A stretch of 64,000 bases of DNA. Source: Porphyrobacter sp. AAP82. GTDB lineage: Bacteria; Pseudomonadota; Alphaproteobacteria; Sphingomonadales; Sphingomonadaceae. Below, piece after piece: positions 1 through 64,000 of this stretch; the stretch's first letter is position 1; each line of letters begins with the position of its first letter. The stretch covers positions 59,007 to 123,006 of the forward strand of contig NZ_ANFX01000014.1 in NCBI RefSeq assembly GCF_000331285.1, read 5' to 3'. Under the pieces are notes generated by a model. It was not told the DNA's origin. It saw only the letters and a list, made by a program, of their open reading frames with translations, and did not search any database. Both the position numbers and the translations under genes were made by a program.

Positions 1-377
1 GTGCCGGTGTCGTCGCGGCCCTTGAATTCGGCGAGGCGGTGATAGGCCACCCGCCCGCTCGGCAGGAGGCGCAGGTTCATCACCTTCTCGAAATAGGCGA
101 GCACCTCGGTCCCGCTGGCGAGCGCGTAGAGCCCCATGTTGGGCCCGTGGGTGTCGATCTGCTCGCTGGCGAAGGCCATCGCATTGACCCCGTAGAAGGC
201 CGAGGGCCGGTGCAGCGCGACGAAGCTGTAGGCATCGTTCCAGTGCCCTCCCGGCTTGGCATGCTTGTCGACGAAGGTGATGTGGCAGTCCGGGTCTTCG
301 TCAAGCAGCGCATCGGCGAAGGCAAGGCCGACGGCCCCTGCGCCGATGATCAGGTAATCGGTTGCCTCGCCTGTCAT
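1..377 (-). CDS. FAD/NAD(P)-binding oxidoreductase-like protein (3' end outside the window)
   Basis: The frame stays open from an ATG at 377 down to the window edge, giving about 125 N-terminal residues. It begins with a dinucleotide-binding Rossmann motif ([17 protein letters not shown], residues 8-24), followed by a [11 protein letters not shown] stretch typical of flavin monooxygenase-like or NAD(P)-binding proteins that contact FAD. The substrate cannot be told from this fragment. Its start overlaps the stop of the upstream deacetylase-family gene by four bases (ATGA), so the two are probably one transcript and translationally coupled. The family assignment rests only on the N-terminal nucleotide-binding segment. 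Confidence 0.8.
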
Positions 378-1291
378 GCCTGCCCCCCTGTGTAGCGCAG
401 GTTCTCGTCCGCCATGGCCAGCATCGAGGCGGCATGGCGCGCGGCGACTTGCCTCGGATCATCGCCATAGCCGCCGCCAAGCGCGCTGGCGATAGGCAGG
501 CCCCGGCGCCGCGCCTCGGCGATGACGAAGCGGTCGCGCATCGCCAGCCCCGCATCGCTGAGCGCGAGCCGTCCGAGCTTGTCGTCACGGTGCGGATCGA
601 CGCCCGCCTGATAGAGCACGAAGTCGGGCGCGAAGAGGGCGAGGACCTCGGGCAGGTGGCGGGTGAGGGCGGCCATGTAGCCATCGTCGTCGGTCCCGTC
701 CTCCAGGGCGACATCGCGGCTGGAGCGCGCCTTTCTCACCGGAAAATTCTTCTCGGCATGGAGCGAGAGGGTGAAGATGTCGGCGCGCCCCGCGGTGAGG
801 CTGGCGGTGCCGTCGCCCTGATGGACGTCGAGGTCGACGATCAGCACCCGGGCCGCGTGCCTTTCCGCGATCAGGCGGTTGGCGGTCACCGCAAGGTCGT
901 TGAACACGCAATAGCCCGCGCCCGTATCGTGCAGCGCATGGTGGCTCCCGGCGGCGGAGTTGGCGGCATAGCCGTGGCGGCGGGCGAGCTGTGCGGCGCG
1001 CCAGGTGCCGCCGTTGGTGTGGCGCACGCGGGATGCGATCGCGGGGGTGACGGGAAAGCCGATCCGCCGCTCCTTGTGGCGCGGGACTGCGGCGCGCAGG
1101 ACCTCGTCCACATAATCGGGGCAGTGGACCGCTTCCAGCCATTCGCGCGGCATGGGCCCGGGCGCGTGCTCGGTGACAGGCGCGCCGCTGGCGCGCAGTT
1201 CCTCCATAACGAGGTAATACTTGTCGAAGCGGAAGGTGCCGCGCTCCGGCCGGGGCGCCATGTAGTCGGCGTGGTGGACGACGTGGAGCAC
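374..1291 (-). CDS. Histone deacetylase-family (arginase/deacetylase fold) hydrolase
   Basis: The product has 305 residues with a GTG start. Family signatures seen are the His pair in [11 protein letters not shown], the general metal-binding run [11 protein letters not shown] and the late [11 protein letters not shown] and GGGYGDD segments, which together form the zinc site and active-site pocket of class II-like deacetylases and acetylpolyamine amidohydrolases. Bacterial members deacetylate small amines or acyl-lysine in the cytoplasm; the substrate here is unknown. The four-base ATGA overlap with the flavoprotein gene downstream suggests a two-gene operon. Length is normal for the family. 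Confidence is high for the fold and low for the substrate. Confidence 0.9.
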
Positions 1292-1298
1292 GCCGCTC

Positions 1299-1844
1299 TC
1301 ACAGCCAGCCCAGATGCTGGCCGAGGATCTTGCCGCCCAGCCCGATCAGGATCACGCCCCCGATGCGCTCGGCCCATTCGCCCAGGTGCTCGCCCGCGCG
1401 GTGGCCCAGCACCACGCCCGCGCCGGAGAGGGCAAAGGTGACGATCCCGATCAGCCCCGCCGCCAGCCACGGCGTCACGCCCAGCGCCGGCAGCGTGATC
1501 CCCGCCGCCAGCGCATCGATACTGGTCGCAACGCCCGCGAGCAGCAGCGCGCGCCCCGTCAGCGCATGGGCCGCCTCCTCGTCCCCCACATGTCCGCCGA
1601 GCATCCTGACCCCGAGAAAGGCGAGCAGCCCGAAGGCGATCCAGTGATCGACCGCTTCGACATAGGCCAGCGCCGCCGCCCCGACCGCCCACCCGGCGAG
1701 CGGCATCACCGCCTGGAACACCCCGAAGGTCGCCGCGATGGCCAGCCCCCCGCGCGCCGAGGGCCGGAACCGCGCGCCCTGCGTCAGCGCGACGGCAAAG
1801 GCGTCCATGGCGAGCGCAAGGGCGAGGAGCAGGGCGGCGATCAT
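1299..1844 (-). CDS. mntP: MntP-type manganese efflux pump
   Basis: This 181-residue protein is almost entirely hydrophobic, with about six membrane segments. It starts with the [16 protein letters not shown] motif characteristic of the MntP/YtaF family, and a second half-repeat contains [14 protein letters not shown]. Acidic residues in these two repeats are where family members bind the exported cation. MntP proteins export Mn(II) from the cytoplasm and are often controlled by a manganese riboswitch or MntR; I see no clear yybP-type leader in the short upstream gap. It lies 7 bases upstream of the deacetylase-family gene on the same strand. The family is secure; the substrate is inferred from the family. 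Confidence 0.85.
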
Positions 1845-1864
1845 GGTGTCCGGTATGGTTCGTA

Positions 1865-2164
1865 TCAGAGCACCAAATTGCCCACGTCGCGGCGTCCGTG
1901 GACGATCCGTTCGATCACGACAAGTGCCTGCTCCTTGCGGTAGCGGTAGATTACGAGATAGCTGTCCTGCAACAGCAACCGCACGCCGGGCCCCGCATCC
2001 TCGCGAGCGTGGCCGATCTCAGGAAAGTCGATCAGTCGCCCGATGGCGTTCTCGATACGGTCGATCTGCCGGTCGGCGGCTAACGGATCGTCAAGCGCGA
2101 TATGCAGCCAGATATCCAGCAGATCGGCCCGCGCGGCGTGGGCATGGCGGGCCGTGCGGCTCAT
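1865..2164 (-). CDS. parE: ParE/RelE-family toxin of a type II toxin-antitoxin pair
   Basis: The 99-residue basic protein has the ParE-type layout: an N-terminal helix pair (ARADLLDIWLHIALDDPLAADRQIDRIE) followed by beta strands carrying IGHAREDAGPGVRLLLQDSYLVIYRYRKEQALVVIERIVHGRRDV. ParE toxins of this class inhibit DNA gyrase, while RelE relatives cleave mRNA; the absence of obvious RelE catalytic residues favours ParE. Its start overlaps the stop of the antitoxin gene by ATGA, the usual coupled order with antitoxin first. The pair sits between an exporter gene and a thioredoxin-like gene with no mobile-element marks nearby. Confidence 0.85.
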   Translation of the reverse strand: MSRTARHAHAARADLLDIWLHIALDDPLAADRQIDRIENAIGRLIDFPEIGHAREDAGPGVRLLLQDSYLVIYRYRKEQALVVIERIVHGRRDVGNLVL

Positions 2165-2436
2165 TCAGCGGTCGAGGTTAGCCGCCTGCGTCCTTCGGCC
2201 TTGATCGCGGCGAAATCGAGCGCGCCTTCGGTGTAGCCGCTTGCTTCGGCTTCGGCGAGCAGGCGGCGCAGGTGTGCGGGGGTGATGTGCTGCCGCGCAC
2301 GCTGTTCGCGCCATTCGCGCAAGGCTGCACGCACGACCTCGCTGGTCGAGGCAAAGTCGCCCGATGCAACCGCCTGCTGCACTTCGGCGAGCAATTCGCC
2401 GGTCAGCGATACCGAGATTTTCTCGACCTTGCTCAT
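2161..2436 (-). CDS. parD: ParD-like ribbon-helix-helix antitoxin
   Basis: The 91-residue protein begins MSKVEKISVSLTGELLAEVQ and continues into SGDFASTSEVVRAALREW, the ribbon-helix-helix DNA-binding domain of CopG/ParD antitoxins. The C-terminal tail (about residues 50-91) is the segment that wraps the toxin in this family. I chose the ATG at 2436 over an in-frame upstream start at 2472 because the conserved domain starts there. It should repress its own promoter and neutralise the ParE product encoded immediately downstream with a four-base overlap. Confidence 0.85.
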   Translation of the reverse strand: MSKVEKISVSLTGELLAEVQQAVASGDFASTSEVVRAALREWREQRARQHITPAHLRRLLAEAEASGYTEGALDFAAIKAEGRRRLTSTAE

Positions 2437-2472
2437 AATATCGCCGGTAGCACTTTTTGCTACCAGTGGCAA

Positions 2473-2976
2473 TCACGCGCCCGCCAGCGCTGCCAGCTCG
2501 GCGAAAATGGCATCCTCGCTGCGGCTCGCGGCGTTGCGCCACTTGCGCGCGGTGGCGGCGTTCACGGCGCGGCCATCGGCGGTCAGCACCAGCAGCGCAG
2601 GCGTGCCCTTGATCGTGTCGAGGCCGAAGCGGGCGGCGATGTCGAGGTTCCGGCCCTCGCCGGTCTGGGGCATGCCGACATCGACGAACACCACTTCGTA
2701 ATGCGCGGCGACCAGCGCGGCGAAGCGCTCGGTTTCCAGCCATCCGGCGAGCGCGCGGCTATCGTGGCACCAGTTCGCGCCCATCACCAGCAGCACGCGC
2801 TTGCCGCCCAGCGCGGCGCGGGCGAGCGCGGCGTCGATATCGGCACCGGCATCGGCGCTGGCGGCATAGGCGCGCGCTTCGGGGTGGGGCGCGGCGGCGA
2901 CCTGCGGCACGCCCGCGCAGGCGGCCGGCAGCACCGCCAGAACGGGCGCCAGCACGGCAGCCAGGACGCGCATCAT
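2473..2976 (-). CDS. Thioredoxin-like exported (lipo)protein
   Basis: The product has 167 residues. The N-terminus (MMRVLAAVLAPVLAVLPAACAGV) is a signal peptide with a lipobox-like PAAC, so it is probably a periplasmic lipoprotein. The mature part has a thioredoxin-like fold with ANWCHDSRALAGWLE, where the usual CxxC is WCHDS, so only the first cysteine is kept. A later IKGTPALLVL segment carries the cis-proline. Such proteins act in disulfide exchange or as binding proteins; with a single cysteine a classical thiol-disulfide cycle is unlikely. Its start touches the stop of the upstream SMR transporter gene (1-base overlap), so it is the last gene of the ispG operon. Confidence 0.72.
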   Translation of the reverse strand: MMRVLAAVLAPVLAVLPAACAGVPQVAAAPHPEARAYAASADAGADIDAALARAALGGKRVLLVMGANWCHDSRALAGWLETERFAALVAAHYEVVFVDVGMPQTGEGRNLDIAARFGLDTIKGTPALLVLTADGRAVNAATARKWRNAASRSEDAIFAELAALAGA

Positions 2977-3290
2977 CAATGCAGCGCCTTCAGCCCGATC
3001 ACGCAACCGACCAGCCCGGCCAGCAGCGCGCCGCGCGCGAGGCTCAGGCTCTCGAAACCCAGCGCCACGCCCACCGCGATCGTCCCCACCGCACCGATCC
3101 CGACCCACACGGCATAGGCGGTGCCGAGCGGGATGGTCTTCTGCGCTTCCTGGAGGAAGCCGAAGCTGAGGATGATGCAGACGACGAAGGCGGCATTGGG
3201 CAGGTCCAGCCGGAAGCCCTGCGTGTAGCGCATGGCGGTGGTGAAGCCGACCTCGAACAGGCCGGCCGCGATCAGGTAAAGCCAGCCCAT
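2976..3290 (-). CDS. sugE: Small multidrug resistance family transporter, SugE/Gdx subgroup
   Basis: At 104 residues with four hydrophobic segments this is a standard SMR transporter. The conserved membrane glutamate is in AGLFEVGFT (about residue 13), and the run TAYAVWVGIGAVGT is diagnostic of the SugE/Gdx subgroup, whose characterised members export guanidinium rather than bulky drugs. It works as a dual-topology dimer in the inner membrane; there is no second SMR gene nearby, which fits a homodimer. It follows ispG after 3 bases. No guanidine riboswitch is recognisable, since the gene has no leader of its own. Confidence 0.85.
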   Translation of the reverse strand: MGWLYLIAAGLFEVGFTTAMRYTQGFRLDLPNAAFVVCIILSFGFLQEAQKTIPLGTAYAVWVGIGAVGTIAVGVALGFESLSLARGALLAGLVGCVIGLKALH

Positions 3291-3293
3291 GGA

Positions 3294-4448
3294 TTATTCC
3301 GCAGCAACCGCCTGTTGCGGTGCGGCGTGGGGATCGAAGGCGGCGGCCTCGCCGCGCTCGATCTCGGCGGCCTTTTCCTCGACGAGGCGCACGATGTGAT
3401 CGAGCATGTCCTCGTCCTGGATGGTGTGATCGGTGACGCCGCGCAGATAGACCATGTGCTTGCCCGCGCCGCCGCCGGTGAGGCCGACATCGGTCTCGCG
3501 CGCCTCGCCCGGGCCGTTGACGACGCAGCCGAGGATCGAGAGGCTCATCGGGGTCTTGATGTGCTCGAGCCGCGCCTCGAGCGCTTCCACGGTGCGGATC
3601 ACGTCGAAACCCTGCCGCGAGCACGAGGGGCACGAGACGATGCGCACGCCGCGGGTGCGCAGGCCCAAGGCCTTGAGCATCTCGAAGCCGACCTTGATCT
3701 CCTGCTCGGGTTCGGCGGAAAGGCTGACGCGGATGGTGTCTCCGATCCCCGCCCACAGCAGCGAGCCGATGCCGATGCTCGACTTGACGGTCCCGCCGAT
3801 CAGGCCTCCGGCTTCGGTGATGCCGAGGTGCAGCGGGCAATCGACCGTTTCGGCAAGCCCGTGATAGGCCGCGACCGCAAGGAACACGTCGGAGGCCTTC
3901 ACCGCCACCTTGTATTCGTGGAAATCGTGGTCCTGGAGGAGCTTGATGTGATCCAATGCGCTTTCGATCAGCGCTTCGGGGCAGGGCTCGCCATATTTTT
4001 CGAGCAGGTCCTTCTCGAGGCTGCCGGCGTTCACCCCGATGCGGATCGCGCAGCCATTGGCCTTGGCGGCGCGCACCACCTCGGCAACGCGCTGCGCCGA
4101 GCCGATATTGCCCGGGTTGATGCGCAGGCACGCCGCGCCGGCATCGGCGGCCTCAAGCGCGCGCTTGTAGTGGAAGTGGATGTCGGCAACGATCGGGATG
4201 CGCGCGGCGCGGGTGATCTTCTTGAAATCGCGGGTCGATTCTTCCGTGGGGCAGGAGACGCGGATGATGTCGGCGCCCACCTCCTCGCAGCGGCGGATCT
4301 GGTCGAGCGTCGCTGTCACATCCTCGGTCGGGGTGTTGGTCATGGTCTGCACGGTGATGGGCGCGTCCCCACCAACGGGGACATTCCCCACCATGATCTG
4401 GCGCGATTTGCGGCGCTCGATCGTGCGCCACGGACGGATGCTGGACAT
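3294..4448 (-). CDS. ispG: 4-hydroxy-3-methylbut-2-en-1-yl diphosphate synthase (flavodoxin)
   Basis: IspG makes HMBPP from MEcPP in the non-mevalonate isoprenoid pathway, using a 4Fe-4S cluster. The 384-residue protein shows the TIM-barrel start ([15 protein letters not shown]), [10 protein letters not shown], the LRINPGNIG segment, and the C-terminal cluster ligands in [11 protein letters not shown] and [10 protein letters not shown]. Length and motif order match bacterial two-domain IspG. It heads a short minus-strand operon with an SMR exporter and a thioredoxin-like protein. Identification is very secure. Confidence 0.97.
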
Positions 4449-4671
4449 GGCCGTTCATATAGGCCGCAATCGGCGTCGGGGCAATGACAAGCGGTGGCAG
4501 GCGGGCGGCAGGGGACGGGCGGCGCGGCTTGACGGCGTGTCTTGCAAGTGTCGCATATTGGGCCAGTACCGCGATTGCCGCAGGGGGCGGCGGGCGAATG
4601 AAAGGATTTGTTACCCTTTGCAGGAGCATGGCGGGGCCTCGCGCGGTCCCGGCTGGCCGCGCCTGGAGGGT

Positions 4672-5412
4672 ATGATGGTCACCATCGCCGACATCGGCAG
4701 GGCCTTGCGCGAGATCGCATCCGCGCGCGCGATGCACCGCGCGCTGATGATCGTGGTGCCCTATGCCTGCGTGCTGGTCGGCCTCGATGTTGCCGCGCAT
4801 TACGGCGATGCGACCGGCGCCTATCTTCCGGTGCAGTTCTTCATGTCGGAAGACCGCTCCTTCGGCGAATTTCTCGAATACACGATGACCGGCTGCGCGG
4901 CGCTGTTCATGGCGCTGTGCTGGCAGCGGCTGCGCGCGCCGGTCTATCTGGCCAATGCGCTGCTCCTCGTGTGGCTGACGCTCGACAACTGGGCCGAACT
5001 TCACGAGCGGTTCGGCCTTGCCCTGGCGCCCGTCCTGCCGATCCCGGCGTGGCTGCCGCTCCATGCCAATCACCTGGGCGAGCTGATCTTCTTCGGCGTG
5101 GTCGGGGTGCTGTGGCTGGCCGGCATGATCTCGGCCCATCGCCGCTCGCAGCACCGCGAGGCGGTCCATGGCTTGCTGATCGGCACGGCAATCGCGCTGA
5201 TCGCGGTGTTCGGGGTGTTCGTCGACCTGCTCACCTCGCTTGGCGAACATTCGGTCGGCTGGCTCAATGTCCTCGCCTTCGTCGAGGACGAGGGCGAGTT
5301 TGCGGCGATCATCTTGGTGTTCGCGCTGACGGTCGGCATTTTCGATGTCGAGCGGCGGCGCGCCGGCGCGCTGCCGGGGACTGCGGCGGGGCTGCGCACC
5401 GCGGGCGCTTGA
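4672..5412 (+). CDS. Uncharacterised integral membrane protein
   Basis: The 246-residue product has about six hydrophobic stretches (for example ALMIVVPYACVLVGLDVA, LIFFGVVGVLWLAGM, IGTAIALIAVFGVFVDLL) separated by short charged loops. One loop contains NWAELHERFG and a His/Glu-rich segment, LHANHLGELIF. The start at 4672 is preceded by a good GGAGG site at about 4664; much longer in-frame extensions upstream overlap ispG antisense and look artificial. I do not recognise a family. It stands alone and is followed 53 bases later by the hydrolase gene on the same strand. Confidence 0.75.
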   Translation: MMVTIADIGRALREIASARAMHRALMIVVPYACVLVGLDVAAHYGDATGAYLPVQFFMSEDRSFGEFLEYTMTGCAALFMALCWQRLRAPVYLANALLLVWLTLDNWAELHERFGLALAPVLPIPAWLPLHANHLGELIFFGVVGVLWLAGMISAHRRSQHREAVHGLLIGTAIALIAVFGVFVDLLTSLGEHSVGWLNVLAFVEDEGEFAAIILVFALTVGIFDVERRRAGALPGTAAGLRTAGA

Positions 5413-5465
5413 CTTCGCTCCCCCGCGCGGCACTCTGCCGGGCAAACTCAGGGGAGAGAGAGACC

Positions 5466-6404
5466 GTGCTGACCCATGCATCGACCGAACTGCGCAGCCC
5501 GAGCCCCAGCCTGCTGCTGCGCGCGATCAAGTGGATGGTGGGCCGCCAGACGCCGGTCTTCCCGCTCGACGAGGCGGGCTTTCACGAACAGATGGCGGGC
5601 AGGACGCTGCCGCGCGATGCGCCGATGCCCGAAGGGTTCCGAAAGACGTTCCTGATCGAAGAGCGCGCATTGCTCGGCCACAAGGTGGTGACGCTGCACC
5701 CCAAGAGCGGCCCGGCGCCATGGCACATGCTCTATTTCCACGGCGGCGGCTTCGTGAAGCCGATGTTCAAGGTCCACTGGCCGCTCGTCGCCGAGATGGT
5801 GAAGCGGTGCGGGGTGAGCGTCACCGTGCCGCTCTACCCCGTCGTGCCCGAGGCGGGCTATGCCGCGCAGGACGCGCTGGCCGATGCGGTCTGGGCCGAT
5901 CTCGCCGCGACCCACGATCCGGCGCGGATCATCCTCAACGGCGACAGCGCGGGCGGGCACATGGCGCTGGCGCTGGCGCTGCGGCTGGCGGCGGCCGGCG
6001 GCGCGCAGCCGGGCAAGCTCGCGCTGTTCGCGCCGTGGCTCGACCTCGGCCTTGCCGACCCCGCGATCGCCGCCATCGAGCCCTTCGACGTGATGCTCAA
6101 GATCGGCACCTTGCGCGCCTGCGGGGGGCTGGTGGCGGCCGGGCGCGCGATGGATTCGCCCGAGGTGAGCCCGCTCTACGCGCCCGCCGAAGCGCTTGCG
6201 AAGCTGCCGCCGACCCGCATCTGGACCGGGCGGCACGACCTCTTCATCATCGATTCGCGCAGCTTCCTTGCCCGCCTGGTCGAGGCCGGGGTGGACGCCA
6301 AGCTTTACGAATACGAGGCCGCGCCGCACGTCTTCATGGCGATCCTCCCCACCCGCGAGGCGAAGGACGCGCTCGGCCTGCTGGCGGAATTCGTGGCGGG
6401 CTAG
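5466..6404 (+). CDS. Alpha/beta hydrolase, hormone-sensitive-lipase-like family
   Basis: This 312-residue cytoplasmic enzyme carries the oxyanion-hole HGGGF (FHGGGFVKP) and the nucleophile elbow GDSAGG, both hallmarks of the HSL/family IV esterases. Asp and His partners are plausible in RHDLFIIDSR and APHVFMAI. It likely hydrolyses short-chain esters; the substrate is unknown. The start chosen is a GTG at 5466 preceded by a purine-rich GGGGAGAGAG site, because the in-frame sequence before it is read from the upstream gene in another frame. It ends where the convergent SDR gene ends, with no gap. Confidence 0.85.
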   Translation: MLTHASTELRSPSPSLLLRAIKWMVGRQTPVFPLDEAGFHEQMAGRTLPRDAPMPEGFRKTFLIEERALLGHKVVTLHPKSGPAPWHMLYFHGGGFVKPMFKVHWPLVAEMVKRCGVSVTVPLYPVVPEAGYAAQDALADAVWADLAATHDPARIILNGDSAGGHMALALALRLAAAGGAQPGKLALFAPWLDLGLADPAIAAIEPFDVMLKIGTLRACGGLVAAGRAMDSPEVSPLYAPAEALAKLPPTRIWTGRHDLFIIDSRSFLARLVEAGVDAKLYEYEAAPHVFMAILPTREAKDALGLLAEFVAG

Positions 6405-7355
6405 CTAGCTCGGGTAACGCACCCCGGTCAGCTCCTCGCTCATCGCCCACAGCCGGTCGGCATAGCTGGTGTTGAGCGCGTAGGAGCGCACGCCGCCCGT
6501 CGCGCTCTCGTCGTCCACTGCGGCGACGTGGCAGTCCTCGCAATAGACCTCGCCCTTGCCTTCGAGTTCCTCGGCGGTGGCCGCCCAGCAGCTCGTCGCC
6601 GCCCCTTGGGGGATGGTCTTCCACGCAAAGCCGGTATCGCGCGAGGTGACGCGAGCCATCAGCGTCTCGATCATCTCGGGCGTCATGTGGCGGCCGAGGT
6701 TGGTCTGGATCCCGCCCGGGTGCACCGCATAGGCATGGATGCCGAGCACCGCGTAGCGCGCCTCGATCCCCACCGAGAACAGCACGTTGGCGGTCTTGGA
6801 ATGGCCATAGCTGGTCCACGGATCATAGGCGCGGCGTTCGAAGAAGGGGTCCTCGAAATCGACGGGCGCGAAGTGGTGCCCGCGGCTCGAGAGGTTGACG
6901 ATGCGCTTTGCGTGCCCCTTCTCGATCAACGGGAACAGCTCGCCGGTCAGCGCGAAGTGGCCGAAATGGTTGGTGCCGATCTGCATCTCGAACCCGTCAT
7001 GGGTGTGGCTGAACGGGGTCGCCATCACGCCGGCGTTGTTGATGAGGATGTCGATCTTGGCGAAGCGCTGGCGCGCGCGCGAGGTGGCGGCGCGGATCGA
7101 TTCGAGGCTGGTGAGGTCCACCGTGATCGTCTCGAGCTGCGCCTTGGGATGATCGGCGCGGATCGCGGCGACGCTTTCATCGAGCTTGGCCTGATCGCGG
7201 CCGGCCATGATCACCTCGGCCCCGCGCGCCGCCATCGCCCGCGCGGTTTCCTGCCCGAGGCCCGAATTGGCCCCCGTGATGAACACCGTCCGCCCCGACA
7301 GGTCCTTGCCCGCCAGCACCTCGTCAGTGGTGCTCGCCCAGCCCAATTCGCTCAT
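6405..7355 (-). CDS. Short-chain dehydrogenase/reductase (protochlorophyllide reductase-like group)
   Basis: The 316-residue protein has the classical SDR order: the cofactor motif ITGANSGLGQETARA (about residues 26-40), NNAGVM, the catalytic Ser in NLSSRGHH and the YGHSKTAN motif with Tyr and Lys, then VHPGGIQTNL. The overall pattern resembles the WW-domain-oxidoreductase/retinol dehydrogenase/protochlorophyllide reductase-like group rather than FabG. It is cytoplasmic and NAD(P)H-dependent, with substrate unknown. The GNAT gene lies 13 bases upstream on the same strand, so the two are probably cotranscribed. Confidence 0.9.
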   Translation of the reverse strand: MSELGWASTTDEVLAGKDLSGRTVFITGANSGLGQETARAMAARGAEVIMAGRDQAKLDESVAAIRADHPKAQLETITVDLTSLESIRAATSRARQRFAKIDILINNAGVMATPFSHTHDGFEMQIGTNHFGHFALTGELFPLIEKGHAKRIVNLSSRGHHFAPVDFEDPFFERRAYDPWTSYGHSKTANVLFSVGIEARYAVLGIHAYAVHPGGIQTNLGRHMTPEMIETLMARVTSRDTGFAWKTIPQGAATSCWAATAEELEGKGEVYCEDCHVAAVDDESATGGVRSYALNTSYADRLWAMSEELTGVRYPS

Positions 7356-7368
7356 GTCCCTCTCCCTT

Positions 7369-7893
7369 TTATAGTTTCAGCTCGTAGAGATACTCCGGAT
7401 CGTAGTGATCGCCCACCTTGAAGGTGATGTCGGCGACATGCGCGAACCCGTAGCGCTGGTAGAAGCGCTGTGCGCCGAAGTTTTCGGCATAGACGCTGAG
7501 CAGAATGGCATCGTGCCCGCGCGCGCGCGCGTGGCCTAGCGCCCAGTCCATCAGCGCCGCGCCGATGCCGTGGCCGGTGTAGTCCGGGAGGGCATAGAGC
7601 TGGCCCAGTTCGATGGGGTTGGTCGCTTCGGTATAGTCGCCGAACTTGGTGGGATAGCGCAGCTTGCAGAAGGCGACGAGCTGGCCCCCGTTGACATTGG
7701 CGTCTTCCACCAGGCGGTGGGTGCATTCGTCCCCCGCGATCTCGGCTGCGACCGCCTCGGGGTTGTGCACTTCGGCGAGGAAATCGGCGAGGTCCTTGGG
7801 GGTGTAGAGATGCCCGAAAGAGGCGATGAAGGTTTCCGCGCCGAGGCGGGCGAGGGCGGGCGCATCGGCGAGCGTGGCGGGGCGATAGATCAT
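7369..7893 (-). CDS. GNAT-family N-acetyltransferase
   Basis: The 174-residue product shows the GNAT core: an N-terminal IYRPATLADAPALARLGAE strand-helix, and the acetyl-CoA pyrophosphate-binding loop in PDYTGHGIGAALMDWAL, followed by AQRFYQRYGFAHV. GNAT enzymes move an acetyl group from acetyl-CoA to an amine; the acceptor is unknown. I chose the ATG at 7893 because the conserved first strand begins right after it; a start at 7917 is also possible. It lies immediately upstream of the SDR gene. Confidence 0.85.
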   Translation of the reverse strand: MIYRPATLADAPALARLGAETFIASFGHLYTPKDLADFLAEVHNPEAVAAEIAGDECTHRLVEDANVNGGQLVAFCKLRYPTKFGDYTEATNPIELGQLYALPDYTGHGIGAALMDWALGHARARGHDAILLSVYAENFGAQRFYQRYGFAHVADITFKVGDHYDPEYLYELKL

Positions 7894-7966
7894 GCCTCGC
7901 CCTAGCGCGGGCCGCACGCGCTGTTAAGCTGGCGAAATGGGCGGCGGCGGGTTAGACCTTGCGGCC

Positions 7967-9031
7967 ATGAAGAAACTGATCGCACTGGTTGCTCTCGCTC
8001 TCATGTCCCAGCCCGCCTTTGCCGAGGATGCCCCGAAATGGTCGCTCGCTATCCATGGCGGGGCCGGCACGCTTGACCCTGCGCAGATGACGCCCGAAAA
8101 GCGCGCGGCCTACGAGGCGGATTTGCAAGCCGCGCTGGATGCGGGGGCGAAGATCCTTGCAGGCGGCGGCGATGCGATGGACGCGGTCAAGGCCGCGATC
8201 ATCATCATGGAGGATTCGCCGCTGTTCAACGCCGGCAAGGGCGCGGTGTTCACCTGGGACGGGACCAACGAATTGGACGCCTCGATCATGGACGGGCGCG
8301 ACCGCTCGGCGGGCGCGGTTGCGGGGGTGAAGACGGTCAAGAACCCGATCCTCCTCGCCGATACGGTGCGCACCCAGAGCGAGCACGTGTTCCTCGTCGG
8401 CAAGGGCGCGGAGGAGTTTGCGGTCTCCAAGGGCTTCGCCGTGATGCCGCCCGAATATTTCGCCACGCCTGCGCGGCGCGAGGCGCTGGAGCGGCTCAAG
8501 GCGGAGAAGCTTTCGGCATTGGATGTCGACCACAAGTTCGGCACGGTGGGCGCGGTGGCGCTCGACACCAAGGGCAACCTTGCAGCGGGCACCTCGACCG
8601 GCGGGATGACCGGCAAACGCTGGGGCCGCGTGGGCGATGCGCCGCTGATCGGCGCGGGAACCTATGCCGATAATCGCGCCTGCGCTGTGTCGGCCACCGG
8701 GTGGGGGGAGTATTTCATCCGAGTCGGCGTGGCGCACGAGATTTGTGCGCGGCTGCGGGCTTTCGAGGAATTCCGCGCGCTCGAGGTCGAGGGCGGGGAA
8801 GTGCCTGCCGAGGTCTTGGCCAAGGCCCCGCAGCAAATTGCCGACAGCGTGATGGCCGATGTTGCGCAGCTCGGCGGCGATGGCGGAGTGATCGTCGTGA
8901 CACCGGAAGGCCAAGCGATCTTCAGCTTCAACACCACTGGCATGTATCGCGGCCGCGCGACCAGCACCGGGGTCAACGAAGTGGCGATCTTCGGCGGCGA
9001 GGAGAAGGTGTCGGCAACGCCGGATCATTAA
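7967..9031 (+). CDS. iaaA: Isoaspartyl peptidase/L-asparaginase (Ntn hydrolase), exported
   Basis: The 354-residue precursor starts with a clear signal peptide (MKKLIALVALALMSQPAFA) and continues with the family opening LAIHGGAGTLDP. The autocatalytic cleavage site and nucleophilic threonine are in KFGTVGAVALD, followed by GNLAAGTSTGGM, the standard small-subunit start. These enzymes self-cleave into alpha and beta chains and hydrolyse isoaspartyl dipeptides and asparagine, here in the periplasm. I preferred the ATG at 7967 over one at 7937 because it gives a clean signal peptide. A pair of palindromes follows the stop codon. Confidence 0.9.
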   Translation: MKKLIALVALALMSQPAFAEDAPKWSLAIHGGAGTLDPAQMTPEKRAAYEADLQAALDAGAKILAGGGDAMDAVKAAIIIMEDSPLFNAGKGAVFTWDGTNELDASIMDGRDRSAGAVAGVKTVKNPILLADTVRTQSEHVFLVGKGAEEFAVSKGFAVMPPEYFATPARREALERLKAEKLSALDVDHKFGTVGAVALDTKGNLAAGTSTGGMTGKRWGRVGDAPLIGAGTYADNRACAVSATGWGEYFIRVGVAHEICARLRAFEEFRALEVEGGEVPAEVLAKAPQQIADSVMADVAQLGGDGGVIVVTPEGQAIFSFNTTGMYRGRATSTGVNEVAIFGGEEKVSATPDH

Positions 9032-9033
9032 AG

Positions 9034-9125
9034 CCCCTTCCCTCGAGGGAAGGGGTTGGGGATGGGTGCTCCACGCCCGCAGATGTCGAGCCCCCACCCC
9101 CGACCCCTCCCGCAAGCGGGAGGGG
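9034..9125. repeat. Two GC-rich palindromes between convergent genes
   Basis: A perfect 22-base palindrome (CCCCTTCCCTC and its complement) lies at 9034-9055. A second hairpin with 10-bp arms (CCCCTCCCGC) and an AA loop lies at 9104-9125. They fill the gap between the convergent iaaA and beta-lactamase genes. The sequence type resembles the short dispersed palindromic elements common between genes of sphingomonads, and both could fold in RNA and act as terminators, though no U-run follows. Confidence 0.6.
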
Positions 9126-9131
9126 AGAAGC

Positions 9132-10067
9132 CTAATAAAGCTTCCCCACCAGCGGCAGGCCGCGTTCGGGCTCGGCGAATTCTGTGATGATGCGGCCGAC
9201 GCGGGCGAGGGTTTCCTGGCCTGAGGCAAGCATCTCGTCCTCGGTCTGGCGGGCGCGGAAATAGCAGGCGAAGGTCAGCGGGCCTTCACCCTTGGGCCCT
9301 TCGGCGAACCCGATGTCGATGTAGTTGTATTCGGTCCCGCCGATCAGCCCGCTGGTGCCGGTCTTGTCGCCCGCGATCCAACCTTCGGGCAGGCCCGCGC
9401 GCACCCGCTTGAGGCCGGTCTGGGTCTCCACCATCCAGCCCTTCAATTCGGCGCGCTCCTTTGCCGGCAAGGCGTCGCCGTAGACGATTTTCGCCACCGT
9501 CCGCGCCATGGCGGCAGGCGTGGTGGTGTCGCGGAACTCGCCGGTGGGGACGAGGTTGTTGTCCGGCTCGAAGCGATCCGCGCGGCTCACCGCGTCGCCA
9601 AGGCTGCGCCAGAAGGCGGTCAGCCCCGCCGGGCCGCCCAGTTCGCGCAGCAGGATATTGGCGGCGGGATTGTCCGAGGTGGTCTGCGTCGCCCGCGCCA
9701 GCTCGCGCAAGGATGCGCCCTGGGCAATCCGCGCGCGGGTGAAGGGGGCGGGGTTGAGCATTTCCGCCTCGGTCCACATCACGCGCCTGTCGGCGTCGAT
9801 CGTGCCCGCCGCATGGCGCTGGAGCAGCAGCGCGGCGAGGCTCAGCTTGAAGGATGACGCATGTCCGAAGCGGTGGTCCTGATTGATGCCGACCGACATG
9901 CCGGTGGCGGTGTCGAGGATCTCGACGCCGAGCGTGCCTCCGCCCGCCGCCTCGATGATCCTGAGTTCCGCTGCGAGCCGCCCGAGCGGCGACTGGTCGG
10001 GCGGGATGCACGCGCCTGCGCCGAGCGCCAGCGTGCCGCCGATGAAGAACCTGCGATCAACCTTCAT
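9132..10067 (-). CDS. Class A serine beta-lactamase
   Basis: The 311-residue precursor starts with an export signal (RRFFIGGTLALGAGAC, with a lipobox-like or twin-Arg-like start). All class A landmarks are present: SxxK as SSFK (catalytic Ser), SDN as TSDNPAAN, the omega-loop Glu in FEPDNN, and KTG as DKTGTSG. It should hydrolyse penicillins and perhaps cephalosporins in the periplasm; the spectrum cannot be read from sequence. Its start overlaps the RDD gene stop by ATGA, making it the last gene of the MoxR-DUF58 operon rather than an independently regulated ampR/blaZ-type unit. No mobile element flanks it, so it appears chromosomal and intrinsic. Confidence 0.9.
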   Translation of the reverse strand: MKVDRRFFIGGTLALGAGACIPPDQSPLGRLAAELRIIEAAGGGTLGVEILDTATGMSVGINQDHRFGHASSFKLSLAALLLQRHAAGTIDADRRVMWTEAEMLNPAPFTRARIAQGASLRELARATQTTSDNPAANILLRELGGPAGLTAFWRSLGDAVSRADRFEPDNNLVPTGEFRDTTTPAAMARTVAKIVYGDALPAKERAELKGWMVETQTGLKRVRAGLPEGWIAGDKTGTSGLIGGTEYNYIDIGFAEGPKGEGPLTFACYFRARQTEDEMLASGQETLARVGRIITEFAEPERGLPLVGKLY

Positions 10068-11005
10068 GCAAACTTGTCCGCCTTGCGCTTGCCGAACCGG
10101 AGGTCGGCTTCGAGCTTTGCGCGCAGTTGCGCATAGAAGGCTTCGAGGAAAGCCCTTTCGTCGCCCGCGCCCGGATCCCAGCCGATCTTGCGGCAGATCG
10201 CTGTGTGGACGGCGGCGAGCGCTTCGGGCGGGCTGTCGCGCAGCATGCGTTCAAGCGTCTGGAGTTCCTTCTCGCCATAGACCGAAAGCTCGGCCTCGCC
10301 GAAGGCATAGCGCACGCCGGTGACCCCGCTTTCCCCCGCCGCCGCCGCCGCGCCCTCGGTCGAGAGGATTTTGGCGAGCTTGGCGCGCGGGCGCTCGACC
10401 ACCCAGGTGCCCGCAACGATGTCGCCTGCGCGCAAATGGTCGCGGTTGAAGAACGGGAACAGCAGGAACAGCGCGAACCAGCCGGTCACCACCCAGCCGA
10501 GCACGCCGATCGGCTGGCCGCTCTGGGCAAGCACGGTGAGCACGAGGAGGGTGATGAGGGGGTAGAAAATCTCGATGTCGCGCAGGAGGTTGCGCGCGAT
10601 CACCGCCTCGGGCGTCAGGCGCGCGCCGCCGCGCGCGGCGATGCGGATGCCGACGATGCGCTTGCCCAGCGTCGCCCCGCGCGGGCCCAGTTCCTGCACC
10701 AGAAAATAGCCGTACCACGCGCAGAACACGAAGATCGCCATGCAGATCCCGAGGAATTCGAGCGCCCCGCTCGACATCGCGTCGGGATCGAAGCCGGTCC
10801 CGGCGAGCAGTCCGCGCGCGATGTAGTAGATCGTGATCTGGACGACGATGAGGCCGAACAGCAGGATCATGAAGTCGATGATCAGCGCGCCGGCGCGCGC
10901 GGTGCGCGGGGCGATGGTGACGGGCAGCGCGAGGCCTTCGGGCGTCACCAGCGTGCGCGCGCGCTTATCGTCGCGCAAGGGGGCGGCGATTCTGCGCGCG
11001 CTCAT
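10064..11005 (-). CDS. RDD-family membrane protein
   Basis: The 313-residue protein has an N-terminal RDD domain: the arginine motif in TARAGALIIDFMILLFG, a middle GPRGATLGKRIVGIRI segment and the closing aspartates in RDHLRAGDIVAGTWVV. Roughly four membrane helices are followed by a soluble C-terminal region of about 110 residues. RDD proteins may be ion or small-solute transporters; the function is not established. It overlaps its neighbours on both sides and belongs to the MoxR-DUF58-SpoIIM operon, which in many proteobacteria encodes a putative envelope-associated complex. Confidence 0.85.
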   Translation of the reverse strand: MSARRIAAPLRDDKRARTLVTPEGLALPVTIAPRTARAGALIIDFMILLFGLIVVQITIYYIARGLLAGTGFDPDAMSSGALEFLGICMAIFVFCAWYGYFLVQELGPRGATLGKRIVGIRIAARGGARLTPEAVIARNLLRDIEIFYPLITLLVLTVLAQSGQPIGVLGWVVTGWFALFLLFPFFNRDHLRAGDIVAGTWVVERPRAKLAKILSTEGAAAAAGESGVTGVRYAFGEAELSVYGEKELQTLERMLRDSPPEALAAVHTAICRKIGWDPGAGDERAFLEAFYAQLRAKLEADLRFGKRKADKFA

Positions 11006-12066
11006 GCCCCGCTCTCCGGCGCGGCGCGGCGGTAAAGGTAGAAATAGGCGAGCCAGAACACCAGCATCGTGCCGCCGATCATGAAGCGGGCGCTGGTGTC
11101 CTCGACCAGCTGGCGCGGATAGGCTTCGAGGATCGCGGCGACGATCATCATGATCACCACCCCCACCATCACCACCGCCGCACGGCGCCCGGCGGCAGCG
11201 GCGGCATCGAGAACCGGGAGTTTGCCCGGAAAGGCCATCGCCCGCCCGATATGGAGGCCCGCCGCGCCCGAGAGCATGATGCCGAACAGTTCGGTCGTGC
11301 CATGGACGCTCAGCCACGCGGCCAGCTCCGCCACCAGCCCCTGCCCGTTGTAGAGCCACAGCAGCACGCCCAGGAGCGCCATGTTGTGCACCAGCAGCAG
11401 CAGCGAGGGGATGCCGAAGGCAAAGCCCAGCGCAAAGGCGAGGATGCAGACGGCCGAATTGTTGCTGAACAGCTGCGCGGCAAACCCGGCGAGCCCGGCC
11501 GCACCCGCATCATGCCCCAGCGTTTCGAGCAGCTGTTCGCGGCTCGCCCCGGGCTGGCGCGCGTCCATCATCCCGGCCGGGAACAGGCGGTAAAACCACG
11601 CCTCGTCCTGCGCGACCAGCAGCCAGCCGACCACCGTGCCCGCGACCATCACGAACAGCGCGATGCAGGTGTCGAGCCACAGCGACCGGACTGCGCGGCT
11701 CCAGCCGCCGAAGACGAATTCGCGCAGCCAGCGCACGAAGCCCTGCCGCGGCCCGTAGACCTGGAACCACGCGCGCTGCACCAGCGCCTCGAGATAGGCG
11801 AGGGTCGCGGCATCCAGCGAAGTCTCGCGCGCCACCGACAGCGAGGAGGCAGCGGTGCGGTAGAGCGCGGGCAGCGCGATCAGATCCTCGTCGGCAATGC
11901 GCCTGAGACCGCCCTTTTCCATGCGGGCAAGGATCGCCTCCAGGCGCTTCCATTCGCCCTCGCGTTCCAGCCGGAAGCGGTCGGAGCGCAGCGCGGCGCT
12001 TTCGATATCGGGCGAGGCTTCCACCTGTCCGCGCCCGAACCACGAGGAGATGACGGGCGCCTTCAT
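11002..12066 (-). CDS. SpoIIM-like (stage II sporulation protein M family) membrane protein
   Basis: The 354-residue product has a soluble, charged N-terminal region of about 110 residues. About six hydrophobic segments follow, including FVMVAGTVVGWLLVAQ, LLLLVHNMALLGVLLWL and the LFGIMLSGAAGLHIGRA motif typical of the family. Despite its name the family is widespread in non-sporulating bacteria and sits in MoxR operons. The gene overlaps the DUF58 gene by one base and the RDD gene by four. Function is unknown beyond the shared envelope context. Confidence 0.85.
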   Translation of the reverse strand: MKAPVISSWFGRGQVEASPDIESAALRSDRFRLEREGEWKRLEAILARMEKGGLRRIADEDLIALPALYRTAASSLSVARETSLDAATLAYLEALVQRAWFQVYGPRQGFVRWLREFVFGGWSRAVRSLWLDTCIALFVMVAGTVVGWLLVAQDEAWFYRLFPAGMMDARQPGASREQLLETLGHDAGAAGLAGFAAQLFSNNSAVCILAFALGFAFGIPSLLLLVHNMALLGVLLWLYNGQGLVAELAAWLSVHGTTELFGIMLSGAAGLHIGRAMAFPGKLPVLDAAAAAGRRAAVVMVGVVIMMIVAAILEAYPRQLVEDTSARFMIGGTMLVFWLAYFYLYRRAAPESGA

Positions 12067-13442
12067 CAGCCGATCGCCTCGCTGCTGCGGATCGCCAGAT
12101 AGCGGTCGATGAGGCGCGGGCCGATGTTCTGCCACGGGGCTTCGAGCACCTCGATCCCGAGCCGGCGCAGCCGGGTCAGCACCAGCTTCCTTTGCTGCGC
12201 AAGGCTGTCGGCGGTGACCGAGCGGGCGAGGGTGGCCATGTCGGCAGGCGGCGCGGCAATCAGGTTCTCGACCTCGGCGTCGGTCATGGTGACGAACAGC
12301 ACGAGGTGCTTGTTCACCAGCCGCCCGAGGCTTTCCACCATCAGTTCGGCCGCTGTCGGATCGGTGAAGTCGGAGAACACCATCACCAGCGAACGGCGCT
12401 TGAGCTGCGAGGTGAGGGTGGCAAGAGCAAGGGTGAAGTTGGGTTCGACCGCCGCGTAATCGAGGCCGGCCGCAGCGCTCTGCAAGCGGTGAAAGGCGCG
12501 CGCGTCGGTGATGAAGGGGGTCATCAGCTGCGGGCGGCGGGCAAAGCCGAACAGCGCGACCTTGTCGCCCCCCTTCAAGGCGACATAGCCGCAGGTCAGC
12601 GCGGCGGAAACCGCGCGGTCGATGCGCGGGAGCCCGTCGACCGGCTCGCACATCGCCTGCCCGCAATCGAAGGCGAAGACGATCTGGTTGTTGCGCTCGC
12701 TCTCGTTCTCGCGGGCGAAGAGGCGGGTGTGGCGCGCGCTGGCCTTCCAGTCGATGCGGCGGCGGTCCATGCCGGGCTGGTATTCGCTAAGCGCCTCGAA
12801 CTGGGTGCCCTCGCCCCGGATGCGGCGGTTGATGAGCCCGATCTGGGCATTCCTGAGGAAGGTCTGCAAATCGGGCGCGCGCACCGGCGAGAGATCGGGC
12901 CAGATGCGCACCGGCTTTTCGAGCGGATAATCGACCTGCCGCCCGCCAAGGCCCAATGGCCCTTCCCAGCGCATCCACGCGCGTTCCACCAGCGCGGTGC
13001 CGCGGCGGGTAGGGGTGAGCGTGGTCTCGCCGCGCCAGCCGTCCTCGAAGGGTTCGGGGGCGAGGGCGAAGGCAATGCGGCCCTCGCCCGCGAGCCGCGC
13101 ATCGCAGGCGAGCGCGGCCTCGGCGCGGCGCGGCTGGCGGCCCTTGAAGCGCGCGGTGATGGCGAGCTTGCTCGGCTGGCCGACCTCGATGTCATCGGCG
13201 GTGCGGATCTCCCAGCCTTCGAGCTTGCCGGTAAGCAGCGCGTCGATCCCGATCAGCAGCAGCAGCGCGGCCCCCAAGAGGGGCGCTGCGATCCATGCGC
13301 CCGGTGCGCTCGCCGCGATCACCACCGCGACCGGCGCAATCCCCGCAGCGACCCACGCGGCGCGCTCGGTCGGCGCGAGGATCAGCAGCGGCCGCAGCAG
13401 CAGAAGCAGGATATCGAGGACAAGGCGGAGGACGCGGATCAC
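12066..13442 (-). CDS. DUF58 domain-containing protein
   Basis: The 458-residue product starts with two hydrophobic segments (about residues 5-65) and then a large soluble domain. The DUF58 signature YQPGMDRRRIDWKASARHTRLFARE is at the centre, with a vWA-like region after it (VFAFDCGQAMCEP, then VFSDFTDPTAAE). DUF58 proteins are the usual partners of MoxR AAA ATPases, which probably act on them as chaperones. A GTG start lies one base after the moxR stop codon, so translation is coupled. Confidence 0.9.
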   Translation of the reverse strand: MIRVLRLVLDILLLLLRPLLILAPTERAAWVAAGIAPVAVVIAASAPGAWIAAPLLGAALLLLIGIDALLTGKLEGWEIRTADDIEVGQPSKLAITARFKGRQPRRAEAALACDARLAGEGRIAFALAPEPFEDGWRGETTLTPTRRGTALVERAWMRWEGPLGLGGRQVDYPLEKPVRIWPDLSPVRAPDLQTFLRNAQIGLINRRIRGEGTQFEALSEYQPGMDRRRIDWKASARHTRLFARENESERNNQIVFAFDCGQAMCEPVDGLPRIDRAVSAALTCGYVALKGGDKVALFGFARRPQLMTPFITDARAFHRLQSAAAGLDYAAVEPNFTLALATLTSQLKRRSLVMVFSDFTDPTAAELMVESLGRLVNKHLVLFVTMTDAEVENLIAAPPADMATLARSVTADSLAQQRKLVLTRLRRLGIEVLEAPWQNIGPRLIDRYLAIRSSEAIG

Positions 13443-13443
13443 G

Positions 13444-14406
13444 TCAGCGCGGCGCCTCCGTGGCCTCGACCAGTTCGGCGACCAGCGCCTCGATGTCGCG
13501 GCCTTCGATCTCGGCCGCGGGCGAGAGCGTCAGGCGGTGGCGCAGCACGGGGACGGCAAGCGCCTTGACGTCATCGGGGATCACATAGGCGCGCCCCTCC
13601 AGCGCGGCGCGGGCGCGGGCGGCGCCGGCCAGCAGCACCGCGGCGCGCGGGGACGCGCCGACGGTGAGTTCGGCATGCTCGCGGGTCGCGCGGATCAGGC
13701 GCACGACATAGCGGGTGATGTCCTCGGCGACGGTCACTTCGCCGACCGCGGCGGTGGCGGCGGCAAGCCCTGCGGCGTTGGTGACCGCGGTGACGCCAAG
13801 ATCGGCCGGGCGCTGGGGCCCCGAACGCTTGCCATAGGTGGCCACGATCCGCGCTTCCTCCTCCTCGGCCGGATAGGGCACCAGCAGCTTGAACAGGAAG
13901 CGGTCGAGCTGCGCTTCGGGGAGCGGATAGACGCCCTGGTTCTCGATCGGGTTTTGCGTTGCGACCACCATGAAGCGGTCGGGCAGGCGGTGGGTCTCGC
14001 CGTCCAGGGTCACGCGCCGCTCCTGCATCGCTTCGAGGAGCGCGGCCTGCGTCTTGGGCGGGGTGCGGTTGATCTCGTCCGCCAGCAGCAGGTCGCAGAA
14101 GATCGGGCCTCTTGTGAGGGTGAACTGGCTGGTCTGGAAATTGAACAGGTTGGAGCCGAGGATGTCGCCCGGCAGCAGGTCGGGCGTGAACTGGATGCGC
14201 CCGAAATCGAGGCCCAGCGTGGTGACAAAGCTCTGCGCGAGGAAGGTCTTGGCGGTCCCCGGCGGGCCTTCGAGCAGCACGTGGCCTTCGCTCAGCAGCG
14301 CCACCAGCAGCATGTCGACCATCGCCTCCTGCCCGACGATCGCCTTGGCGATCTCGCTGCGGATGGCGCCGGTGAGGTTCCGGACGTCGTCTAGGGTCAT
14401 GGTCAT
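13444..14406 (-). CDS. moxR: MoxR-family AAA+ ATPase
   Basis: The 320-residue ATPase has Walker A GPPGTAKT, Walker B LLADEINR, the sensor ATQNP and the MoxR-specific EGTYPL-like segment [16 protein letters not shown]. MoxR ATPases are thought to assemble or insert metal cofactors or mature partner complexes containing vWA proteins. Here the partner is the DUF58 protein encoded next. The gene overlaps the DUF4350 gene by four bases. Identification is secure; the client process is not known. Confidence 0.92.
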
Positions 14407-15806
14407 TTCGGGGTCGGTCCCTGTTGCAGTTTGGTGGCGAGATCATCGAGGCCTTGCGCGGCAGCGAGGATATCGGCCGGCTTCATCGCCGCCTCCATGC
14501 GCGCCGCGCGGCGGGTGAAGGGCTCTTCTTCCGGCAGGCGGCGGGCAAGCGCGGCGTCGATCGCCTCGGGATCGGGACGCGCAAGGCCCAGCCGCTCCGC
14601 CAGGCGCCGCGCGGCGAGCGCTGCATAGGGCGCGCCGAGCAGCCCGAAGCGCCGCGCGCGCAGGATCAGCCCGGCACCGTTCATGATCAGCTGGCGCTTG
14701 CCGAAGGCGATATCGGGGCCGCCATCCGCCGCCGCCGGGCCGAAGCGCCGGAACGCGCGCCAGCCGATGATGACGAGCGCGACGAGCAGGCTCAGCGTCG
14801 CGGCCAGGAAGGGCGGGCGGAAGGCCAGCGTGAGCAGGTTCTCGCTCGCGCCGAAGCCGTTCAGGGTCATGTCGAAGACGACATGGCCGATATCCTCCGG
14901 GTCGGCCAGCCGGTTCACCAGCGCAATCGCGGCCGCCGCGCGGGTGCCATCGGCAAGGCCGTAGTTGTTGGCAAGATCGGGGTCGGCGAGAAGGATCACC
15001 GGATAGGCCCGCCCGGTGTAGATATCGGCCTCTTCCTCTTCGGGCGTCTCGGGCTCGCCGCGCGCGTCGAGGTCGATGCCGAAGGCCAGCACGCGGCCGG
15101 CCGGGTCGATCACCAGCGCCTTCTGCCCGTCGCCGATGCCGGCGTGGAGCAACGCCTCGCGCGGGAACGTGCCCGCCAGCCCCAGCCCCGCCCAGCGCGC
15201 CGGAGGGCCCGGCTTGCGGGGCTTGTCGGCCTTGGGCGCGGCGCTCGGTGCGGTCTCGGGCATGATCGCGATTGCCATCGGCGAGGAGGCCTCGGGGTAG
15301 GCCTTGTGCACGAAGCGATAGGGCTGGGGCAGTTCGGCAGGCCACTCGCTCGGGCTCGCGCCGTTGAGCGCCACCCACCCGCGCCTGAACCTGGCGAGCA
15401 CCTCGGGCGGCGCGTTGGGGCCGGGCTCGTTCGCCCACCACTTGGCCATGATCACCAGCGTCGGCCCGAGGAACCGGCGCGCCTCGAGGATTTTCCCGAT
15501 TTCCTCGGCGTCGGCGAACATGCCGGGGGTCAGCACCAGCAGATCGCGGGTTCTCAGGTCCTCGGTGCTGCGCGAGCGTTCGACGCTGTAGCCCTGCGCT
15601 TCGACCAGCCGGACGAGCCCGGCATAGCCGTTGAGGCCGTTGCTGGCCGCATGCGCCTGACCGCGTCCCCGCTCGCCGCCGAAATCCGCACCCGCGCCGA
15701 TCAGCCACAGCATCGCGAGGAACAGCGCAAAGCCGCCCGCAACCAGCGCGAAGGCGCCGGTGCGGGAAAAGGCGGCAGGCGCGCGGGCGGCGGCGGCGGC
15801 GCTCAT
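14403..15806 (-). CDS. DUF4350 domain-containing membrane protein
   Basis: The 467-residue protein has a membrane anchor near residues 15-37 ([22 protein letters not shown]) and a large domain with the DUF4350 pattern ([22 protein letters not shown], then LLVLTPGMF), likely extracytoplasmic. A second membrane segment near residues 335-355 ([17 protein letters not shown]) is followed by a cytoplasmic tail. It belongs to the DUF4129-DUF4350-MoxR-DUF58-SpoIIM-RDD operon. No enzymatic motif is visible. Confidence 0.85.
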
Positions 15807-16513
15807 GTGGCCAGCGCCTTGCGATCGAACTTCGCGAGCGCGAACTGTGCATAGGCGGCGCGCGCGGCTTCCCAGTCGGCCGCGTCAAGGCGGCGCAGCG
15901 CGAACAGCGAGGCTTCCACCCGCGCCGCGATCACCCCGAAGGCCGCGCGCGCCGGGGCGGGGAGCGCGGGCAATGCGGCAAGCTCGCGCGCGGTGCTCGA
16001 TGGCTCCACCCAGTCGGGCCGCGCGGCGCTGATCTGGGCGACGCTGCGCTGGAGCAGCAGGTGGGTCGCCTCGTCGAAGCGGCCCTCCCCGGCCAGCCGG
16101 TCGGCATCCTCGAGCAGCGCGAGGCTGGTGGCGGTATCGGGGCGCCAGGGTTCTTCCTGCGAAGGGCCGGAAGCGGGCTTGCCCTTGCGCCCGAAGCGCA
16201 GCAGCGAGGGATCGATCAGCCGGATCGCCAGCACCAGCGCGAACAGCCCGACCAGCGCGGGCAGCAGATATTGCAGCCACCACCACGATGCCGCCAGCGC
16301 CTGACCCAGCGGGGCGAGCACCTCGGCGAGCCATTCGAAGAAGGCGTCGAGCTGTTCGGACAGCCAGCCCGGTTCGGGCGGGGGCGCCTCGGGGACGGTG
16401 ACGGGGGCGAACTGGATATCGCCATCGGCGCGCAGCTCGGCCCACCCGGCGGGAGGCGATCCGCCCGCATTGGCTGGCGATTCGGTAAGGCTTTGTGCGG
16501 CCGCTGCGGTCAT
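15803..16513 (-). CDS. DUF4129 domain-containing protein
   Basis: The 236-residue protein has an N-terminal proline-rich segment. One strong membrane helix lies near residues 85-105 (YLLPALVGLFALVLAIRLI), and the C-terminal DUF4129-type domain has SVAQISAARPDWVEPSSTAREL. DUF4129 domains in other organisms are fused to transglutaminase modules or stand alone at the head of MoxR operons, as here. I chose the ATG at 16513. It is the first gene of the seven-gene minus-strand operon that ends with the beta-lactamase. Confidence 0.8.
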   Translation of the reverse strand: MTAAAAQSLTESPANAGGSPPAGWAELRADGDIQFAPVTVPEAPPPEPGWLSEQLDAFFEWLAEVLAPLGQALAASWWWLQYLLPALVGLFALVLAIRLIDPSLLRFGRKGKPASGPSQEEPWRPDTATSLALLEDADRLAGEGRFDEATHLLLQRSVAQISAARPDWVEPSSTARELAALPALPAPARAAFGVIAARVEASLFALRRLDAADWEAARAAYAQFALAKFDRKALAT

Positions 16514-16586
16514 CCCGGGCGCTGTGGTGGCACGGGTGCGGGGCCTGCGCAACGGGAAACCGCCGGGCCCGTGCCGGGGCCGCCCG

Positions 16587-17492
16587 TCAGCCCCTCGCGC
16601 GGCCCTGTTCGTAGCTGCCGAGGATCCGCAATTCCTTGGAATGAAACGCGCATTCCTCCAGCGCGCGGTCCACCGCCGGATCGCCCGGGGCACCGATGAT
16701 GTCGGCATAGAAGGTCGTCGCGGCAAAGCTCGTGCCCTGCTGGTAGCTTTCGAGCTTGGTCATGTTGACGCCGTTGGTCGCAAACCCCCCCAGCGCCTTG
16801 TAGAGCGCGGCCGGAATGTTCTTCACCTCGAAGATGAAGGTCGTCATCAGCTGGCGCCCCGCAAGTGCCGCCGGCGCGAGCGCTTGCCCGGCGAGGATCA
16901 CGAAGCGCGTCATGTTGTCGGCGCTGTCCTCGACATTGTGCTCGATGATGGTGAGCCCGTAGAGCTCGGCGGCAAGCGCCGGAGCGATGGCGGCGACGGT
17001 GGGATCACCGCGCTCGGCCACATAGGCGGCCGCGCCCGCGGTATCGGCGTGGCTCAAGGGCACGATGCCGCGCGCGCGCAGGTAACGGCGCGACTGGCCC
17101 AAGGCCTGCGGGTGCGAATAGGCCGCCTCGAAGGTGCGCCCCGGCGTCGCCTCGCCCAGCGCCATCAGCGCATGGTGGATCGCCATGAAATATTCGCCGA
17201 CGATGTGGAGCCCGCTTTCGGGCAGTAGGAAGTGGATATCGGCGACCCGGCCATGCTGCGAATTCTCGATCGGGATGATCGCCTGTGCGGCGCGTCCGTC
17301 CTTCACCGCCTCCAGCGCGTCCTCGAAGCTGAAGCACGGAAGCGGGGCAAGCTCGGGCCGCGCCAGGCAAGCCGCGCGGTGCGAATTGGCCCCCGGCGAG
17401 CCCTGGAAGGCAATCGCGCGCGCCGGATCGGCGGCGGCAGCAGCGCGCATCCGGTCGACGATGTCAAGGGCGGGGCCGGGGAAGGATCGCAT
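16587..17492 (-). CDS. pheA: Prephenate dehydratase
   Basis: The 301-residue monofunctional enzyme converts prephenate to phenylpyruvate for phenylalanine synthesis. Seen are the N-terminal AIAFQGSPGANSHRAA, the IIPIENSQHGRV motif and the NMTRFVIL segment (T-R-F active-site region). A C-terminal ACT domain follows, with the phenylalanine-binding signature KNIPAALYKALGGFATNGVNMTKLES, split here by proline and alanine turns, that gives feedback inhibition. The ATG at 17492 is chosen because the conserved region begins shortly after it. It is divergent from the cytochrome c gene across 130 bases that contain a palindrome. Confidence 0.93.
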   Translation of the reverse strand: MRSFPGPALDIVDRMRAAAAADPARAIAFQGSPGANSHRAACLARPELAPLPCFSFEDALEAVKDGRAAQAIIPIENSQHGRVADIHFLLPESGLHIVGEYFMAIHHALMALGEATPGRTFEAAYSHPQALGQSRRYLRARGIVPLSHADTAGAAAYVAERGDPTVAAIAPALAAELYGLTIIEHNVEDSADNMTRFVILAGQALAPAALAGRQLMTTFIFEVKNIPAALYKALGGFATNGVNMTKLESYQQGTSFAATTFYADIIGAPGDPAVDRALEECAFHSKELRILGSYEQGRARG

Positions 17493-17547
17493 GGTGGGCA
17501 CGCGCCTAGATGCCTCGGGCCGCGCGCACAAGCCCTGCGCGGGCCGA

Positions 17548-17564
17548 CTTGCAAAAGGTGCAAG
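17548..17564. promoter_or_regulatory. Candidate operator: interrupted palindrome CTTGCA-N5-TGCAAG
   Basis: A perfect 6-bp inverted repeat with a 5-base spacer lies between the divergent pheA and cytochrome c genes. Its size and position suit a dimeric regulator, but I cannot name one. A single occurrence of a 12-base palindrome could also be chance. Confidence 0.3.
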
Positions 17565-17622
17565 AATATGTGCCACGATCGGTCTTGCGCGCGGGCGAGG
17601 GCGACACTATGGAGCGCGCGGG

Positions 17623-18288
17623 ATGACACAGGACAACTCTTCGCAGGATAAAGCCGCAGGCCAGAACGGTGGCGGCGATCTGTTCAACACTGCTGCCGGC
17701 TGGGTGCTGTTTGCAGCGGGCCTCTGGCTGGGTCTGTCGATCCTGTCGGGCAAGTATTTCCACGGCGACAAGCCCGAACGGCCCGAAAAGCTCGGCTACG
17801 TGATCGAGGGCGTGGTCGAGGAAGGCGGCGGGGCTGCTGCCGAAATGTCGATGGCCGAAGCGCTCAGCATGAAGCCGGCCGCCGAACTGGTCGCAGCCGG
17901 AGAAAAGGCTTTCGCCAAGTGCCAGAGCTGCCACACGGTCAACGCCGGCGGTGCCAACGGGATCGGCCCCAACCTCCACGGCGTGATGGGCAAGCCGCTC
18001 GGCGCTCATGCCGGGTTCGCCTATAGTGCCGAACTCAAGGCCAAGGGCGGCAACTGGGATTGGGACTCGATGAACGAGTGGCTCAAGAACCCCAAGGCCT
18101 ATGTCGCGGGCACCAAGATGAGCTTTGCGGGCCTGCCCAAGATCGAGGACCGCGCCGCGATCGCGATGTATCTCAACGCGCAAGGCTCGAACCTGCCCGT
18201 GCCGACCTTCGTCGCCGATGCGGCGGCAGGTGCCGAAGAACCGGCGGCGGGCGAAACCCCGGCTCCGGCGGAAACCCCGGCCGAGTAA
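17623..18288 (+). CDS. cycM: Membrane-anchored class I cytochrome c (CycM-like)
   Basis: The 221-residue protein has an uncleaved N-terminal membrane anchor (about residues 24-42, TAAGWVLFAAGLWLGLSIL) followed by a periplasmic spacer. One c-type haem domain has the haem motif CQSCH and the distal ligand region KMSFAGL, with Met as sixth ligand. This layout is that of alphaproteobacterial CycM/cytochrome c552, which passes electrons from the bc1 complex to cytochrome oxidase. The C-terminal tail is rich in Ala, Pro and Glu. A strong terminator follows. Confidence 0.92.
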   Translation: MTQDNSSQDKAAGQNGGGDLFNTAAGWVLFAAGLWLGLSILSGKYFHGDKPERPEKLGYVIEGVVEEGGGAAAEMSMAEALSMKPAAELVAAGEKAFAKCQSCHTVNAGGANGIGPNLHGVMGKPLGAHAGFAYSAELKAKGGNWDWDSMNEWLKNPKAYVAGTKMSFAGLPKIEDRAAIAMYLNAQGSNLPVPTFVADAAAGAEEPAAGETPAPAETPAE

Positions 18289-18311
18289 TCCGCCTCCCGG
18301 AAACGGACAGC

Positions 18312-18349
18312 AAAAGGGCGGCCCCGCGGCCCCGCGGGCCGCCCTTTTT
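18312..18349. terminator. Bidirectional rho-independent terminator
   Basis: A GC-rich hairpin with 12-base arms (AAAAGGGCGGCC and its complement) ends in a T5 run on the plus strand and, read from the other side, in a T4 run. It lies between the convergent cytochrome c and rlmE genes and can serve both. Confidence 0.8.
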
Positions 18350-18353
18350 GTTT

Positions 18354-19013
18354 CTAGCCCTTGAAGCCTTGGGCGATCACATACCATTCCGACGAGCCCT
18401 TGCGGCTGGCCGGGGGCTTGGCGTGCTTGACGGTCAAAAAATGCTTCTTGAGCAGGGCGAGCAGATCGGTGTCGGTTCCGCCCGCCAGCACCTTGGCGAC
18501 AAAGCCGCCGCCCGGCGCGAGGTTCTCGACCGCAAACCACGCCGCCGCCTCGACAAGGCCCATGGTGCGCAGGTGATCGGTCTGCTTGTGGCCGACGGTA
18601 TTGGCGGCCATGTCGGAGATGACCAGATCGGGCGGGCCTCCCAGGGCCTCGGCGAGCAGCGCGGGGGCGTGATCGTCCATGAAATCCATCTGGAAGATGG
18701 TGACGCCCTCCAGCGGTTCGACCGGCAACAGGTCGATCCCCACCACCTCCGCCCTGGGCCGCTTCTGGCGCACCACCTGCGCCCAGCCGCCCGGCGCGAT
18801 GCCGAGATCGACCACGCGGGTGGCGCCCTTCAACAGGCCGAACTTCTCGTCCAGTTCGATCAGCTTGTAGGCCGCGCGGCTGCGGTAACCGTCGGCCTTG
18901 GCCTGGCGGACGTAGGGATCGTTGAGCTGGCGTTCGAGCCAGCGCACCTGGCTTGCGGTCCGGCCCTTGGCGGTCTTGACGCGCTTGCCGGTGTCCTTGG
19001 CACCGCGGGTCAT
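18354..19013 (-). CDS. rlmE: 23S rRNA (uridine-2'-O)-methyltransferase
   Basis: The 219-residue enzyme (FtsJ/RrmJ family) methylates U2552 of 23S rRNA in the assembled large subunit using S-adenosylmethionine. Motifs seen are YRSRAAYKLIELDEKF (first catalytic Lys), the SAM loop VVDLGIAPGGWAQ, SDMAANTVGH with the catalytic Asp, and VAKVLAGG with the second Lys. A basic N-terminal tail is normal for alphaproteobacteria. Its start overlaps the ppx stop by four bases, which is the common ppx-rlmE order in this group. Confidence 0.93.
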   Translation of the reverse strand: MTRGAKDTGKRVKTAKGRTASQVRWLERQLNDPYVRQAKADGYRSRAAYKLIELDEKFGLLKGATRVVDLGIAPGGWAQVVRQKRPRAEVVGIDLLPVEPLEGVTIFQMDFMDDHAPALLAEALGGPPDLVISDMAANTVGHKQTDHLRTMGLVEAAAWFAVENLAPGGGFVAKVLAGGTDTDLLALLKKHFLTVKHAKPPASRKGSSEWYVIAQGFKG

Positions 19014-20296
19014 CGGGCTGGACGCCCGGTGCCGCGCTGCTTGTTGAGCGCCTTCAGCGAGCGTTCCGAGTGGCGCTCGGCGGCCATGATGCTCCTCAGG
19101 ATCCCTTCGCGGATGCCGCGGTCGGCCACCCCCAGCCGGCGCGCGGGCCACAGGTCGAGGATCGCCTCGAGAATCGCGCAGCCCGCCACCACCAGATCCG
19201 CCCGGTCCTGCCCGATACACGGCAGGCTCGCGCGCTCGTAGGGCGTCATCACCGCCAGCCTTGCGCTGATCCCGCGCATTTCCTGGGCCGGGACGATCAG
19301 GCCGTCCACCGCCTTGCGATCATAGCTGGGCAGTTCGAGGTAGAGGCTGGCGAGCGTCGTCACCGTGCCGCTGGTGCCGAGCAGGCGGATGTCGGGATGG
19401 CGCGCGGCCTCGGCCACCCGCGCGGCGAAGGGCGTGAAGCTGTCCGAGACCATCGCGCGCATCCGCTCGAACCGCGCAAGGCGCGCGGTCTCGCTGTCCT
19501 CGCTGCGGCCGACCGTGTCGGTGAGGCTGACCACGCCCCACGGCACGCTCTGCCAGTCGAGGATGCGCGGCACGCGGGTCGCGGCGTCGGCTTCGACCAG
19601 CACCAACTCGGTCGATCCGCCGCCGATGTCGAAGATCACCGCCGGTCCCTCGCCCGCCTCGAGCAGGATGTGGCAGCCCAGCACCGCGAGCCGCGCCTCT
19701 TCCTCGGCGCTGATGATGTCCAATGCGATGCCGGTCTCGCGGCGCACGCGCTCGATGAATTCCGGGCCGTTCGACGCGCGGCGGCACGCCTCGGTCGCGA
19801 CCGATCGGGCAAGGCGCACGTTGCGGCGCTGGAGCTTGTCGGCGCAGATCGTCAGCGCCGCGAGGGTGCGTTCCATCGCGGCATCCGACAGGCGTCCGCA
19901 GGTCGCGAGCCCCTCGCCCAGCTTCACCACGCGGCTGAAGGCGTCGATGACGGTGAAATCCCGGCCCGACGGGCGGGCGATCAGCAGGCGGCAGTTGTTC
20001 GTGCCAAGGTCGAGCGCGGCATAGGCCTCGCCATTGGCAGGCCCCTTGAAGGCGCCGATGTCGGCAAGGTCGGGCCGCACGCGGGCAGCCATGGCGGCCC
20101 CGTTCTTGGCAAGCGGGCGCACCGGGCGGCGCGCTTCGCCGTTCGCGGCCTTGGCGCGGGGCTCACGGCCGCCGCCCTGACTGCGAGAATCGGGCTGGGG
20201 GGGGCGCTTGTAGCGGAAATCGGCTACCTTGCCGGACTTGCCGCCCCGGTTCTTCCCAGCACTTCTATTCCTGTCCGGCGGGAGTGTTTCCGCCAT
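19010..20296 (-). CDS. ppx: Ppx/GppA-family exopolyphosphatase or pppGpp phosphatase
   Basis: The 428-residue product has a basic, low-complexity N-terminal extension of about 90 residues and then the actin-like ATPase fold of the family: AALDLGTNNCRLL, FDIGGGSTELVLV and LGTSGTVTTLA. Members cut phosphate from polyphosphate or convert pppGpp to ppGpp; sequence alone does not separate the two. The extension is Arg/Lys/Gly-rich and may bind nucleic acid or simply be disordered. It is translationally coupled to rlmE. Confidence 0.92.
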   Translation of the reverse strand: MAETLPPDRNRSAGKNRGGKSGKVADFRYKRPPQPDSRSQGGGREPRAKAANGEARRPVRPLAKNGAAMAARVRPDLADIGAFKGPANGEAYAALDLGTNNCRLLIARPSGRDFTVIDAFSRVVKLGEGLATCGRLSDAAMERTLAALTICADKLQRRNVRLARSVATEACRRASNGPEFIERVRRETGIALDIISAEEEARLAVLGCHILLEAGEGPAVIFDIGGGSTELVLVEADAATRVPRILDWQSVPWGVVSLTDTVGRSEDSETARLARFERMRAMVSDSFTPFAARVAEAARHPDIRLLGTSGTVTTLASLYLELPSYDRKAVDGLIVPAQEMRGISARLAVMTPYERASLPCIGQDRADLVVAGCAILEAILDLWPARRLGVADRGIREGILRSIMAAERHSERSLKALNKQRGTGRPAR

Positions 20297-20480
20297 TTTC
20301 GCAACGCTTTCATCTCACCGCGCGCAAACCCTCCTCGCGCACGGCACTTGGTGTGCAAGTTATCGCAAGCCCGCCCGCAGAGCAAGCAGCCAGACCAAGT
20401 GGGTGCTTGACCTTGGCCCCTCGCGAAACTAGGGAGCGCGCTCGCCGGGGCCGCCACAGGCCCCCGCGGCGCATGGCCGA

Positions 20481-20554
20481 TGCCCCGTCCTCTAATGGTA
20501 AGAGAGCGGACTCTGACTCCGTCAATCAAGGTTCGAATCCTTGCGGGGCATCCA
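20481..20554 (+). tRNA. tRNA-Gln (CUG anticodon)
   Basis: The 74-base gene folds as a cloverleaf with acceptor stem TGCCCCG/CGGGGCA, a T-loop GTTCGAATC and an encoded CCA. The anticodon loop CTCTGAC gives CUG, which reads the Gln codon CAG. Confidence 0.95.
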
Positions 20555-20623
20555 GCCAGCCGGCGTTTCGCGCCCCGCCCTCGGCTATTGCGGGGGCAAT
20601 CACCCCTCACTAGGGGTCTCAGC

Positions 20624-21511
20624 ATGACCGATCATGACCTGACCAACCGCAAGTTCTACCGCGCCGGCGAGGAAACGCGCTTTGCCGAAGCCGGTCCGGA
20701 GCGCACCCCGCAGACCGCGCATCCGGCCTACAAGCTCGCCTTCCGCGACACCGATTTCCTGCTGCGCGACGAGCTTCGCCCCGTGCGGTTCCAGCTCGAG
20801 CTCTTGAAGCCCGAGATGTTGCTTGATGAAGCGCGGGTGGGCTCGACGCTGGTGATGTACGGCTCGGCGCGGATCCCCTCGCCCGCCCAGGCCGAAGCGC
20901 GGCTCGAGGCGGCGAAGAACGCCAGCGAGTATGACCGCAAGGTCGCCCAGCGCCTTGCCGAAAAGGCGAAGTATTACGACGAGGCCTATGCCCTTGCCCG
21001 GCTGGTCAGCGAGAAGGGGATCATCGAGAACGGCCTCAGGCAGTTCGTCGTCACCACCGGCGGGGGGCCCTCGATCATGGAGGCGGGCAACCGCGGGGCG
21101 AGCGATGCGGGGAGCGAATCGATCGGCCTCAACATCGTGCTGCCCCACGAACAGGCGCCCAACCCCTATGTGACGCCTTACCTCTCGTTCCAGTTCCACT
21201 ATTTCGCGCTCAGGAAGATGCATTTCCTGCTGCGCGCGCGGGCGGTGGCGGTGTTCCCGGGCGGCTTCGGGACCTTCGACGAATTCTTCGAGCTCGTCAC
21301 GCTGATCCAGACCGGCAAGATGAAGCCGATGCCGATCATCCTGTTCGGCAAGGACTTCTGGACCCGCGTCGTCGATTTCGAGGCGCTGGCCGAAGAGGGC
21401 GTGATCTCGAAGAGCGACCTTGACCTGTTCACCTGGGTCGAAACGGCGCAGGAGGCCTGGGCCTGCATCGCCGATTTCTACGACATCAAGGACCCGATGG
21501 CGGAGGATTGA
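20624..21511 (+). CDS. LOG-family (TIGR00730-like) Rossmann-fold protein
   Basis: The 295-residue protein has the LOG signature VFPGGFGTFDEFFE near residue 210 and the paired GGGPSIMEAGNRGA segment. LOG enzymes hydrolyse cytokinin nucleotides or other nucleoside 5'-monophosphates to base and ribose phosphate. The approximately 90-residue N-terminal extension and overall length match the longer group II form. The ATG at 20624 follows the tRNA-Gln gene by 69 bases. Its last 34 bases overlap the end of the convergent desaturase gene. Confidence 0.88.
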   Translation: MTDHDLTNRKFYRAGEETRFAEAGPERTPQTAHPAYKLAFRDTDFLLRDELRPVRFQLELLKPEMLLDEARVGSTLVMYGSARIPSPAQAEARLEAAKNASEYDRKVAQRLAEKAKYYDEAYALARLVSEKGIIENGLRQFVVTTGGGPSIMEAGNRGASDAGSESIGLNIVLPHEQAPNPYVTPYLSFQFHYFALRKMHFLLRARAVAVFPGGFGTFDEFFELVTLIQTGKMKPMPIILFGKDFWTRVVDFEALAEEGVISKSDLDLFTWVETAQEAWACIADFYDIKDPMAED

Positions 21512-22410
21512 GCGCCACCGCGCTCGGCCAGATCATCGCGCGCGGATTGGGGGCGGGGCGCGCCCACGGCATGGACCCAGCCCAGCCGCTCGAGCCCGCG
21601 GATCACCCACCAGCCCGGATCGGTCTGGCCGGGTTCGAGCCCGATGCGTGCGCTTTCGGGGAAGGCGTGGTGGTTGTTGTGCCAGCACTCGCCATAGGTG
21701 AGGAGGCCGAGGCCGGGGGCGGTGAGGTTGGCGGCCTGGAGGCCTGCGCCCTTGACGATCCACCTGCCCGGGCCGGGGTTGTGGCAGAAATAGGTGACGC
21801 TCCAGTGCCCCGCAGTGCTTGCGAACACCCGCGCGCAGATGCCCCACAGCACAAACGCCCAGCCGCCCAGCGCGTATAGCAGCAGCCCGAGCGGGACCTG
21901 CTGCCAGCGCCATGTCGCATCGAGCAGCCGGTAGAACGGATCGGCGGCGATGGCGGGCTCGATGGTGATGCGCGGAGGGCGGTCAAGGTCGAAGCGGCAG
22001 AACAGGTTCCACGCGAGGTCCAGCCAGAAGCCGGCACGGTGGGCGAAGAAATCGTGGCAGAGCGGCTCGCGCTGCGCCCAGTCGCGGGCATCGTGGATGC
22101 AGATGATGCCCGAGGGGCCGGAAACGCCGACCAGCGTGCCGATATAGATGAGCGTACGCGCAAGCCACGGCTGTGCCTTGAACGTACGGTGGATCATCAT
22201 CCGGTGCATGCCCACCGAATGACCGACAAGCAGCGTCGCATAGGTAAGCCCGAGGAACAGCGCGAAGGCCTGCCATGTCGCCAAGGCCAGCGCGGCCAGC
22301 GTGCCGGCGATCATCGCCGCGTTCCACAGCGCCTTGGGCCAATCGATCCGCACGCGCCCGGCGCAGGGGTCTGCCCCGGTGCCATCGACGCGGATCACCG
22401 GCTCCATCAT
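21478..22410 (-). CDS. Acyl-CoA/fatty acid desaturase
   Basis: The 310-residue integral membrane protein has desaturase histidine boxes: GHSVGMHRMMIH, HDARDWAQRE and WHNNHHAFPESARIG. The last box is typical of delta-9 acyl desaturases that use a di-iron centre and oxygen. At least three hydrophobic stretches flank these boxes. It starts with two ATG codons that overlap the stop of thiD by four bases, so the two are cotranscribed. A second desaturase of a different subgroup is encoded at 33739. Confidence 0.9.
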   Translation of the reverse strand: MMEPVIRVDGTGADPCAGRVRIDWPKALWNAAMIAGTLAALALATWQAFALFLGLTYATLLVGHSVGMHRMMIHRTFKAQPWLARTLIYIGTLVGVSGPSGIICIHDARDWAQREPLCHDFFAHRAGFWLDLAWNLFCRFDLDRPPRITIEPAIAADPFYRLLDATWRWQQVPLGLLLYALGGWAFVLWGICARVFASTAGHWSVTYFCHNPGPGRWIVKGAGLQAANLTAPGLGLLTYGECWHNNHHAFPESARIGLEPGQTDPGWWVIRGLERLGWVHAVGAPRPQSARDDLAERGGAQSSAIGSLMS

Positions 22411-23213
22411 GCGGGGCGCACCGCCTGATGCCCGAGCGGGCCGTGGCCTTGCCCATAGCCGGGGGCTGCTTCGATGGCCCGGAACACGAAGCCGCGCGCC
22501 TGCTCGACCGCATCGGCGAGGCTCTCCCCCCGGCCAAGCAGGGTCGCGATCGCGGAGGATAGCGTGCAGCCGGTGCCGTGGGTGTGGCGGGTGACGACGC
22601 GGGCGTGATCGAAGGCGCGCGGCGCCTCGCCCGGCACGATCAGCACGTCGGTGATGCGCTCGCTGTCCGCGTGTCCGCCCTTGGCCAGCACCGCCGCGCC
22701 GGTCGCTGCGGCGAGCTGCTGTGCGGCTTCGACCATCGCTGCGTGGGTCGGCAGCGCACGGCCCGCGAGGTGTTCGAGTTCGGGCAGGTTGGGGGTTATC
22801 ACGGTGGCGAGCGGGAACAGCCGCGCGCGCAGCGTCGCGACCGCCTCCGGCCCCACCAGCACCGCGCCGCTCGTGGCAATCATCACGGGATCGAGCACCA
22901 GCGGTCGCCGCAGCAGCACCATCGCGGCCGCGACGTGACGGATCACGTCTTCGTCGGCGAGCATCCCGATCTTGACCGCATCGACCCCGATATCCTCGGC
23001 GCAGGAGGCAATCTGGGCGAGCACCATGTCTGCCGAGATCGCCTCGACCCCCTGCACGCCGGCGGTGTTCTGCGCGGTGATCGCGGTGATCGCGGTCATG
23101 GCATAGCCGCCGAGCATGGTGATCGTCTTGATATCGGCCTGAATGCCTGCGCCGCCCGAGCTGTCGGAACCGGCGATGGCAAGGATGCGGGGGGGCTTGG
23201 CGGCAAGGCTCAT
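22407..23213 (-). CDS. thiD: Hydroxymethylpyrimidine/phosphomethylpyrimidine kinase
   Basis: The 268-residue ribokinase-fold enzyme phosphorylates HMP and HMP-P in thiamine synthesis. Seen are the opening AIAGSDSSGGAGIQADIKT, the VLDPVMIATSG segment and the C-terminal anion-hole/catalytic motif HTHGTGCTLSSAIA. Start at 23213 matches the family start; an in-frame start 18 bases upstream is possible. No TPP riboswitch is recognisable in the 55-base gap upstream. It is followed by the desaturase gene with a four-base overlap. Confidence 0.93.
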   Translation of the reverse strand: MSLAAKPPRILAIAGSDSSGGAGIQADIKTITMLGGYAMTAITAITAQNTAGVQGVEAISADMVLAQIASCAEDIGVDAVKIGMLADEDVIRHVAAAMVLLRRPLVLDPVMIATSGAVLVGPEAVATLRARLFPLATVITPNLPELEHLAGRALPTHAAMVEAAQQLAAATGAAVLAKGGHADSERITDVLIVPGEAPRAFDHARVVTRHTHGTGCTLSSAIATLLGRGESLADAVEQARGFVFRAIEAAPGYGQGHGPLGHQAVRPA

Positions 23214-23268
23214 GCCGCGTGCCTTTAGCAAACAATTGCGCGCCGCGTCAGTGCCTTCGCGGCGGCTC

Positions 23269-24702
23269 CTATCCGGCGTAGGCCTTGATCAGATCGAACA
23301 GGAAATCGCGCCCGACATAGACCGATTCCACCGAGAGCCTCTCATCGAGCCCGTGCGCGCCGTTGCCGTCGGGATCGCCCCACAGGCCCGGCACGCCGTA
23401 GGTCGGGATGCCCACGGCGGTGAGGAAGGTCGCATCGGTGTAGCCATTGGCCATCACCGGAACGAGCGGCACGCCCGGGAAATATCTTGCCACCAGCTTG
23501 GCCGCAGGGCCCATCACCTCCGGCGCCAGCGGCGGCGGGGGCGGGGCGGGGCGCAGCGGGGGCAGGGTGGTGACGCTGACGCCCGGATCGCCGATCACCC
23601 GGGCCAGCTCGGCGCGGATTTCCTCCACCGGATGGCCGGGAAAGATGCGGCAGTTGACGAAGGCCCCCGCGCGCTGCGCCAGCGCATTGCGCGCGTGCCC
23701 GCCGTCGAGCATCGTTGCCACGCAGGTCGTGCGCAGGTTCGAATGGAGGAAGGGATCGCGGTTGGCGATCGCCTCTGCGGCGGTGTCCGCCGGGTTCGCC
23801 GCGAGCGCGACCATCGCCGCGCCCACCTCGTCCTTGCGGCCCTTGCCGGCCTCGTTGAAATAGGTGCGGGTGGTCTCGGTCATCTCGAGCGGGAACTCGT
23901 AAGCCCCGATCTTCGTCAGCGCGTGGGCGAGCTGGTAGATCGCATTGTCCGGCCGCGGCACCGAGCTGTGCCCGCCGGGGTTGCGGGTTTCGAGGCGGAA
24001 GGTGGCGAAGGTCTTCTCGCCGACCTGCATGGTCTGTTCGACCACCTTGTCCCGGCCGCCGCCACTGCCATCGGTGGTGCCCCCGCCGCCTTCGTTGAGG
24101 GCGAAGGCCGCGTCGATCAGCTCGCGGCGGTTGGCGGCGAGCCACTCCACGCCGTTGAAGGCGCCGTTGGTCTCCTCGCCGCAGGTGAGCGCGATCTTGA
24201 CGGTGCGCTTGGGCTTGTAGCCGCTTTTGTGGAAGCGGATCAGCGTATCGACATAGGTCGCCGCGAGCGCCTTGGTATCCGCCACGCCGCGGGCATAGAA
24301 ATAGCCGTTCTCCTCCACGAGAGTGAAGGGATCGCGCGCCCAATCCTCGCGCCGGGCTTCGACGACGTCGATATGGGCGATGCCGAGGATCGGCTTCAGC
24401 GTCGTGGATGTGCCGGGATAGACCGCAACCAGCCCGCCTTCGCGGGGGTGGGCGGGATCGGCGAAGAGGTGGATCCGGCTTTCGGGCAATCCCGCCTCGC
24501 GCAGCCGCGCGGCCATGCGCTCGGCGGCGCGTGTGCAGCTGCCGCTGGACAGGGTGGTGTCGGTTTCGACCAGTTCCTCGAACAATGCGCGGTAGGCGAT
24601 CTGGTCGGGCCGAAGCGGCGCATCGGCAGCGCGCGCGGTGCCGCCATGCGCCGCCATGGCGCCCAGCCCTGCCCAGGCGATGGTCTTGAAGATTGTCCGC
24701 AT
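23269..24702 (-). CDS. M20-family zinc metallopeptidase, exported
   Basis: The 477-residue precursor has a signal peptide ending near TARAADAP. The M20 metal site is visible as GIAHIDVVE (first His, Asp), YARGVADTKAL (bridging Asp), ALTCGEETNG (catalytic Glu pair) and the late NGAHGLDE His. The dimerisation domain contains NPGGHSS. Such enzymes act as carboxypeptidases or dipeptidases in the periplasm; the substrate is unknown. A good GGAGG ribosome binding site stands 8 bases before the start at 24702. Confidence 0.9.
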   Translation of the reverse strand: MRTIFKTIAWAGLGAMAAHGGTARAADAPLRPDQIAYRALFEELVETDTTLSSGSCTRAAERMAARLREAGLPESRIHLFADPAHPREGGLVAVYPGTSTTLKPILGIAHIDVVEARREDWARDPFTLVEENGYFYARGVADTKALAATYVDTLIRFHKSGYKPKRTVKIALTCGEETNGAFNGVEWLAANRRELIDAAFALNEGGGGTTDGSGGGRDKVVEQTMQVGEKTFATFRLETRNPGGHSSVPRPDNAIYQLAHALTKIGAYEFPLEMTETTRTYFNEAGKGRKDEVGAAMVALAANPADTAAEAIANRDPFLHSNLRTTCVATMLDGGHARNALAQRAGAFVNCRIFPGHPVEEIRAELARVIGDPGVSVTTLPPLRPAPPPPPLAPEVMGPAAKLVARYFPGVPLVPVMANGYTDATFLTAVGIPTYGVPGLWGDPDGNGAHGLDERLSVESVYVGRDFLFDLIKAYAG

Positions 24703-24761
24703 CCGGTCCCTCCTGTCGGCCCGGTGATGCGCCCGATGGCGCGCGGGCGCAAGAGTGCCGC

Positions 24762-24986
24762 TCAGCCCTTGAATTTGCGCTCCGTGCTCGGCGGGAACTT
24801 CGCGTGGAGCGCTTTCGCGCGCGTCGGCCGGTCCATCAGCTCGCCGCCGCAATTGGGGCAGCGGTCGTCCAAGTCCTCGGCGCATTCGGCGCAGAAGGTG
24901 CATTCGAACGAACAGATGAAGGCGCCGGGCGCATCGGCCGCAAGCAGCACGCCGCAGGTTTCGCAATCGGGACGCATTTCGAGCAT
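24762..24986 (-). CDS. DUF1272-domain small cysteine-rich protein
   Basis: The 74-residue protein carries cysteine pairs in DCETCGV, FECTFCAECAE and CPNCGGEL, forming probable zinc knuckles, followed by a basic C-terminal tail. This matches the DUF1272 family, small proteins of unknown function. It lies 12 bases downstream of glmM on the same strand. Confidence 0.85.
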   Translation of the reverse strand: MLEMRPDCETCGVLLAADAPGAFICSFECTFCAECAEDLDDRCPNCGGELMDRPTRAKALHAKFPPSTERKFKG

Positions 24987-24998
24987 CGTGGTCTTCTC

Positions 24999-26339
24999 CT
25001 ATCCTGCCGCCACCCGCACCGCTTCGCAGATCGCGTCGACCACTTCTTCGACCTGGCGCTGGTCGTCGCCTTCGGCCATCACGCGGATCACCGGTTCGGT
25101 GCCCGAGGGGCGGATCACGAGGCGACCCTTGCCGGCAAGGCTGGCCTCGGCCTCGGCGATCACCGCCTTGACCGCATCATTCTCGAGCGGCTTGCCGCCC
25201 TCGTAGCGCACGTTCTTGAGCAGCTGCGGCACGGGATCGAAGACATGGAGCAGCTCGCTCGCCGGCTTGCCGCTGCGCACGAGGCTCGCCAGCACCCGCA
25301 GCGCCGCGACCGTCCCGTCGCCGGTGGTCGCATAATCGAGCAGGATCATGTGCCCCGATTGCTCGCCGCCGACATTGTAGCCGCCCGCCTTCATCGCCTC
25401 GAGCACATAGCGGTCGCCCACCTTGGCGCGCACCAGCTCGAGCCCGCGCGCACCCAGATAGCGTTCGAGGCCGAGGTTGCTCATCACCGTCGCCACGATC
25501 CCGCCGCCCTTCAGACTTCCGCGATCCTGCATGCGGCCCGCGATCAGCGCCATGATCTGGTCGCCATCGACCGCGCGGCCCTTTTCGTCGACCACGATCA
25601 GCCGGTCGGCATCGCCATCCAATGCAATGCCGATATCGGCCTGCTCCTCGACCACCTTGGCCTGCAATGCGGCGATGGCGGTGGAGCCGACGCCGTCGTT
25701 GATGTTGGTGCCATTGGGGGTGACGCCGAGCGCGACCACATCCGCGCCCAGTTCCCAGATTGCGGACGGGGCGACCTGATAGGCCGCGCCGTTCGCGCAA
25801 TCGACCACGACCTTCAATCCATCGAAGCGGATCTCGGCGGCCACCGACCGCTTGACCGCGTGGATATAGCGCCCGCGCGCATCCTCGATCCGGCGCGCGC
25901 GGCCGATCCTTTCGGCCGGGGCAAGGGGGATGTCGGTCTCCATCAGCCGCTCGATCTCGGCCTCGGCCTCGTCGGAAAGCTTGAAGCCGTCGGGGCCGAA
26001 CAGCTTGATGCCGTTATCGGCAAAGGGATTGTGGCTGGCCGAGATCATCACGCCAAGATCGGCGCGCATCTCGCGCGTCAGCAGCGCGATCGCCGGGGTC
26101 GGCAGCGGCCCGGTCATGATCACGTCGATCCCGACGCTGGTGAAGCCCGCCACCAGCGCGCTTTCCATCATGTAGCCCGACAGTCGCGTGTCCTTGCCGA
26201 TCACCACCCGGTGCCGGTGCCCACCGCGCACGAAATGGCGTCCCGCCGCCTGCCCGACCTTCATCGCCATCGCGGCGGTCATCACGCCGGCATTGGTGCG
26301 GCCCCTGATCCCGTCGGTTCCGAACAGCTTGCGTCCCAT
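24999..26339 (-). CDS. glmM: Phosphoglucosamine mutase
   Basis: The 446-residue enzyme interconverts glucosamine 6-phosphate and 1-phosphate for peptidoglycan and LPS synthesis. The start [13 protein letters not shown], the phosphoserine loop [15 protein letters not shown], the metal loop LDGDADRL and the sugar loop GEQSGHM are all present, with phosphate-binding [12 protein letters not shown] at the C-terminus. Length is standard. It is divergent from the symporter gene at 26439. Confidence 0.96.
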
Positions 26340-26438
26340 CAATTCCCCTGCCCTTGCCGCCTTGCCGATGTTGTCTCGCGCTTCTGGCGCGGTTATCGCG
26401 CAAAGGGAAGGGCAAGCCGCCCGCTTGGGGACCGACCG

Positions 26439-27722
26439 TTGCACGATAGCGAGAACACCGGCGCGGCCGGACAGGGGAAATTCGCGCTGGTCTCGATCCG
26501 CCTGCCGGTGGCGCTGACCTTTGCCGCGCTGGTCGGCGGGCTGTGCGCCGGTATCCTCGGCGGACTTGCCGGAGCGCCGGCGCTGGCCGGCGATGTTGCC
26601 GGGCTGGTCGGGGGGCTGTGGCTGCGCGCCTTGCAGATGACCATCATCCCGCTGGTCGCCGCGCTGCTGGTGCTGGGCCTTGTCCAGATGATCCTCGCCG
26701 CGCGGGTCGGCACGGTCGCCCGCCGCATGATCGCCCTGATGGTGTTCGTGCAACTGGCCGGCGGGACCTTCACCTCTTTTGTCATGCCCCCGCTGCTGCG
26801 CGCCTTCCCGGTGCCCGAGGGCGCGAGCGCCTTTCTCGCGCAGACCCCTTCCGATGTGGGCGAGGTGCCCAAGGTGCTCGATTTCCTCGCCTCGCTGATG
26901 AGCCCCAACATCGTCGCCGCCGCCGCCGAGACCGCGATGCTGCCGCTGACGCTGTTCTTCGTGATGTTCGCGGTCGCGATCACCCGCTTGCCGGAAGACC
27001 AGAGCGAACGGCTGCTCGGCTTCTTCCATGCGCTGGGCAATGCGATGCTGCTGATCATCGGCTGGGTGCTGGCCGCCGCCCCGGTGGGCGTCTTCGCGCT
27101 GGCCTATGGCGTGGGCGTCCAGAGCGGCGGCGGCGCGTTTGCCGCGCTCGGCCATTATGTGCTGAGCGTGACCCTGATGGGCACCTTCGTCCTCGTGCTC
27201 GCCTATGTCATCGCCATCGGCCTGGGGCGCACCGGCGGCAGGTTTGCGGGCGCCATGCTGCCCGCGCAGGCGGTGGCGCTGTCCACCCAGTCCTCGCTGG
27301 CGAGCCTGCCTGCGATGCTCGATTCCGCCGGACGGCTGGGGCTGCGCGCCTCGACTGCGGAATTCGTGCTGCCGCTTGCGGTGGTGATCTTCCGTGCGAC
27401 CAGCGCCGCGATGAACCTCGCCGTGGTCTATTACATCGCCGCGCTCGCCGGGGTGGAGGTGCCGCTGACGGTCGCCATTGCCGGCATCCTGATCGCGAGC
27501 GTCATCAGCCTTTCGGCCGTCAGCCTGCCCGGCTCGATCAGCTTCGTGGTGTCGATCGGACCGATCGCGCTCGCCATGGGCGTCCCGGTCGAGCCGCTCG
27601 CGCTGCTGGTTGCAGTCGAGATGCTGCCCGATCTGATGCGCACCTTGGGCAATGTCACCATGAATGTTGCGGTCACCAGCGCGGTTGACCGCGCGGCGGG
27701 AGATGGCGGGCCTGCGGTCTGA
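26439..27722 (+). CDS. Dicarboxylate/amino acid:cation (Na+ or H+) symporter, DAACS family
   Basis: The product has about 427 residues with eight or more membrane segments. Family marks are [16 protein letters not shown], the serine-rich hairpin [15 protein letters not shown] and the transport motif [13 protein letters not shown], where NMDGT-type residues are altered to SAAMN. It should import C4-dicarboxylates or Glu/Asp through the inner membrane. The start is uncertain: a TTG at 26439 fits best because the region upstream is antisense to glmM. It ends at a strong hairpin shared with the convergent gene. Confidence 0.86.
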
Positions 27723-27783
27723 GGCCCCCGAACCCCGCAATAGGGGCCTTCACCCCGGAAGGCTGCGAGCCAAACGGCCCATG

Positions 27784-27818
27784 TGCGGCTCTCTTCCCCG
27801 CGAAGGGAGAGAGCCGCA
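27784..27818. terminator. Strong hairpin between convergent genes, probable terminator
   Basis: A perfect 11-bp stem (TGCGGCTCTCT with its complement) separates the symporter and PuuD-like genes. There is no long U-run, so it may equally be a dispersed palindromic element. Confidence 0.55.
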
Positions 27819-27825
27819 TCGGGCA

Positions 27826-28422
27826 TCAGCCGCCCAGGTTGGCGCTGACCATGCAGTAGAGCATCGGCAGCGACAGCAGCAGGTTGGTGCGGCTTGCAGC
27901 CAGTGCGCGCGGGCGCAGCTTGGCCTTTTCCTCGTCGCTTGCACCGGGCATGATGTTGAGGATCTTCCTCTGCGCGGGCCAGATGATGAACCACACGTTG
28001 AACGCCATGATCAGCCCGAGCCACATGCCGAGCCCGATCAGGTTGATGCCGTCGGCACCTTCGCCCCCGAAGGTCAGCGCCTGCGCGCCATAGCCGCTGT
28101 GGAAAGCGATCACGAGGCCGAACACAACCGTCAGCAGCGCCGCATAGCGGAAGAAGAAGAACACCTTGGGCGCGATGTGGTTGTTGATCGCCCCGGTCTG
28201 TTCGGCCGGGATCTTCGGCATGGTCGGGACCTGCACGAAATTGAGGTAGTAGAGCAGCCCGATCCAGAGAATGCCGAAAAAGGTGTGGAGCCAGCGGAAC
28301 ACGTCATCTGCCAAGGATTTCGCATCCGAGCCGGTCCAGCCGGTGAAGCTGACGATGACCAGAATCGCAGCGATCAGCCCGACGGCGAGCACAAGATGTA
28401 GATTGCCAAAGAACTTTGCCAT
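27826..28422 (-). CDS. PuuD-like (urate hydroxylase N-domain) membrane protein
   Basis: The 198-residue protein has four to five membrane helices and the segment RWLHTFFGILWIGLLYYLNFVQVP, characteristic of the membrane domain of PuuD (Urate_ox_N family). Full-length PuuD proteins carry a C-terminal cytochrome c domain; here the protein ends after the membrane part and has no CxxCH. No other purine catabolism gene is nearby. It may therefore be a stand-alone membrane redox or transport protein; oxidation of urate is not supported by the context. Confidence 0.72.
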   Translation of the reverse strand: MAKFFGNLHLVLAVGLIAAILVIVSFTGWTGSDAKSLADDVFRWLHTFFGILWIGLLYYLNFVQVPTMPKIPAEQTGAINNHIAPKVFFFFRYAALLTVVFGLVIAFHSGYGAQALTFGGEGADGINLIGLGMWLGLIMAFNVWFIIWPAQRKILNIMPGASDEEKAKLRPRALAASRTNLLLSLPMLYCMVSANLGG

Positions 28423-28516
28423 TTGATCCCCTATCGGTGGTTGCGCGCGCGATACTGGCGGCAAAAATCCGGCTTGTCACACCCGTTCTGGCCTTTCCCG
28501 CCAGAAACGCGCCCGG

Positions 28517-29140
28517 TCACCCGCGCGAACTGACCCCGTTGCCTGCCGCGACCTCGTCAAGCTCTTCGAGGATCGCGCTGTGGGCGACATCGTCACCGCT
28601 CGAGCGGCGGGGAATCGCGCCGCTCGCCAGCATTTCTGACAGCGCGGCGCGGGCGCGGCCGACGCGGCTCTTGATCGTGCCGACCGCGCAGCCGCAGATT
28701 GCCGCGGCTTCCTCGTAGGAAAAGCCGCCCGCGCCCACCAGCAGCAGCGCCTCGCGCCGTTCGGCGGGCAGGGTCAGCAGTGCGCGGTGGAGGTCGGAGA
28801 GGTGGATCGGTTCTTCCTGCCCGGCGGGCGCGGTGAGGATGCGTTCGGCCACGCCCTCGTCATACTCGCCGCGGAAGCGGTTCCTGCGCATGTCGGTGAG
28901 GTAGGCGTTGCGCAGGATCACGAAGGTCCAGGCGCGCATCGAGGTGCCCGGCTCGAAGCGGTCCTGCGCCGCCCAGGCCTTCAACAGCGTTTCCTGCACC
29001 AGATCGTCGGCAAGGTCGGGCCGCCCGCACAGGCCGCGCGCAAAGGCGCGCAGGTGCGGGACGACGTCTGTCAGCTCGCGCTTGAAATCGGATTTCTCGG
29101 CAGCCGTGCGCCTGTCGCCGGAATGCTGCTCGCCGCTCAC
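28517..29140 (-). CDS. ecfG: General stress response ECF sigma factor (EcfG type)
   Basis: The 207-residue sigma factor has region 2 (LADDLVQETLLKAWAAQDRF, then WTFVILRNAYLTDMRR) and region 4 (LPAERREALLLVGAGGFSYEEAAAICGCAVGTIKSRVGRAR). The GGFSYEEAA pattern is typical of EcfG (ECF15). It directs transcription of general stress genes from GGAAC-type promoters and is held by NepR until PhyR is phosphorylated. The GTG start overlaps the nepR stop (GTGA), so the sigma and its anti-sigma are translationally coupled. Confidence 0.92.
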   Translation of the reverse strand: MSGEQHSGDRRTAAEKSDFKRELTDVVPHLRAFARGLCGRPDLADDLVQETLLKAWAAQDRFEPGTSMRAWTFVILRNAYLTDMRRNRFRGEYDEGVAERILTAPAGQEEPIHLSDLHRALLTLPAERREALLLVGAGGFSYEEAAAICGCAVGTIKSRVGRARAALSEMLASGAIPRRSSGDDVAHSAILEELDEVAAGNGVSSRG

Positions 29141-29334
29141 TGGCCGCTGTCCCGGCCGCGGGCGGGAGGTATCGCGTCGAGCCGGTCGATGAGGTCCTTG
29201 AAGCTGTCGGGCAGGGCCTCTTCGACGACCGAATCGTATAGCTGCTTGAGACCGTCGGCCCATTCGGGCGGCCTGCGCCGGGCGCTCTCGTCGCCCGCGC
29301 CCGCATTGCCGCCATGTCCGTCGTTCGAGGCCAT
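29137..29334 (-). CDS. nepR: NepR anti-sigma factor
   Basis: The 65-residue protein has a disordered N-terminus and the NepR core WADGLKQLYDSVVEEALPDSFKDLIDRLD, two amphipathic helices that clamp sigma regions 2 and 4. It lies directly upstream of ecfG and downstream of an EcfG-type promoter, so the system should autoactivate. Partner switching with PhyR, encoded 2 kb away on the same strand, releases EcfG. Confidence 0.87.
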   Translation of the reverse strand: MASNDGHGGNAGAGDESARRRPPEWADGLKQLYDSVVEEALPDSFKDLIDRLDAIPPARGRDSGQ

Positions 29335-29459
29335 TTGCTCGGTCAATCCCTGTCCCGTGTCCCGGCCCGCCTTAAGGCCGATCGCGCCATCGGGGAACCC
29401 CTGAGCCGGCAGGTGCCGGCCACAAGAACGGGGCTCCGGCCGCGAGTTTGGACGATTCG

Positions 29460-29486
29460 GGAACGATGCGCTACCTGTTTGGTTCC
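29460..29486. promoter_or_regulatory. Back-to-back EcfG-type promoters between nepR and the kinase gene
   Basis: On the minus strand GGAAC (29486-29482), a 16-base spacer and CGTT (29465-29462) match the EcfG consensus and point to nepR-ecfG. On the plus strand the same symmetric element reads GGAAC (29460-29464), 16 bases, then GGTT (29481-29484), a near match pointing to the histidine kinase gene. The assignment is by consensus only. Confidence 0.6.
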
Positions 29487-29589
29487 GGCACCGGTTACCC
29501 GTGTCCCGAACCGGCACCAGGCCTTACAGGAACCGCGCAACATCGACCCGCTCGCTCTTCATCCCGATCCCGATGCGGCCGACCTGCTG

Positions 29590-31296
29590 GTGCCGGATTC
29601 CTCGGACCGGGCGCGGCGCTGGCTGGTGCTCTATCCGCGCGCGATCCCGCTGCTGATCTTCCTTGCGCTGGCGGCGATCACCGCCCTCAGCGTCTTCTCG
29701 ATCGAAAGCAACGCCCGCGCCCGCGAACGCGCGCAGATGCGCGAATATGCCCAAGGCGTGGCCGCCGCGCTCGACCGCAGCGGGAGCGGCTTCACCTCCT
29801 ACCTGCGCGCCGGCGCGGCGCTGTTCGCGAGCCTCGAGGAGGTCAGCCCGGACACCTTCGACAGCTTCGTGCGCGCGCTGAAGCTCAACACCGAATATTC
29901 CGGCGCCGAAGGGATCGGCTGGATCCCGGTGCTCGAAGCGCGCGATCTGCCGGCCTTTCTCGCGCGCACCCGGGCGAGCCAGCCGGCCTATCCCGACATC
30001 TACCCCGCCCCCACCGGCACGACCGGGCGGGTCGCTCCGGTGGCGATGTTCGCGCCTGCAACCGCGTTGAACCGCCGCGCGCTCGGCTATGACATGTATT
30101 CCGATGCCGCCCGCGCCGCTGCCATGGCCGAGGCCGAACTGACGCTGCGCCCGGCCGCCTCGGGGCGGATCATCCTGCTCCAGGAATCCAGCGTCACGGC
30201 GCCTGCCTTTGCCATATACATGCCGGTGTTCCGGATGGGCGCGCCCGAAGCGGCGGGCGGGGAAGCGGGCGCGCGCCGGCTCGCAGGCTTCGTCTACACG
30301 CCGTTCCGCGCGCGCGAGTTCCTCGATTCGGCGATCGACCGGCAGGGGGAGATGCGCTTCGGGGTCCGGCTCTATGACGGCGAAATCGGCACCGGGAACC
30401 TGCTGGTCGCCCACGCGACGGGCGGCGCAGCCGAGGCGCAGGTGGCCCAGGAAGTCACCATCGCCGACCGCAAGCTGATGCTGGTCATCGAGAACCCGGC
30501 GATCGAGGTGCTCTCGCCGTTGTCGATGGTGACGCTGGTGTTCGGCCTTGCGCTGGCGAGCCTGCTGATGCTGCTCGCGCGGCTGCTGACCCAGCAAGCC
30601 TTCGAGGATCAGGCGCGGCTCGCCTTCTTCGAGGAACAGCATTCGATCCGCAACTCGCTGACCCGCGAGTTGAACCACCGCGTGAAGAACACGCTGGCCA
30701 ACGTGCTCTCGATTCTGTCGCTGACCCGCCGCCGGGCGAGCGGGCTCGACGACTTCGCCGACAGCCTCGAAGGCCGCATCCGCGCGCTTTCGGCGACCCA
30801 TGACCTGCTGACCGTGACCGACTGGGGCACCACCCCGATCCGCGCGGTGATCGAGGCCGAACTGCAACACTTCCGCAGCGCGCTCGACGATGCGATCCTG
30901 CTCGAAGGGCCGGATCTCGAACTGGCGCCCAATGATGCGCTGTCCTTCGGGCTGGCGGTGCACGAACTGGCCACCAATGCCGCCAAATACGGCGCGCTCA
31001 GCGTGCCGGGCGGCAAGGTCACGATCCGCTGGAGCCGGGGGGAAGACCCGGCGGCGGAGACCGGATGGGCCGAGGTCGAATGGCAGGAGACCGGCGGGCC
31101 TGCGGTCCCGGGCGAGCGGCGCCGCGGTTTCGGCACCGAACTGATCGAGAAGGTCGTCGCCCACGAATTGCGCCAGCCGGTGACGCTCGATTTTGCCCCC
31201 ACCGGCGTGCGCTGCGTGCTGCGGGTGCCGGTGCGCCGCCCCGCGGATTTCCGGATCAGGGAGCGGGAAGCGGACCGGCGGGTCAGGAAGCCTTGA
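29590..31296 (+). CDS. CHASE-domain sensor histidine kinase of the HWE/HisKA_2 type
   Basis: The product has about 568 residues. A membrane helix (YPRAIPLLIFLALAAITAL) is followed by a periplasmic CHASE domain, including EGIGWIPVLEARDLPAF and ALGYDMYSDAARAAAM. A second helix comes near residues 310-330 (MVTLVFGLALASLLMLLA), then the kinase core with the phospho-acceptor in LTRELNHRVKNTLANVLSILSL and the N-box AVHELATNAAKYGAL. This class phosphorylates PhyR in alphaproteobacterial stress signalling. No ATG suits the start; the GTG at 29590 is a guess, and an in-frame TTG lies at 29479. Sitting between nepR and phyR, it is the likely sensor for this stress module. Confidence 0.88.
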   Translation: MPDSSDRARRWLVLYPRAIPLLIFLALAAITALSVFSIESNARARERAQMREYAQGVAAALDRSGSGFTSYLRAGAALFASLEEVSPDTFDSFVRALKLNTEYSGAEGIGWIPVLEARDLPAFLARTRASQPAYPDIYPAPTGTTGRVAPVAMFAPATALNRRALGYDMYSDAARAAAMAEAELTLRPAASGRIILLQESSVTAPAFAIYMPVFRMGAPEAAGGEAGARRLAGFVYTPFRAREFLDSAIDRQGEMRFGVRLYDGEIGTGNLLVAHATGGAAEAQVAQEVTIADRKLMLVIENPAIEVLSPLSMVTLVFGLALASLLMLLARLLTQQAFEDQARLAFFEEQHSIRNSLTRELNHRVKNTLANVLSILSLTRRRASGLDDFADSLEGRIRALSATHDLLTVTDWGTTPIRAVIEAELQHFRSALDDAILLEGPDLELAPNDALSFGLAVHELATNAAKYGALSVPGGKVTIRWSRGEDPAAETGWAEVEWQETGGPAVPGERRRGFGTELIEKVVAHELRQPVTLDFAPTGVRCVLRVPVRRPADFRIREREADRRVRKP

Positions 31297-31345
31297 TTTT
31301 GCGGTCGCGCTGACGCGCGACTGCGCCGCCGAACGTGGCTCGCAA

Positions 31346-32134
31346 TCAAAGCGGCCGCGTGCTGCCGAAGAACAGCGCCTGGCTGATCGCCGCGCGCACG
31401 GTTGCTTCCTGGAACGGCTTGGTGACGAGGTAGGTCGGCTCGGGCCGGTCGCCGGTCAGGAGGCGTTCGGGATAGGCAGTGATGAAGATCACCGGCATTG
31501 TCCCGGCACCGAGGATATCGTCGACCGCATCGAGACCCGATGAGCCATCGGCCAGCTGGATGTCGGCGAGCACCAGCCCCGGCATCGCTTCGGCCACCGC
31601 GGCGCGCGCCTGGGTGCGGGTCGCCGCGGTGCCGCTGACCGTGTGGCCAAGACCGGTGACAAGGTCTTCCAGTTGCATCGCGATCAGCGGCTCGTCCTCG
31701 ATGATGAGCACGCTGGTGGTCTGCTCGCGCTCGATCTCGGCGATGGCCTGGGCGACGAGGGCATCGACCTCTTCCGGCGTGCGTTCGAGGATCGCGGCGG
31801 TCTCGTGAGCCGTGAAATCCTCGAGCGTGGTCAGCAGCAGCGCCTGGCGCGCGGGCGGGGTGATCGCGCCCAACCGCGCCTGCGCGCCGGCCTCGTGCTC
31901 GCTGGTCGGCGCCGCGCCGGTCGCCGCGCCCGCACCGCTCGCCCAGACCTTGCCGAAGGCGCGGTAGAGCGGCACCCGTCCGCCCGCGAGGCTTCCCATC
32001 AGGGTCGCATCGGCGAGCGCGGCTTCAAGCATTTCGCGCACATAGGCATCCCCGCTCGCCTGCGATCCGGTCAGCGCGCGGGCATAGCGGCGCAGGTAGG
32101 GCAGGTTGGCCGCGATCTGGCTTCCGAGGGACAT
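31346..32134 (-). CDS. phyR: PhyR response regulator with sigma-like domain
   Basis: The 262-residue protein has an N-terminal sigma-factor-like domain (about residues 1-135, with NLPYLRRYARALTGSQ and LLTTLEDFTAHETAAILERTPEEV). Its C-terminal receiver domain starts at VLIIEDEP, with the phosphorylated Asp in LADIQLADG and the switch Thr/Lys in ITAYPE and LVTKPF. When phosphorylated it mimics EcfG and captures NepR. The domain order and neighbours (ecfG, nepR, kinase) make the call secure. Confidence 0.94.
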   Translation of the reverse strand: MSLGSQIAANLPYLRRYARALTGSQASGDAYVREMLEAALADATLMGSLAGGRVPLYRAFGKVWASGAGAATGAAPTSEHEAGAQARLGAITPPARQALLLTTLEDFTAHETAAILERTPEEVDALVAQAIAEIEREQTTSVLIIEDEPLIAMQLEDLVTGLGHTVSGTAATRTQARAAVAEAMPGLVLADIQLADGSSGLDAVDDILGAGTMPVIFITAYPERLLTGDRPEPTYLVTKPFQEATVRAAISQALFFGSTRPL

Positions 32135-32281
32135 GTGGGACCTTTCGATGGTCTGGCTGGCAATCGACTCAGCAGGCCATAGCGGTTCGCCGCCCGCCCG
32201 TCGCGCCTATCCGACAACCTTCTGGATTGGCGACGTTGCCTGCGTAGTTTTCCGAGGGTCAAAAAAATATCATGATGACCG

Positions 32282-32401
32282 GGAACCGCCCGCAAGGACG
32301 AACATTATCCCCATGTCACCGCCGAGACCCCCCTCCCGTCCAAGCGGCTGGTGATACGATCCCGAAAGGCCTCCGTTGTTAACGCAACGGGGGCCTTTTT
32401 T
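32282..32401 (+). ncRNA. Putative small RNA gene with EcfG-like promoter and terminator
   Basis: This lies in the 299-base gap between phyR and the next gene. GGAACC at 32282 and CATT at 32303 resemble an EcfG promoter on the plus strand, imperfect in the -10. A terminator hairpin (GGCCTCCGTTG and complement) with a T6 run closes at 32401. A start at about 32313 would give a transcript of about 90 bases. It could also encode a 13-residue peptide (MSPPRPPSRPSGW). No named RNA family is recognised. Confidence 0.35.
32367..32401 (+). terminator. Rho-independent terminator
   Basis: An 11-base inverted repeat around TTAACG is followed by TTTTTT on the plus strand. On the other strand the tail is only three U, so its main direction is plus, although it lies downstream of the minus-strand gene ending at 32434. 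Confidence 0.7.
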
Positions 32402-32433
32402 ATCGCGGTCACGATCGGCTGCAAAGCCCCCGC

Positions 32434-33639
32434 TCAGTCGAGCCGCTTGGCATAGATCGCATATTCGCGGTTGATCTTCGACTGGATCGTGTCGGCGATC
32501 GCCACCATGCCCTGGTTGTCTTCGAGCACCCAGCCAAGCTCGCCGCGCACCGAGCCGAACTTGGTGGTCGATTCCACCCGGATCGCCTCGATCATCATGA
32601 AGGCGAGCTGGCTGGCGAGCCGGCTGTTGTGAAGCTCCCTGAGCACCCCCATCAGCGGCACCCGCATGCCCGCCCCCTTGGGGAAGCGCAGCCAGCGCAG
32701 CATGTGGATCCAGCCCAGCGGGAACAGCTTGCCCCTGATCTTCGCCAGCGCGTCGTTCACGTCGGGGAAGGTCAGCATGAAGGCGACGGGGCGCCCGTCG
32801 ACCTCGGCGATCATGTTCAATTCTTCCTTGATGATCTGCCGCAGCTTCTTGCCGGCATAGGCGACCTCTTCGGGCGTGAAGGGCACAAAGCCCCAATTGT
32901 CCGACCACGCATCGTTGAGAATGCCGAGGATGATCGCGACCTCGCTGTCCCAATCGGCCTTGCGCACGCGGCGCACATTGATGCGCGCGTTCTTGTGCCC
33001 CGATTGCACGATGCGCTGCACCAGCGGGGGGAAAGGCTTCGAGATGTCGAGATCGTAGGTGAAGAGCGTCTTGGCGCGGGCATAACCTGCCGCCTCGATC
33101 CACGCCGCATAATGCGCAGGGTGGTGACCCATCATGATCATCGGCGCATGGTCTGACCCGCGCACCAGCAGGCCGGGCTCTTCCCAGATCGACAGCGAGA
33201 TCGGACCGAGCGCGCGGGTCATACCCTCGCCCGCCAGCCACGCTTCCGCCGCCGCCAGCAGCGCGCGGGCAACGTCCTCGTCCTCGGCATCGAAATAGCC
33301 GAAGAAGCCCGTTCCCGGACCAAAACCCTGATCGGCCGGCATGGCGAGCGCGAGTTCGTCGATATGCGCCGAGATGCGGCCGACCCCCTTGCCGCCGGCC
33401 CGCGCGATGAACAGCTGGACGCGGGCATGGCCGAAGAAGGGGTTCTTGTCCGGATCGACCAGCTCGATCTGCTCCGCGCGGATTTGCGGGACGAAGTGGG
33501 GCAGGCGGTCGGAGAACGCCCGGCCGAGGTCGACGAAGGCCTCCCGCCCACGCTTGCCGCTGACCGGCTCGATCACTATCTGCGCTGTGCGGGTCGATAC
33601 ATCCGTCACGCGACCATCCTCGTATTTGCTGCGGGTCAA
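32434..33639 (-). CDS. YghO-like conserved protein with GNAT-type fold
   Basis: The 401-residue soluble protein is of a family common in alphaproteobacteria. Seen are FGYFDAEDEDVARALLAAAEAWL, GPISLSIWEEPGLLV, the segment MIMMGHHPAHYAAWIEAAGYARAKTLFTYDL, and a C-terminal acyltransferase-like half ending NREYAIYAKRLD. These patterns recall YghO and related proteins with two degenerate GNAT modules. The substrate is unknown. It is divergent from the desaturase gene at 33739, which hints at a lipid-related role but does not prove it. Confidence 0.72.
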   Translation of the reverse strand: MTRSKYEDGRVTDVSTRTAQIVIEPVSGKRGREAFVDLGRAFSDRLPHFVPQIRAEQIELVDPDKNPFFGHARVQLFIARAGGKGVGRISAHIDELALAMPADQGFGPGTGFFGYFDAEDEDVARALLAAAEAWLAGEGMTRALGPISLSIWEEPGLLVRGSDHAPMIMMGHHPAHYAAWIEAAGYARAKTLFTYDLDISKPFPPLVQRIVQSGHKNARINVRRVRKADWDSEVAIILGILNDAWSDNWGFVPFTPEEVAYAGKKLRQIIKEELNMIAEVDGRPVAFMLTFPDVNDALAKIRGKLFPLGWIHMLRWLRFPKGAGMRVPLMGVLRELHNSRLASQLAFMMIEAIRVESTTKFGSVRGELGWVLEDNQGMVAIADTIQSKINREYAIYAKRLD

Positions 33640-33738
33640 GGCGTCTGTGTCGCCCTTGGGTCATTCACGCAAGCTATCGATCACTCTCACCAACAACCCG
33701 CGTTTGGCTTGACCCCCGTTTTGCGGTAGGGCGCGCCC

Positions 33739-34833
33739 TTGGAAACCATGCCGATGACCATTCACCAGACCATCCCCGCCGCGCCCGCAAAGGCCACTCG
33801 TGCCCAGTTCATGGCCGAGGACGACAAGGCGATGCTGCGCGCCGCGCGCGACCTCACCAAGGGGCTGGGCGAGGCGAAGCCTGCGATCTACTGGCCCGAC
33901 ATGCTGATCTCGGCGGGCATCGGCTATGCCGGGATCGCCGTGGCGATCGCTTCGGCGAGCATCGCCGCCAAGCTGGCCGCCGGGCTGGTCGCGGCGCTGG
34001 CGCTGTACCGCGCGCTGATGTTCATTCACGAGCTGACCCACATCCACCGGGACGCGCTGCCCGGTTTCCGCACCGCGTGGAACCTCCTCGTCGGCATCCC
34101 GATGCTGACGCCCTCCTTCATGTATGAAGGCGTCCACGTCATCCACCACAAGCGCACACAATACGGCACGGTGGAGGACCCCGAATATCTCCCGCTCGCG
34201 CTGATGAAACCGTGGAGCCTGCCGCTGTTCGTGCTCGTCGCGATGCTGCTGCCGGTGGCGCTGATTGTGCGCTTCGGGATCTTGTATCCGCTCGGCCTCG
34301 TCATTCCGCCGCTGCGCACCTTCGTGTGGGAGCGGTTCTCCTCGCTCTCGATCAACCCGGAGTTCCTGCGCCGCGCGCCCGAAGCCGAGCTGGCCGGGCG
34401 GGTGCGCTGGCAGGAAGCGGGCGCGAGTGTCTGGGCGATCGCGCTGATCGCCTCGGTGTTCGTGTTCGGCTGGCAGCCGCTGGCGAGTGCGCTGGCGATC
34501 CTCTCGCTCGCCGCGGTCTTGAACCAGCTGCGCACGCTGGTCGCGCACCTGTGGGAGAACGAGGGCGAGGCGATGACCGTGACCGCGCAGTTCCTCGACA
34601 GCGTCAACGTGCCCCCGCCGGGCATCGCGGCCGAGATCTGGGCGCCGGTGGGCCTGCGCTATCACGCGCTCCACCACCTGATGCCCTCAATGCCCTATCA
34701 CGACCTGCCCGAAGCGCATCGCCGCTTGGCGCGCGAGCTGGGCACGGGTTCGACCTATGAGGGCGCGAACCACCCCGGGATGCTGACGCTGGTGGGGCGG
34801 ATCGCCAAGAGCACGATGGGGCGGCGCGCCTAA
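33739..34833 (+). CDS. Fatty acid desaturase
   Basis: The 364-residue membrane protein has the three histidine boxes of the FA_desaturase family: HELTHIHRDALP, HVIHHKRTQYG and HALHHLMPSMPYH. About four hydrophobic segments (for example MLISAGIGYAGIAVAIASASI) carry the di-iron centre at the cytoplasmic face. It introduces a double bond or hydroxyl into an acyl chain or carotenoid-like lipid; the exact substrate cannot be told. It belongs to a different subgroup from the desaturase at 21478. Confidence 0.9.
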   Translation: METMPMTIHQTIPAAPAKATRAQFMAEDDKAMLRAARDLTKGLGEAKPAIYWPDMLISAGIGYAGIAVAIASASIAAKLAAGLVAALALYRALMFIHELTHIHRDALPGFRTAWNLLVGIPMLTPSFMYEGVHVIHHKRTQYGTVEDPEYLPLALMKPWSLPLFVLVAMLLPVALIVRFGILYPLGLVIPPLRTFVWERFSSLSINPEFLRRAPEAELAGRVRWQEAGASVWAIALIASVFVFGWQPLASALAILSLAAVLNQLRTLVAHLWENEGEAMTVTAQFLDSVNVPPPGIAAEIWAPVGLRYHALHHLMPSMPYHDLPEAHRRLARELGTGSTYEGANHPGMLTLVGRIAKSTMGRRA

Positions 34834-34845
34834 GCCGGGCTGACC

Positions 34846-35367
34846 TCAATCGAGAAAGCAGATCAACGCACAGCGCCGCTCGGCGGGCAGGCCGTCGTCG
34901 ACTTCGTTCGCCAATTCCCCGGCGAGGCGCGGGTGGGCGTCCAATGCCGTGACTTCCTCGAAGCCGAGCCGGGCGTAGAACGGGCCGTTCCACGGCAAGT
35001 CGCGGAAGGTGGTAAGGGTCAGCGCCCTGAAGCCGGTGCTCCTCGCATCGATCTGTGCCGCGCGCACCAGCCCTGCCCCGATCCCGCGTCGCTGGAATGC
35101 GGGCGCAACGTCCATCTCCCAGATGTGCAGTTCGCGGCTGAATGGCTGGGCGACGAGGAACCCGGCCATTGCCTCGCCGACATGCGCGACGAGGCTGTGG
35201 CCGCGGCGGATCAGGCGCGCATAATCCGCCTCCGAGCGGGTGCGGGCGGGGTCGATGGAGGGTTCATCGGCAAAGGCGACCGCTGCCGCCCGCTCAATGG
35301 CAGGCATCGCCGCCGCATCCGCTTCCCGCGCCAGCCGCAGCGACCAGTCGCGCGCCCCCACGCTCAC
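34846..35367 (-). CDS. GNAT-family N-acetyltransferase
   Basis: The 173-residue protein has the GNAT acetyl-CoA loop FQRRGIGAGLVRAA after the strand HIWEMDVAP, and NGPFYARLGFEEV at the C-terminus. A GTG start overlaps the lptG stop codon (GTGA), so it is translated with lptG although a link with LPS export is not expected from the family. The acceptor is unknown. Confidence 0.82.
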   Translation of the reverse strand: MSVGARDWSLRLAREADAAAMPAIERAAAVAFADEPSIDPARTRSEADYARLIRRGHSLVAHVGEAMAGFLVAQPFSRELHIWEMDVAPAFQRRGIGAGLVRAAQIDARSTGFRALTLTTFRDLPWNGPFYARLGFEEVTALDAHPRLAGELANEVDDGLPAERRCALICFLD

Positions 35368-36473
35368 TCCTCGGTCCGGATCAGCACCGTCTCGCCGACC
35401 AGCAGGAACAGCACGAAGGGCGCCCATGCGGCGAGCAGCGGCGGATAGCCGCCGAAGCTGCCCATCGCGAGCGCGGCATTGTCGACCACGAAATAGGCAA
35501 AGCCCAGCGCCATGCCGATGATCGCGCGCACGAACAGCTGGCCGGAACGCGCAAGGCCGAAGGCGGCGATCGAGCCCAGCAGCGGCATCAGCAGCGCCGA
35601 AAGCGGCCCCGACAACCGGTGCCACCACTTGGCGCGCATCTCGTCGGTGTTGCGGCCAGCGGTCTCGTAGGCGGTGATGCTCTCGCCCAGTTCCCAGAAG
35701 CTCTGCGCATCGGGATCGACCGACTGGAGCATGATCCGCTCTGGCGACAGGGTCTGTCCCACCACCAGCGTCGCGGGCCGCTCGGTGATCGCGCCCGCCA
35801 CATCGAATTTCACCGGCTTCTCGAGCCGCCAGCCGGGCGCGGCGAAGGTCGCGCGGGGGCTGCGGATCTGCTCGCGGATGATCCCGCCGGGTGCGCGGGC
35901 GTACCAGGTGACGCCGGTCAGCACGATGTCCTGCCCCGCGCCGGTCAGGGTCGCGGCCGAGAGAATGTTCTCGCCATCGGTGAGGTAGATGTTGGCGCGC
36001 GGCTTGGCGGCGGCGGTGTCGTCTCCGGGGATCGGGCCATAGTCGGCCGCCTCCCACGCCTTGAGGGTGGCGTTGGCGCGGGTGAGGATGCGCTCGTTGA
36101 ATCCGAAGCTGACGGCGGCGACCAGCAGCGCGGTCAGCAGCATCGGCGAGAGCACCTGATGGGCCGAGAGCCCCGCAGCGCGCATCGCGATCACCTCGCT
36201 GTTCGCATTCAGCGGCCAGAAGGTCAGCAGCGAGGCAAGCAGCACCGAATAGGGCAGGAAGTTCGCCACCAGCTGCGGCAGGCGCAGGCTCGCATAGCGC
36301 AGCACCTCGGCCTGGCCGTTGCCGGGGGCGGCGAGGATGTCGCCGGTCTTGGACAAAAGATCGAGCGCCAGCAGCACCAGCACCAGCATGAACAGGACCG
36401 CGATGATGCGCACCACGAACAGCCGGGCGAGATAGAGCGTCAGCGTGCGCGACGGGAAGAAATCGAGCTGCAT
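35364..36473 (-). CDS. lptG: LPS export ABC transporter permease LptG
   Basis: The 369-residue permease has a first membrane segment in SRTLTLYLARLFVVRIIAVLFMLVLVLL, the coupling segment LPQLVANFLPYSVLLASLLTF, and a periplasmic beta-jellyroll domain in the middle (about residues 130-270). Three C-terminal helices follow. With LptF and the ATPase LptB it extracts lipopolysaccharide from the inner membrane. lptF lies just upstream, 7 bases away, as usual. Confidence 0.92.
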   Translation of the reverse strand: MQLDFFPSRTLTLYLARLFVVRIIAVLFMLVLVLLALDLLSKTGDILAAPGNGQAEVLRYASLRLPQLVANFLPYSVLLASLLTFWPLNANSEVIAMRAAGLSAHQVLSPMLLTALLVAAVSFGFNERILTRANATLKAWEAADYGPIPGDDTAAAKPRANIYLTDGENILSAATLTGAGQDIVLTGVTWYARAPGGIIREQIRSPRATFAAPGWRLEKPVKFDVAGAITERPATLVVGQTLSPERIMLQSVDPDAQSFWELGESITAYETAGRNTDEMRAKWWHRLSGPLSALLMPLLGSIAAFGLARSGQLFVRAIIGMALGFAYFVVDNAALAMGSFGGYPPLLAAWAPFVLFLLVGETVLIRTEE

Positions 36474-36480
36474 TGCGGGT

Positions 36481-37752
36481 CTACTTGGCAGGTGCCGCTT
36501 CGGGCTGAGGGCGATAGGCGCGCGGGCGCCTGCGGGCGAACAGCTTGGCGAGACGCCTCGAAAGCTTGGCAAACGCCATCTCCAGCGCGCCGATTGCCTG
36601 CCCGCCCGGCACATGGGCGACGCGGTAATACATCCACACGATCAGCCCCGCGAACAGCGCGAAGGGCACCCAGAAAGCGAGCACCGGATCAAGCCGGCCG
36701 AGCGCGGCGACATCCTCCCCGTACTGGTTCACCTTGTGATAGGCGACGACCATGATGATCGAGACGAACACGCCCAGCGCGCTCGTCGATCGCTTGGGCG
36801 GGATCGCGAGCGCCACCGCAAGGAGCGGCATCAGGAACATCATCAGGATCTCGACCAGCCGGAAGTTGAAGCTGGCGACGCTCGCATCGCGCTGACCGGG
36901 CGCGGCCTTGCGGCTCCAGCCCATCTGGAGGAGTTCGGGGAGGATATATTCGCGCGTCTCGTCACCGCGCGCGCGGAATTTCTCGATGGCGGGCAGATCG
37001 ATCGGCAGGTCGTGGCGGCTGAAGCTCAGCACCCGGGGGGTCTGGCCGCGCATGCCGGTGTCCTGGATGATCGTGCCTTCGGTGAGGCGCAGGATGATCG
37101 TGTCGGGGTTGTCGCGGGTGGCAAGGAAGGCCCCCTCGCGCGCGCTGATGGACAGCACCTGGCCCTTGGCATTGGCGACCCGGGCGAAGATGCCGACGAG
37201 ACGGCGGCCCTCGTCCTCGCTTTCCTCGATGCGCAAGGCCATGCGGTCGGCCAGCGTGGTGAATTCGCCGACCTTGATCGAGGCCCCGAGCGCGCCCGAG
37301 CGCAGTTCGTATTCGAGCTGTTCGTAATAGTAGCGGCTGAGGGGCTGGATGTAGAACACCAGCGCGACATTGACCGCCACCAGCGCCAGCGTGATCGCAT
37401 AGGGCATGCGCAGCAGGCGCAGATAGGACATGCCGACGCCGCGCATCGTGTCGAGTTCCGATGAGGTCGCAAGCTTGCGGAACGCCAGCAGCACGCCCAG
37501 CAGCAGGCCCAATGGGATGGCAAGGCTCGCATATTCGGGGATTAGCGCGCCGAGCATCTTGAAGACGACGCCCACCGGCCCGCCTTCGACCGCGACGAAA
37601 TCGAACAGCCGCAGCATCTTGTCGAGCATCAGCAGGCTCGCCGCGAGCGCGAAGACGCCGAGCATCGGCACGATCGTGAGCCGCAGGATGTAGCGATCGA
37701 TGGCGGGGATGACGTTCAGCAAGGGGCTCGGGGTCCGTGATCGAGTGCGCAT
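36481..37752 (-). CDS. lptF: LPS export ABC transporter permease LptF
   Basis: The product has about 423 residues with the YjgP/YjgQ layout: helices at AIDRYILRLTIVPMLGVFALAAS and MLGALIPEYASLAIPLGLLLGVLLAF, then a periplasmic domain with FTTLADRMALRIEES. C-terminal helices follow, and a basic tail (RRLAKLFARRRPRAYRP). It pairs with LptG. The start is uncertain: ATG at 37752 is used, with another at 37791 and the conserved region starting near NVIPAIDRY. Confidence 0.92.
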   Translation of the reverse strand: MRTRSRTPSPLLNVIPAIDRYILRLTIVPMLGVFALAASLLMLDKMLRLFDFVAVEGGPVGVVFKMLGALIPEYASLAIPLGLLLGVLLAFRKLATSSELDTMRGVGMSYLRLLRMPYAITLALVAVNVALVFYIQPLSRYYYEQLEYELRSGALGASIKVGEFTTLADRMALRIEESEDEGRRLVGIFARVANAKGQVLSISAREGAFLATRDNPDTIILRLTEGTIIQDTGMRGQTPRVLSFSRHDLPIDLPAIEKFRARGDETREYILPELLQMGWSRKAAPGQRDASVASFNFRLVEILMMFLMPLLAVALAIPPKRSTSALGVFVSIIMVVAYHKVNQYGEDVAALGRLDPVLAFWVPFALFAGLIVWMYYRVAHVPGGQAIGALEMAFAKLSRRLAKLFARRRPRAYRPQPEAAPAK

Positions 37753-37824
37753 GCGCGTGCCTGCCCTAGCCGCTTCGCGCGGGCGCGTCATGTCCCCAAT
37801 TGCTATGAAGACGAAGGCGCGCGC

Positions 37825-38331
37825 TTACCAGAAGCGGCTGCCGGGGATGCCCTTGAACGGCCCCGCCTCGCGCGAGGTCACCCAGCCGCCGTAGAAGCCG
37901 CCGGGCTGGGGGGAGACCTGTTCGCCGTCAAGAGTGACTTCGTCGAACGGGGCGGCGTAGAAGGCGATATGCCCGGCGATCCCTTCGAAGCCGCGCGCGG
38001 GCGAGGGGTAGGACCAGCCCGCGCCGACCAGCCGCGCATCGCCCACGATCACGTCCCAGTAGTGCGCTGTGCCCTTCCATTCGCAGAAGGAACGTCCGGC
38101 ATTGGGCACAAGTCGCTCCATCGCGACGTCGTTCTGGGGAATGTAATAGGTCGGCGGGTGCGAGGTCTCGAGCGTGCGCCAGGCCGCGCGAGTGTCGGCC
38201 AGCACCACGCCGCAGTGGAGGATGCGGATGTGGCGGGTGATGGCCTCGGCGCGGGGCGGGCGAGGGTAGTCCCACACGCTCTCCTGACCCGGGCGGACGG
38301 GCTCGGGTGCAGGGTGGTGCGGCTGCCTCAC
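37825..38331 (-). CDS. DUF427 domain-containing protein
   Basis: The 168-residue protein contains the DUF427 core: [17 protein letters not shown] [13 protein letters not shown], the [12 protein letters not shown] motif and [16 protein letters not shown]. The function of DUF427 is unknown; the fold is a small beta-barrel. The GTG start overlaps the clpS stop (GTGA), so I prefer it to an ATG 18 bases upstream. Confidence 0.85.
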
Positions 38332-38747
38332 GCCTTTTCGAGAGTGCATTGCAGCGGGTGCTGGTTCTGCCTTGCAAAGTCCATCACCTGGTTAACCTTG
38401 GTCTCGGCGACTTCATAGGTGAAGATGCCGCACACCCCGACGCCGCGCTGGTGGACGTGGAGCATCACGCGGGTGGCCTGTTCCAGATCCATCCCGAAGA
38501 AGCGCTTGAGGACCAGCACCACGAACTCCATCGGGGTGTAATCGTCGTTGAGCATCAGCACCTTGTACTGGCTGGGCTTCTTGGGCTTGGCGCGGGTCTT
38601 GATGGCGACGCCGACCTGGTTCTGGCCGCCTGCGTCCTTGCCATCGTCATCCTCGCCGGCGCGCGGCGCGGTGCGCTGTGACGCGTCCTGCTGCGACGGG
38701 GGCAGCCCGGCGACGGCCGCCGGATGGGGATGCGCTGGGATGGGCAT
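38328..38747 (-). CDS. clpS: ATP-dependent Clp protease adaptor ClpS
   Basis: The 139-residue adaptor has a disordered, Gln/Pro-rich N-terminal tail of about 55 residues and the ClpS core: [24 protein letters not shown], then [23 protein letters not shown]. The NDD motif and the hydrophobic pocket bind N-degron substrates and deliver them to ClpAP. clpA is not directly adjacent here. Confidence 0.95.
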
Positions 38748-38835
38748 AGGCCCCCATTATGGGATTCGTCCCCGCTGGTGCAAGCGATAGGTAGGAATTG
38801 TTTGGGCCCTGCCGCCCGCGCGCGAAGGAAATTGG

Positions 38836-38860
38836 CCCGGGCAAGCCGTGCTTGCCCGGG
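38836..38860. repeat. GC-rich hairpin
   Basis: CCCGGGCAAG and its exact complement flank a 5-base loop, upstream of clpS and downstream of the phasin terminator. It may back up termination or be a dispersed palindrome. Confidence 0.5.
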
Positions 38861-38871
38861 GCTTGGACAAG

Positions 38872-38904
38872 AAAAAGGCCGGTCAGACCTGCGTCTGACC
38901 GGCC
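38872..38904 (-). terminator. Rho-independent terminator of the phasin gene
   Basis: The stem GGCCGGTCAGAC with its complement is followed, in the minus direction, by TTTTT. It lies 77 bases after the phasin stop codon. Confidence 0.82.
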
Positions 38905-38980
38905 AGCGCCTCGCGGCGCGCTCTCGTGGACCGGGTTGGGAGAGAGAGGAGAGAGGCCCGGCCGGAGAATTCCTGATCGC

Positions 38981-39865
38981 TTAGGCGGCCTTCGAGACCT
39001 TCTCGACGGCGACGCTGACGCGGTTCGAGATCGGGGCGAAGGCGTCGTTGTAGAGCTTCACCCAGGCTTCGGTGCGCTTCGAGCCGTAGGCGACGACCGC
39101 GTCGAAGTTGCGACGGGCGAGTTCGCCCTGGAGCTGCATGAGCTCGGTCGGCGACTTGACGGCGGCAACCTTCTTGGCGTCTTCGGTGACGGTTTCGATC
39201 ACGGTCTTGCCGGTTTCGACGTTGTCCTTGAGCAGTTCCTGCGCACCGGCGAAGAAGATCTTGCCGCTTTCGACGACGGCTTCGACGTTCGCCTTGGTGA
39301 ACTCGGTCGCTTCGGTGGTCAGTTCGTTGCCCTTGGCGAACGCGGTCTTGGCGCGGGCCTGGAGGTCGGCGACGACGGTCTTGGCGGTGGCGGTGATGTC
39401 GGTGGTGTTGGCAGTGGCCATGATGGTATCCTTCAGCTTGATGACGGGATTGGTCGTGGGCACGGCGGCGGCGGGGGCTTCAGCCTTCGCGGCCGACACC
39501 GGCTTCTTGACCGGGAGCTTGGTTGCGGCAGTCTTGGTCTTGGTGGCCGTCTTCTTGACGGTCTTGGCCGCAACCGTCTTGACCGCAGCCGCCTTCTTGG
39601 CGGGGGCCTGTTTCGGAGCGGCGGGGGTCTTGGCGGCAGGGGTCTTGGCGGCGGGCGCAGCCTTCACCGTCTTGGCGGCCGGAGCGGCAGCAGGCGCCGG
39701 AGCGGCAGGCTTGGCGACCGGCGCGGCCTTGGCCGCAGCTTCGGCGTAGGCCTTCTCGGCAGCAGCATCGATCTTGGAGGCCGCAGCCTTGGCGGGCGCC
39801 TTGGGGCCGGCCTTGGGCGCGGCGGCGATCTTCACTTCACCGGCAGTGTTTTCGACTTCGGACAT
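38981..39865 (-). CDS. PHA granule phasin with histone-like Ala/Lys/Pro N-terminal extension
   Basis: The 294-residue protein has two parts. Residues 1-145 are repeats of Ala, Lys and Pro (AAKTPAAKTPAAPKQ, then KTVKKTATKTKTAATK) resembling histone H1 or the basic tail of PhaF. Residues 149-294 are a phasin_2 domain (DLQARAKTAFAKGNELTTEATEF, then PTELMQLQGELARRNFDAVV) that coats polyhydroxyalkanoate granules. An internal ATG at 39421 (residue 149) stands behind a good AAGGA site and would give a plain 146-residue phasin. The upstream region has two TGC-N3-GCA palindromes, likely PhaR operators, and phaC lies next upstream. Confidence 0.9.
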   Translation of the reverse strand: MSEVENTAGEVKIAAAPKAGPKAPAKAAASKIDAAAEKAYAEAAAKAAPVAKPAAPAPAAAPAAKTVKAAPAAKTPAAKTPAAPKQAPAKKAAAVKTVAAKTVKKTATKTKTAATKLPVKKPVSAAKAEAPAAAVPTTNPVIKLKDTIMATANTTDITATAKTVVADLQARAKTAFAKGNELTTEATEFTKANVEAVVESGKIFFAGAQELLKDNVETGKTVIETVTEDAKKVAAVKSPTELMQLQGELARRNFDAVVAYGSKRTEAWVKLYNDAFAPISNRVSVAVEKVSKAA

Positions 39866-39883
39866 GGCGACCTCGCTTCATGT

Positions 39884-39943
39884 TGCACTGCACAAAATAG
39901 AGATTGCAGCTGCGAAGTCAAGTCATTTTTGTGCGGTGCACAA
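39884..39943 (-). promoter_or_regulatory. Two PhaR-type operator sites upstream of the phasin gene
   Basis: TGC-ACT-GCA lies at 39884-39892, and the longer perfect inverted repeat TTGTGC-GGT-GCACAA at 39929-39943, with centres 48 bases apart. Known PhaR repressors bind TGC-N3-GCA elements in front of phasin genes and are released by PHA. The phaR gene itself is not in this window. Confidence 0.5.
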
Positions 39944-40016
39944 AAACCGAAGAAACGATGACAAATCAGTGTCTCTGACCGTGCGAGGCGCTTTGGGAAC
40001 GCGAATCTCCTGTCGC

Positions 40017-41912
40017 TCAACGCGTCTTCACATAGCGTCCCGGCGCGTCCTCGATCACCTTGTCGCCTGTGCTGCCGGGCACCCGCTTGCCCGTCGCCGG
40101 CACGCGCGCGTCCGACTGGCGATGGAGCCATTCGAGCCAATGCGGCCACCAGCTGCCCGGATGCTCGCTCGCCCCGGCAAGGAAGTCCTTGAGGCTCGGC
40201 GCCGCGTTATCGCCCACCCAGTACTGGTACTTGCCCGCCGACGGCGGATTGACCACGCCGGCAATGTGACCGGAGCCTGCCAGCAGGAATTCGATCGGTC
40301 CGGCAAAGTGCCGGGTAATGCGCCACACGCTTTCGGCGGGCGCGATATGATCCTCGCGCCCGGCCTGCACGAAGCTCGGCGTGGCGACCCGCGTCAGGTC
40401 GATCGGCGTGCCGTCGGCTGCCAGCGCATCGGGCACCACCAGCTTGTTGTCGCGGTAGAGATCGCGCAGGTAGGCATTGTGCCATTTCGAGGGCAGGTTG
40501 GTGACGTCGCCGTTCCAGTGGAGCAGATCGAAGGCCGGATAATCCTCGCCCAGCAGGTAGTTGTTGACGACATAGTTCCAGATCAGATCCCGCCCCCGCA
40601 GCGCGTTGAAGGTCGCCGCCAGATAGCGCCCGTCGAGATAGCCTTGCGGCGACAACTGCCCGATCATCTCGAGCTGGCCCTCGTCGATGAAATGCTTGAG
40701 GTCGCCCGCGCGCTCGAAATCGACCTGCGCGGTGAAGAATGTCGCCGACCTGACCTTGTCCGCCTCGCCCCGCCGAGCCAGCACCGCCAGCGTCGCCGCC
40801 AAGGTTGTCCCTGCCACGCAATAGCCGATGTTGTGGACAGCGGGCACATCGAGCCGCTTGGCGACATGGTCGATGGCCTCTATCTGGGCGCGGATGTAAT
40901 CATCCCAAACGATCTCGCCCATGGTCTCGTCGGCGCTCTTCCAGCTGACCACGAAGACGCTGATCCCCTGGTCGACCGCCCACTTGATGAAGCTCTTCTT
41001 GGGGGTCAGGTCGAGGATGTAGAAGCGGTTGATCCACGGCGGGAAGATCACCAGCGGCACCTCCAGAACGGTGTCGGTGGACGGCGCGTACTGGATCAGC
41101 TGGTAGAGCAGCGTCTCGTGCACCACCTTGCCCGGGCTTGCGGCAAGGTTTTCTCCGAGGCGGAAGGCGTTGGGGTCGGTGTGGGTCAGCTGCCCGCGCT
41201 TCAGATCATTCACGAGGTGCTGCATCCCGCGCACCAGGTTTGCCCCCCTCGTCTCCATGGTGCGCTTCATCACCACCGGGTTGAGCGCGATGAAATTGTC
41301 CGGGCTCATCGCTTCGGCAAGCGCCGTCACCGCGAATTCGAGCTGCTGGCGCTTGACCTTGTCGAGCCCGTCCATGCCCTTCACGCTGGTGCGGAAATAG
41401 TCGGCGAGCATCAGGTAGGTCTGGTGCAGCAGCAGAAAGGCGGGGTGCTCGCGCCAGGCGGGATCGGCAAAGCGGCGGTCGGATTTGGGAAGCGCGGCGG
41501 GATCTGGCGTTTCGACGGCCTTGCCGCCCGCAGCAAAGCTCTGCATCACCCCCGACCACAGCTGCATCTGGTCCTGCGCAAGCCGGGCCGAGGCCTCGAA
41601 CATTCCCTTGGGCATTTGCCCGAGCATCGCCTGAGACATGACCAGCCACTGTGCGGGGTCGAGCAGGTTGCTGCCGCTGGCGCTCTTTTCTGCGGCGGCA
41701 GCGGCCTGGTGGGTGGCGAAATCGACCCACAATTGCTGGAGCTGTGCGGCCGTGGCGGCCCATTCGGCCAGCTCGCCCGGTTCGATCCCGGGGGCGATCA
41801 GCGATTCGGGGGGCTTGCCGCCCATCATTTCGCGCAGGCTTTCGGCCTGCATATCGAAGTAGCCCTTGAGGCTCTCGCCCGCCGCCGCCAGAGGGTCCTT
41901 ATCCTGTGCCAT
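40017..41912 (-). CDS. phaC: Class I poly(3-hydroxyalkanoate) polymerase
   Basis: The 631-residue synthase polymerises 3-hydroxyacyl-CoA at the granule surface. The lipase-like box GYCVAGTTLAATLA contains the catalytic Cys. The Asp and His are in WNGDVTNLPSKWH and GSGHIAGVVNPP, and PPWINRFYILDLTPKKSFIKW is the conserved family block. Length and domain order fit class I (no separate PhaE subunit). It lies 151 bases upstream of the phasin gene, on the same strand. Confidence 0.96.
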   Translation of the reverse strand: MAQDKDPLAAAGESLKGYFDMQAESLREMMGGKPPESLIAPGIEPGELAEWAATAAQLQQLWVDFATHQAAAAAEKSASGSNLLDPAQWLVMSQAMLGQMPKGMFEASARLAQDQMQLWSGVMQSFAAGGKAVETPDPAALPKSDRRFADPAWREHPAFLLLHQTYLMLADYFRTSVKGMDGLDKVKRQQLEFAVTALAEAMSPDNFIALNPVVMKRTMETRGANLVRGMQHLVNDLKRGQLTHTDPNAFRLGENLAASPGKVVHETLLYQLIQYAPSTDTVLEVPLVIFPPWINRFYILDLTPKKSFIKWAVDQGISVFVVSWKSADETMGEIVWDDYIRAQIEAIDHVAKRLDVPAVHNIGYCVAGTTLAATLAVLARRGEADKVRSATFFTAQVDFERAGDLKHFIDEGQLEMIGQLSPQGYLDGRYLAATFNALRGRDLIWNYVVNNYLLGEDYPAFDLLHWNGDVTNLPSKWHNAYLRDLYRDNKLVVPDALAADGTPIDLTRVATPSFVQAGREDHIAPAESVWRITRHFAGPIEFLLAGSGHIAGVVNPPSAGKYQYWVGDNAAPSLKDFLAGASEHPGSWWPHWLEWLHRQSDARVPATGKRVPGSTGDKVIEDAPGRYVKTR

Positions 41913-42075
41913 CGCCCGAAATCGTCCCTTGTTCGCCGCGCGTGTGCGATAGTGCCGTTAATCGAGCCCCATCGCAACTTTCCGAAAACGCGCTTCCCAC
42001 GATCCGAAGGTTTGGCCTAGGGAGAGCGTTGCGGCGCTTGCATCAATGCCGCAGAAGACAAGGTGATGACGTCCC

Positions 42076-43275
42076 ATGAATGACCAGTTCTATCGCATGA
42101 AGCGGATGCCCCCGTATGTGATCGCGGAGGTCAATGCCATGCGTCATGCAGCCCGTCTCGCCGGGCAGGACATCATCGACCTTGGCATGGGCAATCCCGA
42201 TCAGCCCCCGCCGCAGCATGTCATCGACAAGCTGTGCGAGGTTGCGGCCAAGCCCGATGCGCATGGCTATTCGCAGTCCAAGGGCATCCCGGGCCTGCGG
42301 CGCGCGCAGGCGGGCTACTACGCGCGCCGCTTCGGGGTCGAGCTCGATCCCGAGAGCGAGGTGGTGGTGACGATGGGATCGAAGGAGGGCCTCTCCAGCC
42401 TTGCCACGGCGATCATCGCGCCGGGGGACGTGGTGCTCGCGCCCAACCCCTCCTACCCGATCCACACCTTCGGCTTCATCATCGCCGGCGCGACGATCCG
42501 TTCGGTGCCGACCACGCCGGACGAGCATTACTGGGAATCGCTCGAACGGGCGATGAACTACACCGTGCCGCGCCCCAGCGTGCTGGTGGTGAGCTACCCT
42601 TCCAACCCCACTGCCGAGACGGTCGATCTGCCCTTTTACGAACGGCTGGTCGCCTGGGCGAAGGAGAACCAGGTCTGGATCGTCAGCGACCTTGCCTATT
42701 CCGAGCTCTATTTCGATGGGCGTCCGACGCGTTCGATCATGGAAGTGCCCGGCGCCAAGGACGTGGCGATCGAATTCACCTCGATGTCCAAGACCTATTC
42801 CATGGCCGGCTGGCGGATGGGCTTTGCGGTCGGCAACAAGCAGCTGATCGCGGCGCTGACCCGGGTGAAGTCCTATCTCGATTACGGCGCCTTCACGCCG
42901 ATCCAGGCGGCGGCCTGTGCGGCGCTCAACGGCCCGCAGGACATCATCGAGGCGAATCGCGAGCTCTATCACCGCCGCCGCGATGTCATGGTCGAGGCCT
43001 TCGGCCGCGCCGGCTGGGACATCCCGCCGCCGCCCGCATCGATGTTCGCCTGGGCCCCGCTGCCCCCGGCGCTCAGATCGATGGGCAGTCTCGAATTCTC
43101 CAAGCAGCTCCTGACACAAGCGCAAGTCGCGGTCGCGCCCGGCGTAGGCTATGGAGAGAACGGTGAAGGCTATGTGCGTATTGCCATGGTCGAGAACGAA
43201 CAGCGCCTCCGCCAGGCGGCGCGCAATATCAAGCGCTACCTCCAGTCGGTAGGGGTCAACAGCTCCGCCGCCTGA
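42076..43275 (+). CDS. alaC: Class I/II aminotransferase, alanine transaminase (AlaC)-like
   Basis: The 399-residue PLP enzyme shows IIDLGMGNPDQPPP, YSQSKGIPGLRRA, YPSNPTAE (substrate Asn), DLAYSELYFDG (PLP Asp/Tyr) and the Schiff-base Lys in TSMSKTYSMAGWRMGF. The pattern with YP-SNPTA and SK-TYSMAGWR matches the AlaC glutamate-pyruvate aminotransferase group rather than aspartate transaminase. It should convert pyruvate and glutamate to alanine and 2-oxoglutarate. The exact substrate is inferred. Confidence 0.92.
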   Translation: MNDQFYRMKRMPPYVIAEVNAMRHAARLAGQDIIDLGMGNPDQPPPQHVIDKLCEVAAKPDAHGYSQSKGIPGLRRAQAGYYARRFGVELDPESEVVVTMGSKEGLSSLATAIIAPGDVVLAPNPSYPIHTFGFIIAGATIRSVPTTPDEHYWESLERAMNYTVPRPSVLVVSYPSNPTAETVDLPFYERLVAWAKENQVWIVSDLAYSELYFDGRPTRSIMEVPGAKDVAIEFTSMSKTYSMAGWRMGFAVGNKQLIAALTRVKSYLDYGAFTPIQAAACAALNGPQDIIEANRELYHRRRDVMVEAFGRAGWDIPPPPASMFAWAPLPPALRSMGSLEFSKQLLTQAQVAVAPGVGYGENGEGYVRIAMVENEQRLRQAARNIKRYLQSVGVNSSAA

Positions 43276-43383
43276 GGCGTTTCGCAATTTTCAATGCTTT
43301 CTCGTCCAAAGCAGAAAAATATTTCTGTCCGGTTTGCGTTAGTTTGCGGGTAAACGTGTGCTGAAGTTCGCAAGGAGAGGACA

Positions 43384-43986
43384 ATGGCGTCCGGAGCCGC
43401 GAAGCGGCTGACCGACAGACAGCGCGCCGTCATGGAACGGATCGACCGGCGCGTCCCGATCAAGGTGATCGCTACCGAGCTCGGGGTGTCCGAGACCCGG
43501 ATAAACCAGCATATCCGCGCGCTGAAGGACTTCTACGACGCCGTCAGCCTTGGCGAGCTGGTCGAGAACTACCGTGCCACGCTGAGCCCCGAAGCGGCCG
43601 AGGCAGCGGCGGAAAACGACCTCGGGACGTCTGCGGATAGAGGATTGCTCAAGCCCTTCAGCGAACCTGTATACACAAATTCTCAGATTAACCGGCCGGC
43701 TGATCTGGCTGATTTCGGTGACCGGGATGATCCGGGCCGCCTGGTCCTCAGCGATGCGATGCCTCTCATAAAGCAGGCACCATGGCTGAAGCCGGGCGAA
43801 CCGCGGGTGGTCCCCGGAGTGCTCGATGGTGAGCATGCCGTCCTGATGCGAATGGGGGCGATCGTCGGGATCGCCGCGGGCATTCTGGCATCGGTGATCC
43901 TAGTGATCACAGCCGCGATGACCCTCAGCCAGGCGACGGAAGGCAAGGCTTACACCTCCGTGGAAACCAACGCCGCTTCCGGTTGA
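43384..43986 (+). CDS. Membrane-tethered HTH protein
   Basis: The 200-residue protein has an N-terminal LuxR-like helix-turn-helix (LTDRQRAVMERIDRRVPIKVIATELGVSETRINQHIRALKDFY, shown here in pieces over residues 9-51). A flexible middle and one C-terminal membrane helix (about residues 157-180, MGAIVGIAAGILASVILVI) follow. It is therefore probably a membrane-bound transcription regulator. It leads a same-strand run of five small genes. A GGAGAGG-like site precedes the ATG. Confidence 0.78.
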   Translation: MASGAAKRLTDRQRAVMERIDRRVPIKVIATELGVSETRINQHIRALKDFYDAVSLGELVENYRATLSPEAAEAAAENDLGTSADRGLLKPFSEPVYTNSQINRPADLADFGDRDDPGRLVLSDAMPLIKQAPWLKPGEPRVVPGVLDGEHAVLMRMGAIVGIAAGILASVILVITAAMTLSQATEGKAYTSVETNAASG

Positions 43987-44011
43987 GCACCGGCAGCGCT
44001 GGAGACCGACG

Positions 44012-44368
44012 ATGGACAATCGTATAGTCGCTGATGCACGCAATCTGAAGAAGCTGATCCGTGAAGCCGAAGCCCTTGCCGACGAAGCGATCATGTCGAT
44101 GGCGCGGCTCAAGCAGGCGATGCTTGCCGCCCGGCAGAACCCGATGGTCGAAGTCAACACCGGACAGCGCGCGCTGCTGCGCCTGACCGAGGCCGAAAGC
44201 TACGCCCTTTCCATGTCGACCAACCTGCTGCGGGTGCACGATGAACTGAGCAAGGTCGCCCGCGTCCACGCCGGCGGCGATCCGGGCTACGAAACCAAGA
44301 TCCCCGAAACCGATCTTGGCGCTGCCCCGGCCCGCCAGCTGCGCGAACAGGAGCCGCTTCAGGCCTGA
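44012..44368 (+). CDS. Hypothetical helical protein
   Basis: The 118-residue soluble protein is predicted to be helical (ARNLKKLIREAEALADEAIMSMARLKQAMLAARQ, then LTEAESYALSMSTNLLRVHDELSKVA) with no cysteines and no recognised domain. It lies 25 bases after the HTH gene and 3 bases before the next membrane protein gene, so it is very probably in the same operon. Confidence 0.75.
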   Translation: MDNRIVADARNLKKLIREAEALADEAIMSMARLKQAMLAARQNPMVEVNTGQRALLRLTEAESYALSMSTNLLRVHDELSKVARVHAGGDPGYETKIPETDLGAAPARQLREQEPLQA

Positions 44369-44371
44369 CGC

Positions 44372-44878
44372 ATGGAAGATCTGGTGCATTTCTACAATGA
44401 TTACCGGGTCCCTGCACAGCACCTGATCGCGCTCCTGCTCGCAGGAGCGATCTGGCGCCGCGGCGGGGACCCGGAACGCTGGCTGATCGCCACCTTCCTC
44501 GGCACCATGGTGGTGCCGGTCTGGATCCAGTGGCTGCTGGATCCGGCCCTGTCGATTTCGGGGCCGGTCATGCAGCTCCGCCTGGTGGTCGACGTGGTTG
44601 CCGCCATCGTGTTCACCGCCATCGCGCTCCGGGCCAACCGCAATTATCCGTTGTGGATCGCGGGCTTCCAGCTCGTCGCGCTTGGCGGCTATCTCGTGAA
44701 CCTGATCGCCGTGGAGGTCTCGCCGCTGGCGGTTGTGATCCTCATGGTCGGGCCGTCCTATTGCCAGTTGCTGGTGCTGCTCGGCGGCTTTGTCCGGCAC
44801 CTGCGGCGCGAGCGTCGCTACGGCGCCTACCGCGCATGGCGCATCGTGCCGCCGGCCATCGGAGGGTTGACGGTATGA
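44372..44878 (+). CDS. Hypothetical polytopic membrane protein
   Basis: The 168-residue protein has about four hydrophobic helices (LIALLLAGAIWRR, LIATFLGTMVVPVWIQWLL, LVVDVVAAIVFTAIAL, LVALGGYLVNLIAV and VVILMVGPSYCQLLVLLGGF) and a basic C-terminal tail. No family is recognised. It belongs to the small-gene cluster starting at 43384. Confidence 0.75.
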   Translation: MEDLVHFYNDYRVPAQHLIALLLAGAIWRRGGDPERWLIATFLGTMVVPVWIQWLLDPALSISGPVMQLRLVVDVVAAIVFTAIALRANRNYPLWIAGFQLVALGGYLVNLIAVEVSPLAVVILMVGPSYCQLLVLLGGFVRHLRRERRYGAYRAWRIVPPAIGGLTV

Positions 44879-44924
44879 CCGCCGGCCCGAACCAGGCAAC
44901 CGCCAGACAATCCGGGCTGCGGCG

Positions 44925-45347
44925 ATGCTGACCCATGCCCTGTCCCGCGGCGGCGAGAGCGCGCTCACGCAGGATCAGCGCGCGGCAGCGATGATCGCCT
45001 ACCTGCGCAGCCTCGTGCTCGCCCCGCCCGCCCGTTACGAGCGCGGGCACGCGATCTTCGTCGACCAGCACAGCGCCTGGCTCGGCGATGCGCCCTGCGG
45101 GATCGGGACGATGACGACCCTTGCGATCCGGATGCGCGCCCTGCTCGGCGATGCGCTGCGCCATGATGCGGCCGGAATCATCCTCGCCCACAGCCACCCC
45201 TCGGGCCACTGCCGCCCGAGCGGATGCGACATCGCCACCACCCGCCGCCTCGCCAATGTTGCCCGGACGCTCGACATCCAGCTGATCGATCACCTGATCT
45301 TCACCACCGATGCGGTGTATTCGATGCGTGCAGGGGGGCTGCTGTGA
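44925..45347 (+). CDS. RadC-like JAB-domain protein (minimal)
   Basis: The 140-residue protein consists of a JAB/MPN metalloprotease-like domain of the RadC type. The metal motif HSHPSGHCRPSGCD is visible at about residues 89-102 with the following IATTRRLANVARTLDIQLIDHLIF, and the upstream RMRALLGDALRHDAAGIILAHS matches RadC. The N-terminal HhH of full RadC is absent. RadC proteins are poorly understood; roles in DNA metabolism and in mobile elements have been proposed. The stop overlaps the next start (GTGA). Confidence 0.82.
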   Translation: MLTHALSRGGESALTQDQRAAAMIAYLRSLVLAPPARYERGHAIFVDQHSAWLGDAPCGIGTMTTLAIRMRALLGDALRHDAAGIILAHSHPSGHCRPSGCDIATTRRLANVARTLDIQLIDHLIFTTDAVYSMRAGGLL

Positions 45348-45730
45348 ACGCGCCGCTCTCATCGGGCCACTTCCCCGACAACGACATGAGCGGTCCGCGC
45401 TTCCGCGAGGCGGGGGAAATGGTGCTCGACCAGTTCCATCGTGACGGGCGGGTCGATGCCCAGTGGCTGGGCCTCCACCCGCGCGAATTCGCGCTGCTGT
45501 GGCGCCTTGCCGAGCAGCCGGGCGCGCGCATGTCCAGCCAGCAACTGCGCACCGAGGCCTTCTGCATCATGATCGACCCCGAGCCCGAGGGCATTTCCGC
45601 CGATATCGCGCGCCTGAAGGGCAAGCTCGCCGCAGCGGGCGCCGGCCACCTCATCTGCACCGACGGCGATGGCCGGTTCTTCCTCGAGGTGCCGCCCGAC
45701 CACGGCCTCTCGCGCCTCGCCTCGGGCTGA
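45344..45730 (+). CDS. Stand-alone OmpR-type winged-helix DNA-binding protein
   Basis: The 128-residue protein has no receiver domain. Its winged-helix core, LGLHPREFALLWRLAEQPGARMSSQQLRTEAF, continues as ISADIARLKGKLAAAGAGHLI and FFLEVP, which is the effector domain of OmpR/PhoB regulators, with LHPREFALL matching the family start. The GTG start overlaps the JAB gene. It may act as a regulator for the small-gene cluster or for competence-like functions. Confidence 0.77.
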   Translation: MNAPLSSGHFPDNDMSGPRFREAGEMVLDQFHRDGRVDAQWLGLHPREFALLWRLAEQPGARMSSQQLRTEAFCIMIDPEPEGISADIARLKGKLAAAGAGHLICTDGDGRFFLEVPPDHGLSRLASG

Positions 45731-45818
45731 CGCGCACCGCGGGTCAGGGCCACTGGACAGCCGCGGGGCGATCGGTCAATCTTGGCTGCAAACACAAGCC
45801 CGCGAGGATCCGCCTGCC

Positions 45819-46640
45819 ATGTCCGCCACCACCGCCACCACGCTCGCCAATGACCGCGTCTCGATCACTCTGGACGAGGACGGCGTCGCCGACGTCCGCC
45901 TCGTGCGGGCGGAGAAGATGAACGCGCTCGACCCGGAGATGTTCGAACGCATCATCGAAGCGGGCCAGGCGCTCGGCCGGATGAAGGGCCTGCGCGCGGT
46001 GGTGCTGTCGGGAGAGGGCCGCGCGTTCTGCGCCGGGCTCGACCTCTCCAACTTCTCGAGGCGCCCTCCCGAGGACGAGCCCGCCCTGACCGAACGCACC
46101 TACGGCAATTCCAACCGCCCGCAGCAGGTGGCGATGCAGTGGAGGAAGCTGCCCGTGCCGGTGATCGCGGCGATCCACGGGGTGTGCTTCGGCGGGGGCC
46201 TCCAGATCGCGAGCGGGGCCGACATCCGCATCGTCCACCCCGAAACGCGGCTTGCGATCATGGAGATGAAGTGGGGTCTGGTGCCCGATATGGGCGGCTA
46301 TGTCCTGTGGCGAGGCCTGGTGCGTGACGATGTGCTGCGCGAGCTCGTCTACACCAACCGCGAATTCAACGGGGGCGAGGCGCAGGCGCTGGGCCTTGCG
46401 ACCTATGTCGACGCTGCCCCGCGCGATCGCGCCTTCGCCATCGCCCGCCAGATCGCACTGAAGAACCCCCATGCGATCCGTGCCGCCAAGCGCCTCCAGG
46501 CCGGCATGTGGGATCAGGATGTCAATGCCATCCTGATGGAGGAAAGCATCGAGCAGCACGCGATCATGCGCACCCGCAACCAGGTCGAGGCGGTGATGGC
46601 CGAGATGGAACGGCGCAAGCCCGACTTCGAAGACGTCTGA
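45819..46640 (+). CDS. Crotonase-family enoyl-CoA hydratase/isomerase
   Basis: The 273-residue enzyme has the crotonase oxyanion-hole segments GRAFCAGLDLS and IHGVCFGGGLQIASGADIRI, and LAIMEMKWGLVPDMGG. It should act on enoyl-CoA in fatty acid or aromatic breakdown. One catalytic Glu is plausible in EMKWGLVPD. The neighbours give no pathway. The ATG at 45819 is the natural start. Confidence 0.92.
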   Translation: MSATTATTLANDRVSITLDEDGVADVRLVRAEKMNALDPEMFERIIEAGQALGRMKGLRAVVLSGEGRAFCAGLDLSNFSRRPPEDEPALTERTYGNSNRPQQVAMQWRKLPVPVIAAIHGVCFGGGLQIASGADIRIVHPETRLAIMEMKWGLVPDMGGYVLWRGLVRDDVLRELVYTNREFNGGEAQALGLATYVDAAPRDRAFAIARQIALKNPHAIRAAKRLQAGMWDQDVNAILMEESIEQHAIMRTRNQVEAVMAEMERRKPDFEDV

Positions 46641-46673
46641 CCCCGCGCAGCCCCCCGCGCGCGAGCGGCGGCG

Positions 46674-48059
46674 TCAGGCGACCATCGGCTGCGCGCGCGC
46701 CGAGGCCACTTCGAGCGGGCGGATGATCAGCGTCGTGCGGTCATGCCCCACCGCCAGATGCAGCACAGCGCCCGCTTCCACTGCCAGCGGCTCGGGGAAG
46801 GTGTGCAGCACCTGCAACCAGCCGCCATCGGTGTAGCCATCGGGGTGATTGTCGAAGGTGATCCCCTCGGCAAGGTCGACCTCCATCCACTGGACGATCC
46901 CCTCGGCAACGCCGTCCTGCGTGACGCGGATGCTGAGCAGTTGGACATCGCCCGGGTGGGACTTGCGCGTCAGGTCGATGCGCAGCAATTCGACATCGCC
47001 CGAAAGGCGCTTCCAGTCGGTCATTGTGCCATGGATCGGCAGCTTCTGCGCCGCCAGCGCGCCGAAGCGCGACACGTCGAAACCCGACACGGTGCCGACG
47101 AACACATAATCGGCCAGCACCGCGCTCTCGACAAGGCAGCCGATCGCTGCGGCAGCGCGCGGGATGATGATCGCATCGGGTTTCAGCAGCCGCGCATGGG
47201 CATCCTCGAAGGTGTCGATGACGCGCTCGGTCAAGAGGTCGCTCGAGAGGATTTCCGAGACGAGAATGTCGGCTCTCCCGTCAAGATGCTCGCCCACCTC
47301 GAGGGCGCTCGAGGCCGCGGTGTGGACGGCGATGCGGCCCGCATAGCCGTTGTCGGCGATGATCCGCCGCGCCGTTTCGGCAATCACCGGCACCATCTCG
47401 CAGGCCGTCACCGAAAGCGCCCCGGCACGCGCGGCCATCATCGACAAGAGCCCGCTCCCTGTGCCGATATCGAGCACCCGCGCCCCGGGTCCGGCGGCCG
47501 CGATCGCGGCGCTGATCGCCGCCTCGAAGGCATCGTTGCGCCGCGCGTCATTGAGCATCGGGATATGCCAGAACGGCACCAGCTCGGCGTTCAACCGGCG
47601 GATCTGGTGTTCGATGTGGAGATTGCTCGGCTGCATGGCGCGCGCACGGGTGAACTGCTCGAGCGCCTCGTGCTTGCGCCCCGCATCGGCGAGCGTCACG
47701 GCGAGGTTGTTGGCCGCGACCGCGTTCTCCGGGTCAGCCGCGCACGCCGCCTCGAGCGCGGCGATGGCAGGCGCGAAGCGGCCATTGCGCGCGTGGATCA
47801 GCCCCTGTTCGTGATGCGCGACAGCATGGCCGGGATCGCGCGCAAGCACCTCTTCCCATATCGCCAGCGCTTCGTCATCCGCCCCGCGCTGGCCGAGAAT
47901 CCCGGCGAGCACCGGCAGCACCTCGGCCACCCGGTAACCGTGCTCGATAACCATGCGGTAGCGCGCCTCGGCTGCGGCAAGATTGCCTGCCGACTGCAAC
48001 AGCAGCGCCTCCTTGAGCATGGTGCGGGCAAAGGTGGTGGTGTCGGCAGTGTCGGTCAT
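46674..48059 (-). CDS. TPR protein fused to a PRMT-like SAM-dependent methyltransferase
   Basis: The 461-residue protein has N-terminal tetratricopeptide repeats (residues 20-150, such as AIWEEVLARDPGHAVAHHEQGLIHARNGRFAPAI, read in parts). A methyltransferase domain follows, starting at VLDIGTGSGLLSMMAARAGA with acidic VTACEMVP and VSEILSSDLLTE. The late region (VFVGTVSGFDVSRFG and the beta-barrel tail) resembles protein arginine methyltransferases such as PRMT7. The substrate is unknown; the TPR part probably recruits it. Such fusions are common in sphingomonads. Confidence 0.85.
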   Translation of the reverse strand: MTDTADTTTFARTMLKEALLLQSAGNLAAAEARYRMVIEHGYRVAEVLPVLAGILGQRGADDEALAIWEEVLARDPGHAVAHHEQGLIHARNGRFAPAIAALEAACAADPENAVAANNLAVTLADAGRKHEALEQFTRARAMQPSNLHIEHQIRRLNAELVPFWHIPMLNDARRNDAFEAAISAAIAAAGPGARVLDIGTGSGLLSMMAARAGALSVTACEMVPVIAETARRIIADNGYAGRIAVHTAASSALEVGEHLDGRADILVSEILSSDLLTERVIDTFEDAHARLLKPDAIIIPRAAAAIGCLVESAVLADYVFVGTVSGFDVSRFGALAAQKLPIHGTMTDWKRLSGDVELLRIDLTRKSHPGDVQLLSIRVTQDGVAEGIVQWMEVDLAEGITFDNHPDGYTDGGWLQVLHTFPEPLAVEAGAVLHLAVGHDRTTLIIRPLEVASARAQPMVA

Positions 48060-48198
48060 GGCTCCCCTCTCGCGGAATGCGTTGCGGTGGGGAGAGGGTA
48101 TTAACCTTCCGCGTTAATTGTCCGCCCGCGGCCGCTAAGAGGTTTTCCGTGAGGCGAGCGGTGGCGGACCTTGCCGGACACCGCCCCGGCCGGTGTGC

Positions 48199-48990
48199 TC
48201 AGCCAAAAACGGCGACGCATTGCATCCCGTCGAGCACCTGCCTGCCGTCCGCGTCCCACAGCCGCAGCCGTTCCGAGGAATAGCCGGCCTCGGCATGCTG
48301 GCTGGCGTTTTCGGCCAGATACCAGCCATCCCGCGAGCGGCTTTCCGGATCGAGCACGTTGAACGACCAGTTGATCGAGCTGATCGGACCCTGGCGCTGC
48401 ATCGCCCGCATCGCGCCGGGCGGCATGACATCGCCCATCAGCACCAGCTTGGAGACCGGATCGAGCGTGTGGTCCTCGGCCAGCCGCGCCCAGCGCCGCA
48501 CTGTCGCACCGCGCTCGGTGTCTTTGGTCTGGCCGTGGCGCAGTTCGAAATTTTTCGCGACGAAAGCCGGGGCGAAGGCGTGGGTGACCTCGGCGCAATC
48601 CTCGGGCGCACCCGGCCAGTCCTCGGGCGGGGCCGAAGGGTGGACGGCATTGGCCTCGCGCCCCTCGCCGAACAGCCAGAACGCGCTGAGCGCGACGCGG
48701 CCATCGGCGATGATCTGGCTGCGGACCTGCGTCACGTTGCGGCCCTGGCGGACGATCTCGGCGGCAAGTTCGATCTCCTCGCCGACCGGGGCGACGAAAG
48801 CGACCTGGCCTGCGCGCAAGGGGGGCAGGCCCGGAAAGGCGCGCACCGCCATGGTATAGGCCACCAGCGCCGAGGCGCCGCCGTAGAGCGTGCGCCCCTG
48901 CATCCAGTCGGCGGCATGGACAAGCGAGGCGGGGCCGGGCTGGCCGGTGACGGGTTCGAGGAGGCTGGCGATGGTCATGCCTGCTGCCAT
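48199..48990 (-). CDS. Acyl-CoA thioesterase (TesB-like double hotdog)
   Basis: The 263-residue protein has two hotdog halves. The first has MQGRTLYGGASALVAYTMAVRAFPGLPPLRAGQVAFVAPV (in parts) with VTQVRSQIIADGRVALSAFWLFGE. The second has GPISSINWSFNVLDPESRSRDGWYLAENASQHAEAGYSSER, with the catalytic-type Asp region. It hydrolyses acyl-CoA to free acid. Two in-frame ATG codons (48990 and 48978) are possible starts. It is located just before tRNA-Cys and the island. Confidence 0.85.
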   Translation of the reverse strand: MAAGMTIASLLEPVTGQPGPASLVHAADWMQGRTLYGGASALVAYTMAVRAFPGLPPLRAGQVAFVAPVGEEIELAAEIVRQGRNVTQVRSQIIADGRVALSAFWLFGEGREANAVHPSAPPEDWPGAPEDCAEVTHAFAPAFVAKNFELRHGQTKDTERGATVRRWARLAEDHTLDPVSKLVLMGDVMPPGAMRAMQRQGPISSINWSFNVLDPESRSRDGWYLAENASQHAEAGYSSERLRLWDADGRQVLDGMQCVAVFG

Positions 48991-49116
48991 GACGCGCCCC
49001 GGCCCCCGCGTCCAGACTGACGTTAGGGAAGGCCCGGCCGCCATTCTCACATTGCCAAGCGCCCCCCGAATCGCTAGTGCGCCGCTTCCGTCCGGGGCAT
49101 CGTCCCCGGAAGGCTC

Positions 49117-49190
49117 GGCCCGATGGCGGAGTGGTGACGCAGCGGACTGCAAATCCGTATACGCCGGTTCGATTCCGGCTCGGGCCTCCA
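49117..49190 (+). tRNA. tRNA-Cys (GCA anticodon)
   Basis: The 74-base gene has acceptor stem GGCCCGA/TCGGGCC, anticodon loop CTGCAAA (GCA) and encoded CCA. It lies 57 bases upstream of the broken tRNA-Thr. Confidence 0.95.
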
Positions 49191-49247
49191 CATCTTTTTG
49201 CGATTGCGAACCTGCGGCCATCAGCCTAGTTCGCGCAAACCGGAAAT

Positions 49248-49287
49248 GCCGCTTTAGCTCAGTCGGTAGAGCACATCATTCGTAATG
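49248..49287 (+). pseudogene. tRNA-Thr(CGU) 5' half, cut by island insertion
   Basis: Forty bases match a tRNA-Thr from the acceptor stem GCCGCTT through the D arm to the anticodon loop TTCGTAA, and then the sequence departs from a tRNA. Joined to the half at 63544-63579 it would give an intact 76-base tRNA with the stem CATCA/TGATG. Confidence 0.88.
49276..49287 (+). other. attL core repeat
   Basis: This copy of TCATTCGTAATG coincides with the anticodon loop and adjoining stem bases of the host tRNA-Thr. It is identical to the copy at 63532-63543. Confidence 0.85.
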
Positions 49288-49348
49288 TGTTGGCGAAACC
49301 TCAAAAAATCGCAGAAAACCAATTATTACAGTGGATTGAGTGGCCTTG

Positions 49349-49376
49349 CTGTAGTATAGTTTTTCCTATACAACAG
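49349..49376. promoter_or_regulatory. Inverted repeat before the integrase, candidate arm-type binding site
   Basis: CTGTAGTATAG and CTATACAACAG face each other across 6 bases, with one mismatch, ending 4 bases before the integrase ATG. The motif CTATACAACA recurs at 63474 and 63486, and GTTGTATAG at 50903, as expected for integrase or Xis binding sites. It may also act as an int operator. Confidence 0.5.
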
Positions 49377-49380
49377 CATC

Positions 49381-50718
49381 ATGTCTCAAGCTGCTAAGAA
49401 GCCTGCGAAAAGTCGTGTTAACACGACCAAGCGACACCGCACTCAGCCCATCCCCAGTTCGCTGCAAAAGGTGTCGGGCTATGGGACTCTCACGATCTAT
49501 CAGATGGAAGCATCGCCGTTCTGGTATGCGCGGTATTACGAAGACGGAAAAATCGTGCGGCGCAGCTTGAAGGTCGCGGACAAAAAGGAAGCGATCAAAG
49601 CAGCGAAAAAGGTCTTCGTGGACCTCAAGCATCGCAAGATGAACAATCTGCCCTTCACGAAAGCCAGCGGCTTTGAAGTGTGCGCTCGTGGGCTGCTCAA
49701 GGAAAACGAAGCCCGCGCTGCACGTGGGGAACTGTCAAAGCAGAAGATTCAATACGACACGGCACGGCTGGAATCAGACCTGCTACCGCACTTCGGAAAG
49801 TATGAAGTGGCAGACGTGGATTACGGGGTGATCAGCAGCTACATCAACGGCCTGAGCAAGCCAGATCGGCCGCTGAGTATCAATTCGCTCAAGATCCATC
49901 TCTCGCACATCAAGACGATCCTGAAATACGCTCAACGCATGGGCGTGATCACATCGCTTCCCGCGTTCCCCAAGCTCAAGACAGTGGACAATGCGCGGTC
50001 GTGGTTCAACAGCGGCGAATATGGGGCGCTGCACTCAGTGTGCAGAGCGAACATCGGCAAGTCGGTCACGGTCAGGGCGAAAGACGGCAAGTTCTTGCGG
50101 AACGTGATGATCACGCAGGAGCTCTACGATCTTGTGATCTTCATGCACAACTCGTTCATCAGACCAACGGACGTGAAGGTTTTGCAGCACAAGCATGTGG
50201 CGGTGATACGCGGGAAAGAGACGTATCTGCGTCTGACCCACCCACCCACGAAGAACCATGCTAGCCCCGTCGTCACGCTTGAGATGGCTGTTGAGGTCTA
50301 TGACAGACTGCTTGAGCGTCAGAAGAAGGAAGGGTTTGGCAAACCAGACGACTACCTGTTCCAGCCTGAGCAGAAGAACCGTGACTACGCACTGCGGAAC
50401 CTGTCACGGCAGTTTGATCAGCTACTGAGGCTAGCAAATCTGAAGGAAGCTGCTGGGGGTGAGAGTCGCACTCTCTACAGCCTGCGTCACACTTGCATCA
50501 TGAATCGGCTGATCAAGGGCGATAACATCAGTTTGCTGACGCTGGCTCGCAGTGCGCGGACTTCGGTTGAGATGATTGACCGATTCTACGCCAAGCACCT
50601 GACTGCTGAGATGAACATTGAGCAGCTCCAGAGCAACCGATTTGACCGTGACGATGACGCGGTAAAACCTTCAAAACCCGCTAAATCTCGGCAAACGGCA
50701 CCGCGTAAGAAAAAATGA
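49381..50718 (+). CDS. int: Tyrosine recombinase (island integrase)
   Basis: The 445-residue integrase has an N-terminal arm-binding region (about 30-90), a core-binding SAM-like domain (about 95-195) and the catalytic domain. Catalytic residues are visible as Arg in FIRPTDVK (about 261), Lys in PPTKNHASP (about 291), R-H in YSLRHTC (about 369-370) and the nucleophile Tyr in DRFYAKHL (about 403). The gene starts 93 bases inside attL in the same direction as the host tRNA, so it may be read from the tRNA promoter when integrated. It is followed by the intact island tRNA-Thr. Confidence 0.95.
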   Translation: MSQAAKKPAKSRVNTTKRHRTQPIPSSLQKVSGYGTLTIYQMEASPFWYARYYEDGKIVRRSLKVADKKEAIKAAKKVFVDLKHRKMNNLPFTKASGFEVCARGLLKENEARAARGELSKQKIQYDTARLESDLLPHFGKYEVADVDYGVISSYINGLSKPDRPLSINSLKIHLSHIKTILKYAQRMGVITSLPAFPKLKTVDNARSWFNSGEYGALHSVCRANIGKSVTVRAKDGKFLRNVMITQELYDLVIFMHNSFIRPTDVKVLQHKHVAVIRGKETYLRLTHPPTKNHASPVVTLEMAVEVYDRLLERQKKEGFGKPDDYLFQPEQKNRDYALRNLSRQFDQLLRLANLKEAAGGESRTLYSLRHTCIMNRLIKGDNISLLTLARSARTSVEMIDRFYAKHLTAEMNIEQLQSNRFDRDDDAVKPSKPAKSRQTAPRKKK

Positions 50719-50777
50719 CAGGCCATTGCCTGTGAGGGCTAGAAAAATCAGAGCGATCAAGCTAGATGCCCCTCGTT

Positions 50778-50853
50778 GCCGCTTTAGCTCAGCTGGTAGA
50801 GCATCGCATTCGTAATGCGGGGGCCACAGGTTCAAGTCCTGTAAGCGGCACCA
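50778..50853 (+). tRNA. Intact tRNA-Thr (CGU) carried by the island
   Basis: The 76-base gene folds fully: acceptor GCCGCTT/AAGCGGC, D arm, anticodon stem TCGCA/TGCGG-type with loop TTCGTAA, T arm ACAGG/CCTGT and encoded CCA. It differs from the interrupted host copy in the anticodon stem, variable loop and T stem, so it is not a simple duplication. It supplies the ACG-reading function that insertion destroys. Confidence 0.96.
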
Positions 50854-50983
50854 TTAATCCCCGAAAATCAGTAACTTTTCACTGATGGTGCTCAACTGAT
50901 CAGTTGTATAGCTGTGTCTCATTCAAGACGGCATCAGGGAGAGCATCGCTCCCCCTGATTAGCATTTAGAAGCAATGTCAGTT

Positions 50984-51397
50984 CTAGCGTTTGATGCACG
51001 AAGTGATCGCTGCATCAAGCTCACCAGCAGCGGTAGCGGCATAGATCGCCTGCAGCGCAGCAGGCACATCGGAAAGCTGTTTCACAAAGACAGCATTACC
51101 ATCCTTGCTCAATGCAAGTGCCTTAGCACCATACTTGCATTGCACGTAGAATCCACCGTCTTGTGCGAAGAACCACAAGCGCACCACCTTCTGTCGCTGC
51201 ACACGCACCTTCTCGCCAGCTTCGTTTTTGCCCCAGCGAGACAGTGTGACCGTGTATTCTTGACCACGCATCGCAGCATCAGCGACCTGCAACTGCTCTT
51301 CAATGCCAGCAAGCAGCTTGTTGCGACGGGCTTCAATAGGGCTGAGCTTGGTCTGACGAGAAACGGTCTTGATGGTCAGTTTTGCAAGGGGCGACAT
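50984..51397 (-). CDS. Small conserved protein, possibly DUF6641
   Basis: The 137-residue protein starts MSPLAKLTIKTVSRQTKLSP and includes PIEARRNKLLAGIEEQLQVADAA and VQRQKVVRLWFFAQDGGFYVQCKYGAKAL. This pattern recalls DUF6641 proteins found on phages and islands. It is soluble, and the function is unknown. A GGAG site precedes both an ATG at 51397 and a GTG at 51403; I use the ATG. A poor hairpin at about 50934-50956 follows the gene. Confidence 0.72.
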   Translation of the reverse strand: MSPLAKLTIKTVSRQTKLSPIEARRNKLLAGIEEQLQVADAAMRGQEYTVTLSRWGKNEAGEKVRVQRQKVVRLWFFAQDGGFYVQCKYGAKALALSKDGNAVFVKQLSDVPAALQAIYAATAAGELDAAITSCIKR

Positions 51398-51483
51398 ATT
51401 CACATTCTCCTTTTTCCTAGAATGCGAATCTGAATCCTTGCCTCTGATATTCCTACCGAATTCCAGCCATTGAAGCGGTCCTT

Positions 51484-51501
51484 ACTTAAAACTTTTAAGT
51501 T
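51484..51501. promoter_or_regulatory. Island operator palindrome, copy 1
   Basis: ACTTAAAA-C-TTTTAAGT is a 17-base palindrome followed by T. It lies about 62 bases before the 578-residue gene and about 87 bases before the divergent small gene. It matches copies at 58110 and 63399. Confidence 0.72.
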
Positions 51502-51562
51502 CGCACGATGCTGTTGCAACGGCGATATCGGATGGTAGCTTGCATTCGCGGAAGGGGGCGCA

Positions 51563-53299
51563 ATGGCAAACGAGCAGGAACTGAGTCAGCAGCTTCAAGC
51601 GTTACAAGACAGGGCTGAGCAACAGCATAATCTTGCCGAAAGCTCCCGCGAACTCCTGCATCGCAATCTTGCTGAGACTTATTTCTGGTGGCGTGAGGCT
51701 CGCAACGAAGCTGGCTATCTTGATCGCCTCTATGCCGAAAACAACATCACCTATCGCAACACAGGAAATCGCTATAATTTCAGCCCTGTCGTTCGCCTAG
51801 CTTTCCCACGCATTCGCACAAATGATGTGACGGTTCACAATTACAGCAAGGCGTTGTGGGCAATTGACAATGAGTATGACGCTCACCGTCAACGTTACGA
51901 TAACCCGTCAAAAATCAACGTGATCAAGGCCTTCATTCACGAGAATGGGGGCGTTGATGGATTGAAAGAGCTGGTGCGTGACGCAGTAGATGGCGAACCA
52001 GACTTAAGTGCAGCGATCAGCAAGAAGGCTACAAAATCCAAAGCTCTTAGTGAGGATGCTGCGCTTCTGAAGCGTTCTGAAGAGCGCAAAATCCTTAAGA
52101 ATAAGACGCACCTGCTGAAAGCGTCCAAAGGCTTTGCAACAGTTGATGCTGGTGCGTTAGCGGCAACGAGTGATGATCTTGTCGTGCTACTGGCTAAGCG
52201 TAGCAAGCGGACGGGCAAAATTACGCTGATTGCCTCCACCACAGATGCCGAAATCGTTGAAGCAGTTGTCAATGAATGCGGTGAGCTTGATCTGAGCAAC
52301 ACGCCGCCAATCCTGCGACTGCTCATTGAGTGCCTTCGCCCGCACATTGTCCCGCATCTGATCCACAAGCTCGGACTGCGCGGTAAGTTCTATGATGAGC
52401 ATAAGATCGGTTGGGACGACATTGCCGACAAGGCGATCATGCGACCTGAAAGGGTGCGCTTGGTTATCAGGGCAGATGGGTCAATCTTAGTCAGCAAGAT
52501 TCTGAGTGATGCCAGCCTGACGACCGTCTCAACGCCAAAAAATCCGATCGCAGTGCCATGCGACATTCTGCTTCGCGGCAATGATCGCAACTGGATTGAA
52601 ACCGTCTTGATGAATGAAGCGCAGCTACCACTGATTAGCTGCGAACCGAGCGACACTCTTGCAGATGCTGACGAGGACAAGAGTGCCATCAAGCAGTTGA
52701 AGCTGGTCAGTCAGTCCTCAGGCCACACAAGGAACATCTACTTTTACGAAACGGACCTGATCAAAGATGCTCATAGCTATCAGCCGATGCTCGTTGACGA
52801 TGCCATTGGCTACGCATGGGAGATTAAGGCGAAAAAGAAGTTCATTGATCGGTTCTACAGGCAGTCAGTTCAGGCGTGGCTGAATGGCTATGGGAAGCAC
52901 TTTAGACACAAGAAGGCATCTCGGATTGGCTTCATAGTCGGAGCTGATCATCTAGAGCTTCAATCCCATTTTGAGAGCAGCGACACACCTGGCGTGAACG
53001 AAGATGGATTCACGCACTACGGAGATGACTGCAAAACGCTTGTGCAACGTGATGCGGTCATCACGCTGGAGCCAGCGATGAAGCACAAAACCATCGTAGC
53101 TCCATTGGATATCATTGAGCTTTTCACGATGTTGGCGAAGGCGCAGACGGTCGGTGATGAGGTCATAATCAGGGGTAACGATCTTGTTCTGAACGTCAGC
53201 TACGAGACTGCGACCGCAACCCACGAAGCATACATTCCTGCGCTTGATGAGCGCGGAAATCGCAACGATGCGTTGTTTGTTAGATACAACGATGCGTGA
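51563..53299 (+). CDS. Uncharacterised 578-residue protein, partner of the TGT-fold enzyme
   Basis: The protein is soluble and hydrophilic. The N-terminal 60 residues are Gln/Glu-rich and helical (ELSQQLQALQDRAEQQHNLAES, with a coiled-coil look). A central region has alternating basic and acidic stretches (SEDAALLKRSEERKILKNKTH), and a C-terminal half contains IVPHLIHKLGLRGKFYDEHKIGW and PIAVPCDILLRGNDRNW. I recognise no known domain. The stop overlaps the start of the TGT-like gene by 8 bases, which signals a functional pair. DpdB-type partners of DpdA are the obvious comparison, but no ParB-like motif is seen. Confidence 0.85.
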   Translation: MANEQELSQQLQALQDRAEQQHNLAESSRELLHRNLAETYFWWREARNEAGYLDRLYAENNITYRNTGNRYNFSPVVRLAFPRIRTNDVTVHNYSKALWAIDNEYDAHRQRYDNPSKINVIKAFIHENGGVDGLKELVRDAVDGEPDLSAAISKKATKSKALSEDAALLKRSEERKILKNKTHLLKASKGFATVDAGALAATSDDLVVLLAKRSKRTGKITLIASTTDAEIVEAVVNECGELDLSNTPPILRLLIECLRPHIVPHLIHKLGLRGKFYDEHKIGWDDIADKAIMRPERVRLVIRADGSILVSKILSDASLTTVSTPKNPIAVPCDILLRGNDRNWIETVLMNEAQLPLISCEPSDTLADADEDKSAIKQLKLVSQSSGHTRNIYFYETDLIKDAHSYQPMLVDDAIGYAWEIKAKKKFIDRFYRQSVQAWLNGYGKHFRHKKASRIGFIVGADHLELQSHFESSDTPGVNEDGFTHYGDDCKTLVQRDAVITLEPAMKHKTIVAPLDIIELFTMLAKAQTVGDEVIIRGNDLVLNVSYETATATHEAYIPALDERGNRNDALFVRYNDA

Positions 53300-54638
53300 T
53301 CTAACTGACCGATACGAGAAGTATGCCGTCTACCTGCCATCGTTGCAGCAGCACTACGCTGAGTTTGCCACGAAGGATCGCGGCGATGTTCGTCAAGGCC
53401 GCATACCGCGTAATTTTCGCCCTAACGACTTAGACTTTCTATCGCCAGACAGTCGGCTGTGGTCATGCAAATATGCGCTCTACAGCTCAGGGCAGTTTGA
53501 GAAGGCATTCGTCACAACTGACGACATGGTGATCAATCGCAAACGTGAGGGGGTCATCGTCGTTGGCGACAGCGGTGGCTATCAACTCGGCTCAGGTGCG
53601 ATCAAGAGCAAGCGGGAGAAGGAAGCGATCTATCGCTACGCTGAATCGCCGCAGGATTTCTATGCAAACTGGTTCATGACAGGATACCGCGAACGGGTTC
53701 TGAACTGGCTAGACGCATACACCGACTATGCGATGACATTGGATCTTCCTCTCTGGGCTAGCACGGAAGCGAAACCCACGAGCACCAGCCCCATTCGCAA
53801 TCTCAGCATCAAGCAGTTGATTGATCTTAGCGTTGATAACCTGCGCTATTTTCAAGAGAACAGGGCAAGGAATTTCAGCGGAGAAGGCACGAAGTTTCTC
53901 AATGTCATTCAGGACATTGAGCAGGTAGGCGCTGGCGATCTGTGGTATGATGCGGTCAAAGATTTTGAGTTTGAAGGCTGGGCATTTGGTGGCAGATCAT
54001 CGTTGCTCAGGAACATGCTCAGACGGCTCAGGACCATGCTGGATGAGGATAAGCTGAAACGCACAGAGGTCATTCACCTGCTAGCTAAGTCTCCCCCCAT
54101 TCAATCCGTCATCTACACCGCGATCCAACAAGCAGTGTCCAAAGCTGCTGATCGTCCCATTCGCTTCACGTATGACAGCAGCTCACCGCATCGTGCATCG
54201 GGTATGAGCAGAGCGATTTATCACAAGCCAGACCTTACGAGCGATCTGCGCTCATGGAGAATGCCGTCACGACAAATTCCGCAAAACATGCAGGTTGCAC
54301 GTGGAAACGTCAGAGTGGACTTGCCTGAATTTTCGCCGCTCTCACGCATTTTCAACGTAAATCACATTGTTTTTCATAAACAAGCGAACAGGTTTGGCCG
54401 AGTTGATAATCTCGGCGAACACCTGATGACCAATCACAACATCTACACTTTCCATGCGACTGCGCTGGAAGCGTGTGATCTGGTTTTCGGTGCAAAGCCT
54501 GACGGCAGCAGAGTGCCATTAGTTTTGCAGGAGCTAGTCAGCTTCGTGAACGTGTTTTTTGAGAACGGCGGATCAGAGCAGCTAATTTCGGACAATGCGA
54601 AATTGCTGGATGTTTTTGATCCGCCGCCCAAACCGTAA
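53292..54638 (+). CDS. TGT-fold enzyme lacking the zinc site (DpdA-like 7-deazaguanine transferase candidate)
   Basis: The 448-residue protein has the (beta/alpha)8 TGT pattern at the expected spacing. D93 and Y97 are in GDSGGYQLG (compare D102/Y106 of Zymomonas TGT), D151 in TLDLP, Q207 in NVIQDIE, and GWAFGG at 229-234. HLLAKSPP lies at 262, and D295 in FTYDSSSPHR would be the nucleophile (compare D280). The CxCxxC...H zinc site of tRNA-modifying TGT is absent. Such enzymes swap guanine for a 7-deazapurine in DNA (DpdA) or RNA. The start at 53292 overlaps the upstream stop; an in-frame start at 53244 is less likely. Confidence 0.85.
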   Translation: MRDLTDRYEKYAVYLPSLQQHYAEFATKDRGDVRQGRIPRNFRPNDLDFLSPDSRLWSCKYALYSSGQFEKAFVTTDDMVINRKREGVIVVGDSGGYQLGSGAIKSKREKEAIYRYAESPQDFYANWFMTGYRERVLNWLDAYTDYAMTLDLPLWASTEAKPTSTSPIRNLSIKQLIDLSVDNLRYFQENRARNFSGEGTKFLNVIQDIEQVGAGDLWYDAVKDFEFEGWAFGGRSSLLRNMLRRLRTMLDEDKLKRTEVIHLLAKSPPIQSVIYTAIQQAVSKAADRPIRFTYDSSSPHRASGMSRAIYHKPDLTSDLRSWRMPSRQIPQNMQVARGNVRVDLPEFSPLSRIFNVNHIVFHKQANRFGRVDNLGEHLMTNHNIYTFHATALEACDLVFGAKPDGSRVPLVLQELVSFVNVFFENGGSEQLISDNAKLLDVFDPPPKP

Positions 54639-54657
54639 AACTTTGTAAAGTCTGATG

Positions 54658-54966
54658 CTAAGATACGTCAGCAGTTTGCACCAATATGCTGCCGTCGGGT
54701 TCAAACCAGTTTGCTCGTGCTTTGCGTTCTGCGACGGTGGCAATCTTACTGATGTTGCTGCGATATGCCTCAATCAGTTGCTCGGCTTGTGAATGTGATG
54801 ATCGGGTAAGATCGTTCAGAGCCTCACGAGATACAGCGCAGTTGACCCTTTTCCCGTCAAGCGTCGCCCAAACAAGACAGCTTCGCGGCTCGGATCGTGC
54901 CGCACATAATCTTGGTCTAACTGGAATGACATTCCGCGCTCCACTGAACTTTTGCCTCAGACACAT
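54658..54966 (-). CDS. Small protein, possibly DUF1488-like
   Basis: The 102-residue protein contains CLVWATLDGKRVNCAVSREALNDL and a C-terminal AYRSNISKIATVAERKA region that resembles DUF1488. The ATG at 54966 is chosen; a TTG at 55029 would overlap the upstream gene. It is convergent with the TGT-like gene, 19 bases away, and follows the 101-residue gene. Confidence 0.6.
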   Translation of the reverse strand: MCLRQKFSGARNVIPVRPRLCAARSEPRSCLVWATLDGKRVNCAVSREALNDLTRSSHSQAEQLIEAYRSNISKIATVAERKARANWFEPDGSILVQTADVS

Positions 54967-55009
54967 ATAGGTCTGCAAAAGCGCATTTGCATCGCCAGCC
55001 CAGAGCAAA

Positions 55010-55315
55010 TTACACCAGCTCCAGTTCAACTGCTTCTTGATTGACTAGCTGGTGGCAGCGTTCGCTAAGTTCAAGAAAGCGAATGCCTACGTGGCGATGG
55101 CTTGGGGATGACATAATCTGCTCGCCAGCCTTCTGAAGTCTGCTTGCACAAATTGCGACAACGCCCATGCTCGGCTCAGTGCGTTTGAAGCGCAGACCAC
55201 GATAATAGCTATCGCACTGCCCAAGCCATCCCTCAGAGAACTCGCTTTCGCTATCAACAATTCCACGCTGTTTCAAAAAATCAAATATCTCCAAAATTAC
55301 TGTATTTTTCTTCAT
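55010..55315 (-). CDS. Small protein, possibly DUF6626
   Basis: The 101-residue protein, with KQRGIVDSESEFSEGWLGQCDSYYRGLRFKRTEPSMGVVAICASRLQ (in parts), recalls the DUF6626 family of small alphaproteobacterial proteins, which may be HTH-like. The ATG at 55315 follows a weak ribosome binding site in an AT-rich gap. Confidence 0.65.
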   Translation of the reverse strand: MKKNTVILEIFDFLKQRGIVDSESEFSEGWLGQCDSYYRGLRFKRTEPSMGVVAICASRLQKAGEQIMSSPSHRHVGIRFLELSERCHQLVNQEAVELELV

Positions 55316-55902
55316 TTATGTTTCCCTGTGATAAATAAACTTATCAGAAGATCATCTGATTAGTATTTATCTGTGAGACAGAGGGATGGGTCAGTAACCT
55401 AGTCACATTCTCTCTGTTAAATCATAGGGCTCTATTGTTGCGTTGAGGTAGCCAGCTTGCTGTAGCCATCAGAACTCGCAGCCCAGTAAGCGTGATCACA
55501 GACACGCAATACGACAAGCAAAGCCGCAACTGGCTTGTAAAACATTATGTGGTAGAGCAAGATATGAGACTGTAAAAACAGTAACTTGTATGCGTCTTAT
55601 GGGTGAATGATTGGTTCCTAAGGCGTTGCGTTGCGAACAACTCACCGCACGTAAAGGTAACAGCGTAACCTTATCTCCCATTCAGTTTTTAGCTGAAAGG
55701 TTGTGTGCAATCATAGGCTAAACGACTCAACGAAAAGTACGGAAGTCTCAGTGAGGCGGAAGCCTCACTGTGGCATAGATCTAACGAAATGTACCAACCC
55801 AATAAAATCAAAATCGCTGATGCAGGTGTGAGCAGAGCGAAGCGATGTGAAGCACGGTAGAAAGCGAATGTGGAACAGCGAAGCTGGAACGCATTGAATG
55901 AT
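55316..55902. other. 587-base non-coding AT-rich gap with a strong hairpin
   Basis: I see no convincing gene here. A 9-bp perfect stem CAGTGAGGC/GCCTCACTG closed by a GGAA tetraloop lies at 55749-55770. Other parts have short repeats of GAAGC and AGCGAAG. An open frame at 55689-55934 on the minus strand has no ribosome binding site. The hairpin could belong to a structured RNA or terminate transcription from the membrane protein gene at 55903. Confidence 0.5.
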
Positions 55903-56397
55903 TCAAAACAGGCGTTTGTCAGCAGAATATGCAAGCGATAAGAATGTAGGAACAGATATCCCGTTTATGCACAAAACCAAAAAGAACTCTTTGCTTATAA
56001 AGAAATTAAACTGCTCCAGAGGGTCATCTGGGAATATTACATCGTACACGATAAAGCCTGACGCAATGCTGCATATTGCACAGATAACTGCTCCAAAAAT
56101 CCTTATCTTTTGAAAAAAATTATCAAATTTCAATTCTGGATCAATGTCGGCGAAACTCAGTTCAGGTTTTCCATCAATATTAGGCTTCAAACTTGATAAA
56201 AAGTAACTTCCCGAAATGGCAGCAATCGCAAGCAAAGAATACCCGAGGTAAGGCATTCCGAGTCCAGCAGCTTCCCTTACATCACCCATTTCAATCTCGT
56301 ATGAAATCGGTCGGTAGAGGACTCCAACCCAAAGCCAGAAAAAACTATAGAACCTGCAAAAATCCCATAATGCATGATTGAATTTTCTCTCTCTCAT
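55903..56397 (-). CDS. Hypothetical membrane protein
   Basis: The 164-residue protein has four hydrophobic segments (FCRFYSFFWLWVGVLY, LGYSLLAIAAISGSYFL, IFGAVICAICSIASGFIVY and FFLVLCINGISVPTFLSLAY), with a hydrophilic loop between the second and third. The ATG at 56397 has a strong GGAGG site 8 bases before it. It lies 17 bases downstream of the serine recombinase gene. No family is recognised. Confidence 0.75.
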   Translation of the reverse strand: MRERKFNHALWDFCRFYSFFWLWVGVLYRPISYEIEMGDVREAAGLGMPYLGYSLLAIAAISGSYFLSSLKPNIDGKPELSFADIDPELKFDNFFQKIRIFGAVICAICSIASGFIVYDVIFPDDPLEQFNFFISKEFFLVLCINGISVPTFLSLAYSADKRLF

Positions 56398-56414
56398 GCC
56401 CCCTCCGAATCTTC

Positions 56415-56996
56415 TTATATATTGGACGCTAATGCAGAATATACCGTGTTTGGGCTGACTTTCACCTCTTTGCAGATAGCACGGATAGAAGCCCCATTGC
56501 GCTTCATCCATTGAATTTTTGCGATCTGCGCTTCCGTCGTGGGCTTGCGACCGAAGCGCACTCCCCGCTCTTTCGCTTTCCTGATCCCGACAATCTGACG
56601 CTCTTTGCGGATCGTGTTTTCAAACTCGCTGAAGATCCCCAAAAACTGGAAAAACATGGACCCCATCGCAGTGCTGGTATCAATGGCCTGCTTGTAGCTG
56701 AAGATATCAATCTTGCTGTCTTTCAACTCGGTCAGCACCAGGACGAGATTTCGCATTGAGCGCCCCAAGCGATCAACGGACCACACAACCACTTTCTCAA
56801 AGCGACGGAGCTTGGCGTCGTGCATCATGCGCTTCAGCTCTGGGCGATCTTCAGTCGCTTTTGTCCCGCTGATCTTCTCGCTGTATACCTCAACGACCTC
56901 CCAACCCGATCGTTCAGCGAGAGCATTCAGTTCCTCAAGCTGGCCTTCGTAATTCTGATCTGTCGTTGACACTCGTGCGTAGATCGCCACCTTCAT
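56415..56996 (-). CDS. Serine recombinase (resolvase/invertase family)
   Basis: The 193-residue protein has the catalytic domain with the nucleophile Ser10 in YARVSTTDQ, EKISGTKATEDRPELKRMM, VVVWSVDRLGRSMR (conserved Arg), and FSEFENTIRKERQ. A C-terminal HTH follows (IQWMKRNGASIRAICKEVKVSPNTVYSAL, in parts). Full length is that of Hin/Tn3-type small recombinases. It may resolve or invert island segments. An inverted repeat at 57014-57053 upstream could be its target site. Confidence 0.93.
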   Translation of the reverse strand: MKVAIYARVSTTDQNYEGQLEELNALAERSGWEVVEVYSEKISGTKATEDRPELKRMMHDAKLRRFEKVVVWSVDRLGRSMRNLVLVLTELKDSKIDIFSYKQAIDTSTAMGSMFFQFLGIFSEFENTIRKERQIVGIRKAKERGVRFGRKPTTEAQIAKIQWMKRNGASIRAICKEVKVSPNTVYSALASNI

Positions 56997-57013
56997 CTCA
57001 AAAGCCCCGTTAT

Positions 57014-57053
57014 CCTAAGTGTAGAAATAATAGCGTATAGCCAGCCACTTAGG
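57014..57053. repeat. Inverted repeat upstream of the serine recombinase
   Basis: CCTAAGTG at 57014-57021 and CACTTAGG at 57046-57053 are exact inverted copies separated by 24 bases. They sit 18 to 57 bases before the recombinase start and may form its regulatory or crossover site. Confidence 0.4.
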
Positions 57054-57133
57054 ACCGAAAGCCTTGCGTCACCTCAGGCCGAGAATTTGGGGATTTTTGG
57101 AGGGACTAAAAAATAACGGCAATGCAGCACTGG

Positions 57134-58063
57134 TCATTTGCGCGGGTGAGCGCACATCGGTTTGACGCTGCAAAGCTGACAGGTCGGAAATGTCTCTGTG
57201 CAAATCGTTCTGACGAACCCATTCACCTCGTCAGGCTCCTGCCCTAGCTTTACGATCATAAAATCTAGCAAGCGCAGTGAGATTCCAGCTTCATCAGCGA
57301 TCCGACGGCATGCGTCTTGTAATGCCCAGTTGAACTCAGGGATTGCCCCGAGATTTGTAGCCCTCGTTGTCGTCACTGGTTTGTTCAAGATGTAGGTCTT
57401 GTCTCCCTTCTTATAGCGATCAATCAGCCCGATCTGGATTGCAATGCGATTCACGACCCGATCTGGCTTGACGACAGGAAATCCCAGCTCGGTCATCAGA
57501 TGGAATGTCGTCACCTCGCCAAATTTCAAAAGATCGTTGAGACGCTTATGAATGATCTTCAGTGATGCAATGTCACTCGTATCTTCAATGTTGCGACAGA
57601 CCCATTGAATGATCGTTTTGTCGGGGTGTTGCCGCATTGTGGCAGTGACATTGTTCGCTGCGACAATGACGGTCGTCAGGTTGTCAGCGTGCCTGAAGCA
57701 GTCCTCGTCATCCATGAACTCCTCAAACCGCTCGCGGCCAGGGTTCCATGCCGCAGAATTCAACTCTGTTCTGTCACCAAGGTAGGAGTCCAGCATATAA
57801 TCATTTCGGGCCTCAACGGCACTCGCAAGGTGTCCCGCATAAAATGGCTTGGTAGCAGCGGTACGCCAGAACGTGTCATCGGACATGTTGCGATCAAATT
57901 TCAGCGCATCCATTTCGGCGAAAACGGCTTCAAGCTGAGCGCATCGGTTTGTAACGATTTCGGGGCTGACTTCCCGCTCAGTCCGTGACCGCGAAGTCGC
58001 TCGTTCCAGCAACGTTTTCCGCAATACTGCTACAAACTCTTTTGCCTTGCCCTGCTCAATCAT
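57134..58063 (-). CDS. HhH-GPD superfamily DNA glycosylase-like protein with 4Fe-4S loop
   Basis: The 309-residue protein has an HhH-GPD-like core: NDLLKFGEVTTFHLM at the hairpin, followed by TELGFPVVKPDRVVNRIAIQIGL, with Asp201 at the catalytic position. A C-terminal C288-x6-C295-x2-C298-x5-C304 set matches the endonuclease III/MutY cluster. The usual lyase Lys of the HhH is not obvious, so it would be a monofunctional glycosylase if active. It is controlled by operator copy 2. Which base it removes is unknown. Confidence 0.82.
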   Translation of the reverse strand: MIEQGKAKEFVAVLRKTLLERATSRSRTEREVSPEIVTNRCAQLEAVFAEMDALKFDRNMSDDTFWRTAATKPFYAGHLASAVEARNDYMLDSYLGDRTELNSAAWNPGRERFEEFMDDEDCFRHADNLTTVIVAANNVTATMRQHPDKTIIQWVCRNIEDTSDIASLKIIHKRLNDLLKFGEVTTFHLMTELGFPVVKPDRVVNRIAIQIGLIDRYKKGDKTYILNKPVTTTRATNLGAIPEFNWALQDACRRIADEAGISLRLLDFMIVKLGQEPDEVNGFVRTICTETFPTCQLCSVKPMCAHPRK

Positions 58064-58109
58064 GCGCTTGCCCCCTGACTGCTTTTCCTGAGTGTGGCTC
58101 GGCTTTATG

Positions 58110-58130
58110 AAACTTAAAAGTTTTAAGTTT
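58110..58130. promoter_or_regulatory. Island operator palindrome, copy 2
   Basis: AAACTTAAAA-G-TTTTAAGTTT is a perfect 21-base palindrome midway between the divergent HhH-GPD gene (46 bases away) and the small gene at 58141 (10 bases away). It is the longest of the three copies. Confidence 0.78.
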
Positions 58131-58140
58131 CAGGAGCGGA

Positions 58141-58311
58141 ATGATGACGCAAGCAAGACAGTGGTGGATTTTGGTTCGCTACAAGGATGAGGCAGGAGCA
58201 GGCTTCGGGAAGCAGTATGTCACAGCGACCAACGCTTATGAGGCAATTCAGATGGCGAAGGCTTTATATGGGAAGCTGCTCATTTCCGAGAGTGCTGCGC
58301 CAGCGCTGTAA
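58141..58311 (+). CDS. Small protein (56 residues), divergent from the HhH-GPD gene
   Basis: The frame from ATG 58141 to TAA 58311 reads MMTQARQWWILVRYKDEAGAG and ends in a helix with AYEAIQMAKALYGKLL. The ribosome binding site CAGGAGCG is 6 bases upstream and directly next to the operator. The product looks folded, with beta strand, strand and helix. It ends exactly where the minus-strand gene at 58312 ends. No family is recognised. Confidence 0.65.
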   Translation: MMTQARQWWILVRYKDEAGAGFGKQYVTATNAYEAIQMAKALYGKLLISESAAPAL

Positions 58312-58506
58312 TCACCCTTGCAAAATATCAATCAATGCGCCTGTCTTGTCGTCAACGGCGCGGGCTTTTCTAGACTTTGAAGCGAGTTGCGTCTTCAAAG
58401 CTCTCTGCAGAGCTAACTTGATAGATGTGTCTGTAGCCGACACGGTTTGAAAACGCTGCCATCGCCCAAACTGGTCCTGGACTTCAATCCGCGCCGTTTT
58501 GCTCAT
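58312..58506 (-). CDS. Small hypothetical protein (64 residues)
   Basis: The protein MSKTARIEVQDQFGRWQRF continues as TVSATDTSIKLALQRAL and TGALIDIL. It has a strand-helix-strand look similar in style to the small neighbour at 58141. The ATG at 58506 is preceded by a GGGTGA-type weak site. It lies 6 bases after the next gene upstream on the same strand. Confidence 0.6.
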   Translation of the reverse strand: MSKTARIEVQDQFGRWQRFQTVSATDTSIKLALQRALKTQLASKSRKARAVDDKTGALIDILQG

Positions 58507-58512
58507 CAAATG

Positions 58513-58992
58513 TCACCCTAGCTCCAGTGAAAAACTGTTTTGCAACCAGAGATGCTGAAGAAACTCTCTCTCGGCTTTGCCATGTCTCCATGCAAACCCA
58601 CTTGTGCGAAATAGACCAAGCTCAGATTCAATCTTTATGAAATTAATTGATGATATATTTTTATTCTCAGATGACAAAGATAAAATTGTGAAATCTCTTG
58701 ACCAATAAAAATCCCACCATTCTTCAATATCCATATATCGTTTTAGCATTTCATTATGCGTTTCAATTCTATTAAATAAATGAGATCTGTTTATCTTAAT
58801 GCCATCTCTAATCCACCCATTTTCTTTAAAAGCCATAAGGGCGTTAGGAGTTATTCCTTCAACTCTCCAGCAAAACGGATTTTGACTAAACAATTCAGTT
58901 ATCATCCGATGTTTTATCTTATTTGATGAAATCATATTATTTATTTGAAGAAAATCATGATATAGAAGCTCAATAATTTTTTTATCTAGCAT
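58513..58992 (-). CDS. AT-rich hypothetical protein
   Basis: The 159-residue protein is very AT-rich in codon use (many Ile, Asn, Lys and Phe), unlike its neighbours. It has EEWWDFYWSRDFTIL and SGFAWRHGKAEREFLQHLW. It overlaps the end of the DUF2779 gene by 11 bases, so it is coupled to it. The role is unknown; it could be an accessory or immunity protein. Confidence 0.7.
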   Translation of the reverse strand: MLDKKIIELLYHDFLQINNMISSNKIKHRMITELFSQNPFCWRVEGITPNALMAFKENGWIRDGIKINRSHLFNRIETHNEMLKRYMDIEEWWDFYWSRDFTILSLSSENKNISSINFIKIESELGLFRTSGFAWRHGKAEREFLQHLWLQNSFSLELG

Positions 58993-60904
58993 GGCCGAAT
59001 TCCTCAATATAAAATGATCTCTGAATCCAGCTCTCTGCGATCATTGCCATCGCTAGTGTGTCCAACTCGCAGTATCGCTTGAGACTGGCTTCAACAGCGT
59101 CACGCTGCCTTTGGCGCAAATCTGGATCTTGAAGCTGACCGTATGCCATGGCAGCCTCACCGCCCTCTGCAATCCCACCAGCATCGGAGATTTGAGAGGC
59201 AAGTCCACGCAGAATCTTGTAGGGATCTTTGGGTTTTCCGTCTTGATCTGCTTGCCACCACGCAATTCCGTCATAGTTCTTGCTAGGGATGCCATCTTGA
59301 GCGCCATAGATCGGCTTGGAGTATCGCTCCCTGAGATAAGCTGAGCTGGAAAGCGCGGCAGGTAGCACTTGCTTGATTGAATTGCCGCCTTTGGTCGCGG
59401 GATGAAAATAACCTTCTTCGGCGATTTTTTTCAGATCAACCATCTGTCGGTCGCCGCCTTTCACCAAGCGACCTATGAAATCGCTCAGTTCTTCCGCATC
59501 AGCAGGAGCGTCATCACGAGAATGAAGCTGTTTGTGGATGTGCTCCAGGATCGTGTTTTCATGTGCGGCCCAGCAGAACACGGTGCCGTCGTCGGCCTCT
59601 AATGCGTGCTTGAGAGCTCGGACGAATTCAAAGTTTGGAAACTGTCCTACCCGAGCGAGGAGAAACTCATCAGCATGGCGAAGCTTGCCATCGCTCTCCA
59701 GAATATGATGGGAGAACTGAAAGGCGACGCTTTCAAAAGGCTTCATTCCAATATGGAACGGCAGAGCAGGAGCACAGGTCTCAAAGTCAATGAAGTGCAG
59801 AGGATAGCGCCAGCTCTCCATCTGCCGCGACATGTAGCTCTCATGGATGAAATAGCCGCGCTTCATGTGGGGCGCGGGTAGACCGTTGATCTGAAACCAC
59901 TGACGTTCGGATGGGCTCAAACGATCAGCAAGCGGCGCATAGCCAATGTCTTCCTGCGTGACGCCGCTGAGAGCGCGCTTGCCACTTTGGATGAGGCGCT
60001 CTTTTCCGCGAAAGTTCCAGAGATCAAGAACCGTAGCTTCTGGAAAGTCATCATCAGACCATCCGTTGGCCTCCTTCCAGCATTCATGAAAGCCGCTGCT
60101 TAAGGAGCTACCTTTCTCGGCTTTGAACTCGCATGATGCGCAGTGGCTGCCTATCGGGGCTTCAATGACCTCTCCGCTCACATATGCCTGCGCCCATCTC
60201 TCAGCCACATTAGGCAAAAGCCCCTCGCCACCAGGAAATCTGATCGGTTCATTCAGGATGGTTTCAACATACTGATCAACGGGTATTTTGCTTAGCAGAG
60301 ATTTCTCAAAGCCAATGCCCGCTGCCTCGCTGCGAGGCACAACCCGTTTACCGTCTGAACCAATTGGGAAAAGCTGGTTCATCTGATCAAGCGTCGCAGC
60401 ACGGGCCTTGTCGGGCATCATCAGATAGCTGCGGATCTCTGCGTCTGGAAAACACAGGCGCAGAACATAGGTCTGGAAGGCTATGTCTTGGAGATATGGA
60501 AGGTAGGCAGCTGATGGCTTGCCATTGACCCCTAACGATGCGGGCTTACTGGAATCATAGGATTTTGCTTTGACCTCTATGATTTCAAGGCTGTTACCTC
60601 GCTTTATCAGGATATCGCATCTGATCAGAAACTGCCCGTGCGTGAAGGCGGGCTCAAAAATCGTTACCTCGTCGTTACGCAGCAACTCGCCAGTTTTGGC
60701 TAGCGCAGCAGACGGAAGGACGCCTTCTAGGTCTATCCCGTCAGGGAAAAGCTGCTTGGCTAAAGCGCCAACCTGAAAGCCTGATGCAGCGAGTGATTTC
60801 AAAAATGCATTTTCGGCACTGGCATCTTTATACAAGTCGCTGCCCGCGTAAGACAGCTTACGCGGGCAAGTGACAGATAAAGTGAAAAGCGACTTTGTTA
60901 TCAC
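58982..60904 (-). CDS. DUF2779 nuclease-like protein (PD-(D/E)xK plus DEDD-like domain)
   Basis: The 640-residue protein has Cys13 in CPRKL, D97 in RCDILI and E110-x-K112 in EIIEVKAKS, the pattern of a Cas4/RecB-type nuclease. C255, C258 and C275 (SHCASCEF and HECWKE) complete a putative 4Fe-4S cluster. The C-terminal DUF2779 part starts at HFIDFETCAPALPF with the D-x-E pair of DEDD exonucleases, then FCWAAHENTIL and DLKKIAEEGYFHP. It could process DNA in defence or repair. A partial paralogue of its first 85 residues lies at 61897-62176. The start is GTG. Confidence 0.85.
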   Translation of the reverse strand: MITKSLFTLSVTCPRKLSYAGSDLYKDASAENAFLKSLAASGFQVGALAKQLFPDGIDLEGVLPSAALAKTGELLRNDEVTIFEPAFTHGQFLIRCDILIKRGNSLEIIEVKAKSYDSSKPASLGVNGKPSAAYLPYLQDIAFQTYVLRLCFPDAEIRSYLMMPDKARAATLDQMNQLFPIGSDGKRVVPRSEAAGIGFEKSLLSKIPVDQYVETILNEPIRFPGGEGLLPNVAERWAQAYVSGEVIEAPIGSHCASCEFKAEKGSSLSSGFHECWKEANGWSDDDFPEATVLDLWNFRGKERLIQSGKRALSGVTQEDIGYAPLADRLSPSERQWFQINGLPAPHMKRGYFIHESYMSRQMESWRYPLHFIDFETCAPALPFHIGMKPFESVAFQFSHHILESDGKLRHADEFLLARVGQFPNFEFVRALKHALEADDGTVFCWAAHENTILEHIHKQLHSRDDAPADAEELSDFIGRLVKGGDRQMVDLKKIAEEGYFHPATKGGNSIKQVLPAALSSSAYLRERYSKPIYGAQDGIPSKNYDGIAWWQADQDGKPKDPYKILRGLASQISDAGGIAEGGEAAMAYGQLQDPDLRQRQRDAVEASLKRYCELDTLAMAMIAESWIQRSFYIEEFGHAR

Positions 60905-60927
60905 TATTTTACGAAACTTATTATAAA

Positions 60928-61386
60928 TCAGGAAAGCTTAAACAGACCGATGTCACGCCAATGTTCGGGGTTTTCTTTATCATATCCTTGAATATATGAT
61001 GAAAAACCCCTATAACTCCCGCCAAGATATTCAACTCCGAGAATCTTTAGCTTATTTTTCTGATTTAAGTACGCTTCGGCGCCAGATCTTATTTTTACAG
61101 AAAGGGACCCCTGAACTGATACAGACAAACCTGACCCATCTGCAATTAAATCTATATAAAAATTATCTTTTGATTTTTTGTCGCATTGTTTGAATTCAAA
61201 CTTTACAGAATCATAGGGATCGTCTTCTTTATATGTAACAATAACAAGACACATCTGACCCTTATCTATATCGCTAAGATATTTTATTGCGTCTTCGCCT
61301 TTTAAAAAAACATCCTCAAAGTCCTCAGTCACCCAAAAGCCATCGGTTTTGAAGTGCTCATCTAACTCAATTGAAAGTTTGGCCAT
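60928..61386 (-). CDS. AT-rich hypothetical protein between DUF2779 and the Y gene
   Basis: The 152-residue acidic protein (KLSIELDEHFKTDGFWVTED, then LIADGSGLSVSVQGSLSVKI) is AT-rich. An AGAGGA site precedes the ATG. It occupies the same place in its cassette as the unrelated 147-residue gene at 62184 does in the other. No domain is recognised. Confidence 0.72.
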   Translation of the reverse strand: MAKLSIELDEHFKTDGFWVTEDFEDVFLKGEDAIKYLSDIDKGQMCLVIVTYKEDDPYDSVKFEFKQCDKKSKDNFYIDLIADGSGLSVSVQGSLSVKIRSGAEAYLNQKNKLKILGVEYLGGSYRGFSSYIQGYDKENPEHWRDIGLFKLS

Positions 61387-61464
61387 TTAGGTATCCTCTG
61401 TCTGTGGTATTATGATCGGTCAAAACCTCGCACTCCGCATTGATGCATTAGCATCATAAGCCAG

Positions 61465-61845
61465 TCAAGAATTGACATTTTTTCGGTTATGAGGATGATG
61501 TTGCGGCATAGAAAACGCAAGAAAAGCCGACTGCACCTCGCCCGTTGAGCGGCAATGGGCAAGCTGCTCATTCGTCACACCAAGAATGCGCTCGGCTTCA
61601 GCAGTAGGCGGTCTTGACGGCCTCGCCCATTCGTCAAACACGTCATCTTCATCCCAGCGATTGACCGCATAGAAGTGAATGATTTCGCCCTTCTCAGGCG
61701 TGAGCGCACTCGTCTCAAGCTCAATGATCAGATCCCGTTTCAGGCCATGATTGCCCGCGAGATAGAGCTCCAACCCACCCTGCATGTAGAGTTCAAACAA
61801 GCTGTCATGCAGCAGCTTCTGGCTTTGGCTTAGCTTGTGATTCAT
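61465..61845 (-). CDS. Hypothetical protein Y, intact copy
   Basis: The 126-residue protein begins MNHKLSQSQKLLHDSLFELY and has LYLAGNHGLKRDLIIELETS and IHFYAVNRWDEDDVFDEW. Its first 31 residues are nearly identical to the truncated copy at 62756-62893. It overlaps the remnant of gene X by the same ATGA-style junction seen in the complete copy. Function is unknown. Confidence 0.75.
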   Translation of the reverse strand: MNHKLSQSQKLLHDSLFELYMQGGLELYLAGNHGLKRDLIIELETSALTPEKGEIIHFYAVNRWDEDDVFDEWARPSRPPTAEAERILGVTNEQLAHCRSTGEVQSAFLAFSMPQHHPHNRKNVNS

Positions 61846-61896
61846 CTGGCTATCGCCTTCGCCGCTTTGCGAAACGCAACCTCATCATTCTGCGCT
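61842..61896 (-). pseudogene. Gene X 3' remnant
   Basis: Fifty-five bases match the end of gene X (62890-62944): the frame would read AQNDEVAFRKAAKAIAR and then stop. The 140-base block 61757-61896 aligns without gaps to 62805-62944. It joins abruptly to the DUF2779 head at 61897. Confidence 0.8.
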
Positions 61897-62176
61897 GCGT
61901 GAAGGCGGGCTCAAAAATCGTTACCTCTTCGTTACGCAGCAACTCGCCAGTTTTAGCCAATGCAGGCTGTGGAAGGAGGCCGTCTAGGTCTATGCCATCA
62001 GGGAAAAGCTGCTTTGCTAACGCCCCGATCTGAAAGCCTGATGCAGCGAGTGATTTCAGAAATGAATTACTAGCACTGGCATCGTGATAATTCGGATTGC
62101 CCGCGTAGAAAAGTTTACGCGGGCAATCAATTCCACGTGCAAAGTCTGATTTGCTGAGTTTTTTCTTATATATCAA
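61897..62176 (-). pseudogene. DUF2779 gene head, truncated duplicate
   Basis: About 93 residues match the start of the intact DUF2779 protein (CPRKL, then FLKSLAASGFQIGALAKQLFPDG and TGELLRNEEVTIFEPAFT), starting from a TTG. The match ends at the junction with the gene X remnant and the frame closes in a short basic tail. It keeps only the first Cys of the cluster and none of the nuclease residues, so it is a remnant. Confidence 0.82.
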
Positions 62177-62183
62177 GATGTAA

Positions 62184-62627
62184 CTACTTCAAACCTTTTA
62201 TGTTCTTTGCAGTCTTGACGGGTATCAAATAGTTGGTCTCAGTTTGGGTTCCCCTAAACGATTTAACTTCGTATTCTTGAGATTCCAAACCCTCAATTGC
62301 GCCTTCAACATCGGAGGCGGAGCCAAAAACCCACTTTGATTTAGGATCAAGAAATTGATCTACATAATTGGACTTTACGTTAATTTTTGCGACAAAATCA
62401 CAGTTTACAACGACTGTGTCTCCATTCGGCTCAATTTCCAGAGCTCCTTCCTGAATATTGTCGTCGGAGATCTCAAATTTAATACCGATGTTTGGAGTTT
62501 CAGGCTGAAAAATGTTGATTTCAAGAAACTTTCTATATGCTTTTTCTAGTTTTTTAGCAGGAGTGTCTTCACCTTCGCATCTTGCAATTATAAATTTAGA
62601 GGATGCAGCGATAAACATTGCAGGCAT
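62184..62627 (-). CDS. AT-rich hypothetical protein in the first cassette copy
   Basis: The 147-residue acidic protein (KFIIARCEGEDTPAKKLEKAY, then IKFEISDDNIQEGALEIEPNGD) has beta-rich content and an AGGAG site before the ATG at 62627. It has no visible similarity to the gene in the same position of the second cassette (60928-61386). The role is unknown. Confidence 0.72.
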   Translation of the reverse strand: MPAMFIAASSKFIIARCEGEDTPAKKLEKAYRKFLEINIFQPETPNIGIKFEISDDNIQEGALEIEPNGDTVVVNCDFVAKINVKSNYVDQFLDPKSKWVFGSASDVEGAIEGLESQEYEVKSFRGTQTETNYLIPVKTAKNIKGLK

Positions 62628-62755
62628 ATTTCTCTCCTGTTTGGCTAATCAAAATGAAGGTGCCTAGCCTATTCCGCTGATAATCTAGCGGTTCGTTTTA
62701 TGAACGTCAAGCCTTGACGTATTTTTGATTTTGTGAATTATATCTTCTCCAATTC

Positions 62756-62893
62756 TTACTGCCAAAAGCATGAACGCCGCGTGCCATCGTAGTCATGAGC
62801 GCCAGCGAGATAAAGTTCCAAGCCACCCAGCATGTAGAGTTCAAACAGACTGTCGTGCAGCAGCTTCTGGCTTTGGCTTAGCTTCTCGTTCAT
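62756..62893 (-). pseudogene. Protein Y, truncated copy
   Basis: A 45-codon frame matches the first 31 residues of protein Y (NEKLSQSQKLLHDSLFELY) and then runs into unrelated sequence and a stop. Its start overlaps the gene X stop (ATGA). It was probably cut by the insertion or rearrangement that brought in the 147-residue gene. Confidence 0.78.
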
Positions 62894-63336
62894 CTGGCGA
62901 TTGCCTGTGCAGCTTTGCGAAACGCAACCTCATCATTCTGCGCTCCATAAACATACCCACGCAAAGCTCTTTGCTGATCAGCCAGCGATGGATCAGCCTG
63001 ACGAATTCCCTGCTGAATTGACGAAAGCTCCTTAGAGCGTTCCTCAGCGTCTTTCTGGACGCTTGGGGTATCAGTGCTGCTTGCTGGACGCTTTCGCTGC
63101 TGAGGACCTTTCACAGGAGCGGATTTCGGCGGTTTCGTTTTACGGGGTTGCTTCTGGCTCGCTAACTGAACGCATCGTTGCTGAAAGACCGTCCCCAACT
63201 GCGATGTGCCAGCCAGCAATATGTCCATCGCCAGCTTCACTCTATCGCTGCCTGCCTCGCGAGCCATGGCCACCACTGCGATGACTGCCTCTCGCAGTAG
63301 CTCAATCTCATCATTTCCCTTTTTCTCAGTGCCCAT
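62890..63336 (-). CDS. Hypothetical protein X, intact copy
   Basis: The 148-residue protein has a helical N-terminus (IELLREAVIAVVAMAREAGSD), a Lys/Pro/Ser-rich disordered middle (KQPRKTKPPKSAPVKGPQQRK in parts) and a helical C-terminus (RQADPSLADQQRALRGYVYG). The ATG at 63336 is preferred to a GTG at 63345. It is the first gene after operator copy 3. No family is recognised. Confidence 0.7.
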   Translation of the reverse strand: MGTEKKGNDEIELLREAVIAVVAMAREAGSDRVKLAMDILLAGTSQLGTVFQQRCVQLASQKQPRKTKPPKSAPVKGPQQRKRPASSTDTPSVQKDAEERSKELSSIQQGIRQADPSLADQQRALRGYVYGAQNDEVAFRKAAQAIAR

Positions 63337-63398
63337 CAGATACACCCTTTCTGATTATATTTATCGTGCGGGCATGGTAGCGCAGGGGGCAAGGAGCG

Positions 63399-63417
63399 AA
63401 CTTAAAACTTTTAAGTT
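63399..63417. promoter_or_regulatory. Island operator palindrome, copy 3
   Basis: AACTTAAAA-C-TTTTAAGTT, a perfect 19-base palindrome, is 62 bases before the gene X start. It matches copies 1 and 2. Confidence 0.75.
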
Positions 63418-63473
63418 TGGTCGCTCTGACATGGGCCAGAAACGTTGAAAAACCTCGCTTTTTAGCGTAATGA

Positions 63474-63495
63474 CTATACAACAAACTATACAACA
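63474..63495 (+). repeat. Direct repeats of CTATACAACA near attR
   Basis: The 10-base motif occurs at 63474-63483 and 63486-63495 with a 12-base period, and again at 49366-49375 at the other end. They are probable arm-type sites for the integrase or an excisionase. Confidence 0.5.
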
Positions 63496-63531
63496 ATGCG
63501 GTCTAGAGCTTGGATTTGCGTTGTTTGTATG

Positions 63532-63579
63532 TCATTCGTAATGATGGGGTCACGTGTTCGAGTCACGTAAGCGGCACCA
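63532..63579 (+). pseudogene. tRNA-Thr(CGU) 3' half with attR core
   Basis: The first 12 bases are the attR repeat. Positions 63544-63579 complete the anticodon stem, variable loop, T arm (CACGTG-TTCGAGT-CACGT) and acceptor of the host tRNA-Thr with CCA. It is separated from its 5' half by the island. Confidence 0.88.
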
Positions 63580-63933
63580 CCTTTTTTCCGCACTTTCCCT
63601 AGGAAAATCATAGCCCCCCTGTGGAGGCCCTTGAGCTTGATGGGGCGGGTTTGCCTGCTGGAAGGGCGAAACCCACGGTGGACCCAAGGAATGGGGCAAA
63701 ATCCGTCCAGTTTGTCGTAGTGATTCAATCTGTTGAAAGTGCCCTTCGGCTGGTCCGTCGCCCAAACAGGAAGGTTTGGTTCGTCCGTTGCAACCAGCCG
63801 CCAAAAAATGGGTCGAGCTTGGGTCAAACTTGGATCTGAAGGCCTGAGCACTATCTCGCTCCCCGGCGTGCGTTTCACGGCACGCTTTGGATCGTAGGGA
63901 GGTCAGGTATGGCAAGACCCCAGCTTCTCAGGG
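63580..63933. other. Chromosomal flank with no recognisable gene
   Basis: This 354-base stretch has intermediate GC. Open frames here on the minus strand read through the tRNA fragment and have no supporting motif or ribosome binding site. I see no terminator or promoter that I can support. Confidence 0.5.
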
Positions 63934-64000
63934 TTAGCGGTTGCGGTCGAAGCTGATCAGGCAGGTGCCGGTCACAGCATGCGCGGTCTCATGGAAGCCG
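63934..64000 (-). CDS. C-terminal end of an unidentified gene (start outside the window)
   Basis: A frame entering from the window edge ends in HAVTGTCLISFDRNR and a TAA. Codon use is chromosomal and GC-rich. Only 21 residues are visible, so no family can be named and the gene itself is only probable. Confidence 0.35.
   Translation of the reverse strand, partial: GFHETAHAVTGTCLISFDRNR

Follow-up and report, generated by a model that had tools for sequence, protein, structure and literature searches.

Genomic context of the gene pair

The window, a stretch of 64,000 nucleotides from the genome of Porphyrobacter sp. AAP82, contains an element of 14,256 bp that interrupts a tRNA-Thr(CGU) gene (Table 1). 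An 11-base core, which derives from this gene's anticodon region, is found at positions 49277, 50807 and 63533, and because the joined flanks read as tRNA-Thr(cgt), the element evidently interrupts the tRNA gene and supplies a full copy of it. An integrase and a target tRNA split between both ends identify it as a site-specific integrative element, so that the carrier of the gene pair described below is a mobile element with computed boundaries. GC content falls from 0.662, measured over the adjoining 10 kb on the left, to 0.488 within the element, and an Rfam search over positions 49000–64000 returned two tRNAs and nothing else.

Table 1. Features of the element and its boundaries in the window. 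Locus counts refer to 32 related genome loci and are lower bounds, since up to 10 kb per side was covered and some loci were ended by the contig.
Feature	Position	Strand	Remarks
Left boundary, 5′ half of tRNA-Thr(CGU)	49247–49287	+	Ends in core 49277–49287
Tyrosine integrase, 445 aa	49381–50718	+	Pfam PF13102, phrog_1 integrase
Complete tRNA-Thr(CGU) inside element	50778–50853	+	ARAGORN, Rfam; has 11-base core
DUF6641 protein, 139 aa	50984–51403	-	Divergent from pair; homologues in 23/32 loci
Partner protein, 578 aa	51563–53299	+	N-terminal helical domain (~1–240), predicted PCNA-type sliding clamp (~246–575)
TGT-fold enzyme, 448 aa	53292–54638	+	Likely a 7-deazaguanine transglycosylase of DpdA2-related type; no zinc motif
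DUF1488 protein	54658–55029	-	Just downstream of pair, other strand; 0/32 loci
DUF6626 protein, 101 aa	55010–55315	-	Homologues in 9/32 loci
Serine resolvase/invertase, 193 aa	56415–56996	-	Cargo, 4/32 loci
OGG-like DNA glycosylase-type protein, 309 aa	57134–58063	-	Cargo, 3/32 loci
DUF2779 protein, 640 aa	58982–60904	-	Cargo, nuclease-like according to the original prediction; 0/32 loci
Right boundary, 3′ half of tRNA-Thr(CGU)	63533–63579	+	Joined halves give tRNA-Thr(cgt), ARAGORN

The two overlapping ORFs that had drawn attention to this locus were confirmed on the plus strand, the partner and the enzyme sharing 8 bases. The enzyme is counted here from its ATG; its longest ORF comprises 464 aa and opens with a TTG at 53244. 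Neither protein matched Pfam, PADLOC or NCBIfam at E values up to 0.5, and PHROGs gave a single non-significant match, to the enzyme (E 0.2). Direct sequence searches of the PDB with either protein found nothing at E 1, and profile searches of the PDB found chance-level matches only. Chance ORFs can nevertheless be ruled out, because 818 homologues of the enzyme and at least 29 of the partner were retrieved at E 1e-3 or better; the partner search scored the 7,999 candidates with the most shared words, which makes 29 a lower bound. The enzyme family is named ‘hypothetical protein’ in all matched phage and plasmid records (13, 1 and 22 records).

Among 39 genome loci, the partner lies directly upstream of the enzyme in 32, which represent 32 other bacterial genome records and include one (L025) whose partner ORF is open at the contig start. 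The remaining seven comprise two that end at a contig edge (L015, L040) and five of phage type (L032, L034, L035, L037, L039). The titles of the records that contain these five name bacterial or archaeal MAGs (e.g., Pacearchaeota, Euryarchaeota), but the contigs are probably misbinned phage DNA. In 30 of the 31 pairs measured, the partner's stop is no more than 26 nt from the enzyme's estimated start, the exception being L016 at 597 nt.

Mobility functions recur around the pair. Homologues of the window integrase are present in 17 of the 32 loci, and 25 of the 32 carry a second, small tyrosine recombinase (PF00589 in both of two representatives) that was not seen in the window's own element. 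Eleven of the 32 loci have one tRNA each, located near the integrase or the pair in L014, L016 and L023. The pair recurs as something that related integrative elements share, not as a component of a modification-restriction operon.

Some features of the neighbouring genes are recorded here for completeness. The OGG-like protein has a PADLOC OGG match of 8.5e-7 over 39 residues. The DUF1488 protein has a weak ThsB-like PADLOC match (E 1.1e-3) that is likely due to chance. A 108-aa ORF at 61850–62176 on the minus strand appears by eye to be a close but shortened copy of the N-terminal part of the DUF2779 protein, which is why the cargo end seems duplicated and decayed.

The TGT-fold enzyme

Structure prediction gives the enzyme a TGT-type (beta/alpha)8 barrel, bearing out the fold proposed from the sequence. 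The best PDB structure matches of the model are tRNA enzymes, with 13–16% identity in the structure alignments. The catalytic aspartate pair (D93 and D295), the base-pocket residues D151 and Q207, and G229 align with TGT motifs, and all five are present in 36 of 36 aligned homologues (alignment A1). At position 97 these homologues have either F (22) or Y (14), and in the glycine loop W230 is kept in 34, G233 in 33 and G234 in 25. In a wider set of 29 aligned sequences including phage relatives, D93, D151 and G229 are each found in 29/29, Q207 in 27/29 (H in L031 and S in phage Paride) and D295 in 28/29, the one gap falling in the broken ORF of L036. The corresponding loop counts are 26 for W230, 15 for G233 and 24 for G234, so that conservation of the GWAFGG loop is loose in its second half. 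The active-site assignment originally made is thereby confirmed.

The absence of zinc cysteines, also part of that prediction, extends to the enzyme's whole family: a CxCxxC motif occurs in 0/36 and 0/29 of its members, against 7/7 bacterial TGTs and 2/2 DpdAs matching NF041059. The motif is likewise found in 0/8 aligned rows of DpdA2, five of them partial. PF01702 matched neither the window enzyme (E 0.5) nor any of the 36 and 29 family members, and NF041059, the DpdA model, gave 0 matches across the AAP82 genome, the enzyme having no NCBIfam match. Profile-profile comparison with hhalign aligned the enzyme family to DpdA2 with 93.6% probability (E 2.1e-7) and a matching active site, pairing the motifs DSGG, D, Q and YDSS; this profile similarity is higher than that to TGT. 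Profile-profile comparison was needed here, as the A1 enzyme profile found nothing in Vibrio phage nt-1. An ordinary TGT of the queuosine pathway was considered and rejected, since the genome encodes a separate TGT. The enzyme is likely a relative of phage DpdA2, acting as a 7-deazaguanine transglycosylase on DNA. DNA as the target of 7-deazaguanine insertion, as first suggested, is likely right; the similarity to the DNA-linked DpdA2 and the clamp-type partner both point that way.

The partner protein

The original prediction coupled the enzyme to a partner that resembled nothing recognisable. This is correct as regards Pfam, PADLOC and NCBIfam, but structure prediction gives the C-terminal half a two-domain PCNA-type clamp fold, spanning residues 246–567. 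The attention drawn to the partner as the key was right, its predicted content being a PCNA-type ring sliding clamp. Identities to the clamp structures matched are 6–14% in the alignments listed. The presumed ring-lining helices of the window partner are weakly positive, with net charges of +1, +3, -1, +4 and -1. Pfam scans of 14 of the element's 16 ORFs recognised neither a clamp loader nor a polymerase.

The distribution of the partner is narrower than that of the enzyme. It had no match in phage or plasmid records, whereas the enzyme was found in 13 phage records and one plasmid record. Across 385 genomes of the class, the partner is present at full length in its own genome only, and four further matches are confined to the N-terminal domain. 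In three other genomes (L158, L159 and L160, at about 1501–2100), longer proteins end in a domain resembling the first 240 residues of the partner, and two of these proteins have weak PAS_5 matches. The G604 element (L161:313-4051) comprises an integrase-like gene, a stand-alone N-terminal-domain protein of 247 aa and a TGT-like enzyme; no clamp was seen in it, its contig ending 312 bases past the enzyme stop.

Relatives in phages

Relatives of the enzyme occur in at least 597 viral stretches, the best 80 of which (L041–L120) were studied. Of these 80 loci, 77 have a clamp-like gene (phrog_12062) no more than 1.4 kb upstream of the enzyme gene and in the same orientation, although the viral loci share kinship and this count does not amount to 77 independent events. 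Two of the three exceptions, L079 and L106, have the enzyme close to a contig end; the third is L059, in which none was detected next to the enzyme. Phage Phosso has its enzyme and clamp-like genes far apart. Among 43 phage records with a homologue of the clamp-like protein, that of Phosso is named ‘sliding clamp’ and that of PAC2 ‘proliferating cell nuclear antigen’, while two are named ‘structural protein’ and most others are ‘hypothetical’ or blank. In Pfam, gp45-slide_C appeared in 1/31 members at E 0.15, amid other chance-level families. PHROGs placed 31/31 members in phrog_12062 (function not assigned), plus one weak match, a PDB profile search gave no clamp and NCBIfam gave none for one member. 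As Pfam, NCBIfam and PDB sequences lend no support, the clamp identity of this phage family rests on two record names and its position.

Other neighbour families, tested on cluster representatives, were a family-B DNA polymerase (69 of the best 80 viral loci), a FolE-type protein (46), a phosphoribosyltransferase-type protein (37) and a QueE-like protein (30). A further neighbour (cluster 47, in 67/80 loci) was considered as QueD-like and dropped, as two representatives had no QueD-type Pfam or NCBIfam match. The recurring block in these loci consists of polymerase, clamp-like protein, TGT-like enzyme, two small proteins (about 175 and 130–160 aa), a possible glycosyltransferase, FolE, phosphoribosyltransferase and QueE-like protein, and it may make a further modified 7-deazaguanine. 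In phage Paride, the enzyme with S in place of Q207 (L142:11995-13614) lies beside a clamp-like gene, a DNA polymerase and a gene named as QueE-like, and is followed by a gene that Pfam matches weakly to a glycosyltransferase.

The C-terminal tail of the phage enzymes resembles that of the polymerases at the same loci. A strict form of the tail motif is found in 50/78 phage enzymes (mean 0.72 and maximum 4 in 200 shuffles) and 35/64 phage polymerases, compared with 19/1236 other plus-strand ORFs; in a relaxed form, the counts are 64/78, 61/64 and 89/1236, respectively. Only 1/31 cellular enzymes has the motif, strict and relaxed alike. The incomplete L084 and L105 are left out of these counts, as are eight contig-cut or phage-type loci among the 39 genome loci. 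Hydrophobic-acidic C-termini of this kind are described as the means by which T4 gp43, gp55 and gp33 bind the clamp (PMC2988020).

In a tree of 66 rows, the phage enzymes form one group (98/93) with the cellular ones outside, and the G604 enzyme, with its long branch, groups with the phages; the branch of DpdA2, used as outgroup, is too long for safe rooting. The clamp half of the partner aligned with the phage clamp-like family in hhalign at a score of 32.4 (probability 25.8%), where controls reached a maximum of 20.3 in 20 column shuffles and 16.1 on reversal, and the whole partner gave a probability of 12.1%. These scores are suggestive of shared descent between the two.

Substrate supply

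The AAP82 genome encodes TGT, full-length QueC and QueF. The survey of these proteins covered 32 genomes, namely its own and 31 reached via the loci (L025, L036, L032, L034, L035, L037, L039 and L040 were left out). Full-length QueC was found in 23/32 at E below 1e-50 and in 26/32 at a looser 1e-3. TGT was present in all nine genomes where full-length QueC was not found, three of which have QueF and six do not; home-made preQ0 or preQ1 is therefore not a universal substrate. Seven of the nine are Rhodobacteraceae-type genomes, which makes a salvaged base the likely substrate there, though several are drafts.

No member of the preQ0 synthesis set (FolE, QueD, QueE, QueC) was detected by Pfam in 14 of the 16 element ORFs. 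The 13 phage records, 12 of which may be fragments, contained no clear QueC (one partial 24.7-bit match), and no QueD was supported in the best 80 viral loci.

Proposed function and alternatives

Taking the predicted folds, conserved catalytic residues, pair linkage and element boundaries as computed above, we favour a reading that could equally well prove right or wrong, in which the pair works together by tethering a base-exchange enzyme to DNA. By analogy with TGT chemistry, D295 would attack C1′ of a deoxyguanosine and guanine would leave with the help of D93. Its place would be taken by a 7-deazaguanine from the host queuosine pathway, either preQ0 or preQ1, or by a salvaged base where the host lacks QueC. 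The clamp-type partner would hold the enzyme on the DNA, as the polymerase-like tail would for the phage enzyme; the element enzyme lacks the phage tail, and a clamp-containing partner is encoded next door instead. The modified DNA, be it that of the element, the host or an incoming molecule, might then resist or redirect nucleases, and such resistance would help an element that needs to pass between cells. Several observations speak against this reading: the genomes without a full-length QueC match, the G604 element, where no clamp is visible before its contig ends, the weakly positive ring-lining helices, a clamp loader not recognised in the scanned element ORFs, the weak similarity of the partner to the phage clamp-like family and that family's own thin support as a clamp, the separate genes in Phosso and the case of L059, and the lack of a polymerase-like tail in 30/31 cellular enzymes.

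A fairly unlikely alternative is that the pair forms an anti-phage device, the partner acting as a decoy or hijacker of a T4-type replisome while the base exchange by the enzyme, whether it inserts a wrong base or removes a protective one, would stop or expose the phage DNA. This would suit a mobile element with variable cargo and a predicted PCNA-type clamp, as well as an enzyme family shared with phages that have family-B DNA polymerase, clamp-like and FolE/QueE-type genes. However, the two nuclease-type genes of the cargo are not recurrent companions of the pair, PADLOC gives the pair no match, and decoy activity is not something that can be read from sequence. We also consider it unlikely, and a little more so, that these are phage-satellite-like elements which disguise their own DNA as that of a phage, their PCNA-type clamp and the DpdA2-like base swapper locked to it writing 7-deazaguanines during replication in imitation of the clamp-tethered machinery of T4-type phages, in order to survive host restriction or be packaged by the phage.

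The tRNA carried by the element, the TGT fold and the tRNA enzymes among the best PDB matches would all be consistent with a divergent TGT that modifies RNA, whether tRNA (for example the element's tRNA-Thr) or some other kind, and with a clamp-like partner that has a separate role. This is distinctly improbable given that the best profile similarity is to DpdA2, of a DNA-linked family, that the phage copies adjoin replication genes and often have a polymerase-type tail, and that the clamp-type partner points to DNA.

The original prediction took the locus for a Dpd-like restriction-modification island, with the OGG-like and DUF2779 proteins as a co-regulated restriction arm. Both genes are indeed present within the same 14.3-kb element and the OGG-like protein could act on modified bases, but they lie on the opposite strand with other genes between, a layout that gives co-regulation no support. 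Moreover, these restriction genes are not conserved with the enzyme (3/32 and 0/32 loci, respectively), which is not a DpdA by NF041059, and we regard the proposal as very improbable. What endures of the earlier interpretation is the fold, the missing zinc site and the likely action on DNA. Even less credible is a mere replication aid, with the partner as the element's processivity clamp and a catalytically dead enzyme as a structural part, for although the predicted fold resembles PCNA and not the bacterial beta clamp with its three domains, all 36 homologues retain the catalytic residues, and a scan of 14 of the element's 16 ORFs recognised neither polymerase nor loader.

The pairing bears on the way in which 7-deazaguanine transglycosylases find DNA and on how processive they are. 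The clamp-type gene in the elements and the polymerase-like tail on their phage cousins are two pointers to enzymes that ride a clamp. If tethered base exchange is correct, base modification by exchange would become coupled to the replisome, and a large bacterial and phage gene family so far known as ‘hypothetical protein’ would gain a likely role.

Comparison with known systems

The closest counterpart of the enzyme is DpdA2 of Vibrio phages nt-1 and KVP40, which also has TGT-like active-site motifs and no CxCxxC. The DNA of phage nt-1 carries dG+, dPreQ0 and dADG, which DpdA2 is inferred to insert (PMC6884629). The two are nonetheless distant, and the 21.5 kb that surround the nt-1 DpdA2 include no gene annotated as a clamp. 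DpdA of the bacterial dpd cluster, which introduces preQ0 in DNA (PMC6884629), is similarly TGT-like; unlike the enzyme, however, it keeps CxCxxC, and its partner genes differ. Bacterial and eukaryotic tRNA-guanine transglycosylases (PF01702) have the fold and catalytic positions in common with the enzyme, which differs from them in the absence of the zinc motif and of a Pfam match and in its 13–16% identity. The predicted two-domain fold of the partner resembles that of PCNA and T4 gp45-type clamps, although an extra helical domain of 240 residues and identities of 6–14% set it apart.

Tycheposons are likewise integrative elements in which a tyrosine recombinase is combined with a tRNA gene (PMC10872708). 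The likeness is one of general layout, as far as that account was compared, and the present element differs in being 14.3 kb long and sitting in the anticodon loop. A deazaguanine synthesis and incorporation system has been reported for jumbo phage PA5oct (PMC7824862). In PA5oct and its relatives, an enzyme of the family described here is encoded immediately behind a clamp-like gene, whereas the parts of that account available to us mention neither clamp coupling nor a cellular element. The literature searched, which left most subscription papers out of reach, gave no earlier description of a clamp-coupled 7-deazaguanine transglycosylase.
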